Shown here piece after piece: positions 1 through 64,000 of a DNA stretch of 64,000 bases; the stretch's first letter is position 1, and each line of letters starts with the position of its first letter. The stretch is from Calvatia gigantea (Eukaryota; Basidiomycota; Agaricomycetes; Agaricales; Lycoperdaceae), in assembly GCA_025093985.1 (NCBI GenBank), contig JACAAK010000004.1:3906001-3970000 (forward strand), in the 5' to 3' direction. The notes under the pieces were generated by a model that was not told the origin of the DNA, did no database searches, and saw nothing but the letters and a program-made list of their open reading frames with translations. The position numbers and the translations under genes are program-made.

Positions 1-289
1 CAAAAGAGACACGTCATTTCGAGTATCAAGCTCGACCACGACGCACGGTCATTGGCGAGCACAGATCAGGTCGAGAGAAGAAAGGTGCTATGTGACTCGT
101 ACAATCTATCTTCCATTCCACCCACCACCTGGTCTCCATCAGTCGTTGCTGAAACTTACCCTAATGTTGGTGGAGAGCCCCACATGACTCACAGCGCTAG
201 CGGACTGTTCATGTGAGGCGAGGGGGCGCTTCTTTAGCCCTTCGCCCCATGAATTCCGTACCTTTACAGAGGGGGTATCGAGGGGGTTG

Positions 290-840
290 GTCATAACGAG
301 GCCAGGTATTGGTAACCCAAGGAAGCCAAGAAGGGAGGAAGGCACAATCCCAGCCTGACACCCCCAAACCCTCAACGTTGAGCATTGGGCCGTTCTTGCC
401 TTATACAGGAGACTGCTAAAATTGCTATCATCATCATCTCTTGACGAAGAGCATTAATTTTTTGGGGTCCAGGTTGGCATTGGAGCATGTCAGCTGGCTA
501 GGGATCCAGGTGGATTCTTCTCCAGCTACGAATCACTGATACGGGCCCTAATCTCCTATGGGCGTTTCGCAAATGAAGTGACATACACTCTTTGCAGCGC
601 GAGAGGATATGGAGCAGCCACATCGCCAATTCTGTTCCTCCTTTGTTGTTTCCTGGAGGGTGCTTCAGTCCGGACAATTGAGATGACTTCAAAGGGTTAC
701 TGCCATTGGCCATTCATTGAATGTGCAGAGCTCTGAGAGCTTTCTGGGGAGCCATAGTTTATTGCCACCATGAAGTTTCGGTGACAGTGGAACCACATGG
801 ATTGTGGACGAATAGTGAGCGAAATCGATGGCCAACAACT
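290..840 (+). repeat. Decayed dispersed repeat, copy A
   Basis: Positions about 371-840 align with 2838-3300 in the same orientation. Shared blocks include GGGCCGTTCTTGCC, GGGGTCCAGGTTGGC, CCAGGTGGATTC and AAGTTTCGGTGACAGTGG. Positions 290-405 also align, inverted, with 1190-1365. The copies are strongly diverged and none keeps a long reading frame. The original element or gene could not be identified. Confidence 0.6.
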
Positions 841-1189
841 TGATTACTAGTGCACCCATTCATCGGATACTGCCAGTTCATGAATAACTCATGAACACTC
901 ACGAACGACACAACGCCGAGATGGCCACCATCAGAACCCTCGACTTACGACACTGAGAAGTGATCTGCACACGAGAACCGTGCAGGGCATGAAGAGGGCA
1001 CAACTTTATATCTTTAGACCAATTCAAAGAACTTGCGCCCTCACAGCTTAAGCGCTTATCCATTACAGCTTAAGCGCATGGCGCTTATCCGTCGAACCCT
1101 CAATTCTGCCGCTCCTAAATCAAGGTGGGTTACGGCAACAGGTAGGCTCTCCGATCACTCGAACGTTCATCGTCTAGAGATGGTGATAC

Positions 1190-1365
1190 TTGGCAATTCT
1201 AGCAGCAGCACCAGGCCTCCCATGTAAGGCAGGAACGGCTCAATCCTCGACGTTGAGGGTTTGGGGTGTTCATCTACACATCTTGTATTACATTATGCTG
1301 GGGTTATGCCTTCATCCTTTCTTGGCTTCTTTGGTTCACCGGCGCCTGGCACGTGGACGTATCTG
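1190..1365 (-). repeat. Decayed dispersed repeat, copy B (inverted)
   Basis: The reverse complement of this stretch matches copy A (around 300-405) and the start of copy C (2838-2900). The shared blocks are AACCCTCAACGT, GCCGTTCCTGCC and AGAAGCCAAGAA. It is shorter than the other copies. The function is unknown. Confidence 0.55.
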
Positions 1366-2539
1366 TCTATGCGGTCTATTTACTGAACTCGGGTAGTACA
1401 GGGTACCAGTGGAGAAGAAAAGGACAAGTGTTGGGAGTCGGATCCGGGTCTAAGCCTGATTGTAGTTCCGACTCTGGGTCGGGGGGACTCGGAATTGGAG
1501 CTTGGATGTAGATGAGGTAGCACATGGTCAACAGAAAATAACTGAGGAATGGTTGGTGGGCCGTTCAATATAGGAACATCAATGATGTACGTCTGAGTTG
1601 AGTAACACAGCTGGTGGCCGTCCCCTGTCCCTATCTTCTTCCCCAAGGATGGTGCCTTTTGAAGGAGGCATACCCAGCACACCAAGAGTATGCGTTCTAG
1701 TTGACATTCCTCGTCATCCTTACTGTCATTGTCCAGGTGCCGCCCAAGGTCCTTCAGAGATGAGCCGCCCAGGCGCTGTCTCCCCTCTGGGTTTCTGGGT
1801 ACGAAGTTGGAGATTCACGCGATGGCTTTGATCCTCAGAGCTGCCCGATCATGAAGCTCAATCCCAACTTAAGTACAACCGTCGAGGAGCCTACAAATCG
1901 ACGAAAACCGTGGCTTTTTCTCAGCGCACGGACCCGGTTGACCCTCACCCGGAAGCGGGCGCGTCAATGGCACACTACACTAGCTGGTGCAACTGCTGAA
2001 GCATTGGCGATTGTATGGGAAGAGGGGAACAGGAGGGGACTCATTGAACAGCAGCTCTTCGTTTGGCAAGTCGTTTCCGAACTTCGTTGCCAGTGTATAT
2101 ATTTGTAGGGATTTGCGCATTTTTAGTGGGCTCCAAAGCTCGCTTAACGCATGTCCAACACGGAAAGGCACTCACGAAGACTTTTCTCCAGCCTCTGGTT
2201 TATGATTCCAACATTAGACGGCTGCAGCTAGACCATGTATACATTTCTTCTGCGACCCGATACTCCACCACATTCCTACCGGGCTTGGTCGGTTCAATAT
2301 CCTTCCCCACCTTCCGAACCAGACTCAATGCCAATATGAATATGATCAGTCAAGCAACAAAAATCCCCGCAGAATGCGTCCCAACTCGTCTGAGAAGGCC
2401 CGTTCAACTTGGCACACATTGGCAGGACTGCGATTTAACACTCACACGGTTGTGGTGCCATGGGGGGATATCTACCCGGGCACTCAACCGATCGTCGTCA
2501 ACTCGTATAATACAACCTGCTAGCACCCAGGTATCCACG

Positions 2540-2835
2540 GGTGATCTGGCGGCCAAAAGATCTGTTACATTTCCTGCAAGACCCGCTACATTCTCTATAC
2601 AATCTGTTTTCTCGTACATCATCAGAACACAGCTTCAGAAAACGGCTCTTACATCGAGGATCAAACTGCTACAGATATTCGTGCTGTCACGGAATCCCCG
2701 CGACTCGTCCTTCATTTCAATGTTGCTGGCAAACTTCGCTCCCCTCACAGTGTGGTCCTTGCTGCCCCCGTTGATAAATTCCATGCCCACGTCAACGACA
2801 TGGGTGAAGGGTGGCGGGCAAGACTGGGCTCTCAA
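2540..2835 (-). pseudogene. Broken inverted paralogue of the small gene at 3675-3995
   Basis: On the minus strand the translation contains GAKFASNIEMKDESRG. This lines up with GAEFDATVHMRNEGPR near the C-terminus of the gene at 3675-3995. The part beyond it (2540-2640) is the inverted counterpart of that gene's 3-prime flank (about 4070-4165); both contain GATCTGTTACATTTCCT on the same strand as this copy. No start or complete reading frame remains, so this is read as a diverged inverted duplicate. What the family does is not known. Confidence 0.5.
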
Positions 2836-3300
2836 ATCCCCAATATCGAGCGTTGGGCCGTTCCTGCCTTATGCAGGAGATCTGGTACTGCTGCCAGGTT
2901 TGCTATCACCGTCCCTCGACAATGAACATTCGAGTTCTGGGGTCCGGGTTGGCGTTGGAACACGTCAGCTGAGCTGGCCAGGAATTCTTCAAAACCCAGG
3001 TGGATTCCATCCCAGCCACGACCCACCGATATGGACCATGATTTCCTATGCAAAATGAAATGGCCCAAATGCACATCCAAGTGGGATTGGAGTAGCTATA
3101 TCCTCAATTCTGATCGTCCCCTTGCGGCAGATAAGAGGCTCGTTGTTCACTGGAAGTGTTTCAATTTGGATGAGACGAATTCAAACGGGTCATTGGAAAT
3201 TCATATTTTATTGCTACCATAAAGTTTCGGTGACAGTGGACTCAGAACCACAAAGATCATGGACAGATAGCAAGCGAAACTGATTATCAAGATTAGCCAA
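2836..3300 (+). repeat. Decayed dispersed repeat, copy C
   Basis: This copy aligns with copy A over most of its length and ends in the same block (AAGTTTCGGTGACAGTGG, near 3222-3240). A long plus-strand reading frame crossing 2063-3058 runs through this repeat and the inverted pseudogene next to it, and is not considered a gene. Confidence 0.6.
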
Positions 3301-3580
3301 CGCCACTCTAATTCGGTCGATTCTCATCATCAGTCCCTTTGTGAGCCCCTTCGCAAACGTGTGACTTCGCAGTAATGACGGACTGTATTTTACCCGAAGG
3401 GGCGGCCTCTGTTAGAGAACTCGTCCTACTCCAAAACCTTCCTGAGCGACTAATCTGATCTAGAACCAGGTTTGTTACATACATGATCAGAACAGCAGAC
3501 TGATTCTGGCGCGCAGCGAGGTCCTCACGCCATCTACCGCTGAACTGGTCGTAGGAAGTTCCAGAGAGCGTCTGTTTTGC

Positions 3581-3590
3581 ATATATAAGA
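3581..3590 (+). promoter_or_regulatory. TATA box of the small gene
   Basis: ATATATAAGA lies about 90 bp upstream of the ATG at 3675. Between them is a pyrimidine-rich stretch typical of fungal 5-prime leaders. This supports the reading of 3675-3995 as a transcribed gene. Confidence 0.5.
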
Positions 3591-3674
3591 CACGTTGAAA
3601 GGGCCTTCCCTTCACCAACAACTTGAATCTCTACACTTGAAACTCGCTCCAATTCTTCTCTCAATTTGATCGAT

Positions 3675-3995
3675 ATGGCAATGTGAGCAACATATTTTGT
3701 GGCTTCAGTTCGCTTACTCACACATGCTACCTACAGTGTTCAATCTGCGACTGTGACTAACACGGGAACCAAAACGTTGCAATTTGTGGGCCGCACCCAC
3801 TCTTTCGAATTGCGTCCCGGTGCTTCACATGATTTGAAGCCCGATACATATGGGGTCATTGCTGAAGACAAGATCATTGCCACAATTGAGCATTCCCCCC
3901 CGGAATCCTTCACAGTGAAGAGAGGACAGGATGTGGAAGGGGCGGAGTTCGATGCCACCGTTCACATGAGGAACGAGGGTCCCAGGGCCCTGTGA
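3675..3995 (+). CDS. Small two-exon gene, unknown 88-aa protein
   Basis: Exon 1 is 3675-3682 (only eight coding bases). The intron is 3683-3736 (54 nt, GTGAGC...CTACAG). Exon 2 is 3737-3995. The spliced frame is open and gives 88 residues starting MAIVQSATVTNTGTKTLQ. The start was chosen because ATG at 3675 follows a TATA box and a pyrimidine-rich leader, and because the splice restores the frame. The sequence has alternating hydrophobic stretches as in a small beta-sandwich (VTNTG, FELRPG, IIATIEH), no signal peptide and no membrane segment. The VTNTG block is reminiscent of the N-terminal half of some fungal M35 metalloprotease precursors, but the match is too short to name the protein. A broken inverted paralogue lies at 2540-2835. 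Confidence 0.5.
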
Positions 3996-5067
3996 TTGGG
4001 CTGGCGCTGATATCTGCGACAGTTTCGGCCTTTCTCCTTGCCTCTGCTGTGACCGTTTTTTTGAAAGTTTGCTTCGAATGATGTAAAGGAAAACAGATTG
4101 TGTATGAAATGTAATGTTCTTGTAGGAAATGTAACAGATCGTTTGGCCTTCAGACCGCCCATACGTGCTAAAGCCGAAGTTGTGTTAATACTAATTAGTG
4201 GCTAGTGAAGCAGCAGCTAAGACATCAAGCAGCCTAGCCTTTGTGTGTGATGGGGCATCGTATCTGTACAATCTGACATGCCATTAGCCACTGTTTTGGT
4301 ATCAATGGTCACCATATCATCGATACATTCTTGATGCTTCCGGGCCCGGCCGAGCTCAAAGCTGCCACCATATTTCTCGCCCCGAAATCCTTATTATGGC
4401 TCCCATTTGTTTGCTGCCCCTCCCATGGTGAAGGGGAAGGGGGGTAGGTCTGAGGATAGCAAAGGGGTGTAACGCTTCCCGTTTCAATCTCCTGCTCTCT
4501 TTCTTGGTTTTCCTATGGCTTTTAGGCGGCGGGATACCGTGAATGCCATGCTTAATGATGTCCGTATCTGACACTGTTGAAAGTCCCCCGTCCGTAAAAT
4601 CTGCTGTGCGGTAGCCTTGGCTTGGATCTCTCGCATGGTCCGAGCTGCGGGTTTTGGTGTCAAGACTTCTCCCGCTTTACTATCAACAGCCGTTCCTGCT
4701 TCTGCGCTGCCTAATTTTCAGGCACTTGCATAGCTCCTACGTGTTCCTTTCTCTTTTCCAACACACAAAGGATGCGGCCCCCCCAAATTCCCAAATAACT
4801 GTAAGCCTGCAGTGACGACTGCTAGGCTTCACCAGATACGATATGTGACTTACGTTCCCTCGGAAATGAACATACTCGAAGTCACGATTTTGGTTGTATG
4901 AGAAATACACGCGTGTAGAGAGATAATAGCAGCTCAAGAGGGGGAAAGAGAAGAGAGAGATCCCGAGAAGGGAGGTGTCCGTTTATATGCTTCTTCGAGT
5001 GAGGTCTGTGCGTTGTTTATTGTTAGTTCGTTATCATGGGGTCAGTCCGATCGTTGATCCGTTAGTC
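3996..5067. other. Intergenic, no supported gene
   Basis: The first 170 bases are the 3-prime flank of the small gene and are duplicated, inverted, at 2540-2640. On the minus strand a TATA-like ATATAAAC lies near 4985 and is followed by a CT-rich leader. A possible 47-nt intron lies near 4810-4856, but the reading frame after it is only about 30 codons, so no gene is called. Confidence 0.4.
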
Positions 5068-5089
5068 GTAAACATGTATACATGTTTAC
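5068..5089. repeat. Perfect 22-bp palindrome
   Basis: The half-site is GTAAACATGTA and it is followed directly by its exact reverse complement. It stands in a short AT-rich spacer with no coding sequence on either side for several hundred bases. It could be a dimeric transcription-factor site or a chance hairpin. Confidence 0.7.
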
Positions 5090-6108
5090 AATAACCCCCG
5101 GACAATTTACATCACGCCTCCCCCCTTGCCTCCTTGGCATTCTTACATTCACTGAGGGCGTGGAAGCGGTGAGCGCCTCTTTCATTCACCATTTTGACAG
5201 AAAATGACACAGATTGCGCACTAGACTTTCGGGTGTAGTGTCCCCACCGCCCGTTCTTTGTGAACTTCCATATCTCAAGATTTCACGAGTCAATAGCCAT
5301 ACCACTTGCGTTGTCGTCCTAGTTGTCTTTCATTTTCTCCGACTTATTGCCCCTTCTGCCTCACTCCATCAGCTTCATAGGGCTCACCATACCCAGCAAC
5401 GACGAAAATGTGTCCCTCATCGTCAACCCAATAGTACCAGCACCGGCACCAACACTAAGTCATCTGAGTTTCAGAACCCCGCCGGAGCAGGACTTGTGAG
5501 GAGGCGGGAGAGGATTCTTGGAGGTTATAGACCTATCGCGCATGCTCTGGTCCTTTTGTGAGAGGAGTCCCGCTGTGGAAAAAGAAGCGGGGGGACTTGC
5601 GTGCCAGTTGCCCGTCAAGCTCGTCCTATCCTTCGTCATCCTTGACAAACCCGAGGTGTTAACCTCGGCTTCCTCTTGGTACGTCGCACGTCTGTACCGA
5701 GGGTTAGACTAGGGAGCTGTGGTAAAATGTTGAATTTTTTGAAATACAACGAGTGAATGTGCAACTACGGAGGCGAAGAGTCTGAATTTGAGAAAAAATA
5801 TCAATAACGAGAAAGGTGTGCAGTGAAATTTTATTAAAGTGGGTATTGGTCTGAAACACGACGTATGGCAGACGAAATGGACAGTTTGTGTAATGAGCGA
5901 GGATCGAGCGGATCGGCGACGGATCGATGAATGGTCGGGGTGACGAAATCTTCGGAGGGCGGACTGATTAGTGTGAGATGCTCGTTGGGTGCCGTTCCGA
6001 AGGCAGCCGACGTGCAGTCTCCACACTACATCATAGTCTAGTTTTATCTACAGTTTTCTTTCTATCCTATCTCCTCTCTCGAAGTCTCAACACCTCTCGT
6101 ATTTGCAA
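5090..6108. other. No supported gene
   Basis: Only short overlapping reading frames without recognisable domains are present. The last 60 bases are a CT-rich leader in front of the ATG at 6109. Confidence 0.4.
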
Positions 6109-6540
6109 ATGCCACCTTCTGTACACTCGATAATCGCTCTCGTTACCTTTCCGAACCTCTGTTCATTGTTCCAAAGCCTCGGAACAATGGTGACCTTCAT
6201 TCCGTCGCGTCACATCTCTCCCGGCCCTGCTTCAAACCTCCCCTTTCCAACCCATCCCCTCGGTCGAAGCCAACGTCAGACGAACGCTGATGTGCTCGCA
6301 TACTTGGCACGTACCCTCCTCTTCAATTCACTACCACTTCTACTCGGTATCTTAGCGCGAACCGTTCAATATATTCGTTTCAGGGTCAATCTCGTTTTCG
6401 ATTCCAAGCGCACACGCTCGTACGTTAAGTCCGCGCAACGTTCTCCACGGTATACCTTCCTCCACCAAGTAAGATGGGTGGTATATTCCGTTTCCCGAGA
6501 AGCCGTACGCAGTGTGCATGTCTATTCACAGCTGTGTTGA
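6109..6540 (+). CDS. Hypothetical protein, doubtful
   Basis: An open frame of 143 codons begins at an ATG that follows a CT-rich leader (about 6055-6108), the kind of leader seen in front of fungal genes. An in-frame ATG two codons earlier is equally possible. The protein is basic, with a hydrophobic patch (LLFNSLPLLLGILA) in the middle and no domain that I recognise. A second frame over the first half (about 6110-6290) also looks protein-like. The true model may therefore be spliced, with an intron of roughly 74 nt between about 6310 and 6383. Treat it as a candidate only. Confidence 0.25.
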   Translation: MPPSVHSIIALVTFPNLCSLFQSLGTMVTFIPSRHISPGPASNLPFPTHPLGRSQRQTNADVLAYLARTLLFNSLPLLLGILARTVQYIRFRVNLVFDSKRTRSYVKSAQRSPRYTFLHQVRWVVYSVSREAVRSVHVYSQLC

Positions 6541-7448
6541 AGCAGCCTGATTTATCTCCCGCTAATGAGTCTGCACTCATTGGGGCACTGTTGCTGAGGG
6601 TTGGAATACACCGAGGACCTTCGCAATAACCTGTGCTACCTTGTGAGACGAAGGAGGGTATGTCAGACTTACGAGGTCAAAAACCCTCTGAAACGATTCA
6701 TCCGTAATTCAATCTTTCAAAAGCACATTCACTCCGTGTCCTCTCCCCTCCCCTCTCCCCTTATCCTCCTGCGTCCCAGTACCCGGGTATTACTCCCCGA
6801 ATTTTTGGAAACTGCACGTCATAGCCCTGTCAATGGTGTGGAAGGCTTCTTCGATGCCACTGCTGTGGTGGCGGTCAGTAGAGGACGCGGGGGCAAGAGC
6901 GGAGGAGCTCGAGGATGTCGAGGACGTTGTCGCTGATGCATTTAGCGGAAGCCTGATGCTTTGTAGGCCACCGGCCCAGTTTATGGCGATGTCGGCTGCC
7001 CCTGAAGCTATTCGTTGAGCGGCGCCTGGAATGACACTTTGTTAGGTAGATTCTGTGGAGAGTGACATGGACATGTACATAATGAGTTTCCAGTTGATAG
7101 TGAACAAAACTCGAATAATCCCTCGAATGCTGGGTTACATCATCTCCGACTAGAACTCGCCGTGAGCTTGACGCAACCTTTGGTTTCATACAGTAAACAT
7201 AAAATTTATATTCACAGCTTAGCAAATTTTGATGGAATATTTTTATGTTAAGGCTAATATTTCAACAAAAATAGAAGGGGCACTGATAGTCGTTATCCAG
7301 AATAACCCCAGTTGCTGAGACCGATGCCGGGGAATATCCTGACCCTCTGTCCGTGACTTCCGTCAGTGCCAGGATGAAGTTCGCAATGAAGTTGCAAAAA
7401 TTTCTTAATTCCACGAATCAGTCTTTAACACGCAAATTATAATATCCT
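6541..7448. other. No supported gene; AT-rich 3-prime flank of the amidase
   Basis: There is a small hairpin (AATGAGT...ACTCATT, near 6563-6580) and short unsupported frames. Positions 7190-7448 are AT-rich and lie just downstream of the amidase stop, so they probably hold its 3-prime untranslated region. Confidence 0.4.
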
Positions 7449-9549
7449 TCAATCTGTCTGCTCCTCAAAGGCTTCTTTACCAGCATTAACGGCCTTCACG
7501 ATACCCTTATCCCCAAGCTTCCTAACCAACTCATACAAAATCCCATCACACCCCTTCCTCGTCACAATCTGCACCGCAACCGGCATATACTCCCACTTCT
7601 TCGACACCGGGCTCAAATACTGAACCTGACCCAACGGAATTGTCACCTCAGGCAACTCGCCCATCGACGCAACGTAGTGCAAAAACTCTCCCACCTTCGG
7701 TCCTTCTGGTCTTCCTGCGGGTGGTGACGTTAGTACGAACTGCGTCGCGCCTGGGAACTCGTTGAGTTCTTCAATGCGAAAGGAGGGTAAACCACCGGTC
7801 GCGGCGTCGTATATGAGCATCGAATCGGCACAAGACTTGGAGTTGGCAGGGAAGACTTGTTCGTCCATCGCTTTTGCGAATTTATGTTTCACAGCCAGAG
7901 CCTCAACGAAATCGGATTGAGAATGTTTCTTTCCCTTTCGGAACATCTTGTTCGGGACAGGATCGAAGTCGAGATCCAGAATCTCTTCGGCGCCGAATTT
8001 GTCGACGTAGGCGCGGAGGAGAGGTTTGGCGACGTCGTGGTAGGAACGGTATTCAGCGAGACGGTTGGACATGGTTTGGAATGTTTCGAAAGAGGAGGAG
8101 GGAAAAAGAGGTATGAGGGTGCGAGAGATGTTGGTAGGTTTGGTGACGATGTTGAGATGTTTGCGGACAAGGACCAGGAATCGGTCGACGAGGATTTGGG
8201 CGTCGGGGTTGGCGAGAGGGAAGTGGTCGAGTGGGTAGAGGAGGTTCTTAGGGAGGCGGAGTGTTGGGCTGCGGTTGATGACGTCGGATTTTGCGTACCT
8301 GGGGGACAAAGGTGAGTACCGGGTCGATATACCTTACACGAGGGACTTACCAGTTGTTCCCAATTGACTCGAAGAACATCGGGTCGCGAGCGAAGAATCC
8401 AACTGTATCCATCTCCTCCGAGAGCGGCAGAACGCCAGTCAAATCCATGGTTCCATGGCTTGGTCTATTCCCAAACACGCCCACAACCGACGCTGGTTTC
8501 CTCACACTCCCTCGTGTATCACTCCCTACGGCAAAATCTATCCAGTCATAGGCGGCAACCGCACACGCACTGCCTGAACTTGAGGCAGCTGCGGTCAGAT
8601 ACCCATCACCTCTCGGATTAACTGAGTATGGTACATCAACGAATTCCCAAGGTTGGGCGCCGTGAGCGAATTGGGAGGTACGAGTTTTGCCAACAAGTGT
8701 AGCGCCGAGGTCGAGGAGACGCTGGACAGCAGGAGCGGTTACATCGGCTTTGGGGTGGAGCTTGCGATATGCTTTGGAACCTGCGCCCGTTGGGAGGCCC
8801 TTGGCTTCGAAGATGTCCTTGAGACCAAAACGAAGACCTGCAAGGGGAAGAGCGGCGCCTGACCAGGCAGAGAGACGCGATGGGACGGGGATGTATTGAA
8901 CACCGGGATGGTCTTCGAGAGTGAAGTTTGTGGAGATCCAGCCGCCGTTGACGGTGTCTGGTAATGCGCCGAAGGTGAACGCCTCGTGGTCGTCTTCGAC
9001 GAGACCATATACGGGATAAGCGCGTATAGCGTTACGGTTGAGACGTGGAGAGCGGATGAGCCAGGGTCCATGTGTGGGAACATCATTGACCTCGCGGACG
9101 TTGATGTCATTTGCTCTCTTGAACTTGGGCTTCTCAATGCCGCGCGTAAGATAGAGGTTACGGATACCCTTTTCGATGAGCCAGTCCATGCCAGACTCGT
9201 CAAAGAATGCATTCACTTCGTTCTCGAAGCCAATGAAGAGTGTTTCCAGAAACGTTTCGCTCCAGACGTCATCAAGTTCCTTGAACGCGTTGAACTGAGC
9301 ATCGAGGAACTTGCGGGAGAAGGGAGAGGAGCTTGTACGAATTGAAGTTGCAACGGTGAATTTGTCGTGTGCGTCAGACGCTACACCAATTAGGTTGACC
9401 TCCTTGGTTGGGATAGCCGGAAGGAAATAATGTTTGTTTGGGTCATCTTCAAAGACAAATATGCTTCCAAGGTCGTCAGTTGTCAGGAACCGGATCGCCG
9501 CAGAGGCGATCGAAAAGAAGACTGAGACGGTCAAGAATCGCCTTAACAT
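7449..9549 (-). CDS. Secreted amidase-signature family hydrolase
   Basis: The model is two exons on the minus strand, 9549-8351 and 8298-7449, with a 52-nt intron (GTAAGT...CCCCAG) at 8350-8299. The spliced frame is 682 aa. The start is the ATG at 9549; it gives a basic N-terminus and a hydrophobic signal peptide (LRRFLTVSVFFSIASA). Residues about 20-200 form an N-terminal extension of the kind found on Arp1-like fungal amidases. The amidase core follows. The expected Ser-cisSer-Lys triad is visible: Lys about 244 (FGLKDIF), cis-Ser about 324 in SSSGSA, and nucleophile Ser about 348 in GSDTRGSVR. The C-terminal half ends in the usual PVAVQIVTRKG block. The family hydrolyses amide bonds; the substrate cannot be read from sequence, and the signal peptide suggests a secreted or vacuolar enzyme. 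It is divergent from the Atg22-type gene, 493 bp away. The gene looks intact. Confidence 0.88.
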
Positions 9550-10042
9550 CCTGAACAAAAGAAATGAGTTGACGTTGAGCTAAAAACGACAAAGCACCGA
9601 CCTAGCCTATCGTTACGAGGGGTTGAGATGAAGAACTGGCCACGACATCTCCACCGCTAAAAAGGAATGTGTGTGTGAAGGTCATCGCAAAATGGAGACG
9701 AGCGAATGGCTAGTGGGTTATGTCATTCTCACACAGACTCTACTCTTCCCACCATCCCTCGAATCCATTCTCGGCGATGTCCCCCGCTTTCCCACAGTTC
9801 TCCCACTACAATAGGTCTCCTACGGTCTCCTCCAGTTCCATGCGGTCCTTGTGCCACAACCTTCTTTTGGCACCCGCGCCGAAGACAACGTGGTCCTTTC
9901 ATATTACCTCTAGTCACAAGACTGTGTGTATAATTTAACCTTCTAGCATGTACCCCGCATAGGCGTTAAAGTGTTGGGCGCACGATACGGCCCTCTCTCG
10001 CCTTCCCCCGTGAGACCTCCGTCTTTCCTGCGAACAACTCTC
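9550..10042. promoter_or_regulatory. Shared divergent promoter region
   Basis: This 493-bp interval separates the ATG of the amidase (minus) from the ATG of the Atg22-type gene (plus), so both promoters must lie in or near it. It is rich in CT tracts towards the Atg22 side. No clear TATA box was recognised for either gene. Confidence 0.5.
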
Positions 10043-12213
10043 ATGTCGCAAACCCCACCGATGGAGATGCCAGTTCCCAAGCCTTCGACAGATGATAAAG
10101 CTTCTATCGAGGCGTTGGAGTCGACTGGTTCAGATAAGAACCATCATGTCCAGAGAGGAGATAACCTGCACTTCCCAGACGATGGACCGATTGTAACCCG
10201 GAGAGAGTTGTGGAGCTACTACCGTAGGTGCCCATTAACATGAAATTCACCCCCAAGCCATTCACCCCTTGTACGCACAGTTTACTACAATGGTGATAAC
10301 GTTCGTGTTTCATCTCGCGTACTTTGGCTATTTTCCTTGCATAATCATTGAGCTGGACAACAGGGAGTAGGCCCGCTAGGCTTTTCCATGACTCTTTTCC
10401 AAGCGTTGGCCACAGCAGCCGGCTATGATCCTGTCAAAGGCCCCGGATCATCCTGTCTTGCAGACGACGCGTCCGGGCAATGCGTCCTTCCTTGGGCTGG
10501 AGGCACAAAAGCTGTCGCTAGTATCGTTCTCATTGCCAACGGCGTCAGCTTCGCGGTCATGACCCTTATTTTCACCACGATTGGCTCCGCTGCAGATTAT
10601 GGTTCCTTTGGGAGATGGCTACTTTTTGTGGTCACATGCATCTGTTGGGCCGCCCAATTTGCTAGTATGAGTTTAACAGGTGACTTTTTCGAATTTTAAT
10701 GACGCGGGCCTCTATCCCGAAGTATCCGGTGACTGACGGCCGTTTGCCGCACAGAACCTTCCCGGTGGGGACTCGCTATGGCGTTGTTCATGGTTGGGTT
10801 CATCAGTTATGGTGCTACGCTTGTGTTCTTTGCCGCTGCTTTCCCCCGATTGGCGAGGAACACCGCACATTCGCGTGCGTTGCGCGACAAGTACCTTACT
10901 GGTGAAGTCACCCTGAAGGAGTACGAACGCGAGGAAAGTTTGGAGAAGAACAGGATTAGTAATATCAGTACGGTGCGTCCTCCCGCATACCGCATGTTTG
11001 GGTTAACTTGCGACTAATTTTTGTGGCTGCAGGCACATAGCAATATTGGATACATTGTTACCCTTTGCCTGAATCTGTCGTTGTTGCTACCATTGGCGGA
11101 TAATCCACTGGTCAACAACTATTGTCTTGTGTTGTATGTCCATTTCACTTTTTGAGCGAGGCCAGGAGTAACCGTCCCTTTGCATGGTGACAGGATCAAC
11201 GGGTACTGGGTTATTATGGGTATTTGGTGGTGTGAGCATTTACCCACGTATATTCCAAGCGGAGTGCTGACAAGACATGGGCGACGGCAGTTATATTCCA
11301 ACAGCGCCGTCCTGGTCCCCCGCTCCCTAAGGGCGAAAATTATTTGACGATCGGATGGAAGCAAATCTGGCTCGCGGTGAGGCAGTACAAAAAATTGCCC
11401 TATACGTTCATCTACCTCTTCTCATTCTTCTTACTCGCCGATGTAAGTTGGCTATCGTCTTTCCTTCTCGTGGTTCCTGACAAACATGGCGGCGGTACGT
11501 ATAGGGATTGAACACAACTGGAACTCTCGTCTCCATCTGTCAGAACGATAAATTCCAGTTCAGCTTCTTGCAAAACACGTATCTTGGACTATCACAAGCT
11601 ATCACTTCCACCATAAGTACGCTCGGATTTTGGTATATTCAGAGGTATTGGAAGATCCCTACAAAGCGAATGGTGAGATCCATCTCTCCTCCGACCCCGA
11701 TCCTCAATACCAAGACTTACTTCCGCAGTTCGTTGTCACCAACGTCTTCACAATCTTGATACCTTTCTGGGGTATGATTGGGATCTGGACAAACAAAATC
11801 GGGTAAGCCCCAAGCTCTTCTCCTCATATAAAAGTCTCACACGGAGACACGAAAATACCAGGTTCCATAACGCCTGGGAATTCTGGACTTACAACGTCAT
11901 ATTCGGCCTCTTCCAAGCACCCTACTACGCCTTCTCGCAAACCATGATGGCCGAGCTCGCACCGCCCGGTTACGACAACATGTTTTTCGGTTTGTTCGGC
12001 CTGTCGAACAGGGCGTCTAGTATGATCGGTCCAAACGTCATTCAGGCGATTATTGACAAGAGCGGGAGTAACTGGATGGGGTTCCCGTTCTTGTTCGCGC
12101 TGTGTGTTTGTGCGAGCTTGATTATTTGGTTTGCGGTTGATGTGGAGAAGGGCAGGAGGGATGCCGTCAAGTGGGCTACAGAGGTTAAGGAGAGAAATAC
12201 GAAGTACGCTTAA
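10043..12213 (+). CDS. Atg22-type vacuolar amino-acid effluxer (MFS, UMF1 family)
   Basis: Ten exons splice to 539 aa: 10043-10223, 10281-10300, 10364-10679, 10755-10972, 11033-11133, 11194-11231, 11291-11442, 11505-11672, 11729-11802 and 11862-12213. All introns are GT-AG and 56-75 nt. Exon 2 is only 20 nt and encodes most of the conserved YYNGDNG block, which follows RRELWSYY; without it the frame breaks. At least ten hydrophobic segments are visible, for example SFAVMTLIF, FMVGFISYGATLVFF and FVVTNVFTILIPFW. The family signature FGLFGLSNRASSMIGP sits near the C-terminus. In yeast, Atg22 exports amino acids from the vacuole after autophagic breakdown; the same role is inferred here. Broken pieces of this gene recur at 13831, 17394 and 52550. 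Confidence 0.88.
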
Positions 12214-12436
12214 CGGAGTGGTCGTTGAATTTTGTGGATGCACTTAGGTATCGTCGAGGACAATCAAGTATCAACTTCATAGGTTTCCGATTTGTAGGTA
12301 CCAGTGTGGATTATGGGATTTACCAGCTTTTGCCAGTTTCGGGCGTTGCGGATCATTCCACAGCCTGGGGGTTGTGCATCTCGGATCAAATTTCAGCAGG
12401 TCGTGTGCCGGTTGGAAAACAGGCACTCTCCACCAA

Positions 12437-12935
12437 ACTTGTCCGAACTACATTTTCCGTTTCCTGCAGGAAACGGAAAATGTAGCACACCCAGTTTTGT
12501 CCGAACTGGCGATCCGGCCCACCAAAAATCGCCAAAAAATAATTGTCCTGTGGAAATAAGACTGTGGGTGCTTAAACTGATAACACGACATATTTCCCTC
12601 ATCTGTGGTCCGTTTTGTGAAAGGTGCCATCGCTCGCTTGAAAATGGCATGATTCTTCTTCCGTTCCCCGAAAACGCGGGAGGAAATATCGTGAATTTCG
12701 AGCCAAGTTGCCAAGGTTGACAGAAAGTGAGGAGAGGGGAAGGGCGATCAACGTACAAGGCAGTGAGGTTAAAATTAATTGGGGGGCGCTCACCCATGGT
12801 CGGCACTCACCCATTTCGCTTACTTCTGCCCGAACCCCTGTACCAGCCTCCGCCTGTGGCGGGTCCAGTCTTGTCCGAACCGCGGACCAGCCTCCCGCCA
12901 TTTTTGCCCCCAAACTTGTCCGAACTATCGAACTG
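12437..12935. repeat. Unidentified element with four TTGTCCGAAC boxes
   Basis: The decamer TTGTCCGAAC occurs at about 12439, 12497, 12870 and 12917, twice preceded by CCAAAC. The first box leads directly into a perfect 38-bp palindrome. No transposase or long credible reading frame lies inside; frames over 12727-13368 are proline-rich artefacts. It lies in the 3-prime flank of the Atg22-type gene and could be a small non-autonomous element. Confidence 0.45.
12448..12485. repeat. Perfect 38-bp palindrome
   Basis: The left arm begins CTACATTTTCCGTTTCC and the centre is TGCA; the right arm is the exact reverse complement. The RNA or single-stranded DNA could form a hairpin of up to 17 pairs. 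It starts right next to a TTGTCCGAAC box. Confidence 0.85.
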
Positions 12936-13559
12936 GCCTCCCCTGCTATCATCTGGGGTCCTCAATTATTGGGACTCGTTTGAGATAAATAGACAATCAA
13001 GTATTCACCAAAGTATGGGAAACCAGAAATTAAATGATACGCATCACCCTCTTTCTTATCTAAATTCTCGGGGCCACCTCCACCCCGAGGTATCGCGCTA
13101 TGTGTCATATTCTAAAGTATACATTTCCTATTACTTCACCACACTCTCTTTTTCCATTGCCACTTTTTCATTTCCGCACAAGGTGGCACAAGGGCCAACA
13201 CCACCATGTCGCGGCCCCGTGACCAGTTTCAACGCCAGACGACCTATTTCTTTCACGACTGAATCAAGGTCCCTAACACGTTCCACTGGCATGAATCGGA
13301 CCCAACAGCCCACACTAGGAGACGAAAGAGAGGAGCGGGAACTGACCGGGGCCTGTCAGAAGGGCTGAGGGTATCAGAATCTAGCGCGTTGGGGTGGGAG
13401 GTGCGGTTGGGAGTTGCGTTGATGAAACAATCACCGGTCTATTTGTTTTTTCAGCCTTTACGGACGTGGATAGTTGAATCACACACCTGTCGCTGACCTC
13501 GACAACTTCGAAGGCTCTTCGGCGCTTTTCCTCTGTGACCTCTTTGCCTTCTTCAATCT
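12936..13559. other. No supported gene; duplicated non-coding flank
   Basis: Positions about 13060-13130 resemble 51760-51830 (GGCCACYTCCACCCC and TGTGYCATATTCTAAA). This places the left edge of duplication unit 1 in this interval. No coding sequence is recognised. Confidence 0.4.
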
Positions 13560-13821
13560 GGTGCGCATCTCAGCCGAATCAGCGGACATAGAACTAGTCT
13601 TCCCACGGGTACAGTAGACGTCCAAGTTGATCACCCGCTATACCTACATTTAAACCCCAGCCAAAGGGGACAAGCTCAAATGTGAAACGATTTACATTCT
13701 TGGTATCGACATCAACCCATTGAATGATCTTTTTGCTCTCCCGGTCCCAAAACATTACATACCCAGATCCCCTCGCGCTTGAAAGAGGTCCACCATCACG
13801 CAATCCATCGGCCGTGATCAC
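13560..13821 (-). pseudogene. Coatomer beta-prime fragment, unit 1
   Basis: The minus strand reads GSGYVMFWDRESKKII, then VDVDTKN, then an intron-like GTAAAT stretch. This is the middle region of the COPI beta-prime subunit (family pattern SGFVMFWDWESGEIVRRIDVDAKN). The family is a WD40 vesicle-coat protein, and the complete protein is about 850 residues. Only some 60 residues remain here, so it is a fragment. It abuts the Atg22 fragment on the plus strand at about 13826, as in units 2 and 3. Confidence 0.65.
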
Positions 13822-13830
13822 TCTACCAAG

Positions 13831-14130
13831 ATCTTGGTATATTCAGAGACATTAGATTACATCGTCATATCCGGCCTCTTCCGATTACCCTACTACTCCT
13901 TCTCGCAAACCGCGATGGCGGAACTCACGCCTCACGGCTACGACGACACGCTCTTCGGTTTCTGCCTGTCGAACCCGAGTGTTGGATATGATCAGGCCCA
14001 ACGCCCTTCAAGCTCGTTGATAAGAGTGAGTGTAATCGGAAGAGGTTGCCGTTCTTGTGTGCGGCGTGTTCTTGTGCGAGGTTGACTACTTGGTGTAATC
14101 TGTGTGGCCAGGAGAGGAGAGGTGCTATCA
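13831..14130 (+). pseudogene. Atg22-type gene fragment, unit 1
   Basis: The sequence starts with TTGGTATATTCAGAG from exon 8 of the complete gene and jumps directly into exon 10. The latter part reads APYYAFSQ-like YYSFSQTAMAELTPHGYDDT and then decays. Exon 9 and both introns are missing. The start matches the fusion point seen in units 2 and 3 (TTGGTATATTC after a TACATTCGGA-like motif), so one chimeric junction was duplicated. Confidence 0.8.
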
Positions 14131-14492
14131 AGCGAGCTGGAGAGGTTGGGAATTGGAACTGAAGTCTGTCGCTAATTCGTACATGTGTCGTCGTGGGGAG
14201 TCAAACGTCAATGCTCAGCTTTTTCAGGTGCCTTGTTCCGGATTTGTTGGCGCCAATGCACTAAGAGTGGCTGATTTACCCTTGCCGATTTCAAGTGTTG
14301 TGTATCACTCAGATGTTGGAGGGATATATGACTCGGATGGGTTAGCGACTTTTTATGGGTGCCGCACTCGCTTTCTGGGTATCGGGCATGGGGTACGAGG
14401 GGATACAAATATGATATCACTGGGCACAGAAATGTTCGCACATACATCTACTACGATATTCACGGCCAGCGTACATTCTGCAACCTGGCCAA
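14131..14492. repeat. Duplication-unit linker, copy 1
   Basis: This stretch aligns with 17541-18051 and 53111-53472, for example TATCGGGCATGGGGTACGAGG and CAACCTGGCCAATTAATCTATC. It also resembles the 3-prime flank of the complete Atg22-type gene at 12240-12310. It is the spacer between the Atg22 fragment and gene X. Confidence 0.7.
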
Positions 14493-16216
14493 TTAATCTA
14501 TCTTTAACGCCTTCAAGATATTCTCCAGATCAAACGTCTGGAGTCGATCGGCTCTTACCCCTGCTACAAGAAATACTAACAAAACTATCAGAGTACAAAC
14601 GACAACAAGCAGGGCAATTAAGAATGCCCTGCTTCCAGTCAAAGCTAACCGCTGTGCCTCTGCCGTTGCATTGGTATCAAGTGTCTTAAATGATGATGGT
14701 GTGACGTTGTGCCCGTCTGGCCAGTATCCACTGAGATACGCTTTGGCAGATGACAGCAGTAAACGGTTCATATTTTGATTGATCTGATCAAGTGGCAGAG
14801 GTTTGACAGATTCGGGGTCAACCGTGAGGAAGAAGGTACGTGTTATGGTGTTGGTCATAAATGAACTGTTGGGATCATAAGGGGCGGTCGCGGTGAGGAG
14901 ACTTTCGGTGAAAATGATATTGGCAGCCTCAACTAGAATGTTTTTGACAACAGGAGGTCCAGAGCGTGTCACAGCTTGGAGATGGCCATTTAACAGGGTC
15001 ACGGTAGCAGGGGCCAAATGCATCCGAGGATCACAAACCAACGCAGAGACAAGACCTGGGAATGAAAAATTTCCAAGAGTGGAATTTGAATGGGTTGGAA
15101 TGAAACTCGTTGGAATATCTCCGAGGTCGAATATAAAATTGTCGTTGGGTCGAAGGGTGGAATTAGCTCCCAAAAAAAGGAAGCCATTGAGAGGGTTATC
15201 AAAGGTGGGGTAGTCGTCCATTGAGTAGATCTCCAGCATTGGAAATATTGCTGGGCATCGTATCAGCAGTGAATAGGACCTCAGCGAGGAGGAAGGACAC
15301 CAAATCACTCACAATCAAAATAATCAATCGGAGAATTCAGCTCGGGAATTTCCCCCAAGGGATTTAACATCCAGGTACTATTGTCTACGGTCCAAAAATC
15401 CACGGACCCATTAATCATTGGCTGTTTCCAGGAACAGCTGAAATTGTAGGTGATGACATCACTCTCGTATTTGACTGTTCCGTTGGTTGATATTAGGGTT
15501 TGTGACGGCCAGGGTATGAGCACGTTTTCCTCGGATTGAAAACCATAAGTCGTATTCTCGAGGAGCTCGATTTTAACAATGGGGTCCGCGCGACCACTTG
15601 CCAACAGGTTGCTGAGGTCCTCAACAGGTGCTTTCGTCATGGTGAGATTGGCAACCTTAATTGTCAATGGGTACTCAAGGAAGATTGAGCTGACGCTGAT
15701 CGCACTTGGGCCCAGTGCATTGAGGAAAATGAGTAGCACTGAGCCCACGAAGCCCAACCGGAACTGAAGCGTAACCTTGTTCGACGTGAAGTGCTTGAGC
15801 TGGTCAAAGAAACCAGATGTCACACGAGACACAATATCAGTCTCCCCAGGGACCAAACTCCCAGACATGCAATATTGCTCCATCCACTCTGCACTGAAAA
15901 TATGAAGGAGGACGTCCTTGACGATGAAAACTGCGAGGGCATGCCAGAGGATGGAGATTACTGTGAAGGTCCCTTTGGCTTCTGTGAGGGTGACATTCGA
16001 AGGGAAATTGAGAGGGACTGGGTTTTGTCCTACAGCGTATGCGAGGATAATAAAGGAGGTCTCTAGGATACTGAATGCGCCTGCTCGGAGAAAAAATTTG
16101 CGTTTGAGGTTGGAGGAAGGGGGTGCATTTTTGGGATGAACATTGGTTTTTGGGTAGGAGAGTTTATCTTGTCCTAGAGGCGGCAGAGCATCGTAGCTGA
16201 AAGATGGTAGGGACAT
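14493..16216 (-). CDS. Multi-pass membrane protein X, unit 1 (intact)
   Basis: Exon 1 is 16216-15313 and exon 2 is 15250-14493, with a 62-nt intron (GTGAGT...GCCCAG) at 15312-15251. The spliced frame is 553 aa beginning MSLPSFSYDALPPLGQ. Hydrophobic segments lie at about residues 43-63, 83-107, 153-170 and 511-532. Between the third and fourth is a long region with several N-glycosylation motifs (NFS, NGS, NST), so it is probably exposed to the outside or lumen. The protein has no domain that I can name. The two paralogues have the same exon structure and near-identical segments such as HIFSAEWMEQYCMSGSL. It is the only one of the three copies with an uninterrupted frame. A fungus-specific membrane protein is the safest call. 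Confidence 0.75.
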
Positions 16217-16689
16217 ATCAACGAGAGGTGTGGGAGCTAGTTAAATCTACTACTATTTTAACACTTATATTGCGGCTTATCTGTTAATTTTAGCTGTGAT
16301 TTGTATGTTTCTGATCTGTTGGTAGGAGGGGATACCAACAGCCACCGCAAACCAATCAGACTCGGTACTAATCACTGATGGTACCAAAAATCCACTCACC
16401 AAGGCAACATTTTACTATATAAGGAGATTTTTAGGTGCTTCAACACCATCCAAGAAGCGCCCTGGACACCGGTTCGGATAACTGAGGTTTAGCCTGCCAA
16501 CTCGGGGAGTCCTATTGACGCAACGACACAGCTTGTCAATTCACGATGGATATGGTATTTCGGATGTGAGTAGAAATGTGCTGTGGCTTCGGATTGTGGG
16601 CTCGGATGGTCGCAGGTCTTGTGCCACGGCATGACGCGTGACGCTTCGCAGGCATCACACTCGTCCTCCAGTTCGACCGAGATGCATAT
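16217..16689. repeat. Upstream flank of gene X, duplicated
   Basis: The part just upstream of X resembles 19761-19957 and 62576-62700 (TTAGCTGTGA...GATACCAACA). The part from 16436 aligns with 62995-63190 (CTTCAACACCATCCA and GGATATGGTATTTCGGA) and with 48500-48640. It holds the promoter of X; ACTATATAAGG near 16415 is TATA-like but lies 200 bp upstream of the ATG and points away from it. Confidence 0.6.
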
Positions 16690-17125
16690 CAACTATCAAG
16701 ACAAAACAGATGAAGGCAGTGAGATCGCGGACGAAGGTGTCGAGGAGACTTTCAAGTTGTTACTGAGGTTAACGACGGGTACTCTTTAACGATTCATGTC
16801 CAAAAACGTTCAACGTACACACACCCTCCAGTGTCCAAACAGGCAAATGGATCGGCCACTGCATCATTTACACAACACCCAACTGCCTCTCCTATACGGA
16901 ATCATACACTATCAGTCCGTTTGATAGGTCAGCCTTTTCCCTCCTTCTCTCACCCTCGTCCCGTGTCTAACATCTCTTTGTAGCCGCTTATACCTCCTCG
17001 GTTACATCCCCGCCTACAACTACGTCTACCTCGTAGACAAAGATATCAAATCTACGCCTACACACTCTCGCTTACATTCGTCGAATACCAAACTGCCATC
17101 CTTCGCGGAGACCTCGATGCCGCAG
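16690..17125 (+). pseudogene. Coatomer beta-prime fragment, unit 2, inverted part
   Basis: In pieces, the plus strand encodes SEIADEGVEETF, then TGKWIGHCIIYTT and SYTISPFD, then after an intron (about 16929-16983) PLYLLGYIPAYNYVYLVDKD, and after a frameshift LTFVEYQTAILRGDLDAAA. These follow the order of the middle part of COPI beta-prime (GKWIGDCFIYT, SYTISPFD, LYLLGYIPAHNRVYLADKD, VEYQTAVLRGDLDAA). The orientation is opposite to the beta-prime fragments in the other units, so this segment has been inverted. Confidence 0.8.
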
Positions 17126-17350
17126 CAGTGTTTTTATCAAATCGGAGGACGGAGAACAAGCCGTCAGAGATGATCTCTACGAGCGTCCCTGTCGTTGACC
17201 AATATACTTACATTCGAACATCAGCACAAAGGGGGGCAAGCTCAATATGAAGCGGCTCACATTCTTCGCGTCGACGTCAATCTCTCCACTATCCCAATCC
17301 CAAAACATCACGTACTTAAACCCCTTCGCACTCAAAGGGGACTACCATGC
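17126..17350 (-). pseudogene. Coatomer beta-prime fragment, unit 2, minus part
   Basis: The minus strand reads KYVMFWDWDSGEIDVDAKN, then a 54-nt intron-like stretch (GTGAGC...GTAAG), then YWSTTGTLVEIISDG and FSVLRFDKN. In the parental protein this segment directly precedes the segment found inverted at 16690-17125, so the inversion breakpoint is near 17125. Confidence 0.75.
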
Positions 17351-17393
17351 AATCCATCGAACGCCTCTACGCTTACTGCGGGTACATTCGGAC

Positions 17394-17540
17394 CTTGGTA
17401 TATTCTGGGGTATTGAATGACCTGTACGACCCAGACCACTGCTTTGCGGTTGATGTGGCCAAAGTCCGGAGGTATGTAGTGAAGTGGACTGGAGAGGTTA
17501 GGGAGAAAGGAACACGAAGATCGGTTAACAGAGTGGCTGT
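17394..17540 (+). pseudogene. Atg22-type gene fragment, unit 2
   Basis: The fragment starts with TTGGTATATTCTGGGG at the same fusion point as unit 1. It then holds only the last coding part of exon 10 (CGGTTGATGTGG, AAGTGGACTGGAGAGG) and the 3-prime flank. About 90 percent of the gene is absent. Confidence 0.7.
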
Positions 17541-18051
17541 TGAGTCGTGTATGAATGTATTGCTGAGGGCGGTTAGATATCATATATCGACGTTCGACGC
17601 GCACATATTGCCGTTCTTTGCTCAAGATGCATCAACAAGTGGACTTGCGGCTTAATCCCTGTAGAAAGCAGAAAATGAAGGCGTTAGTCTGCGAGAAATG
17701 CCTGGGTAATTGTCCAACAAGATTTGAATTCAGATATCAAGTTTGTCAGGTACCCCGTGTGGGACTTGTAGGCACCAATTTACTCAGAGTGGTTGGCTTA
17801 CCGGCCTTACTGGTTTCGAGGGTCTTACGGATTTCGGATTTCGGGTTTCGCATATCATTCAGGAGTTGGAGAAACGCATGACTCGGATGGGGCTCTGGGG
17901 GTGGGGGATTAACGGCTTTTGCATCACTCGCCCTCCAGGTATCGGGCACGGGGTACGAGGGGGTACAAACATGATACCGCTGGGCACAGAAGTTCGTACA
18001 TACATCTGCTGCGATATTCGTGGCTCACACGAATTTCTACAACATAACCAA
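17541..18051. repeat. Duplication-unit linker, copy 2
   Basis: This is homologous to 14131-14492 and 53111-53472, sharing for instance GACTTGTAGGCACCAAT with copy 3 and GGTATCGGGCACGGGG with copy 1. No gene lies in it. Confidence 0.7.
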
Positions 18052-19760
18052 TTAACCCATCTTCAACGTCTTAAAGATATTCTCTAGATCAAAAATTCTG
18101 AGCTGATCGACTCTTACCCCTACCACAAGAAATCCTAACAAAACTATCAAGATACAAACAACAGCGAGTAGGGCGATCAAGAACGGTCTACTTCCAGTCA
18201 AAGCTGACCGCTGTGCCTCTGCCGTTGCATTGGTATCAATTGCCTCATACGACGATGATATGAAGTCATCCCCGTTTGGCCGGTATCCACTGAGAAAAGC
18301 TTTGGCGGATGACACCAGTAAACGGTTCATATTTTGATTGATTTGGTCAAGTGGCGAAGGTTTGGCGGACTTGGATAAAGGATGTGGTCCGGTGTCTGTG
18401 AGAAAGAAAGCGCACGTAACGGTGTTGATCACAAATACGCCGTCGTTGATATTAGAAGAGGATGCCGACATGAGGAGACTTTGGGAGAAAATAACGCTGG
18501 CGGCCTTAGATGGAATGTTTTTGACAACAGGAGGCCCAGAGCGTGTTACAACTTGAAGATGGCCATTTGACAGGGTCACGGTAGCAGGGGCCAAATGCAT
18601 CTGCGGATCACAAACCAACGCGGAGATGAGACTTGGCTCTGTGATTGCTTTTCCAAAAATGGGATCTGACTTGAGGTGGATTAAGTTTGCTGGAATATCT
18701 CCGAGGTCGACTCCAAAACCCATTTTAAGTTTAAGAGTGGCATTACCTCCCACAAAGAGGAAGGCACTGAGATGGGATTCGAAGTTGGGGTCCCCTCCCT
18801 TGGTTTCCAGCATAGGGAGAATTACTGGGCACCGTATTAGCAGTGGGCACGGTCTCGGCAGGTAGGAAGCACACCAAATCACTCACAGCCATGATTAGCA
18901 GTTGTAAATTGAGGACTGGAAACTCCTTGGGCACCCAAATCCCAGACCCTATTGCCTGTGGCCCAGGAATCAGCGGAACCAATGAACTTTGGCTGCTTCC
19001 AGGAACAGCTGAAATTGTAGGTGATGACATCGCCCTCGTACTTGACTGTCCCATTAGTCGATACCAGGGGAAGTGACGGCCAGGGTATGAGCGTGTTGTC
19101 CTGGGATTGAAAGCCGTAGCTTGTATTCGCGAGAAGCTCGATTTTAATAATGGCATCAGTGTGATCAATTGCCCCCAAGTTGCTGAAGTCCACAGACAAA
19201 ATTGGTTCTGTCATGGTAAGATTGGTGACTTCGATTTTCAGGGGGTACTCGGGGGAGATTGAGCTGATGCTTATCACACTTGGGTGGGGTGCATTAAGGG
19301 AAATGAGTAGCATTGTACCTATGAAGCTCAAGCAGAATGGAAGTGTCACCTTATTTGAGGTGAAATGCTGGAGTTGGTTGAAGATGCCAGCTGTCACATG
19401 AGACACAATATTGGTCTCCCCTGCAATCAGACTTCCAGACATGCAATATTGCTCCATCCACTCTGCGCTGAATATATGGAGGAAGACACCCTTGACAATA
19501 AAAAGGGCAAGGGCATGCCAGAGGATGGAGATGACTGTGAAGGTGCCTTTGGCCTCTATAAGGGTGATATTCAAAGGAGAGTTAAGAAGGACTGGATTTT
19601 GTCCCACAATGTATGCAAGGATGATGAAGCTAGTCTCAAGGATACTAAATACAGCTACTCAGAGAAAAAAGTTGTGTTTGAGGTGGGATGAAGGGGGTGT
19701 ATCCTTAGAAGCATGGATATTGTTGAATTTCCAAACTGCTCTGAGACATCTGGAGGGCTA
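18052..19760 (-). pseudogene. Membrane protein X, unit 2 (premature stop)
   Basis: Exon 2 is 18824-18052 and exon 1 runs from 18887 upwards, with a 62-nt intron at 18886-18825 that keeps the splice sites of the intact copy. The frame is open from the C-terminus to about 19658. At 19659-19661 a TGA replaces the arginine of the intact FFLRAGAFS motif (CGA to TGA). Upstream, KFNNIHASKDTPPSS still matches the N-terminus of unit 1, but the first 20 or so residues and the ATG are not recognisable. Hydrophobic segments and glycosylation motifs match the intact copy. A shortened product starting after the stop cannot be excluded, but would lack the first membrane segment. Confidence 0.75.
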
Positions 19761-19962
19761 TACTGGCCATCAGAGCACCCACTGTTGTACCAGTTAGCTG
19801 TGAATATTCATATGTTCTTGGCCTGTTGGGCATTGAGTGGAGATACTGACAACAATTGACAGTGGTGGCAGGATTGGTGACCAATCATTAGTAAAAATTT
19901 TAGGTAGATTATAACCTCTTAAGAATAAAATAGCTGTTATACAACTTTCGGAAGCAACTTTA

Positions 19963-20160
19963 TGTTGTAACGAGTGGCAGGGATCTAGAGTAAGATAATA
20001 CACTCAGAATCATAGAATGAGACTATAAATATATTAAGAAATACCTAGAGTGAGATAATACACTATAGGTCATATAAGTAAAAGGTATAATGCAGTTAAG
20101 CATAATGTAACTCACCTCAGAATTGTAGAATGAGACTGAGGTGTACAAAAGTACAGTAAA
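19963..20160 (-). repeat. Copia E5 3-prime LTR, distal part
   Basis: This half of the LTR is cut at 20160 by E1; the other half continues after the target duplication, to 43383. Compared with the other LTR (48037-48217) it carries about 112 extra bases at about 20027-20138, flanked by GTAGAATGAGACT-like direct repeats. That looks like a partial internal duplication. Confidence 0.8.
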
Positions 20161-20465
20161 TGTTATGATCTCCATACAATCAAGTTGTATCCCACCACCA
20201 TCAGTGTTCCATCTATCCATGTATTAGTTTCAGCTATTCCTGTAGAGCAATCTCCAAGCATGACTTGTATTGACTACCACACCAACCTCACCAGATGTTC
20301 CATGTAGTTACTCCATCTATTCAACTAGATGGGCTTCTTGTATTTAAGTGTACATACATCCTTTGTATTCAGTACACTTAACCACCTTGGTTCCTCTCCC
20401 CTTATTCACCCTCAAGTCTTAGCCTAAGTTGCAACCTGAGGTAAACTCAGACTAAGGTTGTAACA
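20161..20465 (+). repeat. E1 5-prime LTR
   Basis: This 305-bp LTR matches 42978-43282, with roughly 16 differences, mostly C/T or A/G transitions. A TATA-like TATTTAAG lies at about 20340. The internal sequence after it begins TTTGGTTAAGCATCCCC; TGGTTAAGC may be a primer-binding site, but the matching tRNA could not be named. Confidence 0.9.
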
Positions 20466-20547
20466 TTTGGTTAAGCATCCCCACCTCACCCTGCAAGGAG
20501 TAGGCTGAAATAGGCCTGAACAAACAAATGAACCCAGGAGCTAGTAT

Positions 20548-21625
20548 ATGAGCTCAAACCCAGACGAATACAGGGAACCCTGAAGTACCTGAAGAACCCA
20601 CAGAAGAAACACATGACGAACCTGGAGCAAACCCAGCAGAAGAAGAAGTATTGTCAGAACTTCTAAACAAACTTGACCTAGCAGAGGAAGAGTTAATACA
20701 TCAGGAGAATCAAGAACAGGAGAAATCAGACAAATCTAGTTCAGACAAATCAAGCACCAGCTCAGACATGACCAACAATGCTGTAGTACCTGCAACAACA
20801 CCCAGTGGGAAAGGCCTAGTGCCAGACCCTAGGTTTTTTGATGGCACCCATACCAAATTTAACAACTGGTGGAGGGCAATGATGCTCTTCATGAAGTTTA
20901 ACAAGATAGCCTTGGCAGATGACAAAGCCATAGCAGTTCTGGCTAGGTTATGAGGAGGAATGGCTGGGGCATATGCTGCTATGAAAGCACCAACAATCCT
21001 AGACTCAGAAGACTTGGTAGACTGGGTAAAATTCTCAGACAACTTCAAAAAAACCTTCTCAGATGATGCCTCGAATAGCAAGGCAGAATAGCAGATTGAA
21101 AAACTCAAATAAGGCAACAAGAACATGGCAGACTACTTAATTGAATTTGAAGTTCTACGAAGCAAGGCAAAAACTGACAGCAAACATGCCATGTTCCTGC
21201 TCAAGAAAAATGCTAGGTAGGATATTATCCACACTATTACCAGGTACCCACCCATGGCCAGGCTGGACACTTACAACAAGTGGAAGGAGACTATACTCTC
21301 TGTCGGACAAGGATACAAAGCATCTGAGTACTACAGAGACAAAAAAACCAGCACTAGCACTATATATGGAGGAATGGGGGAACCCATGGAGATAGGGAGC
21401 CAATGCCATGTTTTCAATGCTGAAGGAAAACCCAAATGCTACAACTGCGGCATCTTCAGACATATGGTGAAAGACTACAAGAAACCCAAAGGATTAACCT
21501 GTTACAACTGCGGCAAGACAGGTCACATAGCAAAAGCTTGCACCACACCCAAGAAGATACAAGTCCAAGGAATTGAAGAAGTGGACACAGAAGAGAAAAA
21601 GGATTTTCCCGAGGACTCTGAGTAG
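20548..21625 (+). pseudogene. E1 gag
   Basis: ATG at 20548 gives MSSNPDEYREP, followed by a deletion of about 65 bases relative to E2 (between two GAACC motifs) that shifts the frame. The capsid part is recognisable (FDGTHTKFNNWWRAMMLFMKF). Two CCHC zinc knuckles follow (CYNCGIFRHMVKDY with the last Cys changed, and CYNCGKTGHIAKAC). The frame ends at a TAG (21623-21625) that is present at the same place in E2 and E4. In-frame TGA, TAG and TAA codons interrupt it. Confidence 0.85.
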
Positions 21626-24562
21626 GTGCTAGCTCAAGGGTCAACAAACTTGTATCTAGAATATCAGACAAATTCTACACAATTCCTCAGAGATGAAAGT
21701 GTGAACTAAACTTAGAAGGAAAAATTCAGACAGCACAGAAGGAAATCACAGTCAACACAATTGTGGACTCAGGATGTACCACCAGTAGCATCAGCAAGAG
21801 GTTGGTCGACGAAGAAGGAATACCTACAAAGAAACTAGCTTACCATATCCTAGTACTAAATGTGGATGGAACACCAAACAAAGGGGAAAAAGTAACAGAA
21901 ATGGCCACCATTGAGATGAACATTCAGGGACATAAGGAGAAGATTGAGGCCTCCATTGTGCAACTGCAAGACTGAGCAGAAATCTTCCTAGGACATGACT
22001 GGCTGGTTAAACACAACCCGGAGGTAGACTGGAACAATGGAGAAATCAAGTTCACCTGATGCCCTCCAGGCTGCCAATTCCCCCATCAGAACATTTCTAT
22101 CACTGAAAAATTACGAAGTATAACCACTATGGAAGACCTATGGGAGGAAGAAGACAAACCAGACCTGACCAAACCAGAAGACCTACCAGACTACGTACAA
22201 CCATTCATACACTTATTCAACAAAACGACATTTGACAAACTCCCAGAGCAAACAGAATGGGACCACAAGATAGTCTTGGCGGAAGATGCCCCAAAAGAAA
22301 TAAGTGCAGGGACATATAACATGACAGTTAAAGAACAGGACGAACTCAAGTCATTCATCAAGGAGAACCTAGAATCAGGACAAATATGGCCATCAAAATC
22401 CCCATATGCAGCACCGACATTCTTCATTCCAAAGAAAGACAGATCCAAAAGGCTAATTCAAGACTATAGATGACTAAACAATGTGGTAATCAAAGATAAA
22501 ACACCATTACCAAGAATCGGCAAAGTAATTGACAAGCTTGGAAAAGCAAAATACTTCAATAAGTTGGATATCATTTGGGGATACAACAATGTCAGGATCA
22601 AAGAAGGAGATGAATGGAAGGCTGTCTTCCTCACCAATGAAGGACTCTTCGAACCAACAGTCATGTATTTTGGCCTAAGCAACTCACCAGGGACATTCTC
22701 CAGGATGATGACAAGCATTTTCCGCGACCTCTTACAAAATGGAGACATCGTAAACTATATGGATGACTTTGCCATCCTAGGAGACACCAAAGAGCAACTA
22801 AAAGAGCAGACAATATGATTTCTAGAACGAGTGGCCCAGTACAACTTATGCTTCAAGCGAACCAAGTGCATCTTCAATGCAGAAGAAATCCCAATGCTAG
22901 GAGTTCGGGTAGGACATGGACGAATTGAAATGGAGGAAGACAAAGTAAAGACAGTGTGGGAATGGCCCAAACCCAAGAACACCAAAGGGGTGGAAAGGTT
23001 CCTGGGTTTCGCAAACTACTATCAACATTTCATCAAGGACTTCAGCAAGATCGCAGAACTACTGAACAAGCTCAAGGGGGCAACTGCTTGGGAATGGAGT
23101 CAAGAACACTAAACCTCATTCAACAAGCTAAAGAAATGCATCACTGAAGAACTGGTCCTGACACTGCCACAAAGACAGGGCCAATTTTGAGTAGAATTTG
23201 ATGTATCAGATTATGCATTAGGAGGTGTACTGTCGCAGCTACAAAATGACAAGTGGCACCCAATTGCCTTCATGTCATGAATGCTATCACTGGCTGAATG
23301 CAACTACAAGATTTATGACAAAGAATTGTTGGCCATTGTCCATGCACTGAAAGAGTGGAGATACTACCTACTAGATGCAGAAGAAAAATATGAAATCTGG
23401 ACCAACCATGAAAACCTGAAGTACTACTGAGAGCCACAAAAACTAAACAGCCATCAAGCCCAGTGGTATTTGTGACTACAGGACTATGATTTCACCTTAT
23501 GACATGTGCTGGGGAAGTCAAACACAAAAGCTAATCTGTTGTCTCAAATCCACCAGGTGCTGGAAGAACAGGAGGACAAGCTAGTCACCATGATCAGAGA
23601 GAACTGGTTACAGGCAGAAAACAGCGACAAAACAGTCCTGTTGCAAGCAGAACTGTTCCTCAAGCCGACATTCCTGGAAAAAATACGCAAAGAGCCTCGA
23701 TGAGAGACAGTGGTCCTCATGGAGCTACAAAAAAAGAAGCCAGAATTTATGGAATATGAAGGGATAATCTATAAACAGAACAGCACATATGTACCACCAA
23801 ACCAGAAACTATGGGAGGAAGTCCTGCAACAGTATCATGATGCCTCGGACATGGGACACCCCAGCCAACACAGAATGATGGAACTAATTGCTCGTGACTA
23901 TTGGTGGCCAACAATGCATAAAGACGTGAAAAAGTACATCCAGGGATGCCAAGCTTGTCAGAGAAGCAAGATGAGGACAGTGCCACTTACATTGCCACTA
24001 CACCCCCTCCCAATATCAAATGGACCTTGGGAAGAAATTAGCATTGACATCATTGGGCCGCTACCAGAATCAAAAGGGAAGAATGCAATACTAGTCATCA
24101 TTGATTGCTTCATGAAAATGATATGACTAACAGTGACAACAATGGATGTTTCATCCAAAGATATAGCACAGATCTACTGAGATGAAATATGGAAACTACA
24201 CAGACTACTGAGGAAAGTGCTCAGTGACCAAGGACCCCAGTTCACATCAGAATTCACCAAAGAACTATTCAAAGGACTTGGCATAGAACGAAATCTATCA
24301 ACAGCATACCATCTGCAAACAGATGGACAAACAGAATGTATCAACTGAGAGGTAGAAACTTACATCCACCTGTATTGCAATTATGACCAAAATGACTGGG
24401 CAGAATAGCTCCCAATGGTAGAATTTCACTACAACGACAAGCAACACAAAGGGACACAGGAGACACCCTTTTTCCTAAATTATGGAAGACACCCATGGAA
24501 AGGAAAAAATGATAAATCAATGAATAACCCTGCCGTTAATGAGGCAGAAATAGAATACTAAA
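21626..24562 (+). pseudogene. E1 pol, 5-prime part (PR, RT, RNase H, IN)
   Basis: Pol is in the -1 frame relative to gag. The protease motif is TIVDSGCTTSS. The RT block is FNKLDIIWGYNNVRI with the catalytic NYMDDFAI. RNase H begins EFDVSDYALGGVLSQL. The integrase has the zinc-binding region (HRMMELIARDYWWP, CQACQRSK) and the first catalytic Asp in SIDIIGPLPESKG. Stops, mostly TGA, occur about every 100-300 bases. The coding sequence breaks off within the integrase (about 24562) and resumes at 41365. Confidence 0.88.
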
Positions 24563-25854
24563 TGTGATATGGATGTATGGCTTAGATTAAGCTGACAGAA
24601 TAGATTTTTAAAGGTTTCTGCACAAGGCAAGTTTGTAGGGAGGCAATCTGACAATATGAGGGACAATTCCACAAAATAACATAAAACAATGACATATAGA
24701 GAACACCAGAATAACTAGCTATCTTCACTAAGAAGAGTAAAGCTAAGTTACACTATAAAAAGTACAACTCACATCCCTTATCTAAAAAGTTAACAAGACA
24801 CAGAACCTCAGGTACTCCCTAAGATTCACCCTTATCAAGTCAATGACCAGAAGCACACTATCCTACACTTGTGATACTCCAAGTACCAGGGTGTAGTAAT
24901 GCAATATGCTCTTAATCTAAGCTCACTTCACAAGTAAGCCAAGGTCTTCTTCTTAGATTACAAAGGTCTCAACCTTAGCTCGAGTCACTTAGTCCAGTTA
25001 ATCTCAAAAGAACTTATTACTTTGCTTTGCTCAGACACAATAGATCACTTTTCACTGTGCTCTGAAGGCTGGGCAATGGCTAGTAGGTTTCTTGCCACGT
25101 CTGACACCTCAGAGAGGGTTTATATATTATTTGGGTGCTTGTTATGACAAGACAATGATTACACAACTAGGAACATATTATCAAGCAAGGTACAAACTGG
25201 TAGATTAGATTGCATGCCAAGAGAGCTGCAACCTGTTAGATTAGTGAAACATTGGAAATATAGAAGGATTCTGGGTATCCATTTGTTCTGGGCTGTGTTT
25301 TAGCCCATTCTCTGGGTCTGCATTCTTCTCTAAATATGTAGAACATCTAAGATTTTGGACATTGTGTGAACTGTTCTCCTATGTGTTCCTGTGGATTGTA
25401 CATGAACACATCCATATGCATCATTAGTGCTAAGTAATGTTCATTAATCTAACAACAGTGGCATTTCCTTGTGAGTACGCCAATCATCCTTTTAGATTAA
25501 GCACATCAGACTTATTTCCTGAGTCTAGGCTTATTGGAGGGGTCCCGTAGCTCTGTATAGATGCATTGGAATGGTTTTACCACCTGGTCTGGCCAGAATC
25601 ACGACTGGTCATATGGTACACTGTTAGAATTGCTTTTTGTTAAGCACAGTGGTCATCCCATAGCCACCACTATCCATCATCAATGGTCATAGTGTTCTAC
25701 AGTGATCAAGTACTCTTTTATTATACTGTTGGGCTCTTAAATTAGGTTGTACTACTACAGAAAGGTTCGATGCAATTGTTAGATTAGGCTTGTATGCCTT
25801 AGATTAGCGATTTTCATGTGTGAAAATGGCTTTGCCGTTATACTGCAACAGAAT
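24563..25854. mobile_element. Unidentified 1.3-kb insertion in E1 pol
   Basis: This block separates two pieces of E1 pol that are contiguous in E2 (39400-39480). No coding sequence is visible. The motif TTAGATTA recurs (for example near 24584, 25768 and 25800). It is flanked by similar 9-base words GAATACTAA (left) and GAATTCTTA (right), which may be a degraded target duplication. TG...CA ends make a solo LTR possible, but the flanks do not give a clean 5-bp duplication. Confidence 0.5.
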
Positions 25855-25859
25855 TCTTA

Positions 25860-26167
25860 TGTTATGGTTTTTTACCAATCACATCGTACTCCATCATTGT
25901 CTGCATTTCCATACTGCTAGTATATCTGTTTCACTTATTCCTGTCAAGCGATCTCTGGCTATGACTCATACTAACTACTGTGCCAACCTGATCAGATATT
26001 TCATGTAGTAACCCCATCCATTCAACTGGAAGACTTCCTGTATTTAAGCATACATACATCCACTGTATTCAATACACTTAACCATCTCTTGTTCTCCTCC
26101 CCTTACTCACCCTCAAGTCTTAGCCCAAAGTTGCAACCTGAGGTAAACTCAGACTAAGGTCATAACA
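25860..26167 (+). repeat. E2 5-prime LTR
   Basis: This 308-bp LTR begins TGTTATGGTTTTTTACC and ends GGTCATAACA; its pair is 41052-41359. The 3-prime 130 bases are close to the E1 LTR, while the 5-prime third differs, so they are subfamilies. Confidence 0.9.
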
Positions 26168-26246
26168 TTTGGTTAAGCATCCCCACTTCACCTTGCAAGG
26201 AGTAGGCTGAAACAGGCCTGAACAAAGATAACCCAGGAGCTAGTAT

Positions 26247-27374
26247 ATGAGCTCGAACCCAGATGAATATAGAGAACCAAATCTCAAAGTCACCAACAAT
26301 GAATCTAAAACATCAGATGAAGAAGAAATGGGGAACCCTAAAGTACCTGAAGAACCAACCAGAGGAACACACAATGAACCTGAAGCAAACCCAGGAGAAG
26401 AAGAAGTATTATCAGAACTTCTAAATGAACTCAACCTAGCAGAGGAAAAGTTAATCCATCAGGAGAAATCAGATGAATCAAGCTCAGACAAAACAGAATC
26501 AGAAACCGACTCCAATATGACCAACAATGCAGTAGTACCTGCAATAGCGCCCAGTGGGAAAGGCTTAGTGCTAGACCTGGGATTTTTTGATGGCACCCGC
26601 ACCAAATTTGATGACTGGTGGAGAGCAATGACACTCTTCATGAAGTTCAACAAAATAGTCTCAGTGGATGATAAAGCTATAGTGGTCTTAGCCAGGCTGA
26701 GAGGAGGAACAGCAGGAGCCTACACGGCAATGAAGGCCCCACAAATCCTAGATGGAGAAGACTCAGTGGACTGGAAAGCATTTTCTGAGAACTTTAGGAA
26801 AACCTTCTCCGATGATGCCTTAAACAGCAAAGTGGAATGGCAAATTGAGAAATTCAAACAGGGGAACAAAAACACTGCTGACTACCTAATCAAATTCCAA
26901 GTCCTAAAGAGCAAGGCAAAAACAGACAACAAACATGCAATGTTCCTACTCAAGAAGAATGCCAGGCAAGACATCATCCACACCATCACAGGTTATCCAC
27001 CTAGTGCCAGACCAGACACCTATGCAGAATGGACAGAAGCCATTCTCACCATAGGACAGGGGTATGAAGCATCAGAATACCAAGGAGATAAGAAAACCAA
27101 CACCGGAACAACCTATGGGGGAATGGGAGAACCTATAGAGATAGGAAGCTGACACCACATCTTCAATGCTGAAGGAAAACCCAAATGCTATAATTGTGGC
27201 ATCTTCAGACATATGGCAAAAGATTGCAAGAAACCCAAAGGGTTAACCTGCTACAATTGTGGTAAGTCAGGCCATATAGCAAAGGCCTGCACCACACCCA
27301 AGAAGATACAGGTCCAAGGAGTAGAAGAAGTCGGTGATGAATAAAAGAAGGATTTTTCCAAAGACTCCAAGTAG
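26247..27374 (+). pseudogene. E2 gag
   Basis: ATG at 26247 opens a frame of 375 codons up to the conserved TAG at 27372-27374, interrupted only by TGA at 27150-27152 and TAA at 27342-27344. The acidic N-terminus (SDEEEMGNPKVPEEP) is followed by the capsid region (FDDWWRAMTLFMKF, then ARLRGGTAGAYTAM) and two CCHC zinc knuckles (CYNCGIFRHMAKDC and CYNCGKSGHIAKAC). It is the best-preserved gag of the family in this window. Confidence 0.9.
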
Positions 27375-28340
27375 GCGCTACCTCAAGAGTCAGAAAGCTT
27401 GTATCTAGGATATCAGACAAATTTTACATGATTCCTCAGAGAAGAAAGCATGAACTAAACCTAAAAGGAAAAATACAAACAGTGAAAAAGAAGATAATGG
27501 TGGACACAATTGTCAACTCGGGATGCACAACCAGCAGCATCAGCAAGAAACTGGTAGATAAGGAAGGACTTCCCACCCAAAAATTGGAACAACAAATCTT
27601 AGTACTAAACACAGATGGAACACCAAACCAGGGCGGAAAAGTGACGGAAACAGCCACAATTGACATAGATATCCAAGGACACAAAGAGCGGATCGAAGCA
27701 TCAGTCATACAACTACAGGACCACACAGAAGTCTTCCTGGGACATGACTGGCTGGTCAAGCATAACCCAGAAGTAAATTGGAACAATGGAGAAATCAAGT
27801 TCACCCGGTGCCCACCAAGCTGCCAATTCCCCCACCAAAACATCCCCATTATGGAAAAAATACAGAGCATGGCCACTACAGAAGATTTATGGAAAGAAGA
27901 AGATGAACCAGACCCGACTAAACTGGAAGATTTACCAGACTATGTACAACTGTTCACACATCTATTCAACAAAACAACATTCGACAAACTCCCAGAATGA
28001 ACCGAATGGGACCACAAAATAATCCTAACAAAGGATGCCCCAAAGGAAATAAGCACAGGAATGTACAACATGATAGTCAAGGAACAGGATGAACTCAAAG
28101 CATTTATCAAAGAAAATCTGGAATCAGGACGAATACGACCATCAAAATCCCCATATGCAGCACCAACCTTCTTCATCCCCAAGAAAGATGGATCCAAGAG
28201 ATTAATCCAAGACTATAGATGGTTAAACAATGTAGTAATCAAGGACAAAACACCACTACCAAGAATTGGCAAAGTAATTGACAAGCTCAGAAAGGCCAAA
28301 TATTTCAATAAACTCAATATCATCTAGGGATATAACAATG
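27375..28340 (+). pseudogene. E2 pol, part before E3
   Basis: This runs in the -1 frame relative to gag. The protease motif reads TIVNSGCTTSS, with the catalytic Asp changed to Asn (a G-to-A change). The start of RT follows (SPYAAPTFFIPKKDGSKRL, DYRWLNNVVIKDKTPLPRI). A TAG stands where E1 has Trp in IWGYNN. E3 is inserted directly after GGATATAACAATG. Confidence 0.85.
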
Positions 28341-28966
28341 TGTTATGAACTTACCACACCCCTGGACTCTCCGCATTAACATATTAACCTTCCGTACGGA
28401 CTTTCCATTCTTCTTCTTGTATACCCCGGTCCGTTCTTTATTTATTTATCACATATACTTCTACCTTTGCTTCTTATGATTCATTCTGAATCATGTTCCT
28501 GTTTCACCTTTATCTTTTTCCACCATCGTACTTCTCTTTACCTGACTCCATCTTCTTATGACTCGTACTCGTTCTTCTATTCATTTCACCTATCCCTATG
28601 ATTCCTTAGATTACCAATTAACCCGTAGTAGTTCTCATTGACTCATATCTACTTACTACGTAATCTCTCATCTCCTATTCGCAGCTAGTATATAAACCCT
28701 AAGTAGTACTTTGTATTACTTCAGGTTATTCTAGTAACAAGCTTCCTTATCTTCGCTTGTCTGCTACAAGGCTAACAACCTTGGGGACTGCAGTGACATT
28801 TAACTCGGACTTCTCAGGCAAGCGCGAGCTTCTACTCAAGGGAGCGATCCGAAGCCTGCACAGAAGTCATTGAGACTTGTCGAATACTCCTGGGCTATAG
28901 CGTTGAACCTCTCCCTGAGTGGAGACGATCCGGGCCCAGTTGCGAAGTAAGGTAACGCACGTAACA
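28341..28966 (+). repeat. E3 5-prime LTR
   Basis: By eye it differs from the 3-prime LTR at about nine of 626 positions. All are transitions and at least eight fall in a CpG of one copy (for example TTATGA/TTACGA, GTCCGTT/GTCTGTT, AGCGTTG/AGTGTTG). The low divergence shows a fairly recent insertion. GTATATAAACCC near 28688 is a likely TATA box. Confidence 0.92.
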
Positions 28967-29114
28967 TAAGAATAACCTCAACCTCCTTTCTCTCGTTTCT
29001 ATATGACTCCAGTCTCTTACGGCCAGCTTCTGCCAACTATCCCTCCGTCCAGTTGATGTTGAGAAGCCTTCCTGGTAATAGGGTTAAGAAGAGTGGAACT
29101 TCGGGTCCACTGAC

Positions 29115-31190
29115 TTGGTTATCTGTCCTCCGCCAAGTAGCGTTGAGAAGAGCAGGCCTGGTTACCGCTATCTGTCTTTCTTCACCACGTCGCGAAAAGG
29201 GAAACGTCCCTTACACCCTCCTTCCTCATCTCCAGAACGATCATTCCATACACCAACCCAACACTCATTCAAGTCTCCTACTACTCCCCCACCTAAACAA
29301 ACTCATCAACCAGAAGGACCTTCTGCACCATTCTTAGAAAGGATTTATTATACCCCACGCACTAGATCACAAAAACCGAAACTACTACAAGAGTTACCAG
29401 CACCTACTAGGAAATCCACTGAGCCTGAACCACCAAAACCAACACAAAGTGGCAAATTCAACTATTTTCGACCCGATTCGCCCAAGCAAGGTCCATCTCA
29501 AGAGTCACCGCCACAGACACCGTCCAGAGCCGTATCCCCTTCCCAATTCGGAATTGAAAACCCCCACACCTTACCATCCGTCCTTGAAGACAACGAAGAC
29601 AACGAGACGTTCCATCAGCTGCCCAAACATCCATCTGACTTCCAAGACATCCTCAATCGAGAAGGAACCCATCTACTATACACTCCAGACACCCTCGAAT
29701 ACCCAGATATCCCGGGCTTTGAATCACAAGAACCAATTCATCCAGAAATCGAAGGCATGGCTACTTCCACTCAAACGCAAACTAAAACAAATAATGAACC
29801 AACTGACCAACCACCACCCCGATCAGGAACTACAACCCCCATCTTCGGAATTGGACGACGAAGAACACCGGGAGAAGATCCTCCCCGTAGAGGTCGACAA
29901 GGAAGAGCGCCCTCTCCCTCCCCTCCCTCATCATGAAACTCCAGCCATGGTTCATTCACTCCGTCCTCTTTCTCCATTGGAAGAGAAGGAGGAGGTCGAC
30001 GAAGACATCGTACTCCAGCCATTCAATTTGTAGGAAACGATGGAAATTCAAAAGAAATTGGACAAAAGCCACTGAACTTCGACGGAACAAACCCCCGATT
30101 TAAAACCTGGTGGATGCTAGTCAAAAACTATCTCGAAATGAACCCTAGAGCATTTACGGATGACCAGCGACAGATCAGATTCGTCCTCGGCCTTATGGTC
30201 GAAGGGAAAGCCGGATCCTGGTCTGAACAATATTACAAAAGCCGAATTACCGATGCCCGTGGAAAACCCATCCCTTGGAGATACTCTACCTTCGAAGAAT
30301 TCGAAATTGAAATCTTGAAACATTTCACTCCAGTAGATGAACAAATCACTGCGCGAAGACAATGGTATGAATTGAAGCAAAATAAGTCCTCAGCAGCAGA
30401 CTTTAATCTTGAATTCCAACGTCTTGCATCTATCGGAGGAATTCAAGACAATGAAGCATTAATTGAACAATATAAACAAGGACTCAATCCTAATCTCGCA
30501 AGAGAAGTATGGACTAGAAAAGAAGGACCACCCGAAACCATTGCTGAATGGTATACCGATGCAGTACGACGAGACTCAGTCAATCGTCAAGCCGACGCAA
30601 TGTGGCCTAGAAACTTCCCTCGAAACCCAACCCCCTACCAACCACCCCGTTTCCAACCAACCTACCACACTCGTTTTCAACCAAATCGCCAACCTGCACG
30701 AACCATACATGAAGTACAGGCAGAACCTCAAGACCCCTATGAACCACCTTACGAAGACGAAGAACCGTATCCCCCAGAGCAAGACTACACTCATGAAGGC
30801 TACGACTTGGATGACCCCGAATTACAACTAAACGCTGTATTTACTGCTGAGCAAGTCGCTCGCTACAAAGCTGGGAAATGCATAGGTTGCGGAAAATTCG
30901 GACACCTTATCAGCAACTGTCCAAATCCTGACCCAAACCTGTCCAAGGAAAAACCACCTCCTAGACGACCCCACCCGCCACAAAGAAGATTCATGCAGCC
31001 ACCCCGTTATGCACAACCCTCACAACCTCAAGCTTCCAGGAATTACTCCGGTGCCGCTCCTAATCAAACCCGAAAAATCTCTGCACTCGATATCCAAGCA
31101 ATGATCAGAGAACTCCCAACGGACGAACATATGGAATTCAGAGAAGCATATATCTCTGACCCAACGCTCAAGCCCTTTGGGGATTTTTGA
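29115..31190 (+). pseudogene. E3 gag (one TGA)
   Basis: The frame is open from about 29115. The first in-frame ATG is at 29757 (MATSTQTQTKTNNEP), though the 640 bases upstream also look coding (proline-rich, acidic). A single TGA at 29934-29936 interrupts it where CGA is expected. The capsid region (NFDGTNPRFKTWWMLVKNY, then FEEFEIEILKHFTP) is followed by a zinc knuckle CIGCGKFGHLISNC. The frame ends at 31188-31190, overlapping pol in the -1 frame. Confidence 0.88.
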
Positions 31191-34100
31191 AGGCGTCACC
31201 CGATCCTGTAAAGGAATCGCTGGGTGACCCACAAATCAATCTAATAAAACTCCCTACCTCGGACAATAAAGCATCAATCTTTCTCCCTATCAAACTCAAT
31301 CAGAACCATCTACGAAATATCCCAGTCACCGCTTTAATTGACTCTGGAGCTCAAGGAAATTTCATCTCCTCGAATTTTACAAACACCTATGGACTACGAA
31401 CATGCCCTATCAAACATCCTATCAAAGTATCTAATGCGGATGGAACCTCCAATGAAAATGGATCAATCTATGAAAGCGTTGAATTGAACGCCTTAATTGA
31501 TGGAAAACAATGCCAATTCGAAGCCTACGTCTCAGGAATAGGATCCAAAGATCTAATCCTAGGATACCCGTGGCTACAACAAACAAACCCAGACATAAAT
31601 TGGACTACTCAAGAGTTCAAATGGCGAAACAACGACAACATCATACCCTTAATTGTAAAATCCACAAACGGACCTACAACTATCAATGAAATCGCCTTAG
31701 ACATCCATGGAATGAATGATACCGAACGTTACACCTACCTAGACGAAGACTTTGACCCACTTGCTGTAAAAGTCTTTGAAGCGATCATCCATTCGGAAGA
31801 ACCTGAACTCTCTATCGATGAACTCAAACTCTACTTGGAAAACATTGACTTCGATGAATTCCATTTGGAACATGAACTCTACAAAATCACTCAAACTCCA
31901 CATGAACTCGAAATCAATACGAAGATCACCCAAGCTACAAGTCTCGCACAAAAATCAACCCCAAAAACCGATACAAAGGTACCCGGGAAATACAAGAAAT
32001 TCACTTCACTCTTCGACACGAAGAAATCCGAGCGATTCCCCCCTCCAAGGCCATACGACCATAAAATCGAACTCTTAGATACCTTCAAACCGGAACTAGG
32101 GAAAACGTACCCCTTATCACCCCTTGAAACCGAAGAACTCAAGAAGTTCATAAACGAAAACCTCTGAAAAGGATACATCCGAGAATCTGAATCTCCCATG
32201 GCCTCATCCTTCTTCTTCGTAGGAAAGAAGGACGGGAAACTTTGACCATGTCAAGATTACCGTTATCTAAATAAACATACCAAGAAGAACGCGTACCCTA
32301 TTCCTATGATAACGACAATTATGGACAAACTTCAAGGAGCAAAACTATTCACAAAAATGGACGTCTGACTCGGATACAACAACATCCGTATTCGAGAAGG
32401 AGACCAATGGAAAGCCGCATTCAAAACCCCAATCGGACTTTACGAACCGAACGTCATGTTCTTTGGAATGTGCAACTCCCCAGCCACCTTCCAAAAGATG
32501 ATGGACACCATATTCGCAAAAATGCTAGATAAAGGAGGAATTATAATCTATATGGACGACATCTTCATCTATGCAAAAACTCAGGAAGAAATGGATCGCC
32601 TTACTTTGGAAGCACTTCAGATCTTAAAAGACAACGATCTATACCTGAAACTAGAAAAATGCGAATTCGATAAAACCCATCTAGAATATCTCGGCATGAT
32701 AATCTCCCCCGACAAGATCGAAATGGACAACACCAAACTCCGTGGAATAGAAGAATGGCCCTTACCCCGCACTACCCGCGATGTCAGAAAATTCATGGGA
32801 TTCTGTAACTTCTACCGAAAATTCATACATCGCTATGCCGACATCTCTCGACCGCTTAATGCTCTTCTATCCAAAACAAAGAAATTCGAATGGGAACACA
32901 AAGCAAACAAAGCCTTCAGCCAACTAAAATCCGAATTCATGAAGAAACCCGTTTTGCTGATGCCAGACCAAACAAAACCCTTCTTTATCGAAACTGATGC
33001 CTCAAAATACGCCTTGGGAGCAGTCTTATCACAGCAAGACATGAATGGAAACTACCACCCAGTAGCTTTCCTATCCAAAGCATTCAATCCTACCCAATGA
33101 AACTACGAAATACACGACAGGGAACTCCTTGCCATAATCACGGCACTAGAAGAATGGCGACATTACCTAGAAGGAGCCCAACATCGTGTAACCATACGAA
33201 CTGATCACAAGAACCTCACCTTTTGGAGAAAACCCCAAAATATCTCCAGAAGACAAGCTCGATGGCTTGGTTTCCTCTCACACTTCGACTTCGCAATTGA
33301 ACACGTCCCAGGAACCAAAATACCTGCCGCCGATGCCCTCTCACGTCGACCAGATCACACCCCAGATGATGACAATGACAACGAAAATGTTATTGTCTTA
33401 CCTGAGGAAGTATTCCTCAGGGAAATCACTGTATTACCCAACGAACTCTTCATTTCCGTAGTTGATCAAGAATTACAGAACGACATCGTAAAATCATCGA
33501 AATATGATGAAATCACCATGGAAGCCATGAAACAACTTCTATCAGAATCACCAGAAGCAATGAACCCGAAATACAAGATGATTCCCATGCTACATAGACA
33601 TCTTATGACATTCGAAGGGAAGATTATCATCCCAGAAGACATGGAACTCCGCCGACGTGTCATCCAATGATACCACGACCACCCTTCGGTCGGACACCCT
33701 GGAGAACAAGAAACTTATCGCCTCGCCAAAGCTGAAGTATATTGGCCAGGAATGAGTACCTTCGTACGGAATTATGTTAAAGGATGCGGCGAATGCCAAC
33801 AATTCAAAATTAACCGAAATCCTTCCCACCCTTCATTGCAACCAGTACCACCACCAATATCTACTAGACCATTCGCCCATATCACTATGGATCTGCTAAC
33901 CAACTTGCCGAAATCCCACGGATTCGACTCAATTCTGTCCATAGTGGACCATGGACTTACAAAGGGGGTAATTCTCACTCCTTGTACAAAGGAAATCACC
34001 GCCAAAGGAATTGCCGACATAATTATAGACAAAGTCTACACCAGATTCGGACTACCGGACAAGATAATCTCTGACCGTGACCCCAGATTCCGAGCAAACT

Positions 34101-34948
34101 CCAGTCAAGCTCTCATGAAACGACTTGGAATCACCCAATCATTCTCATCAGCCTACCACCCTCAATCAGATGGAACAACAGAACGATTCAATCAGGAAAT
34201 TGCAGCGTACCTATCTATCTACTGTACAGGAAATCCCTCCTCCTGGTCTAAAGCACTCCCAATCCTCGAATTCTCCCATAATTCACGAACACACTCTGAC
34301 CGGAAACAAACCCCTTTTGAACTCATGTACGGAACAAAACCCCATGGAATACCCACCATTCTGGAGGAATCAAACTTCACCACTACTGAAGAACGAATAG
34401 AACTCCTAGACCATGCACGAAGAGAAGCAATTGCTGCCCACAAACTAGCTATGGAACGCATGGAACAATGAATCAAAGCAAAATTCAAACCCTTCACCCT
34501 AGGACAAAAAGTGTGGCTTGAACGGAGAAACCTGAAACTCCCATTCAAATCAAACAAGATCGCACCAAAACGCCTTGGACCGTTCACTATCAAAGAAGTC
34601 TTATCGCCGCTCTCCTACCGACTGAAACTACCTGAAACATGGAAGATTCACAACGTATTCCACGCTACCCTTCTCTCCGAATACACCGAAAACAATACCC
34701 ATGGATCAAACCCACAACCACCTCTCCCTGACATAATAGAAGGAGAAGAAGAATACGAAATCGAAGGCATCTTGAACCATAGAACCAAGAATAAACAAAG
34801 GGAATACTACATCAAGTGGAAAGGTTACAACCACGAAGAAAACTCTTGGGAAAACGAAGCACAATTCTTACCACATGCCCAAGAACTGTTACGAAAATAC
34901 CAACGAGAACACCACCTAATTCCCATCCCACCTAAAAGATATAAATAA
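31187..34948 (+). pseudogene. E3 pol (PR-RT-RNaseH-IN-chromodomain, six TGA stops)
   Basis: One frame of about 1250 codons, -1 relative to gag. In order: protease (ALIDSGAQGNFISS), RT ([36 protein letters not shown]), RNase H (IETDASKYALGAVLSQQ), integrase (HHCC region with GCGECQQFK, then ITMDLLTNLPKSHG, SDRDPRF, HPQSDGTTERFNQE) and a C-terminal chromodomain (YYIKWKGYNHEENSWENE). It is broken only by TGA at 32165, 32243, 32366, 33098, 33668 and 34469. At each the family consensus has Arg, so each is best explained as CGA to TGA. Without these it would be a complete polyprotein. Confidence 0.92.
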
Positions 34949-35009
34949 TCCAGGATTCACCCAACTTCTCCATCATTCCTTAACAACACTTCCACAAACC
35001 GAACTACCA

Positions 35010-36224
35010 ATGGCACCAACCCAGAAGAACTATAAGAAGGGAAAGAAAGCGGCCATTGTAGCCTCATCCCCCTCTCCTTCCCTTTCTTCAATCTCTTCCC
35101 TTTCCACAAAAAACAATTCCCCAATCAGAAAGGCCCATTCTCTCCCCTCCTCCCCTCATATTTCTATATCCTACCCTCCCACCGTCACACCTGTGGGCCA
35201 CGAAACCCCAATTCTCCCCACCGTCCAAATTAACGAACTGCTCGAAAAACCCATTATCACCCTCCCGAATGCCATCTTTACCAAAGACGAGCTCCAACAA
35301 TTCGCAGACTAGAACAAACAATTCTGGGTCGACGTCTTCGTCGGTCCAGATTGCGTCTACATTCCCCCCTCCACCGAATCATCTCCCAGTACCCCCTGGG
35401 ATAGACTCACCTACCCAACAAGAATGGGAAGCAGCCCCACTGTATCCCAACCTAATCCCCAGCGAACAGAGGCACCAAACCCATCCAGCAACCCCGAACC
35501 AAGAGACCCGCCAGTCTCTTTCTCCAGTGTCGTCACCGGAGCCACTCCCCATACCGCCACCTACAACACGAAATCAACCCCACAGTGGCTCCTCTGGTCA
35601 CCGAAACCAAAATACGTCTACCCAATCCGGGCCGACAACCCCACCCCAACACTCCCCTCAGAGCGAGCTGGGATCCCGAAATCTGTTAGGGCAGAACTTC
35701 CTGTCCTCGACCAACGACACATTCCCCCCTCTACCGCCGGCCCCTCTCCAAAGTCCCCCACAACTACCACCGTCAATCCGAAACCCCCCAGGTCAGCCTG
35801 GGACAAACTACACCCCACTGAACACTCAGCCACGGGTTACATCGCAGCCAACCCATCCGATCGAGACCCCGACAGACGAAGCAGCTTCTCCCCCGACCCT
35901 CCCTCTACAAACGATAGACCTTTGCCCATGGAGTTATGGGCTAGAACTGATTTCTCATCTGAGGGATCCCTCCGCACGATAGTCCTCAAGGGAGGCCATC
36001 GAACTCGCTTCCGCACCGAATATCTACATAATGCCAATCAGCGAAATCACTGGTGCTTTATCTGCGACGCCATTTCACAGCTCGAACATCTTTCTCGGGA
36101 TTATGAGCATGCTACCGATCGAGCGGCCCTATTTATCCAGGCATCACGAAGCCTTGGATTACCTCAGGCTTACGCCCGCTACCTCAACGAGCATAGCGTT
36201 AAGCCTATCCCACCCAACCAGTGA
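35010..36224 (+). pseudogene. E3 extra 3-prime ORF, first part
   Basis: ATG at 35010 lies 61 bases after the pol stop. The frame runs MAPTQKNYKKGKKAA and, after one TAG (35310-35312, in QQFAD-stop-NKQFW), stays open to 36224, about 404 codons. It is serine- and proline-rich, with a more ordered end (NHWCFICDAISQLEHLSR, GLPQAYARYL). It has no signal peptide or membrane segment, which argues against an env-like gene. A second frame (35269-35982 and onwards) is also largely open and proline-rich, so the exact reading path is uncertain. Confidence 0.55.
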
Positions 36225-36477
36225 ACTGGCCCTTCTAAGGTCAGACCACACCAACGAGCCGATTCCCCCACGAGAAACTCCTCCCCCGAACCGCATGTAC
36301 CTTCCTCATCCACATCTCTCCCATCCAGACGGACACATCCCACCCGAACGATTCGAAACGGCCATACACAACTTAATGGGCCAACTGGACCAACTTCTGA
36401 ACCTCAGAAGTCTATTCGAAAACCCCTCGGCCCTAACTCAGGACGAGGAAGAACCCCAATCCAACCCCGAGCTATGA
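36225..36477 (+). pseudogene. E3 extra 3-prime ORF, middle part in shifted frame
   Basis: In the +1 frame relative to the preceding part, an open stretch covers 36031-36477. It ends with a protein-like segment (HIPPERFETAIHNLMGQLDQ, LLNLRSLFENPSAL). Its TGA at 36475-36477 overlaps the ATG of the next frame at 36474 (ATGA). A frameshift or splice may link it to the first part. Confidence 0.45.
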
Positions 36478-36827
36478 ACAACCCAAACTTCGACCCGAAG
36501 GCCTTTTGTGAAAAATGTGCCAAACTTCACCTCCCTGCCGTAGGTCACTGGGCCAGTGATTGTGCCCATACCACTTGTCCCATCTGTCGAAAAACCCGCC
36601 CTGGCCATTACCGCTGGACCTGCCCCCAATACTTCTGCCGACTCTGCGAAACTCTCAACCCGAAACACAAACCAGAAGATTGCCCGAAATATGTCGACCA
36701 CGTCCAAGCCGTTGAAAATATGAAACAACATTTCCAAGAACAAATCTTGGAAAACCCCCGTGATGCCTTCGACGACGAATATTACAACGACGGAGTATCT
36801 TTGGACTACTCAGTCCTATCCGCATAA
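36474..36827 (+). CDS. E3 extra 3-prime ORF, cysteine-rich part
   Basis: A 117-codon frame starts with the ATG of an ATGA overlap. It encodes repeated Cys/His pairs: CEKCAKLHLPAVGHWASDC, then CPICRKTRPGHYRWTC and CRLCETLNPKHKPEDC. These look like three consecutive zinc-knuckle modules (C-X2-C-Xn-H-Xn-C), as in nucleic-acid-binding proteins. It stops 32 bases before the 3-prime LTR. The gag of this element already has its own knuckle, so this is a second potential nucleic-acid-binding product. The function is unknown. Confidence 0.6.
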   Translation: MNNPNFDPKAFCEKCAKLHLPAVGHWASDCAHTTCPICRKTRPGHYRWTCPQYFCRLCETLNPKHKPEDCPKYVDHVQAVENMKQHFQEQILENPRDAFDDEYYNDGVSLDYSVLSA

Positions 36828-36859
36828 ATTTCGGAGTAATTTATCTAGAGACGGGCTAA

Positions 36860-37485
36860 TGTTACGAACTTACCACACCCCCGGACTCTCCGCATTAACG
36901 TATTAACCTTCCGTACGGACTTTCCATTCTTCTTCTTGTATACCCCGGTCTGTTCTTTATTTATTTATCACATGTACTTCTACCTTTGCTTCTTATGATT
37001 CATTCTGAATCATGTTCCTGTTTCACCTTTATCTTTTTCCACCATCATACTTCTCTTTACCTGACTCCATCTTCTTATGACTCGTACTCGTTCTTCTATT
37101 CATTTCACCTATCCCTATGATTCCTTAGATTACCAATTAACCCGTAGTAGTTCTCATTGACTCATATCTACTTACTACGTAATCTCTCATCTCCTATTCA
37201 CAGCTAGTATATAAACCCTAAGTAGTACTTTGTATTACTTCAGGTTATTCTAGTAACAAGCTTCCTTATCTTCGCTTGTCTGCTACAAGGCTAACAACCT
37301 TGGGGACTGCAGTGACATTTAACTCGGACTTCTCAGGCAAGCGCGAGCTTCTACTCAAGGGAGCGATCCGAAGCCTGCACAGAAGTCATTGAGACTTGTC
37401 GAATACTCCTGGGCTATAGTGTTGAACCTCTCCCTGAGTGGAGACGATCCGGGCCCAGTTGCGAAGTAAGGTAATGCACGTAACA
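36860..37485 (+). repeat. E3 3-prime LTR
   Basis: This 626-bp LTR is nearly identical to 28341-28966. The bases before it (TCTAGAGACGGGCTAA) are only weakly purine-rich, so the polypurine tract is not obvious. Confidence 0.92.
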
Positions 37486-37490
37486 CAATG

Positions 37491-40036
37491 TCAGGATCAA
37501 GGAAGGGGACAAATGGAAAGTGGCATTCCTCACCAACAAAGGACTTTTTGAGCCAACAGTCATGTATTTCGGCCTTAGCAACTTGCTAGGGACCTTCTCC
37601 AGAATAATGACAAGCATCTTCCACAACCTCTTGCAAAATGGAGACATTGTAAACTACATGGACAACTTCGCCATCCCTGGTGACACCAAAGAACAACTAA
37701 AGGAACAGACAATACGATTCCTGGAATGTGCAGCACAATACAACCTATGCTTCAAATGAACCAAATGCATCTTTGATGCAGAAGAAATCCCAATGCTAGG
37801 AGTCAAAGTAGGACATGGACGAATTGAAATGGAAGAAGAAAAAGTCAAATCAATATGAGATTGGCCTGAGCCAAAAAGTACAAAAGGGGTAGAAAGATTC
37901 CTGGGTTTCGCTAATTACTACTGACATTTCATCAAGAACTTCAGCAAGATCGCAGGACCACTAAACAAGCTCAAAGGAGTAGCCACATGGGAGTGGAACC
38001 AAGAACACCAGGCAGCCTTTGACCATCTTAAAAAATGTATCACCAAAGAACCTATGTTAACCCTACCACAAAGATAAGGCCAGTTCAGGGTAGAAGTTGA
38101 TGCATCAGACTATGCATTAGGAGGTGTGCTATCGCAGCTACAGGAGGCCAAATGGCACTCAATCACCTTTACATCACAAATGTTATCACCAGCAGAATGC
38201 AACTATGAAATATATGACAAAGAACTACTGGCCATTGTCCATGCCCTGAAAGAATGGAGACACTACCTGCTAGATGCTGAAGAAAAGTTTGAAATCTGGA
38301 CTGACCACGAAAACTTAAAATACTACTGAAAACCACAAAAACTGAACGGACAACAAGCCTGATGGTACTTACACTTACAGAATTACAACTTCACACTATG
38401 ACATGTACCCAGAAAAACAAATACAAAGGCCAACCTATTGTCCCAAATCCACTAAATACCAGAAGAACAAGAAGACAAACTAGTCACCATGATCCGAGAA
38501 AGCTGGCTACAGACAGAAAACACAGGTGACACAGTACTCTTACAGGCAGAGTTATTCCTTGAGCCAACATTCCTAGAACAGATCCAGAACAAGTCTCAGT
38601 GCGAGACAACAGTCCTTACTGAGCTAAGAAAACCAGAGTCCACACTCACCAAGGACCATGGAATTATCTACAGACAAAATAGTGCATATGTCCTACCTGA
38701 CCCAAAACTACGAGAAGAAATTCTAGCACAATATCATGACATCCCAGATGCAGGACATTCAGGCCAGCATAGAATGATGGAACTAATCAACCGTGACTAC
38801 TGGTGGCCAACAATGAGAAAAGATGTAAAGAGGTACATCCGAGGGTGCCAAGCCTGCCAGAAGAATAAAACTAGAATAATGCCACTCAAATCACCGCTTC
38901 ACCCCCTTCCTATACCAAATGGACCTTGGGAAGAAATTAGCATCAACATGATCAGACCATTACCAGAGTCAGAAGGGAAAGACACAATACTGGTCATTAT
39001 CGATCGATTCACAAAAATGATATGACTCATAGTGACAACAATGGACATTTCATCCAAAGACATCACAAGGGTTTATCAAGATGAAATATGGAAACTGCAC
39101 AGACTGCCAAGGAAGGTACTGAGCGACCAAGGACCCCAATTCACATCAGAGTTCATCAAGGAGTTATTCAAAGGACTTAGCATAGAATGGAACCTATCAA
39201 CGGCATATCACCCACAAACTGATGGACAAATGGAACGCATCAACAGAGAAGTGGAAACATACATCCGCCTATATTGCAATTATGATCAAGATGATTGGGC
39301 AGAATGGCTTTCCATTGCAAAATTCCAGTACAATGACAAACGACATAGAGGAACACAAGAAACACTATTCTTCCTAAACTATGGAAGGAACCCATGGAAG
39401 GGCAAGAATGAGCCAGCAATGAACAACCCAGTCACCACAGAATTTCTAAAACACCTTCAGGCCGCCCGAGATAATACCGCATCAGCACTATGGACATATC
39501 AAGAAAAGATGAAACAACAACATAACTGCAGTAAAACCCACATCAAGACATATCAGATAGGCGATGCAGTATGGCTGGAAAACACCAACATCCATACCAA
39601 TCAAACATCAAAGAAACTAGGCCAAAAATGGTATGGGCCTTTCCTTATCAAGGAAAAAATAAGAGAAGCGGCATATCAGCTAGCCCTACCAGAAGGATGG
39701 GCCATCCATGATGTATTCAATGAACAGCTCCTAATACCAGCCCATGAGGCTGAGTTCCTGAGCCAAAGACAACCATCAGTGCCTGACCCAGTCATCATCA
39801 ACAATGAAGAGGAGTATGAAGTAGAGGAGATCCATAGGCAAAGGAAACATGGAAGGGGCTATCAATTTCTAGTCCATTGGAAGGGGTACAGCAACAAAGA
39901 AGATATGTGGACAGCAGAATCCAACTTGACAAATGCTCAAGATGCAATAGCAGATTACCAAAAGAGGCATCCAGAGGATGTCCATAAAAAGAGGGGCAGA
40001 AAAGCCAAAAAATCATCACCCAGCCAAGGAAACTAG
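37491..40036 (+). pseudogene. E2 pol, part after E3
   Basis: RT resumes at VRIKEGDKWKVAFLTN. The catalytic box is changed to NYMDNFA (D to N). RNase H reads VDASDYALGGVLSQLQ. The integrase zinc region (HRMMELINRDYWWP, CQACQKNK) and catalytic core (VLSDQGPQFTSEF, HPQTDGQMERINREVE) follow, although the first Asp is Asn (SINMIRPLPES). The C-terminal chromodomain reads FLVHWKGYSNKEDMWTAESN. Stops are mainly TGA at Arg positions, plus TAA. The last 335 codons (39032-40036) are open. The stop TAG is six bases before the next ORF. Confidence 0.9.
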
Positions 40037-40042
40037 CCAGAC

Positions 40043-41026
40043 ATGCCTTCCTCCCAAGCCAACCATGTCACTATCCATTCTCTCGTCCACCCCAACCCAA
40101 CCACAATCTCCTCCATTCCCCTCCCAGAACCAGGCAGCAGCCAAGCACCTGCTCTCTAGAGCACTCGTTACAACCTCGCCACCATGCCATCCCCAGTGCA
40201 GGGGCTCCTTGAATCCCTACTGAAAGACATTGACAAAGCTACCAACAGTGAAATAGAAACCATCACTGCTCAAAACAAGCAACTAGTCATCAACCGATAC
40301 ATCGCCCTAGCCACTACATGCATCACCTTTGCCGACATGTATGCAGGGTTCGCCAATGCGTCCTCGTCCACCAACCAGCACATTCCCACCATCTTCTGAG
40401 CCTTAGACCAATCCACACTCACACCCAGTGAACAAGACCGTGTCTACAGCCTCCACAACCACATTGACCTCGGACTTGAAGTATTCAAATACCTCAATAT
40501 TGCTGACATATTCCTAGAACTTGCCAATGTAGCAATGAACCTACTTAGATGTGACAAGACCACAGAAGATCCTGAGATCAATACCCTCATCAACAGGATC
40601 CATAGTACTCTCTCCAAACTACACAATACAATCAACCCCATGCCACCAACCTGATCTGACACACCCATGGACAAAGAAACAACCATCTCCATAAAGGAAG
40701 AAGTTAACTTACTCTGCCACTTCATAAAGACCATCACTCCACTACAACTTGTATTAGTTTTTCTCCCTCCTGCAAGATTCCGCACTGTGTTACCAGGACA
40801 AGAAAAGGACCAACACTATTGGAGAACAATAGTCAAGAACTATTGGGACAACTCCACCACGACTGACTTCCCATTCAATGGCATCCCAGTCCCTATCTGC
40901 CAGGATGGAAGAAGCTACTTGCCCATCTTCTTTGCACAATTGAACAATGGAAAGTACCTTATCAGAGCCACCAAGAAGGCCCTTGCCTCTGCCGTAGTCA
41001 ATGGCAACTTTGACAAAGCTTCCTGA
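40043..41026 (+). pseudogene. E2 ORF3, conserved extra gene of the E1/E2/E4 family
   Basis: ATG at 40043 follows the pol stop by six bases in the same frame and gives 327 codons to 41026, interrupted by TAG at 40157, TGA at 40397 and TGA at 40652. It starts MPSSQANHVTIHSLVHPNP. A probably helical N-terminal part (QGLLESLLKDIDKATNSE, ITFADMYAGFANASS, IADIFLELANVAMNLL) is joined through a short acidic linker to a second part (HFIKTITPLQLVLVFLPPA, IPVPICQDGRSYLPIFFAQL, YLIRATKKALASAVV). There are no membrane spans, signal peptide or zinc motif. The same gene occurs in E1 and E4, so it is a stable part of this family. I do not recognise the protein. Confidence 0.8.
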
Positions 41027-41051
41027 GGCATAAAGCCAAATTGGGGGGTAT

Positions 41052-41359
41052 TGTTATGGTTTTTTACCGATCACATTGCACTCTGTCATTGTCTGCATTT
41101 CCATACTGCTAGTATATCTGTTTCACCTATTCCTGTCAAGCGATCTCTGGCTATGACTTGTACTAACTACTGTGCCAACCTGATCAGATGTTTCATGTAG
41201 TAACCCCATCCATTCAACTGGAAGACTCCCTGTATTTAAGTGTACATACATCCACTGTATTCAGTACACTTAACCATCTCTTGTTCTCCTCCCCTTACTT
41301 ACCCTCAAGTCTTAGCCCAAAGTTGCAACCTAAGGTAAACTCAGACTAAGGTCGTAACA
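41052..41359 (+). repeat. E2 3-prime LTR
   Basis: This 308-bp LTR is preceded by the polypurine-like tract TTGGGGGGTAT. It differs from 25860-26167 at about 13 positions, nearly all transitions. Confidence 0.9.
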
Positions 41360-41364
41360 TTTTA

Positions 41365-41964
41365 CAGAAGCTACAGGCCACCTGAGACAACACCTCATCA
41401 GCACTACGGATGTACCAAGAAAAGATGAAACAGCAACATGACTGCAGAAGCCTTCATAACAGAACATACCAAATGGGCGACAAGGTATGGCTGGAAAATA
41501 TGAATATCCACACCAATCAAGCATCAAAAAAGCTAGGCCAAAAACAGTATGGCCCTTTCCTCATTAAGGAAAAAATAGGAGAAGTGGCATACCAGCTCAA
41601 CCTACCTGAGGGATAGGCCATCCACAATATCTTCAATGAACAGCTCCTGACACTGGTGTACAAGCCAGAATTCCCAAGCCAAAAGAAGCCATCAGCACCT
41701 GAGCCAGTGATCATCAATAATGAAGAAGAATATGAAGTGAACGAGATCTGAGGACAACAAAAACGAAAAAGGGGATATCAGTTCCTAGTACATTGAAAAG
41801 GATATGACAACGAAGAAGATACATGGACAGCAGAGTCCAACCTGAGCAATGCAAAGGAAGCCATACAGGACTACCTAAAAAGGCATCTGGAGGATACCCA
41901 TAAAAAGGGGGGTAGAAAATCCAAAAAGACATCCAACAAGCCAGCCAACAAACAAAGCCACTAA
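41365..41964 (+). pseudogene. E1 pol, 3-prime part (integrase end and chromodomain)
   Basis: This continues the integrase that broke off at 24562 (MYQEKMKQQHDC, then VWLENMNIHTNQASKKLGQK). It ends in a chromodomain with stops (FLVH-stop-KGYDNEEDTWTAESNLS). The pol stop TAA is two bases upstream of ORF3. Confidence 0.85.
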
Positions 41965-41966
41965 AC

Positions 41967-42959
41967 ATGCCTGCCTCTAAAACCAACCATATCACAATCT
42001 CCTCACTCATCCACCCCAACCCAACTAGAATCTCCTCTGTCCCAATACCTAAACCAGACAATGGTAAAGCCCCAACCCCCAGTGGCACTTGATTCAACAT
42101 GGCCACAACACCATCTCCTGCTCAAGGGTTATTGGAAGACCTGCTCAAAGATGTTAGCAATGCCACTGATGCTGAACTAGTCACCATCACCAACCAGAAC
42201 AAACAACTGAACACCAATCACCTCATTACCCTCACTACAGCCTACATCACATTTGCAGACATGTACACAGGCTTTGAGAATGCCTCCACATCCACCAGTA
42301 AACACATTCCGGCCATCTTTTATGTCCTCTCTCAATCAGCCCTCACACCATCTGAACAAACTCACATCAACAACTTACAAAGCCAAGTCGACCTCATATT
42401 CGAAGTACTCAAAGACCTCAATGTAGCCAAAATCTTCCTAGAATTAGATGACATCACCTCCAGCCTCCTAGGCTACAACACCACTCCCAATGACACTAGC
42501 ACTGAAGAACTTGTCAGCCATATCCATTCCACCCTGAAAGAGCTCTGAGATACTGTTAGCCCCCCCCAAGTGACTACCCAGGCTGACACCCCCATGGATG
42601 AAGAAGTAACAGTATTTATGAAAGAAGAAGTAAATGTCCTGCACCACTTCATCAAGACCATCACACCCCCTCAGATTGTCTCAGTTTTTCAGCCACCTGC
42701 CCACTACCACACTGTGTTACCCAGCCAAGAATGCAGCCAACCCTACTGGCACTTGATAGTCCAGAATTACTGGGAAGCCTCGACTGTCACTGAGTTCCCA
42801 TATGAAGGGGTCCCAGTCCCTATCCGACAAGACAGTTGAAGCCATTTGCCTGTCTTCTTCGCACGGTCCAACAGTGGAAGATATCTTATAGGCGCCACCA
42901 AGAAAGCTCTCGCCACAGCTGTCATCCATGGGGACTTCGACAAGCTTTCTGAGGCATGA
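41967..42959 (+). pseudogene. E1 ORF3
   Basis: ATG at 41967 opens 330 codons to TGA 42957-42959. The start MPASKTNHITISSLIHPNP matches E2 ORF3. The helical part (QGLLEDLLKDVSNATDAELV, ITFADMYTGFENASTS) and C-terminal part (HFIKTITPPQIVSVFQPPA, YLIGATKKALATAVIHGDFD) are conserved. Stops at the GT-stop-FN, EL-stop-DT and DS-stop-SH positions are all TGA. The fact that divergent E1 and E2 still align over the whole length supports past selection on the protein. Confidence 0.8.
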
Positions 42960-42977
42960 AGCCTAATCAGGGGGTAT

Positions 42978-43282
42978 TGTTATGATCTCTGTATAATCAA
43001 GTTGTATCCCACCACCATCAGTGTTCTATCTATCCATGTATTAGTTTTAGCTATTCCTGTAAAGCAATCTCTGAGCATGACTCATATTGACTACCACACT
43101 GACCTCACCAGATGTTCCATGTAGTTACTCTATCTATTCAACTAGATGGGCTTCTTGTATTTAAGCATACATACATCCTTTGTATTCGGTACACTTACCC
43201 ACCTTGGTTCCTCTCCCCTTATTTGCCCTCAAGTCTTAGCCTAAGTTGCAACCTGAGGTAAACTCAGACTAAGGTCGTAACA
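42978..43282 (+). repeat. E1 3-prime LTR
   Basis: This 305-bp LTR is preceded by CAGGGGGTAT (polypurine-like). It is the pair of 20161-20465. Confidence 0.9.
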
Positions 43283-43287
43283 GTAAA

Positions 43288-43383
43288 GCTCGAAAATAGT
43301 GTGATTACATAATGGCTGATGTAATGAGTGGAACTGAAGAATAGTCTGAAATAAGTCCTTACAAAGAGGGTATATGCACAACA
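43288..43383 (-). repeat. Copia E5 3-prime LTR, proximal part
   Basis: This continues the LTR cut by E1. It aligns with 48127-48217 (TTACATAATGGCTGATG and CTTACAAAGAGGGTATAT) and ends at 43383 next to the copia body. Confidence 0.85.
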
Positions 43384-43405
43384 TGCCCACTCAGTGAACA
43401 TTCAT

Positions 43406-46400
43406 TTACATGAGACTAAGAGCATGAGTGAAAACAGAGAACTTCACATGAGGAAGAGCCTTGGTAAGAATGTTGGCAGGCTGTTCATCAGTGGGAATGT
43501 AAGAAGTTGCAATGTGACTAGTGTTGTTGCAATCACAAATGAAGCAGTACTTGGTATCAATGTGCTTGGTGCGCTCATTGATGTTGCCAGTGGTAACGAG
43601 TTGAATAGCAGACTGATTGTTGCTATGAAGAGGAGTGGGGGATGTAATCAGAAGATGGAGAGAATCAAAGAGATTTTGGAGCCAGAGGACTTCCTGACAT
43701 GCAGAGGCAGCTACAATGAATTCAGCTTCAGTAGTCGAGGTTGATACACAGTTTTGCTTCCATGATGCCCGAGTGATAGCACCACCTGCAAGATGAGAGA
43801 CATAACCAGTAATAGACTTGCAATCAGTACAATCACCAGCCCAATCAGAGTCAGCATACAGGATGGGCTTATCAGGACCTTCACCAGCTTGATAGACAAG
43901 CTTGTAGTCACTAGTACCTTGAAGGTAGTGAAAAATATACTTCGCAGCCTTAATATGGACATGACCAGGGGCTGCCACATGACAAGATACAACACCCACT
44001 GCATAGGCAATGTTGGGACAAGTGCAAACCATTGCATACATGAGTGATCCAATCATGCGTTAATACTCAGTAATGTTGACTTCAGGCTCAAAGAGCACAG
44101 GAAGGAAAAGGCCGGACTCCATAGGGGTCTTGACTGGGTGACAGTCAGCCATACCGTGACATTCAAGAATGTCTTCAATGTATTGGGACTGCGAAAGAGT
44201 AACCTGTTTATGATCTTCACTCTGAGTGACCTCCATTTGAAGAATCCATTTTGTCCCACCAAGATCCTTCATGTCGAAACATGACTGAAGGTTGGACTTG
44301 GTGTTGTTGGTGGTGTTGGGATCAGCAGAGATAATGAGGAAATCATCAACATAGACAGCAATGATGATAAGGGTACCATTTTCCAGCTTCATGAAAACAC
44401 TGTGATTGGAAGCACTTCATATGTAACCCATAGACTCTAATTCCACCTGAACCTTCTTGTACCACTCACAACCAGCTTGCTTGAGGCCATAGAGTGCTCA
44501 GTTGAGCAGCCAAATGTAGCCATTGGGGGTGTCAACACTGGGAGGGACCTTCATGAAAATCTCCTCATTGAGATCTCCATTTAAGAAGGCAGACTTCACA
44601 TCCATCTGGTGAATGTGCCAGTCATGCTTTGCAGTGAGGGCGAGGAGTGTTCGGATCATGGAGTGCTTGGTCACAGGAGCATAAGTTTCATTGTAGTCAA
44701 CACCTTCGACTTGTGAAAAGCCTTGGGTGACCAAATGAGCCTTGTAGCATTCAACCTGACCATCAGCACCAACTTTGCACCTGAAGACCCATCTACAGCT
44801 GATGATATGACAGCCATTAGGTTTCGCAACTTTAGTGTACAGTCCCTTCTTCACAAACTCCTCTAATTCCTCTACCATGGCCTGCTTCCAGTATATTGCA
44901 TCAGGGCAAGCCATTGCCTCCTCATACATGACTGGATCATGTTCAAGCAATGCAGTTTGGGCCAATTCATCGCCCACTGAAGCCTGAGCAGACCTGGGAG
45001 ATGCCCCAGAAGTGTCCTCATTTTCAACCTCCTCTACAGCTGTCATACCCTTCGGAGTCCCTGGATTTCACTAGTAGGAGCTTCGTTGATACCTTGAATT
45101 ATCATCCCGTACAGGTGCACACCCGTTTCACAGAGAACAATAGACTTCGGGAGGTGGCACAGGAATTGGATAAGGAGAGGTAGAAGTTGATGAATTGGCT
45201 GGTTTCTCAATGTTTCCAGATGTGGCGGAGGTGCGTACCCCTGTTTTCGATGCTGCTGAATCCGAATCTGAAGTCGGTTTAGCCACGTGTACAGCTGTTC
45301 TCGCGTTGGAGCGATCTAAGCGATCTGGAGTAGGGAGAGAAGGATTTGCAATTTCTGGGGCATTGGCTCGTAATTTCGGGGCGGTTTTGGTATCATTAGA
45401 GACACCTGAAGCTGCCGAATCCGCCGCAATTTGTTTCGTGTTTGTAGCCACGCTAGAATTGAAGTTATTGCCATCTGAAGTTGCCCTTCTTTCCCCTCTT
45501 CTCCTTTCACCTGGAAAATCGCGTTTTCGTCATCTGGAGTACCCGGAACGTCAGGATTTACATCAATAACCACCCTAGAATGTTCCACCTCACTCCCTTC
45601 ATCAAACCAAACATCCCATGATTCAAAAATCCGACCTGAGGGATGATGGAGGAGAATATAGGCCTTCTTGTGTTGAGAGTAGCCAAGATATACACAGTGT
45701 AGGGACTTTGAGCTGAACTTGGCTCTCTTAGACTTCAGAATGAGTGTGTGAGCATCACAACTGAATACTCGAAGGTGAGCGATAGAGGGTTTGTTGCCAG
45801 TATAGGCCTAGTGGGGTGTGACATCATTGTTGAGGGCTCTAGTGGGAACTCAGTTGAGGATGTAGGGTGCATATGTGACGGCATGTGACCAGCATGACTC
45901 CGGGAGTCCTGATTCCTTCAACATAGTCTGAGCCATGTCAAGGATGGTCCTATTCATGCATTCGGCTGCTCCATTCTCCTGGGGAGTGTCTGGGTTGGTA
46001 ACCTCATGGTGAATCCCTCGTGATGCAAAATACTGCTTAAGTGATACTGAGGCGTACTCCCCACCTCTGTCTGTACGAAAATGGTTCAGCCTTTGTCCTG
46101 TCTCGACTTCAGCACATTCAATGAGCCACTTGAGATGCTCCTCAGCTTCATCTTTCGATTTTAGCAATACGACCTTGAGATAGTGTGAGTGTCCATTGAG
46201 GAATGTCATGAAATAATGTTCCCCTCCTCATCCTTATGGTTCGATAGGTCTGATGAGATCTGAGAATACCTGATGCAATACAGAAGGGTTCTGGACAGTT
46301 GACTCCTTCAGAATGGTGGCTCGAGTCTGTTTCCCTTCGAGACAGGCCTTGCACGTCATCAGATCGTGGTCTTTGTCATTGTTGAGATGCATTCCCTTCA

Positions 46401-47925
46401 CCATTTTCTGCTGAAACAGTTTCTTGACAGATTGAGGCATGATATGGCCAAGTCGACAATGCCATGTGGTGATGGAACCAGTGGAGGCAGTCGTCATCGC
46501 GATGAGTGCAGTATGATCAGGGAGATCGGCCTCAGAGGCTTGATCTGTGACTTTGATGGAGTCCAGGAGTGTGTTGACATTGTCAGATATGATGATATAA
46601 GTGTGTTCAGTGGTTCTGGCCAATGTGTTCAGGATGTAGAGACTGTTCTCCTCGCGAGCTGTCACTGTGACCTGACCAGCCTTGATAAACTGACATCCTG
46701 ATTTAGTGAATTCGAGCTTGTATCCACATTGGCTGAGTGTTGAGACTGAGAGAAGGTTTCCACTGAGTTCGGGGACATAGTAAACATCAGGGATGATGTA
46801 CTTGGTGTCACAACTACCTGTCGAGATCAATAGCTGAACACATCCAACCCCAGTTGCAAGGATGAATCGCTCATCTCCGAACCAAATGCGACATGGCTCC
46901 TTGAGCTCCCAATAGGTCACAAACCAATTGTGACAAGAACTCATGCGCAATGAGGCACCAGAGTCAACAATCCACTTTGATGACATCTCCTTTTGTGTAG
47001 CAAGTACCTTGGCCATGAAGAGTTGGATTGACTCCTCTTTTGAGTCTTCATTGACTACAACCATCTTTGCTGACATATCACCATCTTTCTTCTCCCCAGT
47101 CTTCCCTTCCTTCACAGCTTGGTTTGCCTTCAATTTGTGGCATTCGTGCTTGAAGTGACCTTTCTTCTTGCAGTACTTGCACTTCTTATCCTTCTTGTCA
47201 CTATCACCAGACTTGTTGATAAACTTGCCCTTTGACTTCATCTGAGCTACAAAGGCAACTTGCGAAGTGCCAAGCTTGAGACTCTTCTCCTCAGTGAGAA
47301 CTTGAGTGATAACAAAGTCAGTGGTGAGTTTGGACCCATCAGGGCCAGCAGACAAAGAGTTGAGGATTGTGCAAAGCATGGAATAGAAATCAGGAAGTGC
47401 ATTGAGCATAACATAAGTGATGACAGAATTGGACAGTGGCTCGCCCAGTGTTTTGAGGATGAAAGCTTTGTGACATATATCATTGAGCTGAGGTTCCATA
47501 GGAGTTTCATTGGACAGTGTTCCACGAAAAATCTTCTTAATGAGATATGCAACCGTGTTCTGACCCTTCCCTTTGTAATGACAATAAAGCTTGTCCCAGA
47601 CATCAAAGGTGGACACAGCATGTATAACACCATTTAAGGGCTCATCCTTTAAGGTCAGGGTAAGCTGAGCCTTGGCCTCCATGTCACAATATTTCCAGGC
47701 ATCAATTCAAGTTTGACCAGCAGCAACAGCAGTACTGTCAGTACCTGAGACAGGGTCTGGGCATTTTTTAGTGCCATCTATGATTCCCTTGAGTCCTCAC
47801 AGCTGGAGGACAGTGGATATGTGAAATTTCCATGTCTGGAAGTTCATGCTGTCATTTTCAAGTGATAGGATGTTGTAAAGTCAGTTTGATCTTCTGATCT
47901 GAGAAGATCCAGCAGGATTAGACAT
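43406..47925 (-). pseudogene. Copia E5 gag-pol polyprotein remains
   Basis: The ATG is at 47925 (MSNPAGSSQIRRSN). A UBN2-type gag is followed by a zinc knuckle CKYCKKKGHFKHEC, protease KWIVDSGAS, the GAG-pre-integrase motif WHCRLGH, integrase (HFRTDRGGEYAS, PQENGAAECMNRT), a serine-rich linker, RT (FVKKGLYTKVAKPNGC, HQMDVKSAFLNGD, AVYVDDFLIISAD) and RNase H (YADSDWAGD, then STTEAEFIVAA). TGA stops are frequent, with one TAA near 46234. The longest open piece is 46234-47682. The element is not functional. Confidence 0.92.
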
Positions 47926-48021
47926 TTTGGGGGCTTAGGGAATGAGTGTTGGAATGAGTGTGGGAATGAGTGTGAATGAGAACAAGTGGCGATAATGAGT
48001 CTGATCGATATTTATAGGCAG

Positions 48022-48036
48022 GCAGGGCCCATAACC
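48022..48036 (-). other. Copia primer-binding site (initiator Met tRNA half-molecule type)
   Basis: On the minus strand, directly inside the 5-prime LTR, the sequence is GGTTATGGGCCCTGC. GGTTATGGGCCC is the complement of the anticodon stem-loop GGGCCCATAACC of initiator Met tRNA, the half-tRNA primer used by Drosophila copia. The position at the LTR edge is as expected. Confidence 0.7.
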
Positions 48037-48217
48037 TATTGTAATGAGCGGCAGGGATCTAAAGTGAGATAATACACTCAGAATCATAGAACAAGACTGA
48101 GGTGTACAAAAGTACAGTAAAGCTTGAAAATAGAGCAATTACATAATGGCTGATGTAATGAGTGGAACTGAAGAATAGTCCGAAGTAAGTCCTTACAAAG
48201 AGGGTATATATACAACA
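48037..48217 (-). repeat. Copia E5 5-prime LTR
   Basis: This 181-bp LTR ends at the target duplication CTTTA. The inner terminal bases are TATTG instead of TGTTG, a point change. Confidence 0.85.
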
Positions 48218-48222
48218 CTTTA

Positions 48223-49100
48223 AACTCAAATTGGATGATGTAGTGCTGTTCTGACCATCAAAAACAGCAGATACTTTGTAGTGTCTGACATGTGGATCTT
48301 TCTTTCTTGGGTGTTAGGGCTGGGTCTATACAAAAGCTGAGATTCTATTCCTATGATCAGATATGAACTGACTTCACATATTTTCCACTGACACTGTCTA
48401 CAGCCATGGAGCCTACTGTTTAACCCTATGTTCTAACTTCTTCTCATTAACTGATGCCATCAACTGACTGTAATATATTGATGTGTACTTGAAACAGGGT
48501 TCATCCTCCACTTCTGGAAGTCTGTGCCTCAGTGCAACAATGTTGTTTGTTGATTCATGATGGGTCTGGTATTTCAGAAGTTAGTGAAATTGTGATGTGG
48601 TTTCAGGGTGTGGGCTGGAATTGCAGTGCTTCTCCCCAAAGACACCAGTCATGTGGGAGTATTCTGAGATTCATACCATTTCCACACTATCAAGGAACCC
48701 AGTGATATCCTTTATCTAAGAGCATATGATGTGATATCTGGATGATGGGTATCTGCTGAGTGATGTGGGTCTTGTTGGCAATTTGGGTGGATGTGATAAC
48801 AAGGGAGAGTGTGTTGTAAATGCTGCAATGACATTTCTGCTAACCAGAGCATAAGTGGATGTCAGCAATAGAACAAGGTCAACAAAGATCCTATTTTCCA
48901 AAGTACAATTGAGGTAGTAGCTGTCCAGGTGTTGAGTCTTAGTCTGAAGGGTTGTCCTAAGGACAGGCCTTTCCATTGTTTCATCACCTGTTGAATTTCA
49001 AACATCTAACCCACTAACATATGCATTCACCTGGAAGCTCATCAGTGGAATGATGATATTGAAGGTGATTAGCTGATGTTCACCACAGCCTCCCAAATCT
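48223..49100. repeat. Duplication unit 3, non-coding left part
   Basis: Positions 48500-48640 align with 16490-16620 and 63070-63190. Positions 48716-48976 (minus) encode FTTHSPLLSHPPKLPTRP-like text that resembles 63249-63452 (FTTYPSLSLDLPKSPL). The shared sequence lies just downstream of the coatomer C-terminus in units 3 and 4. The function is unknown. CpG is nearly absent. Confidence 0.5.
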
Positions 49101-49389
49101 TGGCAGTGAGTGCGGGAAAAATGTGATAAGAAGATTGAGGGGATTGTGATTATTTTAGTGGCCATCCATCTTCTATCAGATCTGGGATCAACAGATGATA
49201 GTATTAGGGAAAGAAAAAAGAAGATTGTATTTTGCAAAGCACAAAGTAAGTTAATCCACCATTATACAAAGTATGCTGTACATGCTCACTCCTCTGGTAC
49301 TGTTCATTTACTCCTCCTCCTCCCCTTCATTTTCTTCCTCTTTGCCCTTCTCTTTGTCCTCAGCAGGGCCACCAACATCAACCAACACA

Positions 49390-49854
49390 CTGTCTTTCAC
49401 ACTTGCCTTCTTGTACAAAGCTTCTTCTCATCTCCCTCAAGCAACTCTGGGTTAGCAGATGAGTCAGTGATCCCTGCAGCAAGTTTGGAACAGTCTTTGG
49501 GTTTGAGGTCAGATGTCCAGGCTTCAACTCCATGTAGGACTTGGAAGAGTGACACACTATACTCATTCAAGGGTATAGCTGGGCATATGTTCAATACAAT
49601 ATGTACTGCTTTTCCAGATCTTGGCTATGTCATAAGTGAAGATTGGGAGATTAGGATGGAAGAGAGCAAGCAAGACTTTGATGTAATCTTCCATTGTCTG
49701 GACACAACTTTTGGAGAGGTACTTGCAGACTTTGACAGTCTTGTCATTGCTGGTAGTGACGAGAATGGTTTATCCATGCCAGGGTAAAAGTCAATGTAGT
49801 TGACACCCTGGTTGTAAGCCTCCATGGTAAAGTTTGTTGTTGGAGAACTGATGA
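49390..49854 (-). pseudogene. Coatomer beta-prime fragment, unit 3 (WD40 part joined to C-terminus)
   Basis: The minus strand reads NFTMEAYNQGVNYIDFYPG, then TVKVCKYLSKSCVQTMED and FHPNLPIF (WD40 repeats 5-6 of COPI beta-prime). It then jumps to the C-terminal tail VEAWTSDLKPKDCSKLAAGI with ITDSSANPELLEGDEK. More than 500 residues between them are missing, so this is an internally deleted pseudogene. Confidence 0.8.
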
Positions 49855-50769
49855 TGTTATAGTGAGATCAGCTTTGTCCTTCACTGACCTGGTATCTATC
49901 CGCAGATGATACCAAAGGGGACTCCTTCTCGAAGGCTTGTCGGCTAAATATAGTTACCTACAATGTAACTATAAATAACCTTATGTCTTATGATCAGAGG
50001 TCTTGAACCCTCAATTAATAACTCCTATGATGTCTTATGATGTAAAGCTTAGTTGCTGAGAAGAGGTTTTTAAGTTTAGATCACAAGAGAGGATGATAAG
50101 AGTTATAGATTGAGTCTCCACCTAACCAAGTAGAAACAATGGGGTCTACTGGTCAAGTTGAGGGGTTTATATACTACAACAGTGTACTACTGTATTGTAC
50201 TGTATTGATATGTTACTTGTCTATATATGGTATATAAAAGTGGTACGACTTCAAAGTGGTATGACTTTGAAGTATTATCTAAGTTCCTATATTAGTGGAA
50301 CAATGGAGTTCTAATTATAACCTATTAAGTCTAGGTCTCATCTAGGTATGTTCTAGATACTTCTAGGTAGATACTAAGTATAGAGTATGTCTAGATCATT
50401 CTAGTCTTAGTCTAGATTGTTACTAGACTTTCGTCATAGTTCTAGATCATATTAAGTATTAGAATAATACTTAATCCTTTACTATTATCTTATAGTATAG
50501 ATTACTCTAAGATATATAGTCATCTTTCAAGTAACTACACTAGTTATAGTATAGTCTCTTTATGACTGATTCTATGACTTGATCTTGTTGTATTGTTAAC
50601 GCTAAGACTTCTGATGTATGTCTTTATATTATACAAGTCTTAAGAGATGTTGTATAAATTGTTTTATAATCAATGTATGATATTGATTATCATGTTATTG
50701 ATTATGATGTCATTTATTACATCATCATTCTTGACGTTAATAATATCATAAATATTGATATTCATAACA
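49855..50769. mobile_element. Solo LTR, about 915 bp, in the coatomer pseudogene
   Basis: The ends are TGTTATAGTG and ATTCATAACA (TG...CA, with TGTTAT/ATAACA as inverted ends). The flanks are GATGA on the left and GATGG on the right, a near-perfect 5-bp duplication. The interior is very AT-rich (many TATTATC and CTAGAT words) and has no reading frame. On both sides the coatomer reading resumes. Confidence 0.65.
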
Positions 50770-51330
50770 GATGGACCATATTTTGATGGTGCAATCGAGG
50801 TATGCTGTGACAAAGGTGTTAAAGTCTTTTGGGTTGAAAGCAGTGTTCATGATGTAGTGTGGCCTTCACATGTCTGCCAAGCCATTAATTGGCACTCAAT
50901 TAACTGCAAAGGATGAAGAGATTGCATATCTGGATATTGCACTATTGCTTGCCCAAGGCCTAGGTCTTGATAGTTACACCATTATTACCAATCAATATGA
51001 TATAGGATGCACATAAGGCACTGGATATAATCTGGGTGAGCCTTGAATGCAATGACCTTTTCATGAGTATTGTGGTTGAAGACACAGAGCTGGTAGTTGT
51101 TTGATCCTGCAATGAATTAGTTTTTGCATGCAATAAACTTAACACAGTGCACAGTACTTCCACAATCTTGAACATTTTGATGATTGAGTCTGTGTTAATG
51201 TTCACAGAGCCATTGTAAAGGCCTGCAAGGAGCCAGAACTCTGCATGTTGGTACTCAGGTGTTGAGATCTTTCTGTTGGGACTATGATTTGTTTTTAAGG
51301 GTGGATAGTGCAATTTCATGTGTAGTGTTG
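50770..51330 (-). pseudogene. Coatomer beta-prime fragment, unit 3 (N-terminal WD40 part)
   Basis: The minus strand reads FWLLAGLYNGSVNI, then KFIACKN-stop-FIAGSNNYQ, CVFNHNTHEKVIAFKAHPDY, then QTCEGHT and [20 protein letters not shown] with TIKIWSIC. These follow the first WD40 repeats of COPI beta-prime (PWLLAGLYNG, HEKVTAFEAHPDYIR, NPKDSNTFASACLD). Stops and frameshifts are frequent. It continues on the other side of the 915-bp solo LTR. Confidence 0.8.
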
Positions 51331-51890
51331 TAATCTTCTTGGAAGAGTGTGAGGTCAAATTTGTAGCCTGGTCAGCTGCTACCATGATCACTAGTCCTTC
51401 TATGCCTATAGCCCAAGTCACACTTAGAACATGTCTGAGGGGAGGTAGGGGAAGGGGAATGGCATACCTCAGCCCTCAAAGAATTTTGCTGCTCTGTTTT
51501 GTTGGTCTGTAGGGGGGGACACCTGTTGCAGTATTGAAGAGTCACTGAGTGTTGGGACTGAGGAGTAGTCCAAGGGTTGCAAATGCAGCTGGTCGACTGC
51601 CTGTTGAACAAAGAGACAGAGAAGAGACCCAGAAGTGTAAGATAGCTGATATACCATACTATACCTTGATCATGAGTAGAGTACAAGTTGTGCCAGTGCT
51701 ATGATGTGCTACATCATACATCACCTACATCACACTCTGTGGCCTACTCCTCTCCCTCTATCTATAATCTCAAGGCCACTTCCACCCCTGGAAATGGCAT
51801 TATGTGCCATATTCTAAATGACACATCTTCTGACAAATCCATTACTAGTCACAACCATGAATCCATGGAAAACAAGTCAACCAGACAGTT
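51331..51890. other. No supported gene; duplicated flank
   Basis: The part from 51740 to 51850 resembles 13060-13140 of the unit 1 flank. Short open frames here have no recognisable domain. Confidence 0.4.
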
Positions 51891-52450
51891 ACTGGCTCCA
51901 GTACCTGATGTCACTTGTGCTGCTTCCTACTGTTCTGGAATATTCTATTAATGACAGAATCAACATCTCTAACATGTTTTGCTTGCATAAACATGACAAT
52001 TGGCCAACAACTGGTAGTAGAAGATGGCAGAGAGAGATGGGGGTTGATGGTATAGGATTCCATGTTGATGAAGCAGGAAGGGTGGCTAGGATATGTGTAG
52101 ATGGACTGGTCACCAATCCATTCGCCAGTTTGGATGCTGAGGGGTAGATGTTAGTTCAATGTTCGATGTTTATGGATATAGGTAATTGAAGAGTACATGC
52201 CACAAACCTCATCAACACCTTCAAAAGCCTTTTTGACACCTTCATTTACAACCTCTGTGTCTTTGTGGAATTTATCTTGGTGCATGTCCAATCAACTTGG
52301 AGGACATAGAATGAGTTGTCAGAGGTGATTGCTATGAGTGTACCCATTGTTGGCCAGTATACCTATGTTCAAGTATCAGCCAAAGGTGGGCAAACTCAAT
52401 GTAAAGCGACTCACATTCTTAGCATCAATGCTAACCCATCAGACAATCTC
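51891..52450 (-). pseudogene. Coatomer beta-prime fragment, unit 3 (middle part)
   Basis: On the minus strand: INAKN, an intron-like GTGAGT...CATAG stretch, VYWPTMGTLIAITSDNSFYV, FHKDTEVVNEGVKKAFEGVD, IQTGEWIGDQSIYTYPSH, SCFINMESYTINP and SLIEY. This is the same segment as in unit 2, but still in its original orientation. It abuts the Atg22 fragment on the plus strand. It lies upstream of the N-terminal fragment (50770-51330), so the coatomer pieces in this unit are out of order. Confidence 0.75.
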
Positions 52451-52549
52451 CCCACTGACCTTACCCCAAAAACCTCACATGCCCAAATCTCCTCATACCC
52501 AAAAGAGAACTACATCGACCACTACAATACCTACCACAAGTACATTCAG

Positions 52550-53110
52550 ATGTTTGCATATTTTAAAGGTACTGGAAGACCACAAGTGAATGATAGGATC
52601 TATCTCCTTTCCAACCCCAATTACCATGCCATAACTTACTTACTTCCACAGTTTGTCATCACCAACATCTTCACAATTATGATCCCCTTATAAGATATGC
52701 TCAGGATCTGGACAAACAAAATCAGGCCAGCTTCAACCTCTCCACACACAAAACCTCACATCCCAATGCAAGAAATTACCAGCCTCCACAATGCCTGGAA
52801 TTTCTGGACCTACAATGTCATATCCCTTCTCTTCCAAGCTTCCTACCATGCCTTCTCCCAAACCACAATGGTGGAACTCATGCCTCTTGGTCATGACAAC
52901 ACATTCTTCAATTTGTTCAGTCTGTTAAATTGAGCATTGAGTAGGATTGAGACCAACCCCACTTAGGCTATCACTGGTAATAGTGGGAGTAATTGGATGG
53001 GGTTCCCATTCTTGTTTGTGGTGTGTGCTTGTACGAGCTTGGTTCCTTCATGTACAGTTAGTGTGGCCAAGGAAGGAGGGGTACGATCAAGTGGGCTGAA
53101 GAGGTTGGGA
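52550..53110 (+). pseudogene. Atg22-type gene fragment, unit 3
   Basis: The fragment starts at the end of exon 8 (TTTGCATATTTTAAAGG), passes through the former intron, exon 9 (FVITNIFTIMIP, RIWTNKI), another former intron and exon 10 (NAWNFWTYNVI, SQTTMVELMPLGHDN, GFPFLF). Compared with the complete gene most CpG have become TpG or CpA, and several stops are present. It is the longest of the three Atg22 fragments. Confidence 0.85.
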
Positions 53111-53472
53111 ATGGAATACAAGGTCAGTTAAATGAGTGGTGCTGATTTGTGTATGTGTTGTTGTGGACAGTCAAATATCAACTTTTTCAGGCCCCTTGTT
53201 TTGTACTTGTAGGCACCAATATTGTACTAAAAATGGTTGACTTACTGCCTTTACTAGTTTCAAGTGTTTCGGACATCTTACCAATTTTGGATCTCAAGTG
53301 TCACATGTTCTGGGAGGGATGCATGACTTGGATGGGCTTTTGTGGGCACTATACTCACCCTTTGGGTATCAGGCACAGGGTACGAGGGGATATGAATATG
53401 ATACTGTAGAAGTGTTCACACATACATCTGCTATGATATTCATGGCCAGTGTAAATTCTGCAACCTGGCCAA
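53111..53472. repeat. Duplication-unit linker, copy 3
   Basis: Homologous to 14131-14492 and 17541-18051. Shared blocks include GTATCAGGCACAGGGTACGA and CAACCTGGCCAATTAATC. CpG-depleted relative to copy 1. Confidence 0.7.
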
Positions 53473-53846
53473 TTAATCTATCTTTAATGCCTTCAAGATA
53501 TTCTCCAGATCAAATGTCTGGAGCTGATCAACTTTTACCCCTGCTACAAGAGATACCAACAAAACTATCAGGATAAAAATAATAGCAAGTAGGGTGATTA
53601 AGAATGGCCTGCTTCCAGTCAAAGCCAACTATTGTGCCTCTGCCATTGCATTGGTATCAAGTATATTAAATGACAATGGTGTGATGCAGTCCTCATCTGG
53701 CCAGTATTCACTGAGATCACTTTGGCAGATGACAACAGTAAATAGTTCATATTTTGATTGATTTGGTCAAGTGGCAGAGGTTTGAGTTTATAAGGGTGCA
53801 AATAGTCACATGGTGTTCTGTTGCTCACAAGGAAGAAGATATGTGT

Positions 53847-54289
53847 TGTTGAGACAAGTACACCACAGTAGCTACACTAGTGGTGAAGGGTAGCTGTACT
53901 CACTGGGATAGTATTGAGAACTTGTAAAGTGAAACATATAGTGCTAAAGAGTAAAGTGTTCAAGTAGAACAAAGACTGGATTGTCTAAAGAATATATGCA
54001 TACTACATAGGCATTATATACTAAAATCCCTGGTCTGTGCACTCTAAACCCTAATACAGGTGGGGTCTTATCTACCAGTAGCATATACAGAGCATAATGT
54101 GTACAACAGCATGTATCTATTGGAACATTCTAACCAGCAACACAAGGTGTGGTAAAGTGCTGTTATACTGTGTCCATACAGTCTATATTGTACACAGTCC
54201 ATTATTAACTCACTTTGAGAGTAAAGTACTCAAGAACTATTTCAGCTATAAATAGACTGAACCAATGTAGTGGTATGGATTGAGATTCA
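53847..54289. mobile_element. 443-bp non-autonomous insertion with 8-bp target duplication
   Basis: ATATGTGT stands on both sides (53839-53846 and 54290-54297), and the intact copy has a single such site at the homologous place (GTACGTGTTATGG). The insert starts TGTTGAGACAAG and ends TTGAGATTCA. There is no reading frame. An 8-bp duplication is typical of hAT transposons, but clear terminal inverted repeats were not found. Confidence 0.6.
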
Positions 54290-54973
54290 ATATGTGTAAT
54301 GGTGTTGGTCAAAAATGGGTCATGGGAAGCAAGAGAGGACATCAAGATGAGGAGACTTTCAGAGAAGATAACATTGGCAGCCTCAACTGGAAAGTTTTTG
54401 ACAACAGGAGGTCCAGAGTGTATTGCAGTCTGGAGATGGCCATTTGACAGTGTCACAGTAGCAGGGGCCAAATACATCTGAGGATCACAAACCAATACAG
54501 AGACAAGACTTTTGTCTATTGCATTTCCAAGAGTGGAATTTGAATGGATTGGAATAGGATTTGTTGGAATGTCTCTGAGATCAATTACATAATTGCCATT
54601 GGATTGAAGGGTGGAATTAGCTCCCAAAAAAAGAAAGCCACTGAGAGGATTATCAAAGTCATGATAGTCATCTGTCAGGCTGACCTCCATCATTGGAAGA
54701 ATCATTGGGCACCATATCAGCAGTAAATAGGATCTCAGCAAGTAAGAAGCATGCCAAATCCCTCACAGCCTAGATAAGTAGTTGGAGAACCTAGCTGAGG
54801 AACTGGCCCCAGGGAACTTATCACCCAGATATTATTGTCTATGGTCTAGGAAGTCACGGACTCATTGACCATTGACTGTTTCCAGGAACAACTGAAACTG
54901 TAGGTGATGATGTCACTCTCATACTTGACTGTCCCATTGGCTGATATTAGGGTTTGTGATAGCCAAGGTATAA

Positions 54974-55278
54974 TGTTACGACCTTAGTCTGAGTAAACCT
55001 CAGGTTGTAACTTAGGCTAAGACTTGAGGGTGAGTAAGGGAATGAGAACAAGAGGTGGTTAAGCATACCAAATACAATGAGTGTATGTATGCTTAAATAC
55101 AAGGAATCATCCAGTTGAATGGATGGGGTAACTACGATGAAATGTCTGGTAAGGTAAGCATAGTTAGTATGAGTCATAACTGGAGATTGCTTGACAGGAA
55201 TAGGTAAAACGGATGTACTAGTAATGTAGGAATGCAGACAAGGGCGGAGCATGATGTAATCAGTAAAAAACCATAACA
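54974..55278 (-). repeat. E4 3-prime LTR
   Basis: This 305-bp LTR is paired with 61572-61876, with roughly 17 differences, nearly all transitions. Confidence 0.92.
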
Positions 55279-55303
55279 ATACCCCCTGATTTGGCTTCAT
55301 GCC

Positions 55304-56215
55304 TCAGGAAGCTTCGTCAAAGTCACCATTGACTACAGCAGAGGTGAGGGCTTTCTTGGTGGCTCTGATAAGGTATTTTCCATCGTTTGAGCATGTAAAG
55401 AAGACAGGCAAGTGGCTTCACCCATCCTGCGTTTTCCAGTAGTGTTGGTCCTTTTCTTGCCCTGGTAACACAGTGTGGAATCTTGCAGAAGGGAGAAAAA
55501 CTGATACAAGTTGTGGTGGAGTGATAGTTTTGATGAAGTGGCAGAGCAAGTTGACTTCTTCTTTTATGGAGACAGTTGTTTCTTCATCCATAGGCATGTC
55601 AGATCAGGTTGGTGGTGTGGGGTTAATTGTGGTGTGGAGTTTGGAGAGGGTACTGTGGATCCTGTCAATGAGGGCATCAATCTCTGGGTCTTCGGTGGTT
55701 TTATCACGTCTGAGTAAGTTCATTGCTACATTGGCGAGCTCTAGAAAGATGTCGGCAATATCAAGGTGCTTAAATACTTCTAGCCCAAGGTCGATGTGGT
55801 TGTGAAGGCTGTGGACATGGTTTTGTTCACTGGGTGTGAGTGTGGATTGTTTTAGGGACCAGAAGATGGTGGGGATGTGCTGGTTGGTGGATGAGGAGGC
55901 ATTGGCAAACCCTACATACATGTCAGCAAAGGTAATGCATGTGGTGGCAAGGGCAATGTGCCTGTTGATGACTAGCCGCTTGTTCTGAGTGGTGATGGCT
56001 TCCATTTCACTGTTGGTGGCCTTGTCAATGTCTTTCAGTAGGGATTCAAGGAGCCCCTGTGCTGGAGATGGTGTGGTGGCAAGGTTGTAATGAGTGCCTT
56101 GGGGGGCAGGTGCTTGGCTGTTGCCTGGCTCTGGGAGGGGGATGGAGGAGATTGTAGTTGGATTAGGGTGGACGAGGGAACAAATAGTGACATGGTTGGC
56201 TTGGGAGGAGGGCAT
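55304..56215 (-). pseudogene. E4 ORF3
   Basis: ATG at 56215 lies six bases after the pol TAG, in the same frame. It gives MPSSQANHVTICSLVHPNP and is open for 203 codons to TGA 55604-55606, then continues in frame to 55304 with one more TGA. The N-terminal part is complete (QGLLESLLKDIDKATNSEME, ITFADMYVGFANASSS, IADIFLELANVAMNLLRR). Relative to E2 it lacks about 25 codons between HYWKT and QDG, an in-frame deletion. Together with E1 and E2 it shows that ORF3 is a constant feature of this family. Confidence 0.8.
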
Positions 56216-56221
56216 GTTTGG

Positions 56222-59200
56222 CTAGTTTCTTTGGTTTGGTAATGATTTTTTGTTTCTTCTACCCCCCTTTTTATGGGTATCCTCTGGATGCCTTTTCTGG
56301 TAGTCCGCTTTTGTGTCTTGAGCATTTGTCAGGTTGGATTCCACTGTCCATGTACAGTATCTTCTTCATTGCTGTATTCTTTCCAGTGGACTAGGAATTG
56401 ATAGCCCCTTCTGTGTTTCCTTCACCCGCAGATTTCCTCTACTTCGTACTCTTCTTCATTGTTGATGATGATTGGGTCAGGCACTGATGGTTGTTTCTGA
56501 CTTGGGAACTCGGCCTTGTGAGTTAGTGATAGGAGCTGTTCATTGAATACATCATGGATGGCCCATCTGTCTGGCAATGTCAGCTGATATGCTGCTTCTC
56601 CTATCTTTTCCTTAATAAGGAAAGGGCCATACTGTTTTTGGCCTAGCTTCTTTGATACTTGATTGGTATGGATGTTTGTGTTCTCCAGCCACACTGCATC
56701 GCCTATTTGGTACATTTTGGTGTGGGTCTTGTTGTAGTCATATTGCTGTTTCATCTTTTCTTGGTATGCTCGTAGTGCTGATGAGGCATCATCTCAGGTG
56801 GTCTGAAGTTTCTTTAGGAAACCCATGGCTGCTGGGTTGTTTGTCAGTGGTTCGTTTTTCCCTTTCCATGGGTTTCTTCTGTAATTTAGGAAGAATGGTG
56901 TCGCTTGAGTTCCTCCATGTTGTTTGTTGTTATACTGAAATTCTGCAATGGGGAGCCATTCTGCCCAGTCGTCCTGGTTGTAATTGCAGTATAAGTGGAT
57001 GTATGTTTCTACTTCTCTGTTGATGTGCTCTGTTTGTCTGTCTGTTTGTGGGTGGTATGCTATTGATAGGTGGCATTCTATGCTGAGCCCCTTAAATAGT
57101 TCTTTGGTGAATTCTGATGTGAATTGAGGTCCTCAGTCGCTGAGTACTTTCCTCAGTAGTCCATGTAGCTTCCATATTTCATCCCGATATATCTTTGTGA
57201 TATCCTTGGATGAAATGTCTGTGGTAGTCGCTATAAGCCATATTATTTTTGTGAAGTGGTCTACAACGACCAGTACTGTGTCTTTCCCTTTTGACTCTGG
57301 TAGTGGTCCAATCATATTGATGCTAATTTCTTCCCAAGGTCCATTTGGGACTGGGAGGGGGTGTAGCGGTGATTTGAGCAGTGTTGTTCTTGCCTTATTC
57401 CTTTGGCAGGCTTGGCACTCTTGGATATATTTCTTCATGTCCTTTTGTATTGTTGGCCACCAATAGTTGTGGCTGATTAGTTCCATCATTCTGTGTTGGT
57501 CCAGGTGGCCTGTGTCTGGCACATTGTGGTACTGTATTAGGATTTCTTCTCATAGCTTTGGGTCAGGTGGGATGTATGTGCTATTTTGTCTGTAGATGAT
57601 TCCATGTTCCTTGGTGAGCTTGGACTCTGGCTTTCTTAATTCAGTGAGGACTGTTGTCTTGCATTGGGGCTTGTTTCAGATCCATTCTAGGAATGTTGGT
57701 TTGAGGAATAGTTCTGCTCGTAAGAGCACTGTGTCGTCTGTGTTCTCCTTTTGCAGCCAACTTTCCCGGATCATGGTGACTAGTTTGTCTTCTTGTTCCT
57801 CTGGTATTAGGTGGATTCGGGATAATAGGTTGGCCTTTGTGTTTGTCTTCCCGGGTACATGTTGCAGTGTGAAGTCATAGTCCTGTAGGCATAGGTACCA
57901 TCGGGCTTGCCATCCGTTCAGTTTTTACAGTTCCCAGTAGTATTTCAAATTTTTGTAGTCGGTCCAGATTTCAAATTTTTCCTCTGCATCCAACAGGTAG
58001 TGTCTCCATTCCTTTAGGGCATGGATGATGGCCAGTAGCCCTTGTCATATATTTCATAATTATGTTCTGCTGGTGATAGTGTTCATGATGTGAAGGCGAT
58101 TGGGTGCCATTTGCCCTTCTGTAACTGGGATAGTACACCTCCTAATGCATAGTCTGATGCATCGACTTCTACCCTGAATTGTCCTTGTCTTTGTGGCAGG
58201 GTTAACATGGGTTCTTCAGTGATGCATCTTTTAAGATGATCAAAAGCCGTTTGGTGTTCTTGGTTCCATTCCCATGTGGCTGCTCCCTTGAGTTTGTTTA
58301 GTGGTCCGGCAATCTTGCTGAAGTTTTTTATGAAGCATCGATAGTAGTTGGCAAAGCCGAGGAACCTTTCTACTCCTTTTGTGTTTTTCAGCTCTGGCCA
58401 GTCTCACACCAATTTGACCTTTTCTTCTTCCATTTCGATTCACCCATGTCCTACTTTGACTCCTAACATAGGGATTTCTTCTGCATCAAAGATGCATTTG
58501 GTTCGTTTGAAACACAGATTGTATTGTGCTGTGCACTCCAGGAACCGTACTGTCCGTTCTCTTAGTTGCTCCTTGGTGTCACCAGGAATGGCAAAGTCAT
58601 CCATATAGTTCACAATATCTCCGTTCTGCAGTAGGTCACGGAAGATGCTTGTCATCATTCTGGAGAAGGTTCCTGGTGAATTGCTGAGTCCAAAATACAT
58701 GACTGTTGGCTTGAAGAGCCCTTCATTGGTGAGAAATGCAGCTTTCCATTCATCTCCTTCCTTAATCCTAACGTTGTTATATCCCCAGATGATATTGAGC
58801 TTGTTGAAATATTTGGCCTTTCCGAGTTTGTCAATCACCTCGCCAATTCTTGGCAACAGCATTTTGTCCTTGATTACCACATTGTTTAATCACCTATAGT
58901 CCTGAATTAATCTCTTTGATCCATCCTTCTTGGGGATGAAGAAGGTTGGTACTGCATATGGGGATTTCAATGGCTGTATTTATCCTGATTCCAGGTTCTC
59001 TTTGATGAATGCTTTGAGTTCGTCCTGTTCTTTGACCATCATGTTGTAAGTTCCTGTGCTTATCTCCTTCGGGGCGTCCTCTATTAGGATTATTTCATGA
59101 TCCCATTTGGTTCATTCTGGGAGTTTGTTGAATGTTGTTTTGTTGAACAGATGCGTGAATGGTTGTATGTAGTCTGGTAAATCCTTTAGTTTGGTTGGGT

Positions 59201-59736
59201 CTGGTTCATCTTCTTCTTTCCATAAATCTTCTGTAGTGGCCATGCTCTGTGTCTTTTCCATGATGGGAATGTTTCGGTGGGGGAATTGGCAGCTCTGTGG
59301 ACACTGGGTGAATTTGATTTCTCCATTATTCCAATCTACTTCTGGGTTGTGTTTAACCAGCCAGTCATGTCCTAGAAAGACCTCTGCATGGTCTTGTAGT
59401 TGCACAACTGACACTTCGATCTGTTCTTTGTGTCCTTGAATGTCTATGTCAATTGTGGCCATTTCTGTTACTTTTCCGCCCTGGTTTGGTGTCCCGTCTG
59501 CATTTAGTACTAAGACCTGTTGTTCCAGTTTTTGAGTGGGAAGTTTTCTTCATCTACCAGTTTTTTGCTGATGCTGCTGGTTGTACACCCTGAGTCAACA
59601 ATCGTGTCCACCATTATTTCTTTTTCTGCCATTTGTATCTTTCCTTTTAGGTTTAGTTCATACTTTCTTCTCTGAGGAATTATGTAGAATTTGTCTGATA
59701 TCCTAGATACAAGCTTTCTGACTCTCAAGGTAGCGC
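56222..59736 (-). pseudogene. E4 pol
   Basis: Minus-strand order: protease (TIVDSGCTTSSISKK), RT (FNKLNIIWGYNNVRI, NYMDDFAIPGDTKEQ), RNase H (VDASDYALGGVLSQLQ), integrase (HRMMELISHNYWWP, CQACQRNKAR, SINMIGPLPESKGK) and chromodomain (YQFLVHWKEY). The RT active site is intact, while TGA and other stops interrupt the frame (for example near 58437, 57540 and 57130). Confidence 0.88.
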
Positions 59737-61492
59737 CTACTTGGAGTCTTTGGGAAAATCCTTCTTTTCTTCATCGACCTCCTCTACTCCTTGAACCTGT
59801 ACCTTCTTTGGTACAGTGCAGGCTTTTGCTATGTGGCCTGTTTTTCTGTAGTTGTAGCAAGTCAGCCCCTTGGGTTTCTTGCAATCTTTGGCCATATGTC
59901 CAAAAATGCCACAATTATAGCACTTAGGTTTCCCTTTGGCATTGAAAATGTGGCGTCAGCTACCTATCTCCATGGGTTCTCCCATTCCTCCATAGGTGGT
60001 GCCAGTGTTTGTTTTCCTATCTCCTTGATACTCGGATGCTTTGTATCCTTGTCTGATGGAGAGTATGGCTTCTTTCCATTCCATGTATGTGTCTGGTCTG
60101 GCTGAAGGTGGGTAGCCAGTAATCATATGTATAATATTCTGTCAGGTGTTTTTCCTAAGTAGGAACATGGCATGCTTGTTATCGGTCTTGGCTTTGCTTT
60201 TCAAAACTTCAAATTCAATTAGGTAGTCGGTGGTGTTTCGATTTCCTTGTTTGAATTTTTCGATCTGCCATTCTGCTTTCCTGTTTGAGGTGTCGTCCAA
60301 GAAGGTCCTTCTAAATTCCTCGGAGAAGACCTTCCAGTCCACTGAATCTTCGGATTCCAGGATGGTTGGTGCTCTCATGGCTGCATATGCTCCTGCAGTT
60401 CCTCTTCATAGCCTGGCTAGGACTGCTATAGCTTTGTCATCTGCTGAGACTATCTTGTTGAACTTCATGAAGAGCGTCATTGCTCTCCACCAGTCGTCGA
60501 ACTTGGTGCGGATGCCATCAAAATACCCTGGATCTGGCACTAGGCCTTTCCCACTGGGCATTGTCATGAGTACTACTGCATTGTCAGTCATGTCGGAGTT
60601 GGTTTCTGATTCTGTTTTGTCTGAGCTTGATTTGTCTGATTTCTCCTGATGGACTAATTCTTCCTCCACTAGGTTGAGTTTGTTTAGAAGTTCTGATAAT
60701 ACTTCTTCTTCTGCTGAGTTTACTCTGGGTTCATCGTGTGTTTCTCCAGTTGGTTCTTCAGGTACTTTGGGGTTCCCTGTTTCTTCTTCGTCTGATGTTT
60801 CGGATTTGTTGTCAGTGACTTTGAGATTCGGTTCTGTTAAGTGCAGGTCACACGGGTGAAATGACCGGAGTCTAGACGCCCGGGATGATGCGTGGATGTG
60901 GACGAAGATGGACAAAGCAGGCAAACTTGGGAGGACCGTAGCTTCAATGTATGTGTTGTGCCCTCCTGCCGACAAGTGGTCCTAACTTCAGAATAAGGGA
61001 CGAGGACAGAGTCAGAGGTGGAGACAGAGACAGAGACAGAGGTAGAATAGAAGTAGCATGTCGCTAAGTAGATTTCAGACTGAGGATTACAGGCGAAGTA
61101 GCTACAGTTTATATACACAAGGAAGTATGGTTCTACAAAAGGAAACTACTATGACTTCAGGTACAGGCTAGGTATGGCCACTAGATAAAAACACTGGGAA
61201 TGCAACTAGCTAAAAGGAATAAGGTGAAACAGGAACAATATGAATGGTAAAAGGGATTGCAAGGGAAACAGGAGTAGGTATGACGACTGGAGAAATGTAC
61301 AAGGAGGATAATCAGAAATTAACATCAGACATACATAATAGTAAGAATGGAGAGCGGGGGAGACGGGGGAGAGCAGGTGAGAGCGAATGGTAAATAAAAT
61401 ATAAAGTATAGTCTGGATAAGAGCGGGTGAAGCGGGTGAGCATGTGTACGGGTTGTGACAGGTTCTCTGTATTCGTCTGGGTTTGAGCTCAT
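59737..61492 (-). pseudogene. E4 gag, interrupted by a solo LTR
   Basis: ATG at 61492 starts MSSNPDEYREP. After 626 bp of inserted LTR the frame resumes as TEPNLKVTDNKSETSDEEE. The capsid part (GIRTKFDDWWRAMTLFMKF) and zinc knuckles follow, down to the conserved TAG at 59739-59737. Some stops are present (for example at the LARL-stop site near 60405). Confidence 0.85.
60835..61460 (-). mobile_element. Solo LTR, 626 bp, in E4 gag
   Basis: On the minus strand it begins TGTCACAACC and ends ACTTAACA, with perfect 5-bp duplications (GGTTC on the plus strand) at 60830-60834 and 61461-61465. It keeps many CpG dinucleotides, unlike the surrounding E4, so it is a younger event. It has the same length as the E3 LTR, but the sequence is unrelated. 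A GACAGA tandem run lies at about 61022-61042. Confidence 0.85.
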
Positions 61493-61571
61493 ATACTAGC
61501 TCCTGGGTTGTCTTTGTTCAGGCCTGTTTCAGCCTACTCCTTGCAAGGTGAGGTGGGGACGCTTAACTAAA

Positions 61572-61876
61572 TGTTATGACCTTAGCCTGAGTAAACCTCA
61601 GGTTGCAACTTAGGCTAAGACTTGAGGGCGAGTAAGGGAATGAGAACAAGAGGTGGTTAAGCATACCAAATACAATGAGTGTATGTATGCTTAAATACAA
61701 GGAATCATCCAGTTGAATGGATGGGGTAACTATGATGAAACGTCCAGTAAGGTAGGCATAGTTAGTATGAGTCATAACCGGAGATTGCTTGACAGAAATA
61801 GGTGAAATGGATGTACTAGTAATGTAGGAATGCAGACAAGGGCGGAGCACAATGTGATCGGTAAAAAACCATAACA
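61572..61876 (-). repeat. E4 5-prime LTR
   Basis: This 305-bp LTR is paired with 54974-55278. The internal sequence next to it has the same TTTAGTTAAGC block as E1 and E2 (TTTGGTTAAGC). Confidence 0.92.
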
Positions 61877-62575
61877 TATAAGCATGTTTTCCCCAGATTG
61901 GAAACCATAAGTCACATTCTCTTGGAATTCAATTTTAACAATGCCATCTGTGCAATCAATTGCCAATGAGGTGCTATGATCCTTACCACATGCTTCCATC
62001 ATGGTGAGATTGGCAACCTTAATTGTTAATGGGTACTCCAGGAAAATTGAGCTGATGCTGATCATACCTGGGCCCAGGGCATTAAGGAATATGAGTAGCA
62101 CTGAGTCCATGAAGCCCAACCAGAATGAAAGTGTTGTCCTGTCTGAGGTGAAATGCTTGAGCTGGTTGAAGAAACCAGATGTCACACAAGACACAATATC
62201 AGTCTCCCAAGGAACCAGACTTCCAGACATGTGATACTGCTCCATCCACTCTGCACTGAAGATATGTAGAAGGATGTCCTTGACAATGAAAATGGCAAGG
62301 ATGTGCCAGAGGATGGAGATGACTGTGAAGATGGCTTTGGCTTCTACAAGGGTGATGTTTGAAGGGAGGTTGAGAGGGACTGGGTTTTGTCCTACAGCAT
62401 ATGCAAGGATAATAGAGGAGGTCTCGAGGATGCTGAATGCACCTACTCGAAGAAAAAATTTGCATTTGAGACTGGAGCAAGGGGGTGCATTTTTGGGATG
62501 AACATTGGTTTTGGGGTAGGAAGGTTTGCCTTGCCCTGGAGGGGGGAGAGCAATGTAGCAGGCTGGTAGGGACAT

Positions 62576-63544
62576 AGCAATGGGAGGTGTGGAAGCTAGT
62601 TAAATCTACTACTGTTTTAATACTTATATTGTGGCTTATTTGCTGATTTTAGCTGTGATTTGTATGTTTTTGATCAGTTGGTAGGAGGAGATACCAACAG
62701 TACCGGGAATGATAGCAGATGGTAGTAACTGGGACTCCTGCAACACATAAAGTTACCTTGATGTAGGCACGAAACCTGTTTTCAACAATGATTGTTATAA
62801 TTTCTTCTCATCAACCTGTAACATTGACCAATAATGGCGTACACTCATGATTCAGGAAATTCAGACCTCAAACAACAATTCTTCCCTTGAATTCAGACCA
62901 GGGTCACTTTTATTCATGCCTGCCATCCAGAGGTACTCATACTACAAGTCTTCATCACTCCATGTTTCATGTAGTACCACTGCCGGCATCCGGACTTTGC
63001 TTCAACACCATCCAGGAAGCATCCTAGACACCGGCTTGTATAACCAAAGTTTGGCCTGCCGCCTCTGGGAGTCCATGCTTTAATACAACGACACAGTTTG
63101 TTGAGTCACAATGGATATGGTATTTCGGACGTGAGTAGAAATGTGATGTAGCTTCACATTGCAAGCTCAGGTGGCCACAAGTGGAATTGCGGTGATTCCC
63201 CTCAATGATGGCAGTGTAGTCATGTGGAAGTACCCTAAAACCTGTCCATCATTTGAATGTTGGATGGATCATATATCCAGGATACCTGATGATATCGTGT
63301 CTAAAAAGATCGTCGATGCAGAATCTTGATGATGAGTATGCACTCAGCATTCCTGGGGTTAATGGCGACTTGGGCAAATCTAATGACAAGGATGGATATG
63401 TTGTAAACATCCTGGTGGCCTTTCTACTAACCGGAGTATTGACAAGTGTCACAAATAGTGCAAGTTGACAGAGATACTATTTTCATACATTCTACAAGCA
63501 CAAGACATCCTTCGCCCACTTGCCCTCATAGTGCTATTCTGTCT
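62576..63544. repeat. Upstream flank of gene X and start of duplication unit 4
   Basis: 62576-62700 matches the upstream flanks of X in units 1 and 2. 62995-63190 matches 16436-16620. 63249-63452 matches 48716-48976. No gene is recognised. Confidence 0.55.
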
Positions 63545-63720
63545 ATTCCTCATCCTCATCCTCCTTTTGCGAGGTTTCCTTCCATGCTTCCTCAGAAATT
63601 CTCTGGATTCACGGATGGGCCTGTGATCCCTGCTGTGAGTTTGGAATGGCCCCTTTGTACTTAGGACCAGGTGCCAGGCCTGGACTGCGTCTGGGACTTT
63701 GCTTTACGGGCATTAACAAT
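63545..63720 (-). pseudogene. Coatomer beta-prime C-terminal fragment, unit 4
   Basis: The minus strand reads KVPDAVQAWHLVLSTKG, then HSKLTAGITGPSVNPENF and EEAWKETSQKEDEDEE with a one-base shift. This is the C-terminal tail of COPI beta-prime, in the same form as unit 3 (VEAWTSDLKPKDCSKLAAGI). It shows that another copy of the duplication unit starts here and continues beyond the window. Confidence 0.7.
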
Positions 63721-64000
63721 GATAGAACATGACAAGGGAATAAGGTAGGGAACAGACCTGAGCATGCACCTGTGTATATAGCGCTCCATTGGGTGCACAA
63801 CCTGTTCGGGCGAGCAATTCTCCGAATTTTTCGGGTTCAACCAACTGGAGAAGTGCTGTGAGTACAAGGCACTGTTGCTTCCTCGACTATACATAATGCC
63901 TGTATTAGTAAATTCAAAATTTCAGGAATCTACAATGTTTCTAGCTCCTTGAATGATTGTCACTATTAACTTTTCCGTCCCAAAGACTCAACGCAATCAA
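63721..64000. other. Window edge, nothing recognised
   Basis: It probably continues the coatomer-derived part of unit 4, but no further match could be read. Confidence 0.3.

What the first reader, a model, noticed from the sequence alone, without database searches (positions are those of the whole stretch)
40043..42959. A conserved extra gene (ORF3) downstream of the chromodomain in a gypsy family, present in three copies
E1 (41967-42959), E2 (40043-41026) and E4 (55304-56215, minus) all carry, between the pol stop and the 3-prime LTR, a frame of about 300-330 codons with the same start (MP-S-NHVTI-like) and the same two-part layout. The ATG follows the pol stop by two to six bases, which suggests reinitiation or readthrough. 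In E2 and E4 it is even in the pol frame. Chromoviruses normally end after the chromodomain. ORF3 has no membrane span or signal peptide, so it is not an env-like gene. The copies differ by many substitutions yet stay alignable over their full length, which suggests past selection on the protein. The function is unknown.
Basis: partly seen in the sequence, partly recalled or inferred. Interest (0 to 1): 0.8.

Follow-up and report, generated by a model that had tools for sequence, protein, structure and literature searches.

The report
Orphan third gene in fungal retrotransposons
A very abundant fungal jumping element carries, besides its two usual genes, a third gene that natural selection has clearly kept working and that makes a protein unlike any known one; what it does for the element is still to be tested.

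Summary
E1, E2 and E4 each carry, between the pol stop and the polypurine tract/3' LTR, a homologous frame at the stated coordinates. None of the three window copies is open (3, 3 and 2 internal stops; E4 also lost 24 codons), but the family is very large in this 46-Mb fungal genome and many other copies are open over about 328 codons. ORF3 is a real gene: dN/dS is 0.11-0.17 within and between subfamilies, against 0.9-2.0 in shifted frames, close to integrase and chromodomain. It has no membrane span, no Pfam family, no convincing PDB relative, and one short relative in a 5.8-billion-protein database that does hold pol relatives at up to 65% identity. The ATG lies 2, 6 or 7 bases after the pol stop; phase with pol differs between copies, which speaks against obligate readthrough and for AUG initiation, most simply termination-reinitiation. 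E3, another chromovirus in the window, has an unrelated extra 3' frame. Function is inferred only: a non-envelope accessory protein for the element's own replication. Known kind of arrangement, apparently undescribed protein family.

The parts
41967..42959 (+). ORF3 of E1 (degenerate copy, 3 internal stops)
40043..41026 (+). ORF3 of E2 (degenerate copy, 3 internal stops)
55304..56215 (-). ORF3 of E4 (degenerate copy, 2 internal stops, 24-codon deletion)
41962..41969 (+). E1 junction: pol stop, 2 nt, ORF3 ATG (out of phase with pol)
40034..40045 (+). E2 junction: pol stop, 6 nt, ORF3 ATG (in phase with pol)
56213..56224 (-). E4 junction: pol stop, 6 nt, ORF3 ATG (in phase with the last pol codons)
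41359..41964 (+). 3' end of E1 pol (SH3-like region, chromodomain, basic tail, stop); its 5' part is 21535-24543
39032..40036 (+). 3' part of E2 pol: integrase end, SH3, chromodomain, stop
56243..58038 (-). 3' part of E4 pol (integrase to chromodomain, broken)
41043..41049 (+). polypurine tract of E2 (by eye), 17-23 nt after the ORF3 stop, just before the 3' LTR
   Evidence: sequence printed
41052..41360 (+). 3' LTR of E2 (5' LTR 25860-26168, 94.8% identical)
42978..43282 (+). 3' LTR of E1 (5' LTR 20161-20465, 93.4% identical)
54972..55278 (-). 3' LTR of E4 (5' LTR 61570-61876, 94.5% identical)
34920..36827 (+). separate, unrelated extra 3' frame of E3, the chromovirus nested in E2: 635 codons from stop to stop, first ATG 35010, 2 internal stops in this copy, Cys-rich C-terminal end; comparison case

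Best explanation
ORF3 is a genuine third gene of a high-copy Ty3/gypsy chromovirus family of a probably agaricomycete fungus. SHOWN: it sits between pol and the polypurine tract in E1, E2, E4 and follows pol in the fetched copies; many genomic copies are open; it has been under strong purifying selection within and between subfamilies, at a level like that of integrase and chromodomain; its start codon stays 2-7 bases after the pol stop while the phase changes. INFERRED: ribosomes that finish pol restart at the adjacent AUG (termination-reinitiation), giving a small amount of a separate soluble protein of about 36 kDa with a conserved proline-rich unstructured N-terminus (about 50 aa), a helical middle (about 150 aa) and a mixed alpha/beta C-terminal part (about 125 aa). 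Most likely it is a non-envelope accessory protein serving the element's own replication. My best guess, at about 30%, is a self-associating cofactor working with the chromodomain integrase or the pre-integration complex; a host-silencing antagonist is close behind (25%). Its base composition differs from gag and pol, which suggests it was captured from another source.
For: Coding and selected, on distinct copies only: NG86 dN/dS 0.110 (190 pairs of 20 young copies), 0.127 (580 young-old pairs), 0.172 (406 pairs of 29 old copies), 0.143 (20 pairs to E1); shifted frames 0.93-2.01. Eight single pairs: omega 0.083-0.205, highest upper 95% bound 0.301; ten neutral simulation settings with transition and CpG bias gave means 0.57-1.15. 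Pol in these loci: PR 0.08-0.10, RT 0.04-0.05, RNase H 0.03-0.06, IN 0.08, SH3 0.06-0.16, chromodomain and tail 0.12-0.14; gag 0.08-0.11. Retention: 70 of 81 integrase rows have a listed ORF3 at the expected place. Reinitiation: 51 of 52 distinct junctions have TAG or TAA 6 nt before the ATG, but E1, L060, L063 and L064 have 2 nt and L059 and L062 7 nt. The ATG is present in 52 of 52 and in 6 of 9 further, hand-picked junctions. No membrane span by hydropathy. Composition of one copy: ORF3 C 36%, A 28%, GC3 0.59, against gag/pol stretches C 22-29%, A 36-41%, GC3 0.46-0.53.
Against: Most examined junctions keep pol and ORF3 in one phase, which readthrough would also produce. Known coupled reinitiation usually has the start overlapping or before the stop (PMC5972666, passages); here it is after. 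No covarying RNA structure was found at the junction. gag and pol are in different frames in the copies where both are long (coordinates), so if pol needs frameshifting, a reinitiated ORF3 would be very scarce. Three of the nine hand-picked junctions have lost the ATG, and L060 looks disturbed just after it. No expression data. Both structure models had mean pLDDT near 41, so the layout rests on low-confidence secondary structure, and the function guess has no direct evidence.
Confidence: 0.6

Rival explanations
1. Pol extension by stop-codon readthrough: ORF3 is made mainly as a C-terminal extension of the chromodomain integrase, and the ATG is incidental.
For: 51 of 52 distinct junctions are in phase with the last pol codons, with exactly two codons between stop and ATG; ORF3 lies directly behind the chromodomain.
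Against: ORF3 is out of phase with pol in E1, L060, L063 and L064 (2 nt) and in L059 (7 nt) while staying homologous. Both TAG (35 of 51) and TAA (16 of 51) occur, followed by C (41), A (7) or T (3), so no single stop context is kept. The ATG is present in 52 of 52 of those junctions.
Confidence: 0.2
2. ORF3 is translated from its own mRNA (spliced or from an internal promoter), as env and several bdelloid ORF3s are.
For: Spliced ORF3 messages are stated to be typical for LTR retrotransposons in PMC5408684 (passage). It would solve the low-dose problem of reinitiation after a frameshifted pol.
Against: The conserved 2-7 nt closeness of stop and ATG would have no reason. I saw by eye no obviously conserved acceptor in the printed junctions; this was not tested systematically.
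Confidence: 0.25
3. ORF3 protein is an antagonist of host silencing or defence (methylation, RNAi) rather than a replication cofactor.
For: Patchy distribution, orphan sequence and differing base composition fit a captured accessory gene.
Against: Constraint is strong along the protein (dN/dS 0.08-0.18 in four segments among young copies), with no fast-evolving segment of arms-race type at this resolution.
Confidence: 0.25
4. Env-like protein.
For: Its position after pol is the position of env.
Against: Maximum 19-residue Kyte-Doolittle mean is 1.28 in one open copy, and the start is polar and proline-rich, unlike a signal peptide. No Pfam match better than E 0.043 over 13 natural rows.
Confidence: 0.02
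5. Non-coding captured sequence with a chance open frame.
For: Base composition alone makes long frames easy: 2 of 2000 first-order shuffles reached 328 codons, mean of the longest frame 136.
Against: dN/dS 0.11-0.17 in frame against 0.93-2.01 out of frame.
Confidence: 0.01

Closest known systems
Fungal chromoviruses (Ty3/gypsy with chromodomain), including those drawn with 'add. ORF' in Novikova et al. 2010 (PMC2864245)
   Same: gag, then PR-RT-RH-IN-chromodomain pol, LTRs, polypurine tract. [quoted passage not shown]
   Different: I could not see the figure or supplement, so I do not know which elements, which position or whether the ORF is related. The passages say that the majority of full-length elements there have one or two ORFs.
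Non-envelope ORF3s of bdelloid rotifer LTR retrotransposons (PMC5408684)
   Same: An extra gene downstream of pol, family-specific, several unrelated types in one genome (passages).
   Different: Those passages name GDSL, DEDDy, env-like, TM and coiled-coil types; ORF3 here matches no known family.
Coupled termination-reinitiation cistrons (victoriviruses, hypoviruses, SART1), reviewed in PMC5972666
   Same: Stop and start codons a few bases apart (passages).
   Different: There the start mostly overlaps or precedes the stop, often with an RNA structure nearby. Here it follows by 2-7 nt, and no covarying structure was found.
Extra 3' frame of E3 in this window
   Same: Also between a chromodomain pol stop and the 3' LTR; 8 of 150 listed relatives have the full 635-codon frame, 7 of them without a stop in the query stretch.
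   Different: No sequence kinship seen (best BLASTP E 0.84), about twice as long, Cys-rich C-terminus, and its first ATG 61 nt after the pol stop.

Membership tests
Chromovirus (Ty3/gypsy with chromodomain) | PR-RT-RNase H-IN order with C-terminal chromodomain | tested here: met
   Pfam order in one natural pol: RVP_2 74-173, RT 298-459, RNase H 521-651, H2C2 761-818, rve 840-931, SH3 1048-1106, Chromo 1132-1182; E2 pol end has SH3 and Chromo
Chromovirus (Ty3/gypsy with chromodomain) | LTRs, polypurine tract, gag with zinc knuckle | tested here: met
   LTR pairs of E1, E2, E4, tract read by eye; gag and zf-CCHC in one natural copy
Env-like ORF3 | transmembrane span or signal peptide | tested here: not met
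   max 19-residue hydropathy 1.28 in one open copy; no dedicated signal-peptide program was available
Known accessory ORF3 domains (GDSL, DEDDy, dUTPase and others) | recognisable domain | tested here: not met
   No Pfam match for the full protein at E up to 1; over 13 natural rows only three families, best E 0.043
Stop-codon readthrough extension of pol | downstream frame kept in phase with pol | tested here: not met
   In phase in 51 of 52 junctions, out of phase in E1, L060, L063, L064 and L059
Coupled termination-reinitiation | stop and start within a few bases | tested here: met
   2, 6 or 7 nt
Coupled termination-reinitiation | RNA element near the junction that holds the ribosome | tested here: inconclusive
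   RNAalifold on 30 junctions: 12 pairs, 0 with changes on both sides
Coupled termination-reinitiation | downstream product depends on termination upstream | not testable with these tools
   needs reporter assay or ribosome profiling
Duplicated Gag | sequence kinship to gag | tested here: not met
   hhalign of ORF3 against a gag alignment: probability 0.1% (both alignments shallow)

The most novel reading that the evidence does not exclude
Fungal chromoviruses have a '3' accessory slot' behind pol that has been filled independently by unrelated genes (ORF3 here, the Cys-rich 635-codon frame in E3). ORF3 founds a new protein family with a selected function in retrotransposition or in overcoming host silencing, expressed by AUG restart next to the pol stop.
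Probability: 0.35. Interest if true: 0.75.

Novelty: new variant of a known kind. Interest (0 to 1): 0.57.

Why it matters
LTR retrotransposons are usually modelled as gag-pol machines; extra genes that selection keeps show what more an element needs in its host. Here selection on the extra gene is measured, copy number is high, open copies exist, and a second unrelated family in the same window has its own extra frame, so the question 'what does a non-envelope third gene do in a fungal retroelement' becomes testable. If ORF3 counters silencing it would point to a fungal genome-defence pathway; if it assists integration it would extend the chromodomain targeting story.

Tried and rejected
Homology: phmmer of one ORF3 against 5.8 billion proteins found none at E <= 0.001 among 4348 candidates. 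A 13-row profile found one at E <= 1, with only the 7995 best word-sharing candidates scored (P0123, 122 aa, 96% identical over 27% of the query, from a 703-nt unnamed contig; it lacks the middle of ORF3 between two short repeats). Viral contigs: 59 pattern matches, none confirmed. Pfam, PHROGs and PDB gave only weak matches; the WASF1 hit (E 0.0095) was not recovered by the profile, so I treat it as chance.

Structure: two AlphaFold2 jobs on uninterrupted window pieces gave mean pLDDT 40.7 (C part, 123 aa) and 41.5 (N part, 203 aa). A Foldseek search with the first gave no match at E <= 0.001 (best E 0.82) and is uninformative. I sent no genome-search loci there because the tool's list of accepted sources does not name them.

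Fewer stops in ORF3 than in integrase: in 70 paired copies, 27 have stops only in IN and 4 only in ORF3 (McNemar p 3e-5). Rejected as evidence of stronger selection, because in one copy the IN stretch has about twice as many codons one transition from a stop (23 against 12).

Rows dropped (its printed labels for the ORF3 cut are wrong: the typed ORF3 rows are those of 87% identity or more, not 84%): left out were three ORF3 rows at 84-86% (one without, two with a stop) and three partial IN rows of 86% or more (one without, two with stops; two of the three also have an ORF3 at the expected distance). Duplicates: the 21 young rows hold 20 distinct sequences and the 33 old rows 29, because some copies were fetched twice; one search repeats the count on distinct copies and gives the same values (0.110, 0.127, 0.172, 0.143).

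Conserved RNA structure at the junction: none with covariation. Literature searches (open-licence library only; listings, and passages of five papers) showed no description of this ORF3. The figure and supplement of PMC2864245 could not be seen.

Caveats on sampling: the 20 regions were chosen because they had open ORF3, and loci L001-L038 are the best matches to window queries, so dN/dS may be biased somewhat low. Genome searches scored at most 40 (DNA) or 150 (protein) candidates, so counts are lower bounds, and distant relatives or a host homologue of ORF3 may be missed. Junction loci L059-L067 were picked by hand.
Full report
What is there. The window holds nested Ty3/gypsy elements. E1 runs from an LTR at 20161-20465 to one at 42978-43282; E2 (LTRs 25860-26168 and 41052-41360) lies inside E1's pol, behind a further 1.3-kb repeat; E3 (LTRs 28341-28969 and 36860-37488) lies inside E2's pol; E4 is separate on the minus strand (LTRs 61570-61876 and 54972-55278). 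LTR identities are 93.4, 94.8, 98.4 and 94.5% for E1, E2, E3 and E4. In E1, E2 and E4 the frame called ORF3 fills the space between the pol stop and the polypurine tract. All three copies are decayed: 3, 3 and 2 internal stops, and a 24-codon deletion in E4.

How common it is. The window belongs to contig C34 of a 45.95-Mb genome in 77 contigs. A 203-aa piece of E4 ORF3 had 748 candidates, an E1 piece 692, an E2 C-terminal piece 678 and an open copy 744, of which 150 were scored each time; these are lower bounds. One search lists 82 rows with 87% identity or more to the open copy; 67 of 82 have no stop in the matched part of the 203-codon stretch, and 45 of 82 have a full open frame of 330-359 codons without a stop (my count of the table). 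Three rows at 84-86% were left out (one without, two with a stop). Of 81 integrase rows with 86% or more, 70 have a listed ORF3 at the expected distance (three partial rows were left out, two of which also have one). Of the 11 without, at least two (C23:4703571 and C34:798930) have ORF3 C-terminal sequence at about the right place. I did not look at the other nine one by one, so members without ORF3 are not excluded.

Selection. Copies were compared pairwise in the ORF3 frame, with stop codons skipped. On distinct copies, dN/dS (ratio of mean dN to mean dS) was 0.110 within the young subfamily (190 pairs of 20 copies), 0.127 young-old (580 pairs), 0.172 old-old (406 pairs of 29 copies) and 0.143 young-E1 (20 pairs). 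The same codons read in the +1 and +2 frames gave 0.93-1.38 and 1.19-2.01 (nearly the same with duplicates in). Third codon positions carry most of the change (0.038, 0.018, 0.133 for positions 1, 2, 3 in young pairs). Eight single pairs with bootstrap had omega 0.083-0.205 and upper bounds from 0.147 to 0.301; neutral simulations with several transition and CpG biases gave means of 0.57-1.15, with a lowest single value of 0.25. Pol in these loci: RT 0.04-0.05, RNase H 0.03-0.06, protease 0.08-0.10, integrase 0.08, SH3 0.06-0.16, chromodomain and tail 0.12-0.14 (some young-old comparisons rest on as few as 16 pairs). Gag overall 0.08-0.11, its residues 25-135 0.23-0.42. ORF3 is thus constrained like integrase and chromodomain, less than RT. 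By segment over the three comparisons: residues 1-45 0.12-0.21; 46-200 0.08-0.11; 226-328 0.14-0.18.

Junction. Among 52 distinct junctions read from the fetched copies and the window, 51 have TAG (35) or TAA (16), then 6 nt, then ATG, in phase with the last pol codons; the one exception is E1 (2 nt, out of phase). The automatic pol-phase value was 0 for 43 of 52, absent for 3 and other than 0 for 6, E1 among them; for the rest of those, phase was read from the last ten codons printed. To see whether E1 is a freak I read nine more, hand-picked: L060, L063 and L064 (E1-like) also have 2 nt; L061, L065 and L066 have the same spacing but no ATG any more; L067 has 6 nt; L059 and L062 have 7 nt (L062 is decayed and its pol phase is uncertain; L060 looks disturbed just after the ATG). 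Closeness is kept, phase is not. That is what AUG initiation after pol termination would give, and not what an obligatory readthrough protein would give. Readthrough could still occur in the in-phase copies. The geometry is not textbook coupled reinitiation, where the start usually overlaps or precedes the stop (PMC5972666, passages), and 30 aligned junctions showed no covarying RNA structure. A separate mRNA remains possible.

The protein. About 328 residues, 36 kDa; proline-rich start, then an acidic stretch predicted helical, then a mixed alpha/beta part (models of low confidence). No membrane span by hydropathy. No relation to gag (hhalign probability 0.1%), no Pfam family, no convincing PDB sequence match. 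In a database of 5.8 billion proteins only one short relative was found, from a 703-nt contig, while the integrase-chromodomain part of the same element finds 2651 relatives, the best at 65% identity, one at 57% from Agaricus bisporus. Between subfamilies ORF3 identity (64-74%) is near that of pol, so a relative in those elements should have been found had it been there and been predicted as a protein; many of those contigs are short, so absence is likely, not proved. ORF3 is C-rich and has higher GC3 than gag and pol of the same copy (one copy), which fits capture from another source.

The neighbour. E3, a different chromovirus (pol 37% identical), also has an extra frame between its chromodomain pol and its 3' LTR: 34920-36827, one frame of 635 codons interrupted by two stops in this copy. 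In the genome 8 of 150 listed relatives show the full 635-codon frame, 7 without a stop in the query stretch. I saw no kinship with ORF3 (best BLASTP E 0.84). So the statement that chromoviruses end after the chromodomain fails for the second chromovirus family of this window too.

Prior knowledge. Additional ORFs of unknown function are already named in the Figure 3 legend of Novikova et al. 2010 (PMC2864245; passages seen, figure not). Family-specific non-envelope ORF3s are described in bdelloid rotifers (PMC5408684, abstract and passages). In a survey of fungal LTR elements (PMC3248453) and a Laccaria survey (PMC3411680) the passages shown for my terms do not mention an extra ORF behind pol. 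I therefore call it a new variant of a known kind: a known arrangement with an apparently undescribed protein family. Searches behind that.

Function. Nothing here shows what it does. Strong constraint along the protein and a place right next to the chromodomain argue for a job in the element's own cycle; I put a cofactor of integration or the pre-integration complex first (about 30%), a silencing antagonist second (about 25%), and a structural or RNA-handling role among the rest. The host is called probably agaricomycete only because the named pol relatives are Agaricomycetes (class recalled).

Noticed in passing
34920-36827 (+): E3, an unrelated chromovirus family, has its own extra 3' frame with a Cys-rich C-terminal end; 8 of 150 listed genomic relatives show the full 635-codon frame.
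   Followed up: partly
ORF3 residues 221-328, gag residues 25-135 and pol residues 1-100 in L039-L058: Synonymous divergence among young copies is low near both ends of the coding region: pS 0.13-0.14 in the last third of ORF3, 0.17 in early gag, against 0.21-0.34 in pol residues 101-1200; pol 1-100, which partly overlaps gag, is also 0.13. Could be cis-acting RNA signals or recombination near the LTRs.
   Followed up: partly
24544-25859: A stretch of about 1.3 kb between the broken E1 pol and the E2 5' LTR recurs at 90-94% identity in four other fetched loci (L045, L006, L015, L025): another repeat, nature not determined.
   Followed up: no
L059 (G000:C67:137970-138200): Looks like a recombinant: ORF3 body 95% identical to the young subfamily, but junction and first codons like the type seen in L050 (2011-2161 minus).
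   Followed up: no
P0123 (database protein): The only database relative lacks ORF3 residues of about 88-189, between two short similar stretches of DNA, as expected from template switching.
   Followed up: partly
about 41890-41930 and the same place in other copies: A run of A then G in the chromodomain tail resembles a polypurine tract, in addition to the one before the 3' LTR; it also encodes a conserved basic KKGG motif.
   Followed up: no
46234-47682 (-): Fragment of a Ty1/copia element (Retrotran_gag_2, gag_pre-integrs).
   Followed up: no
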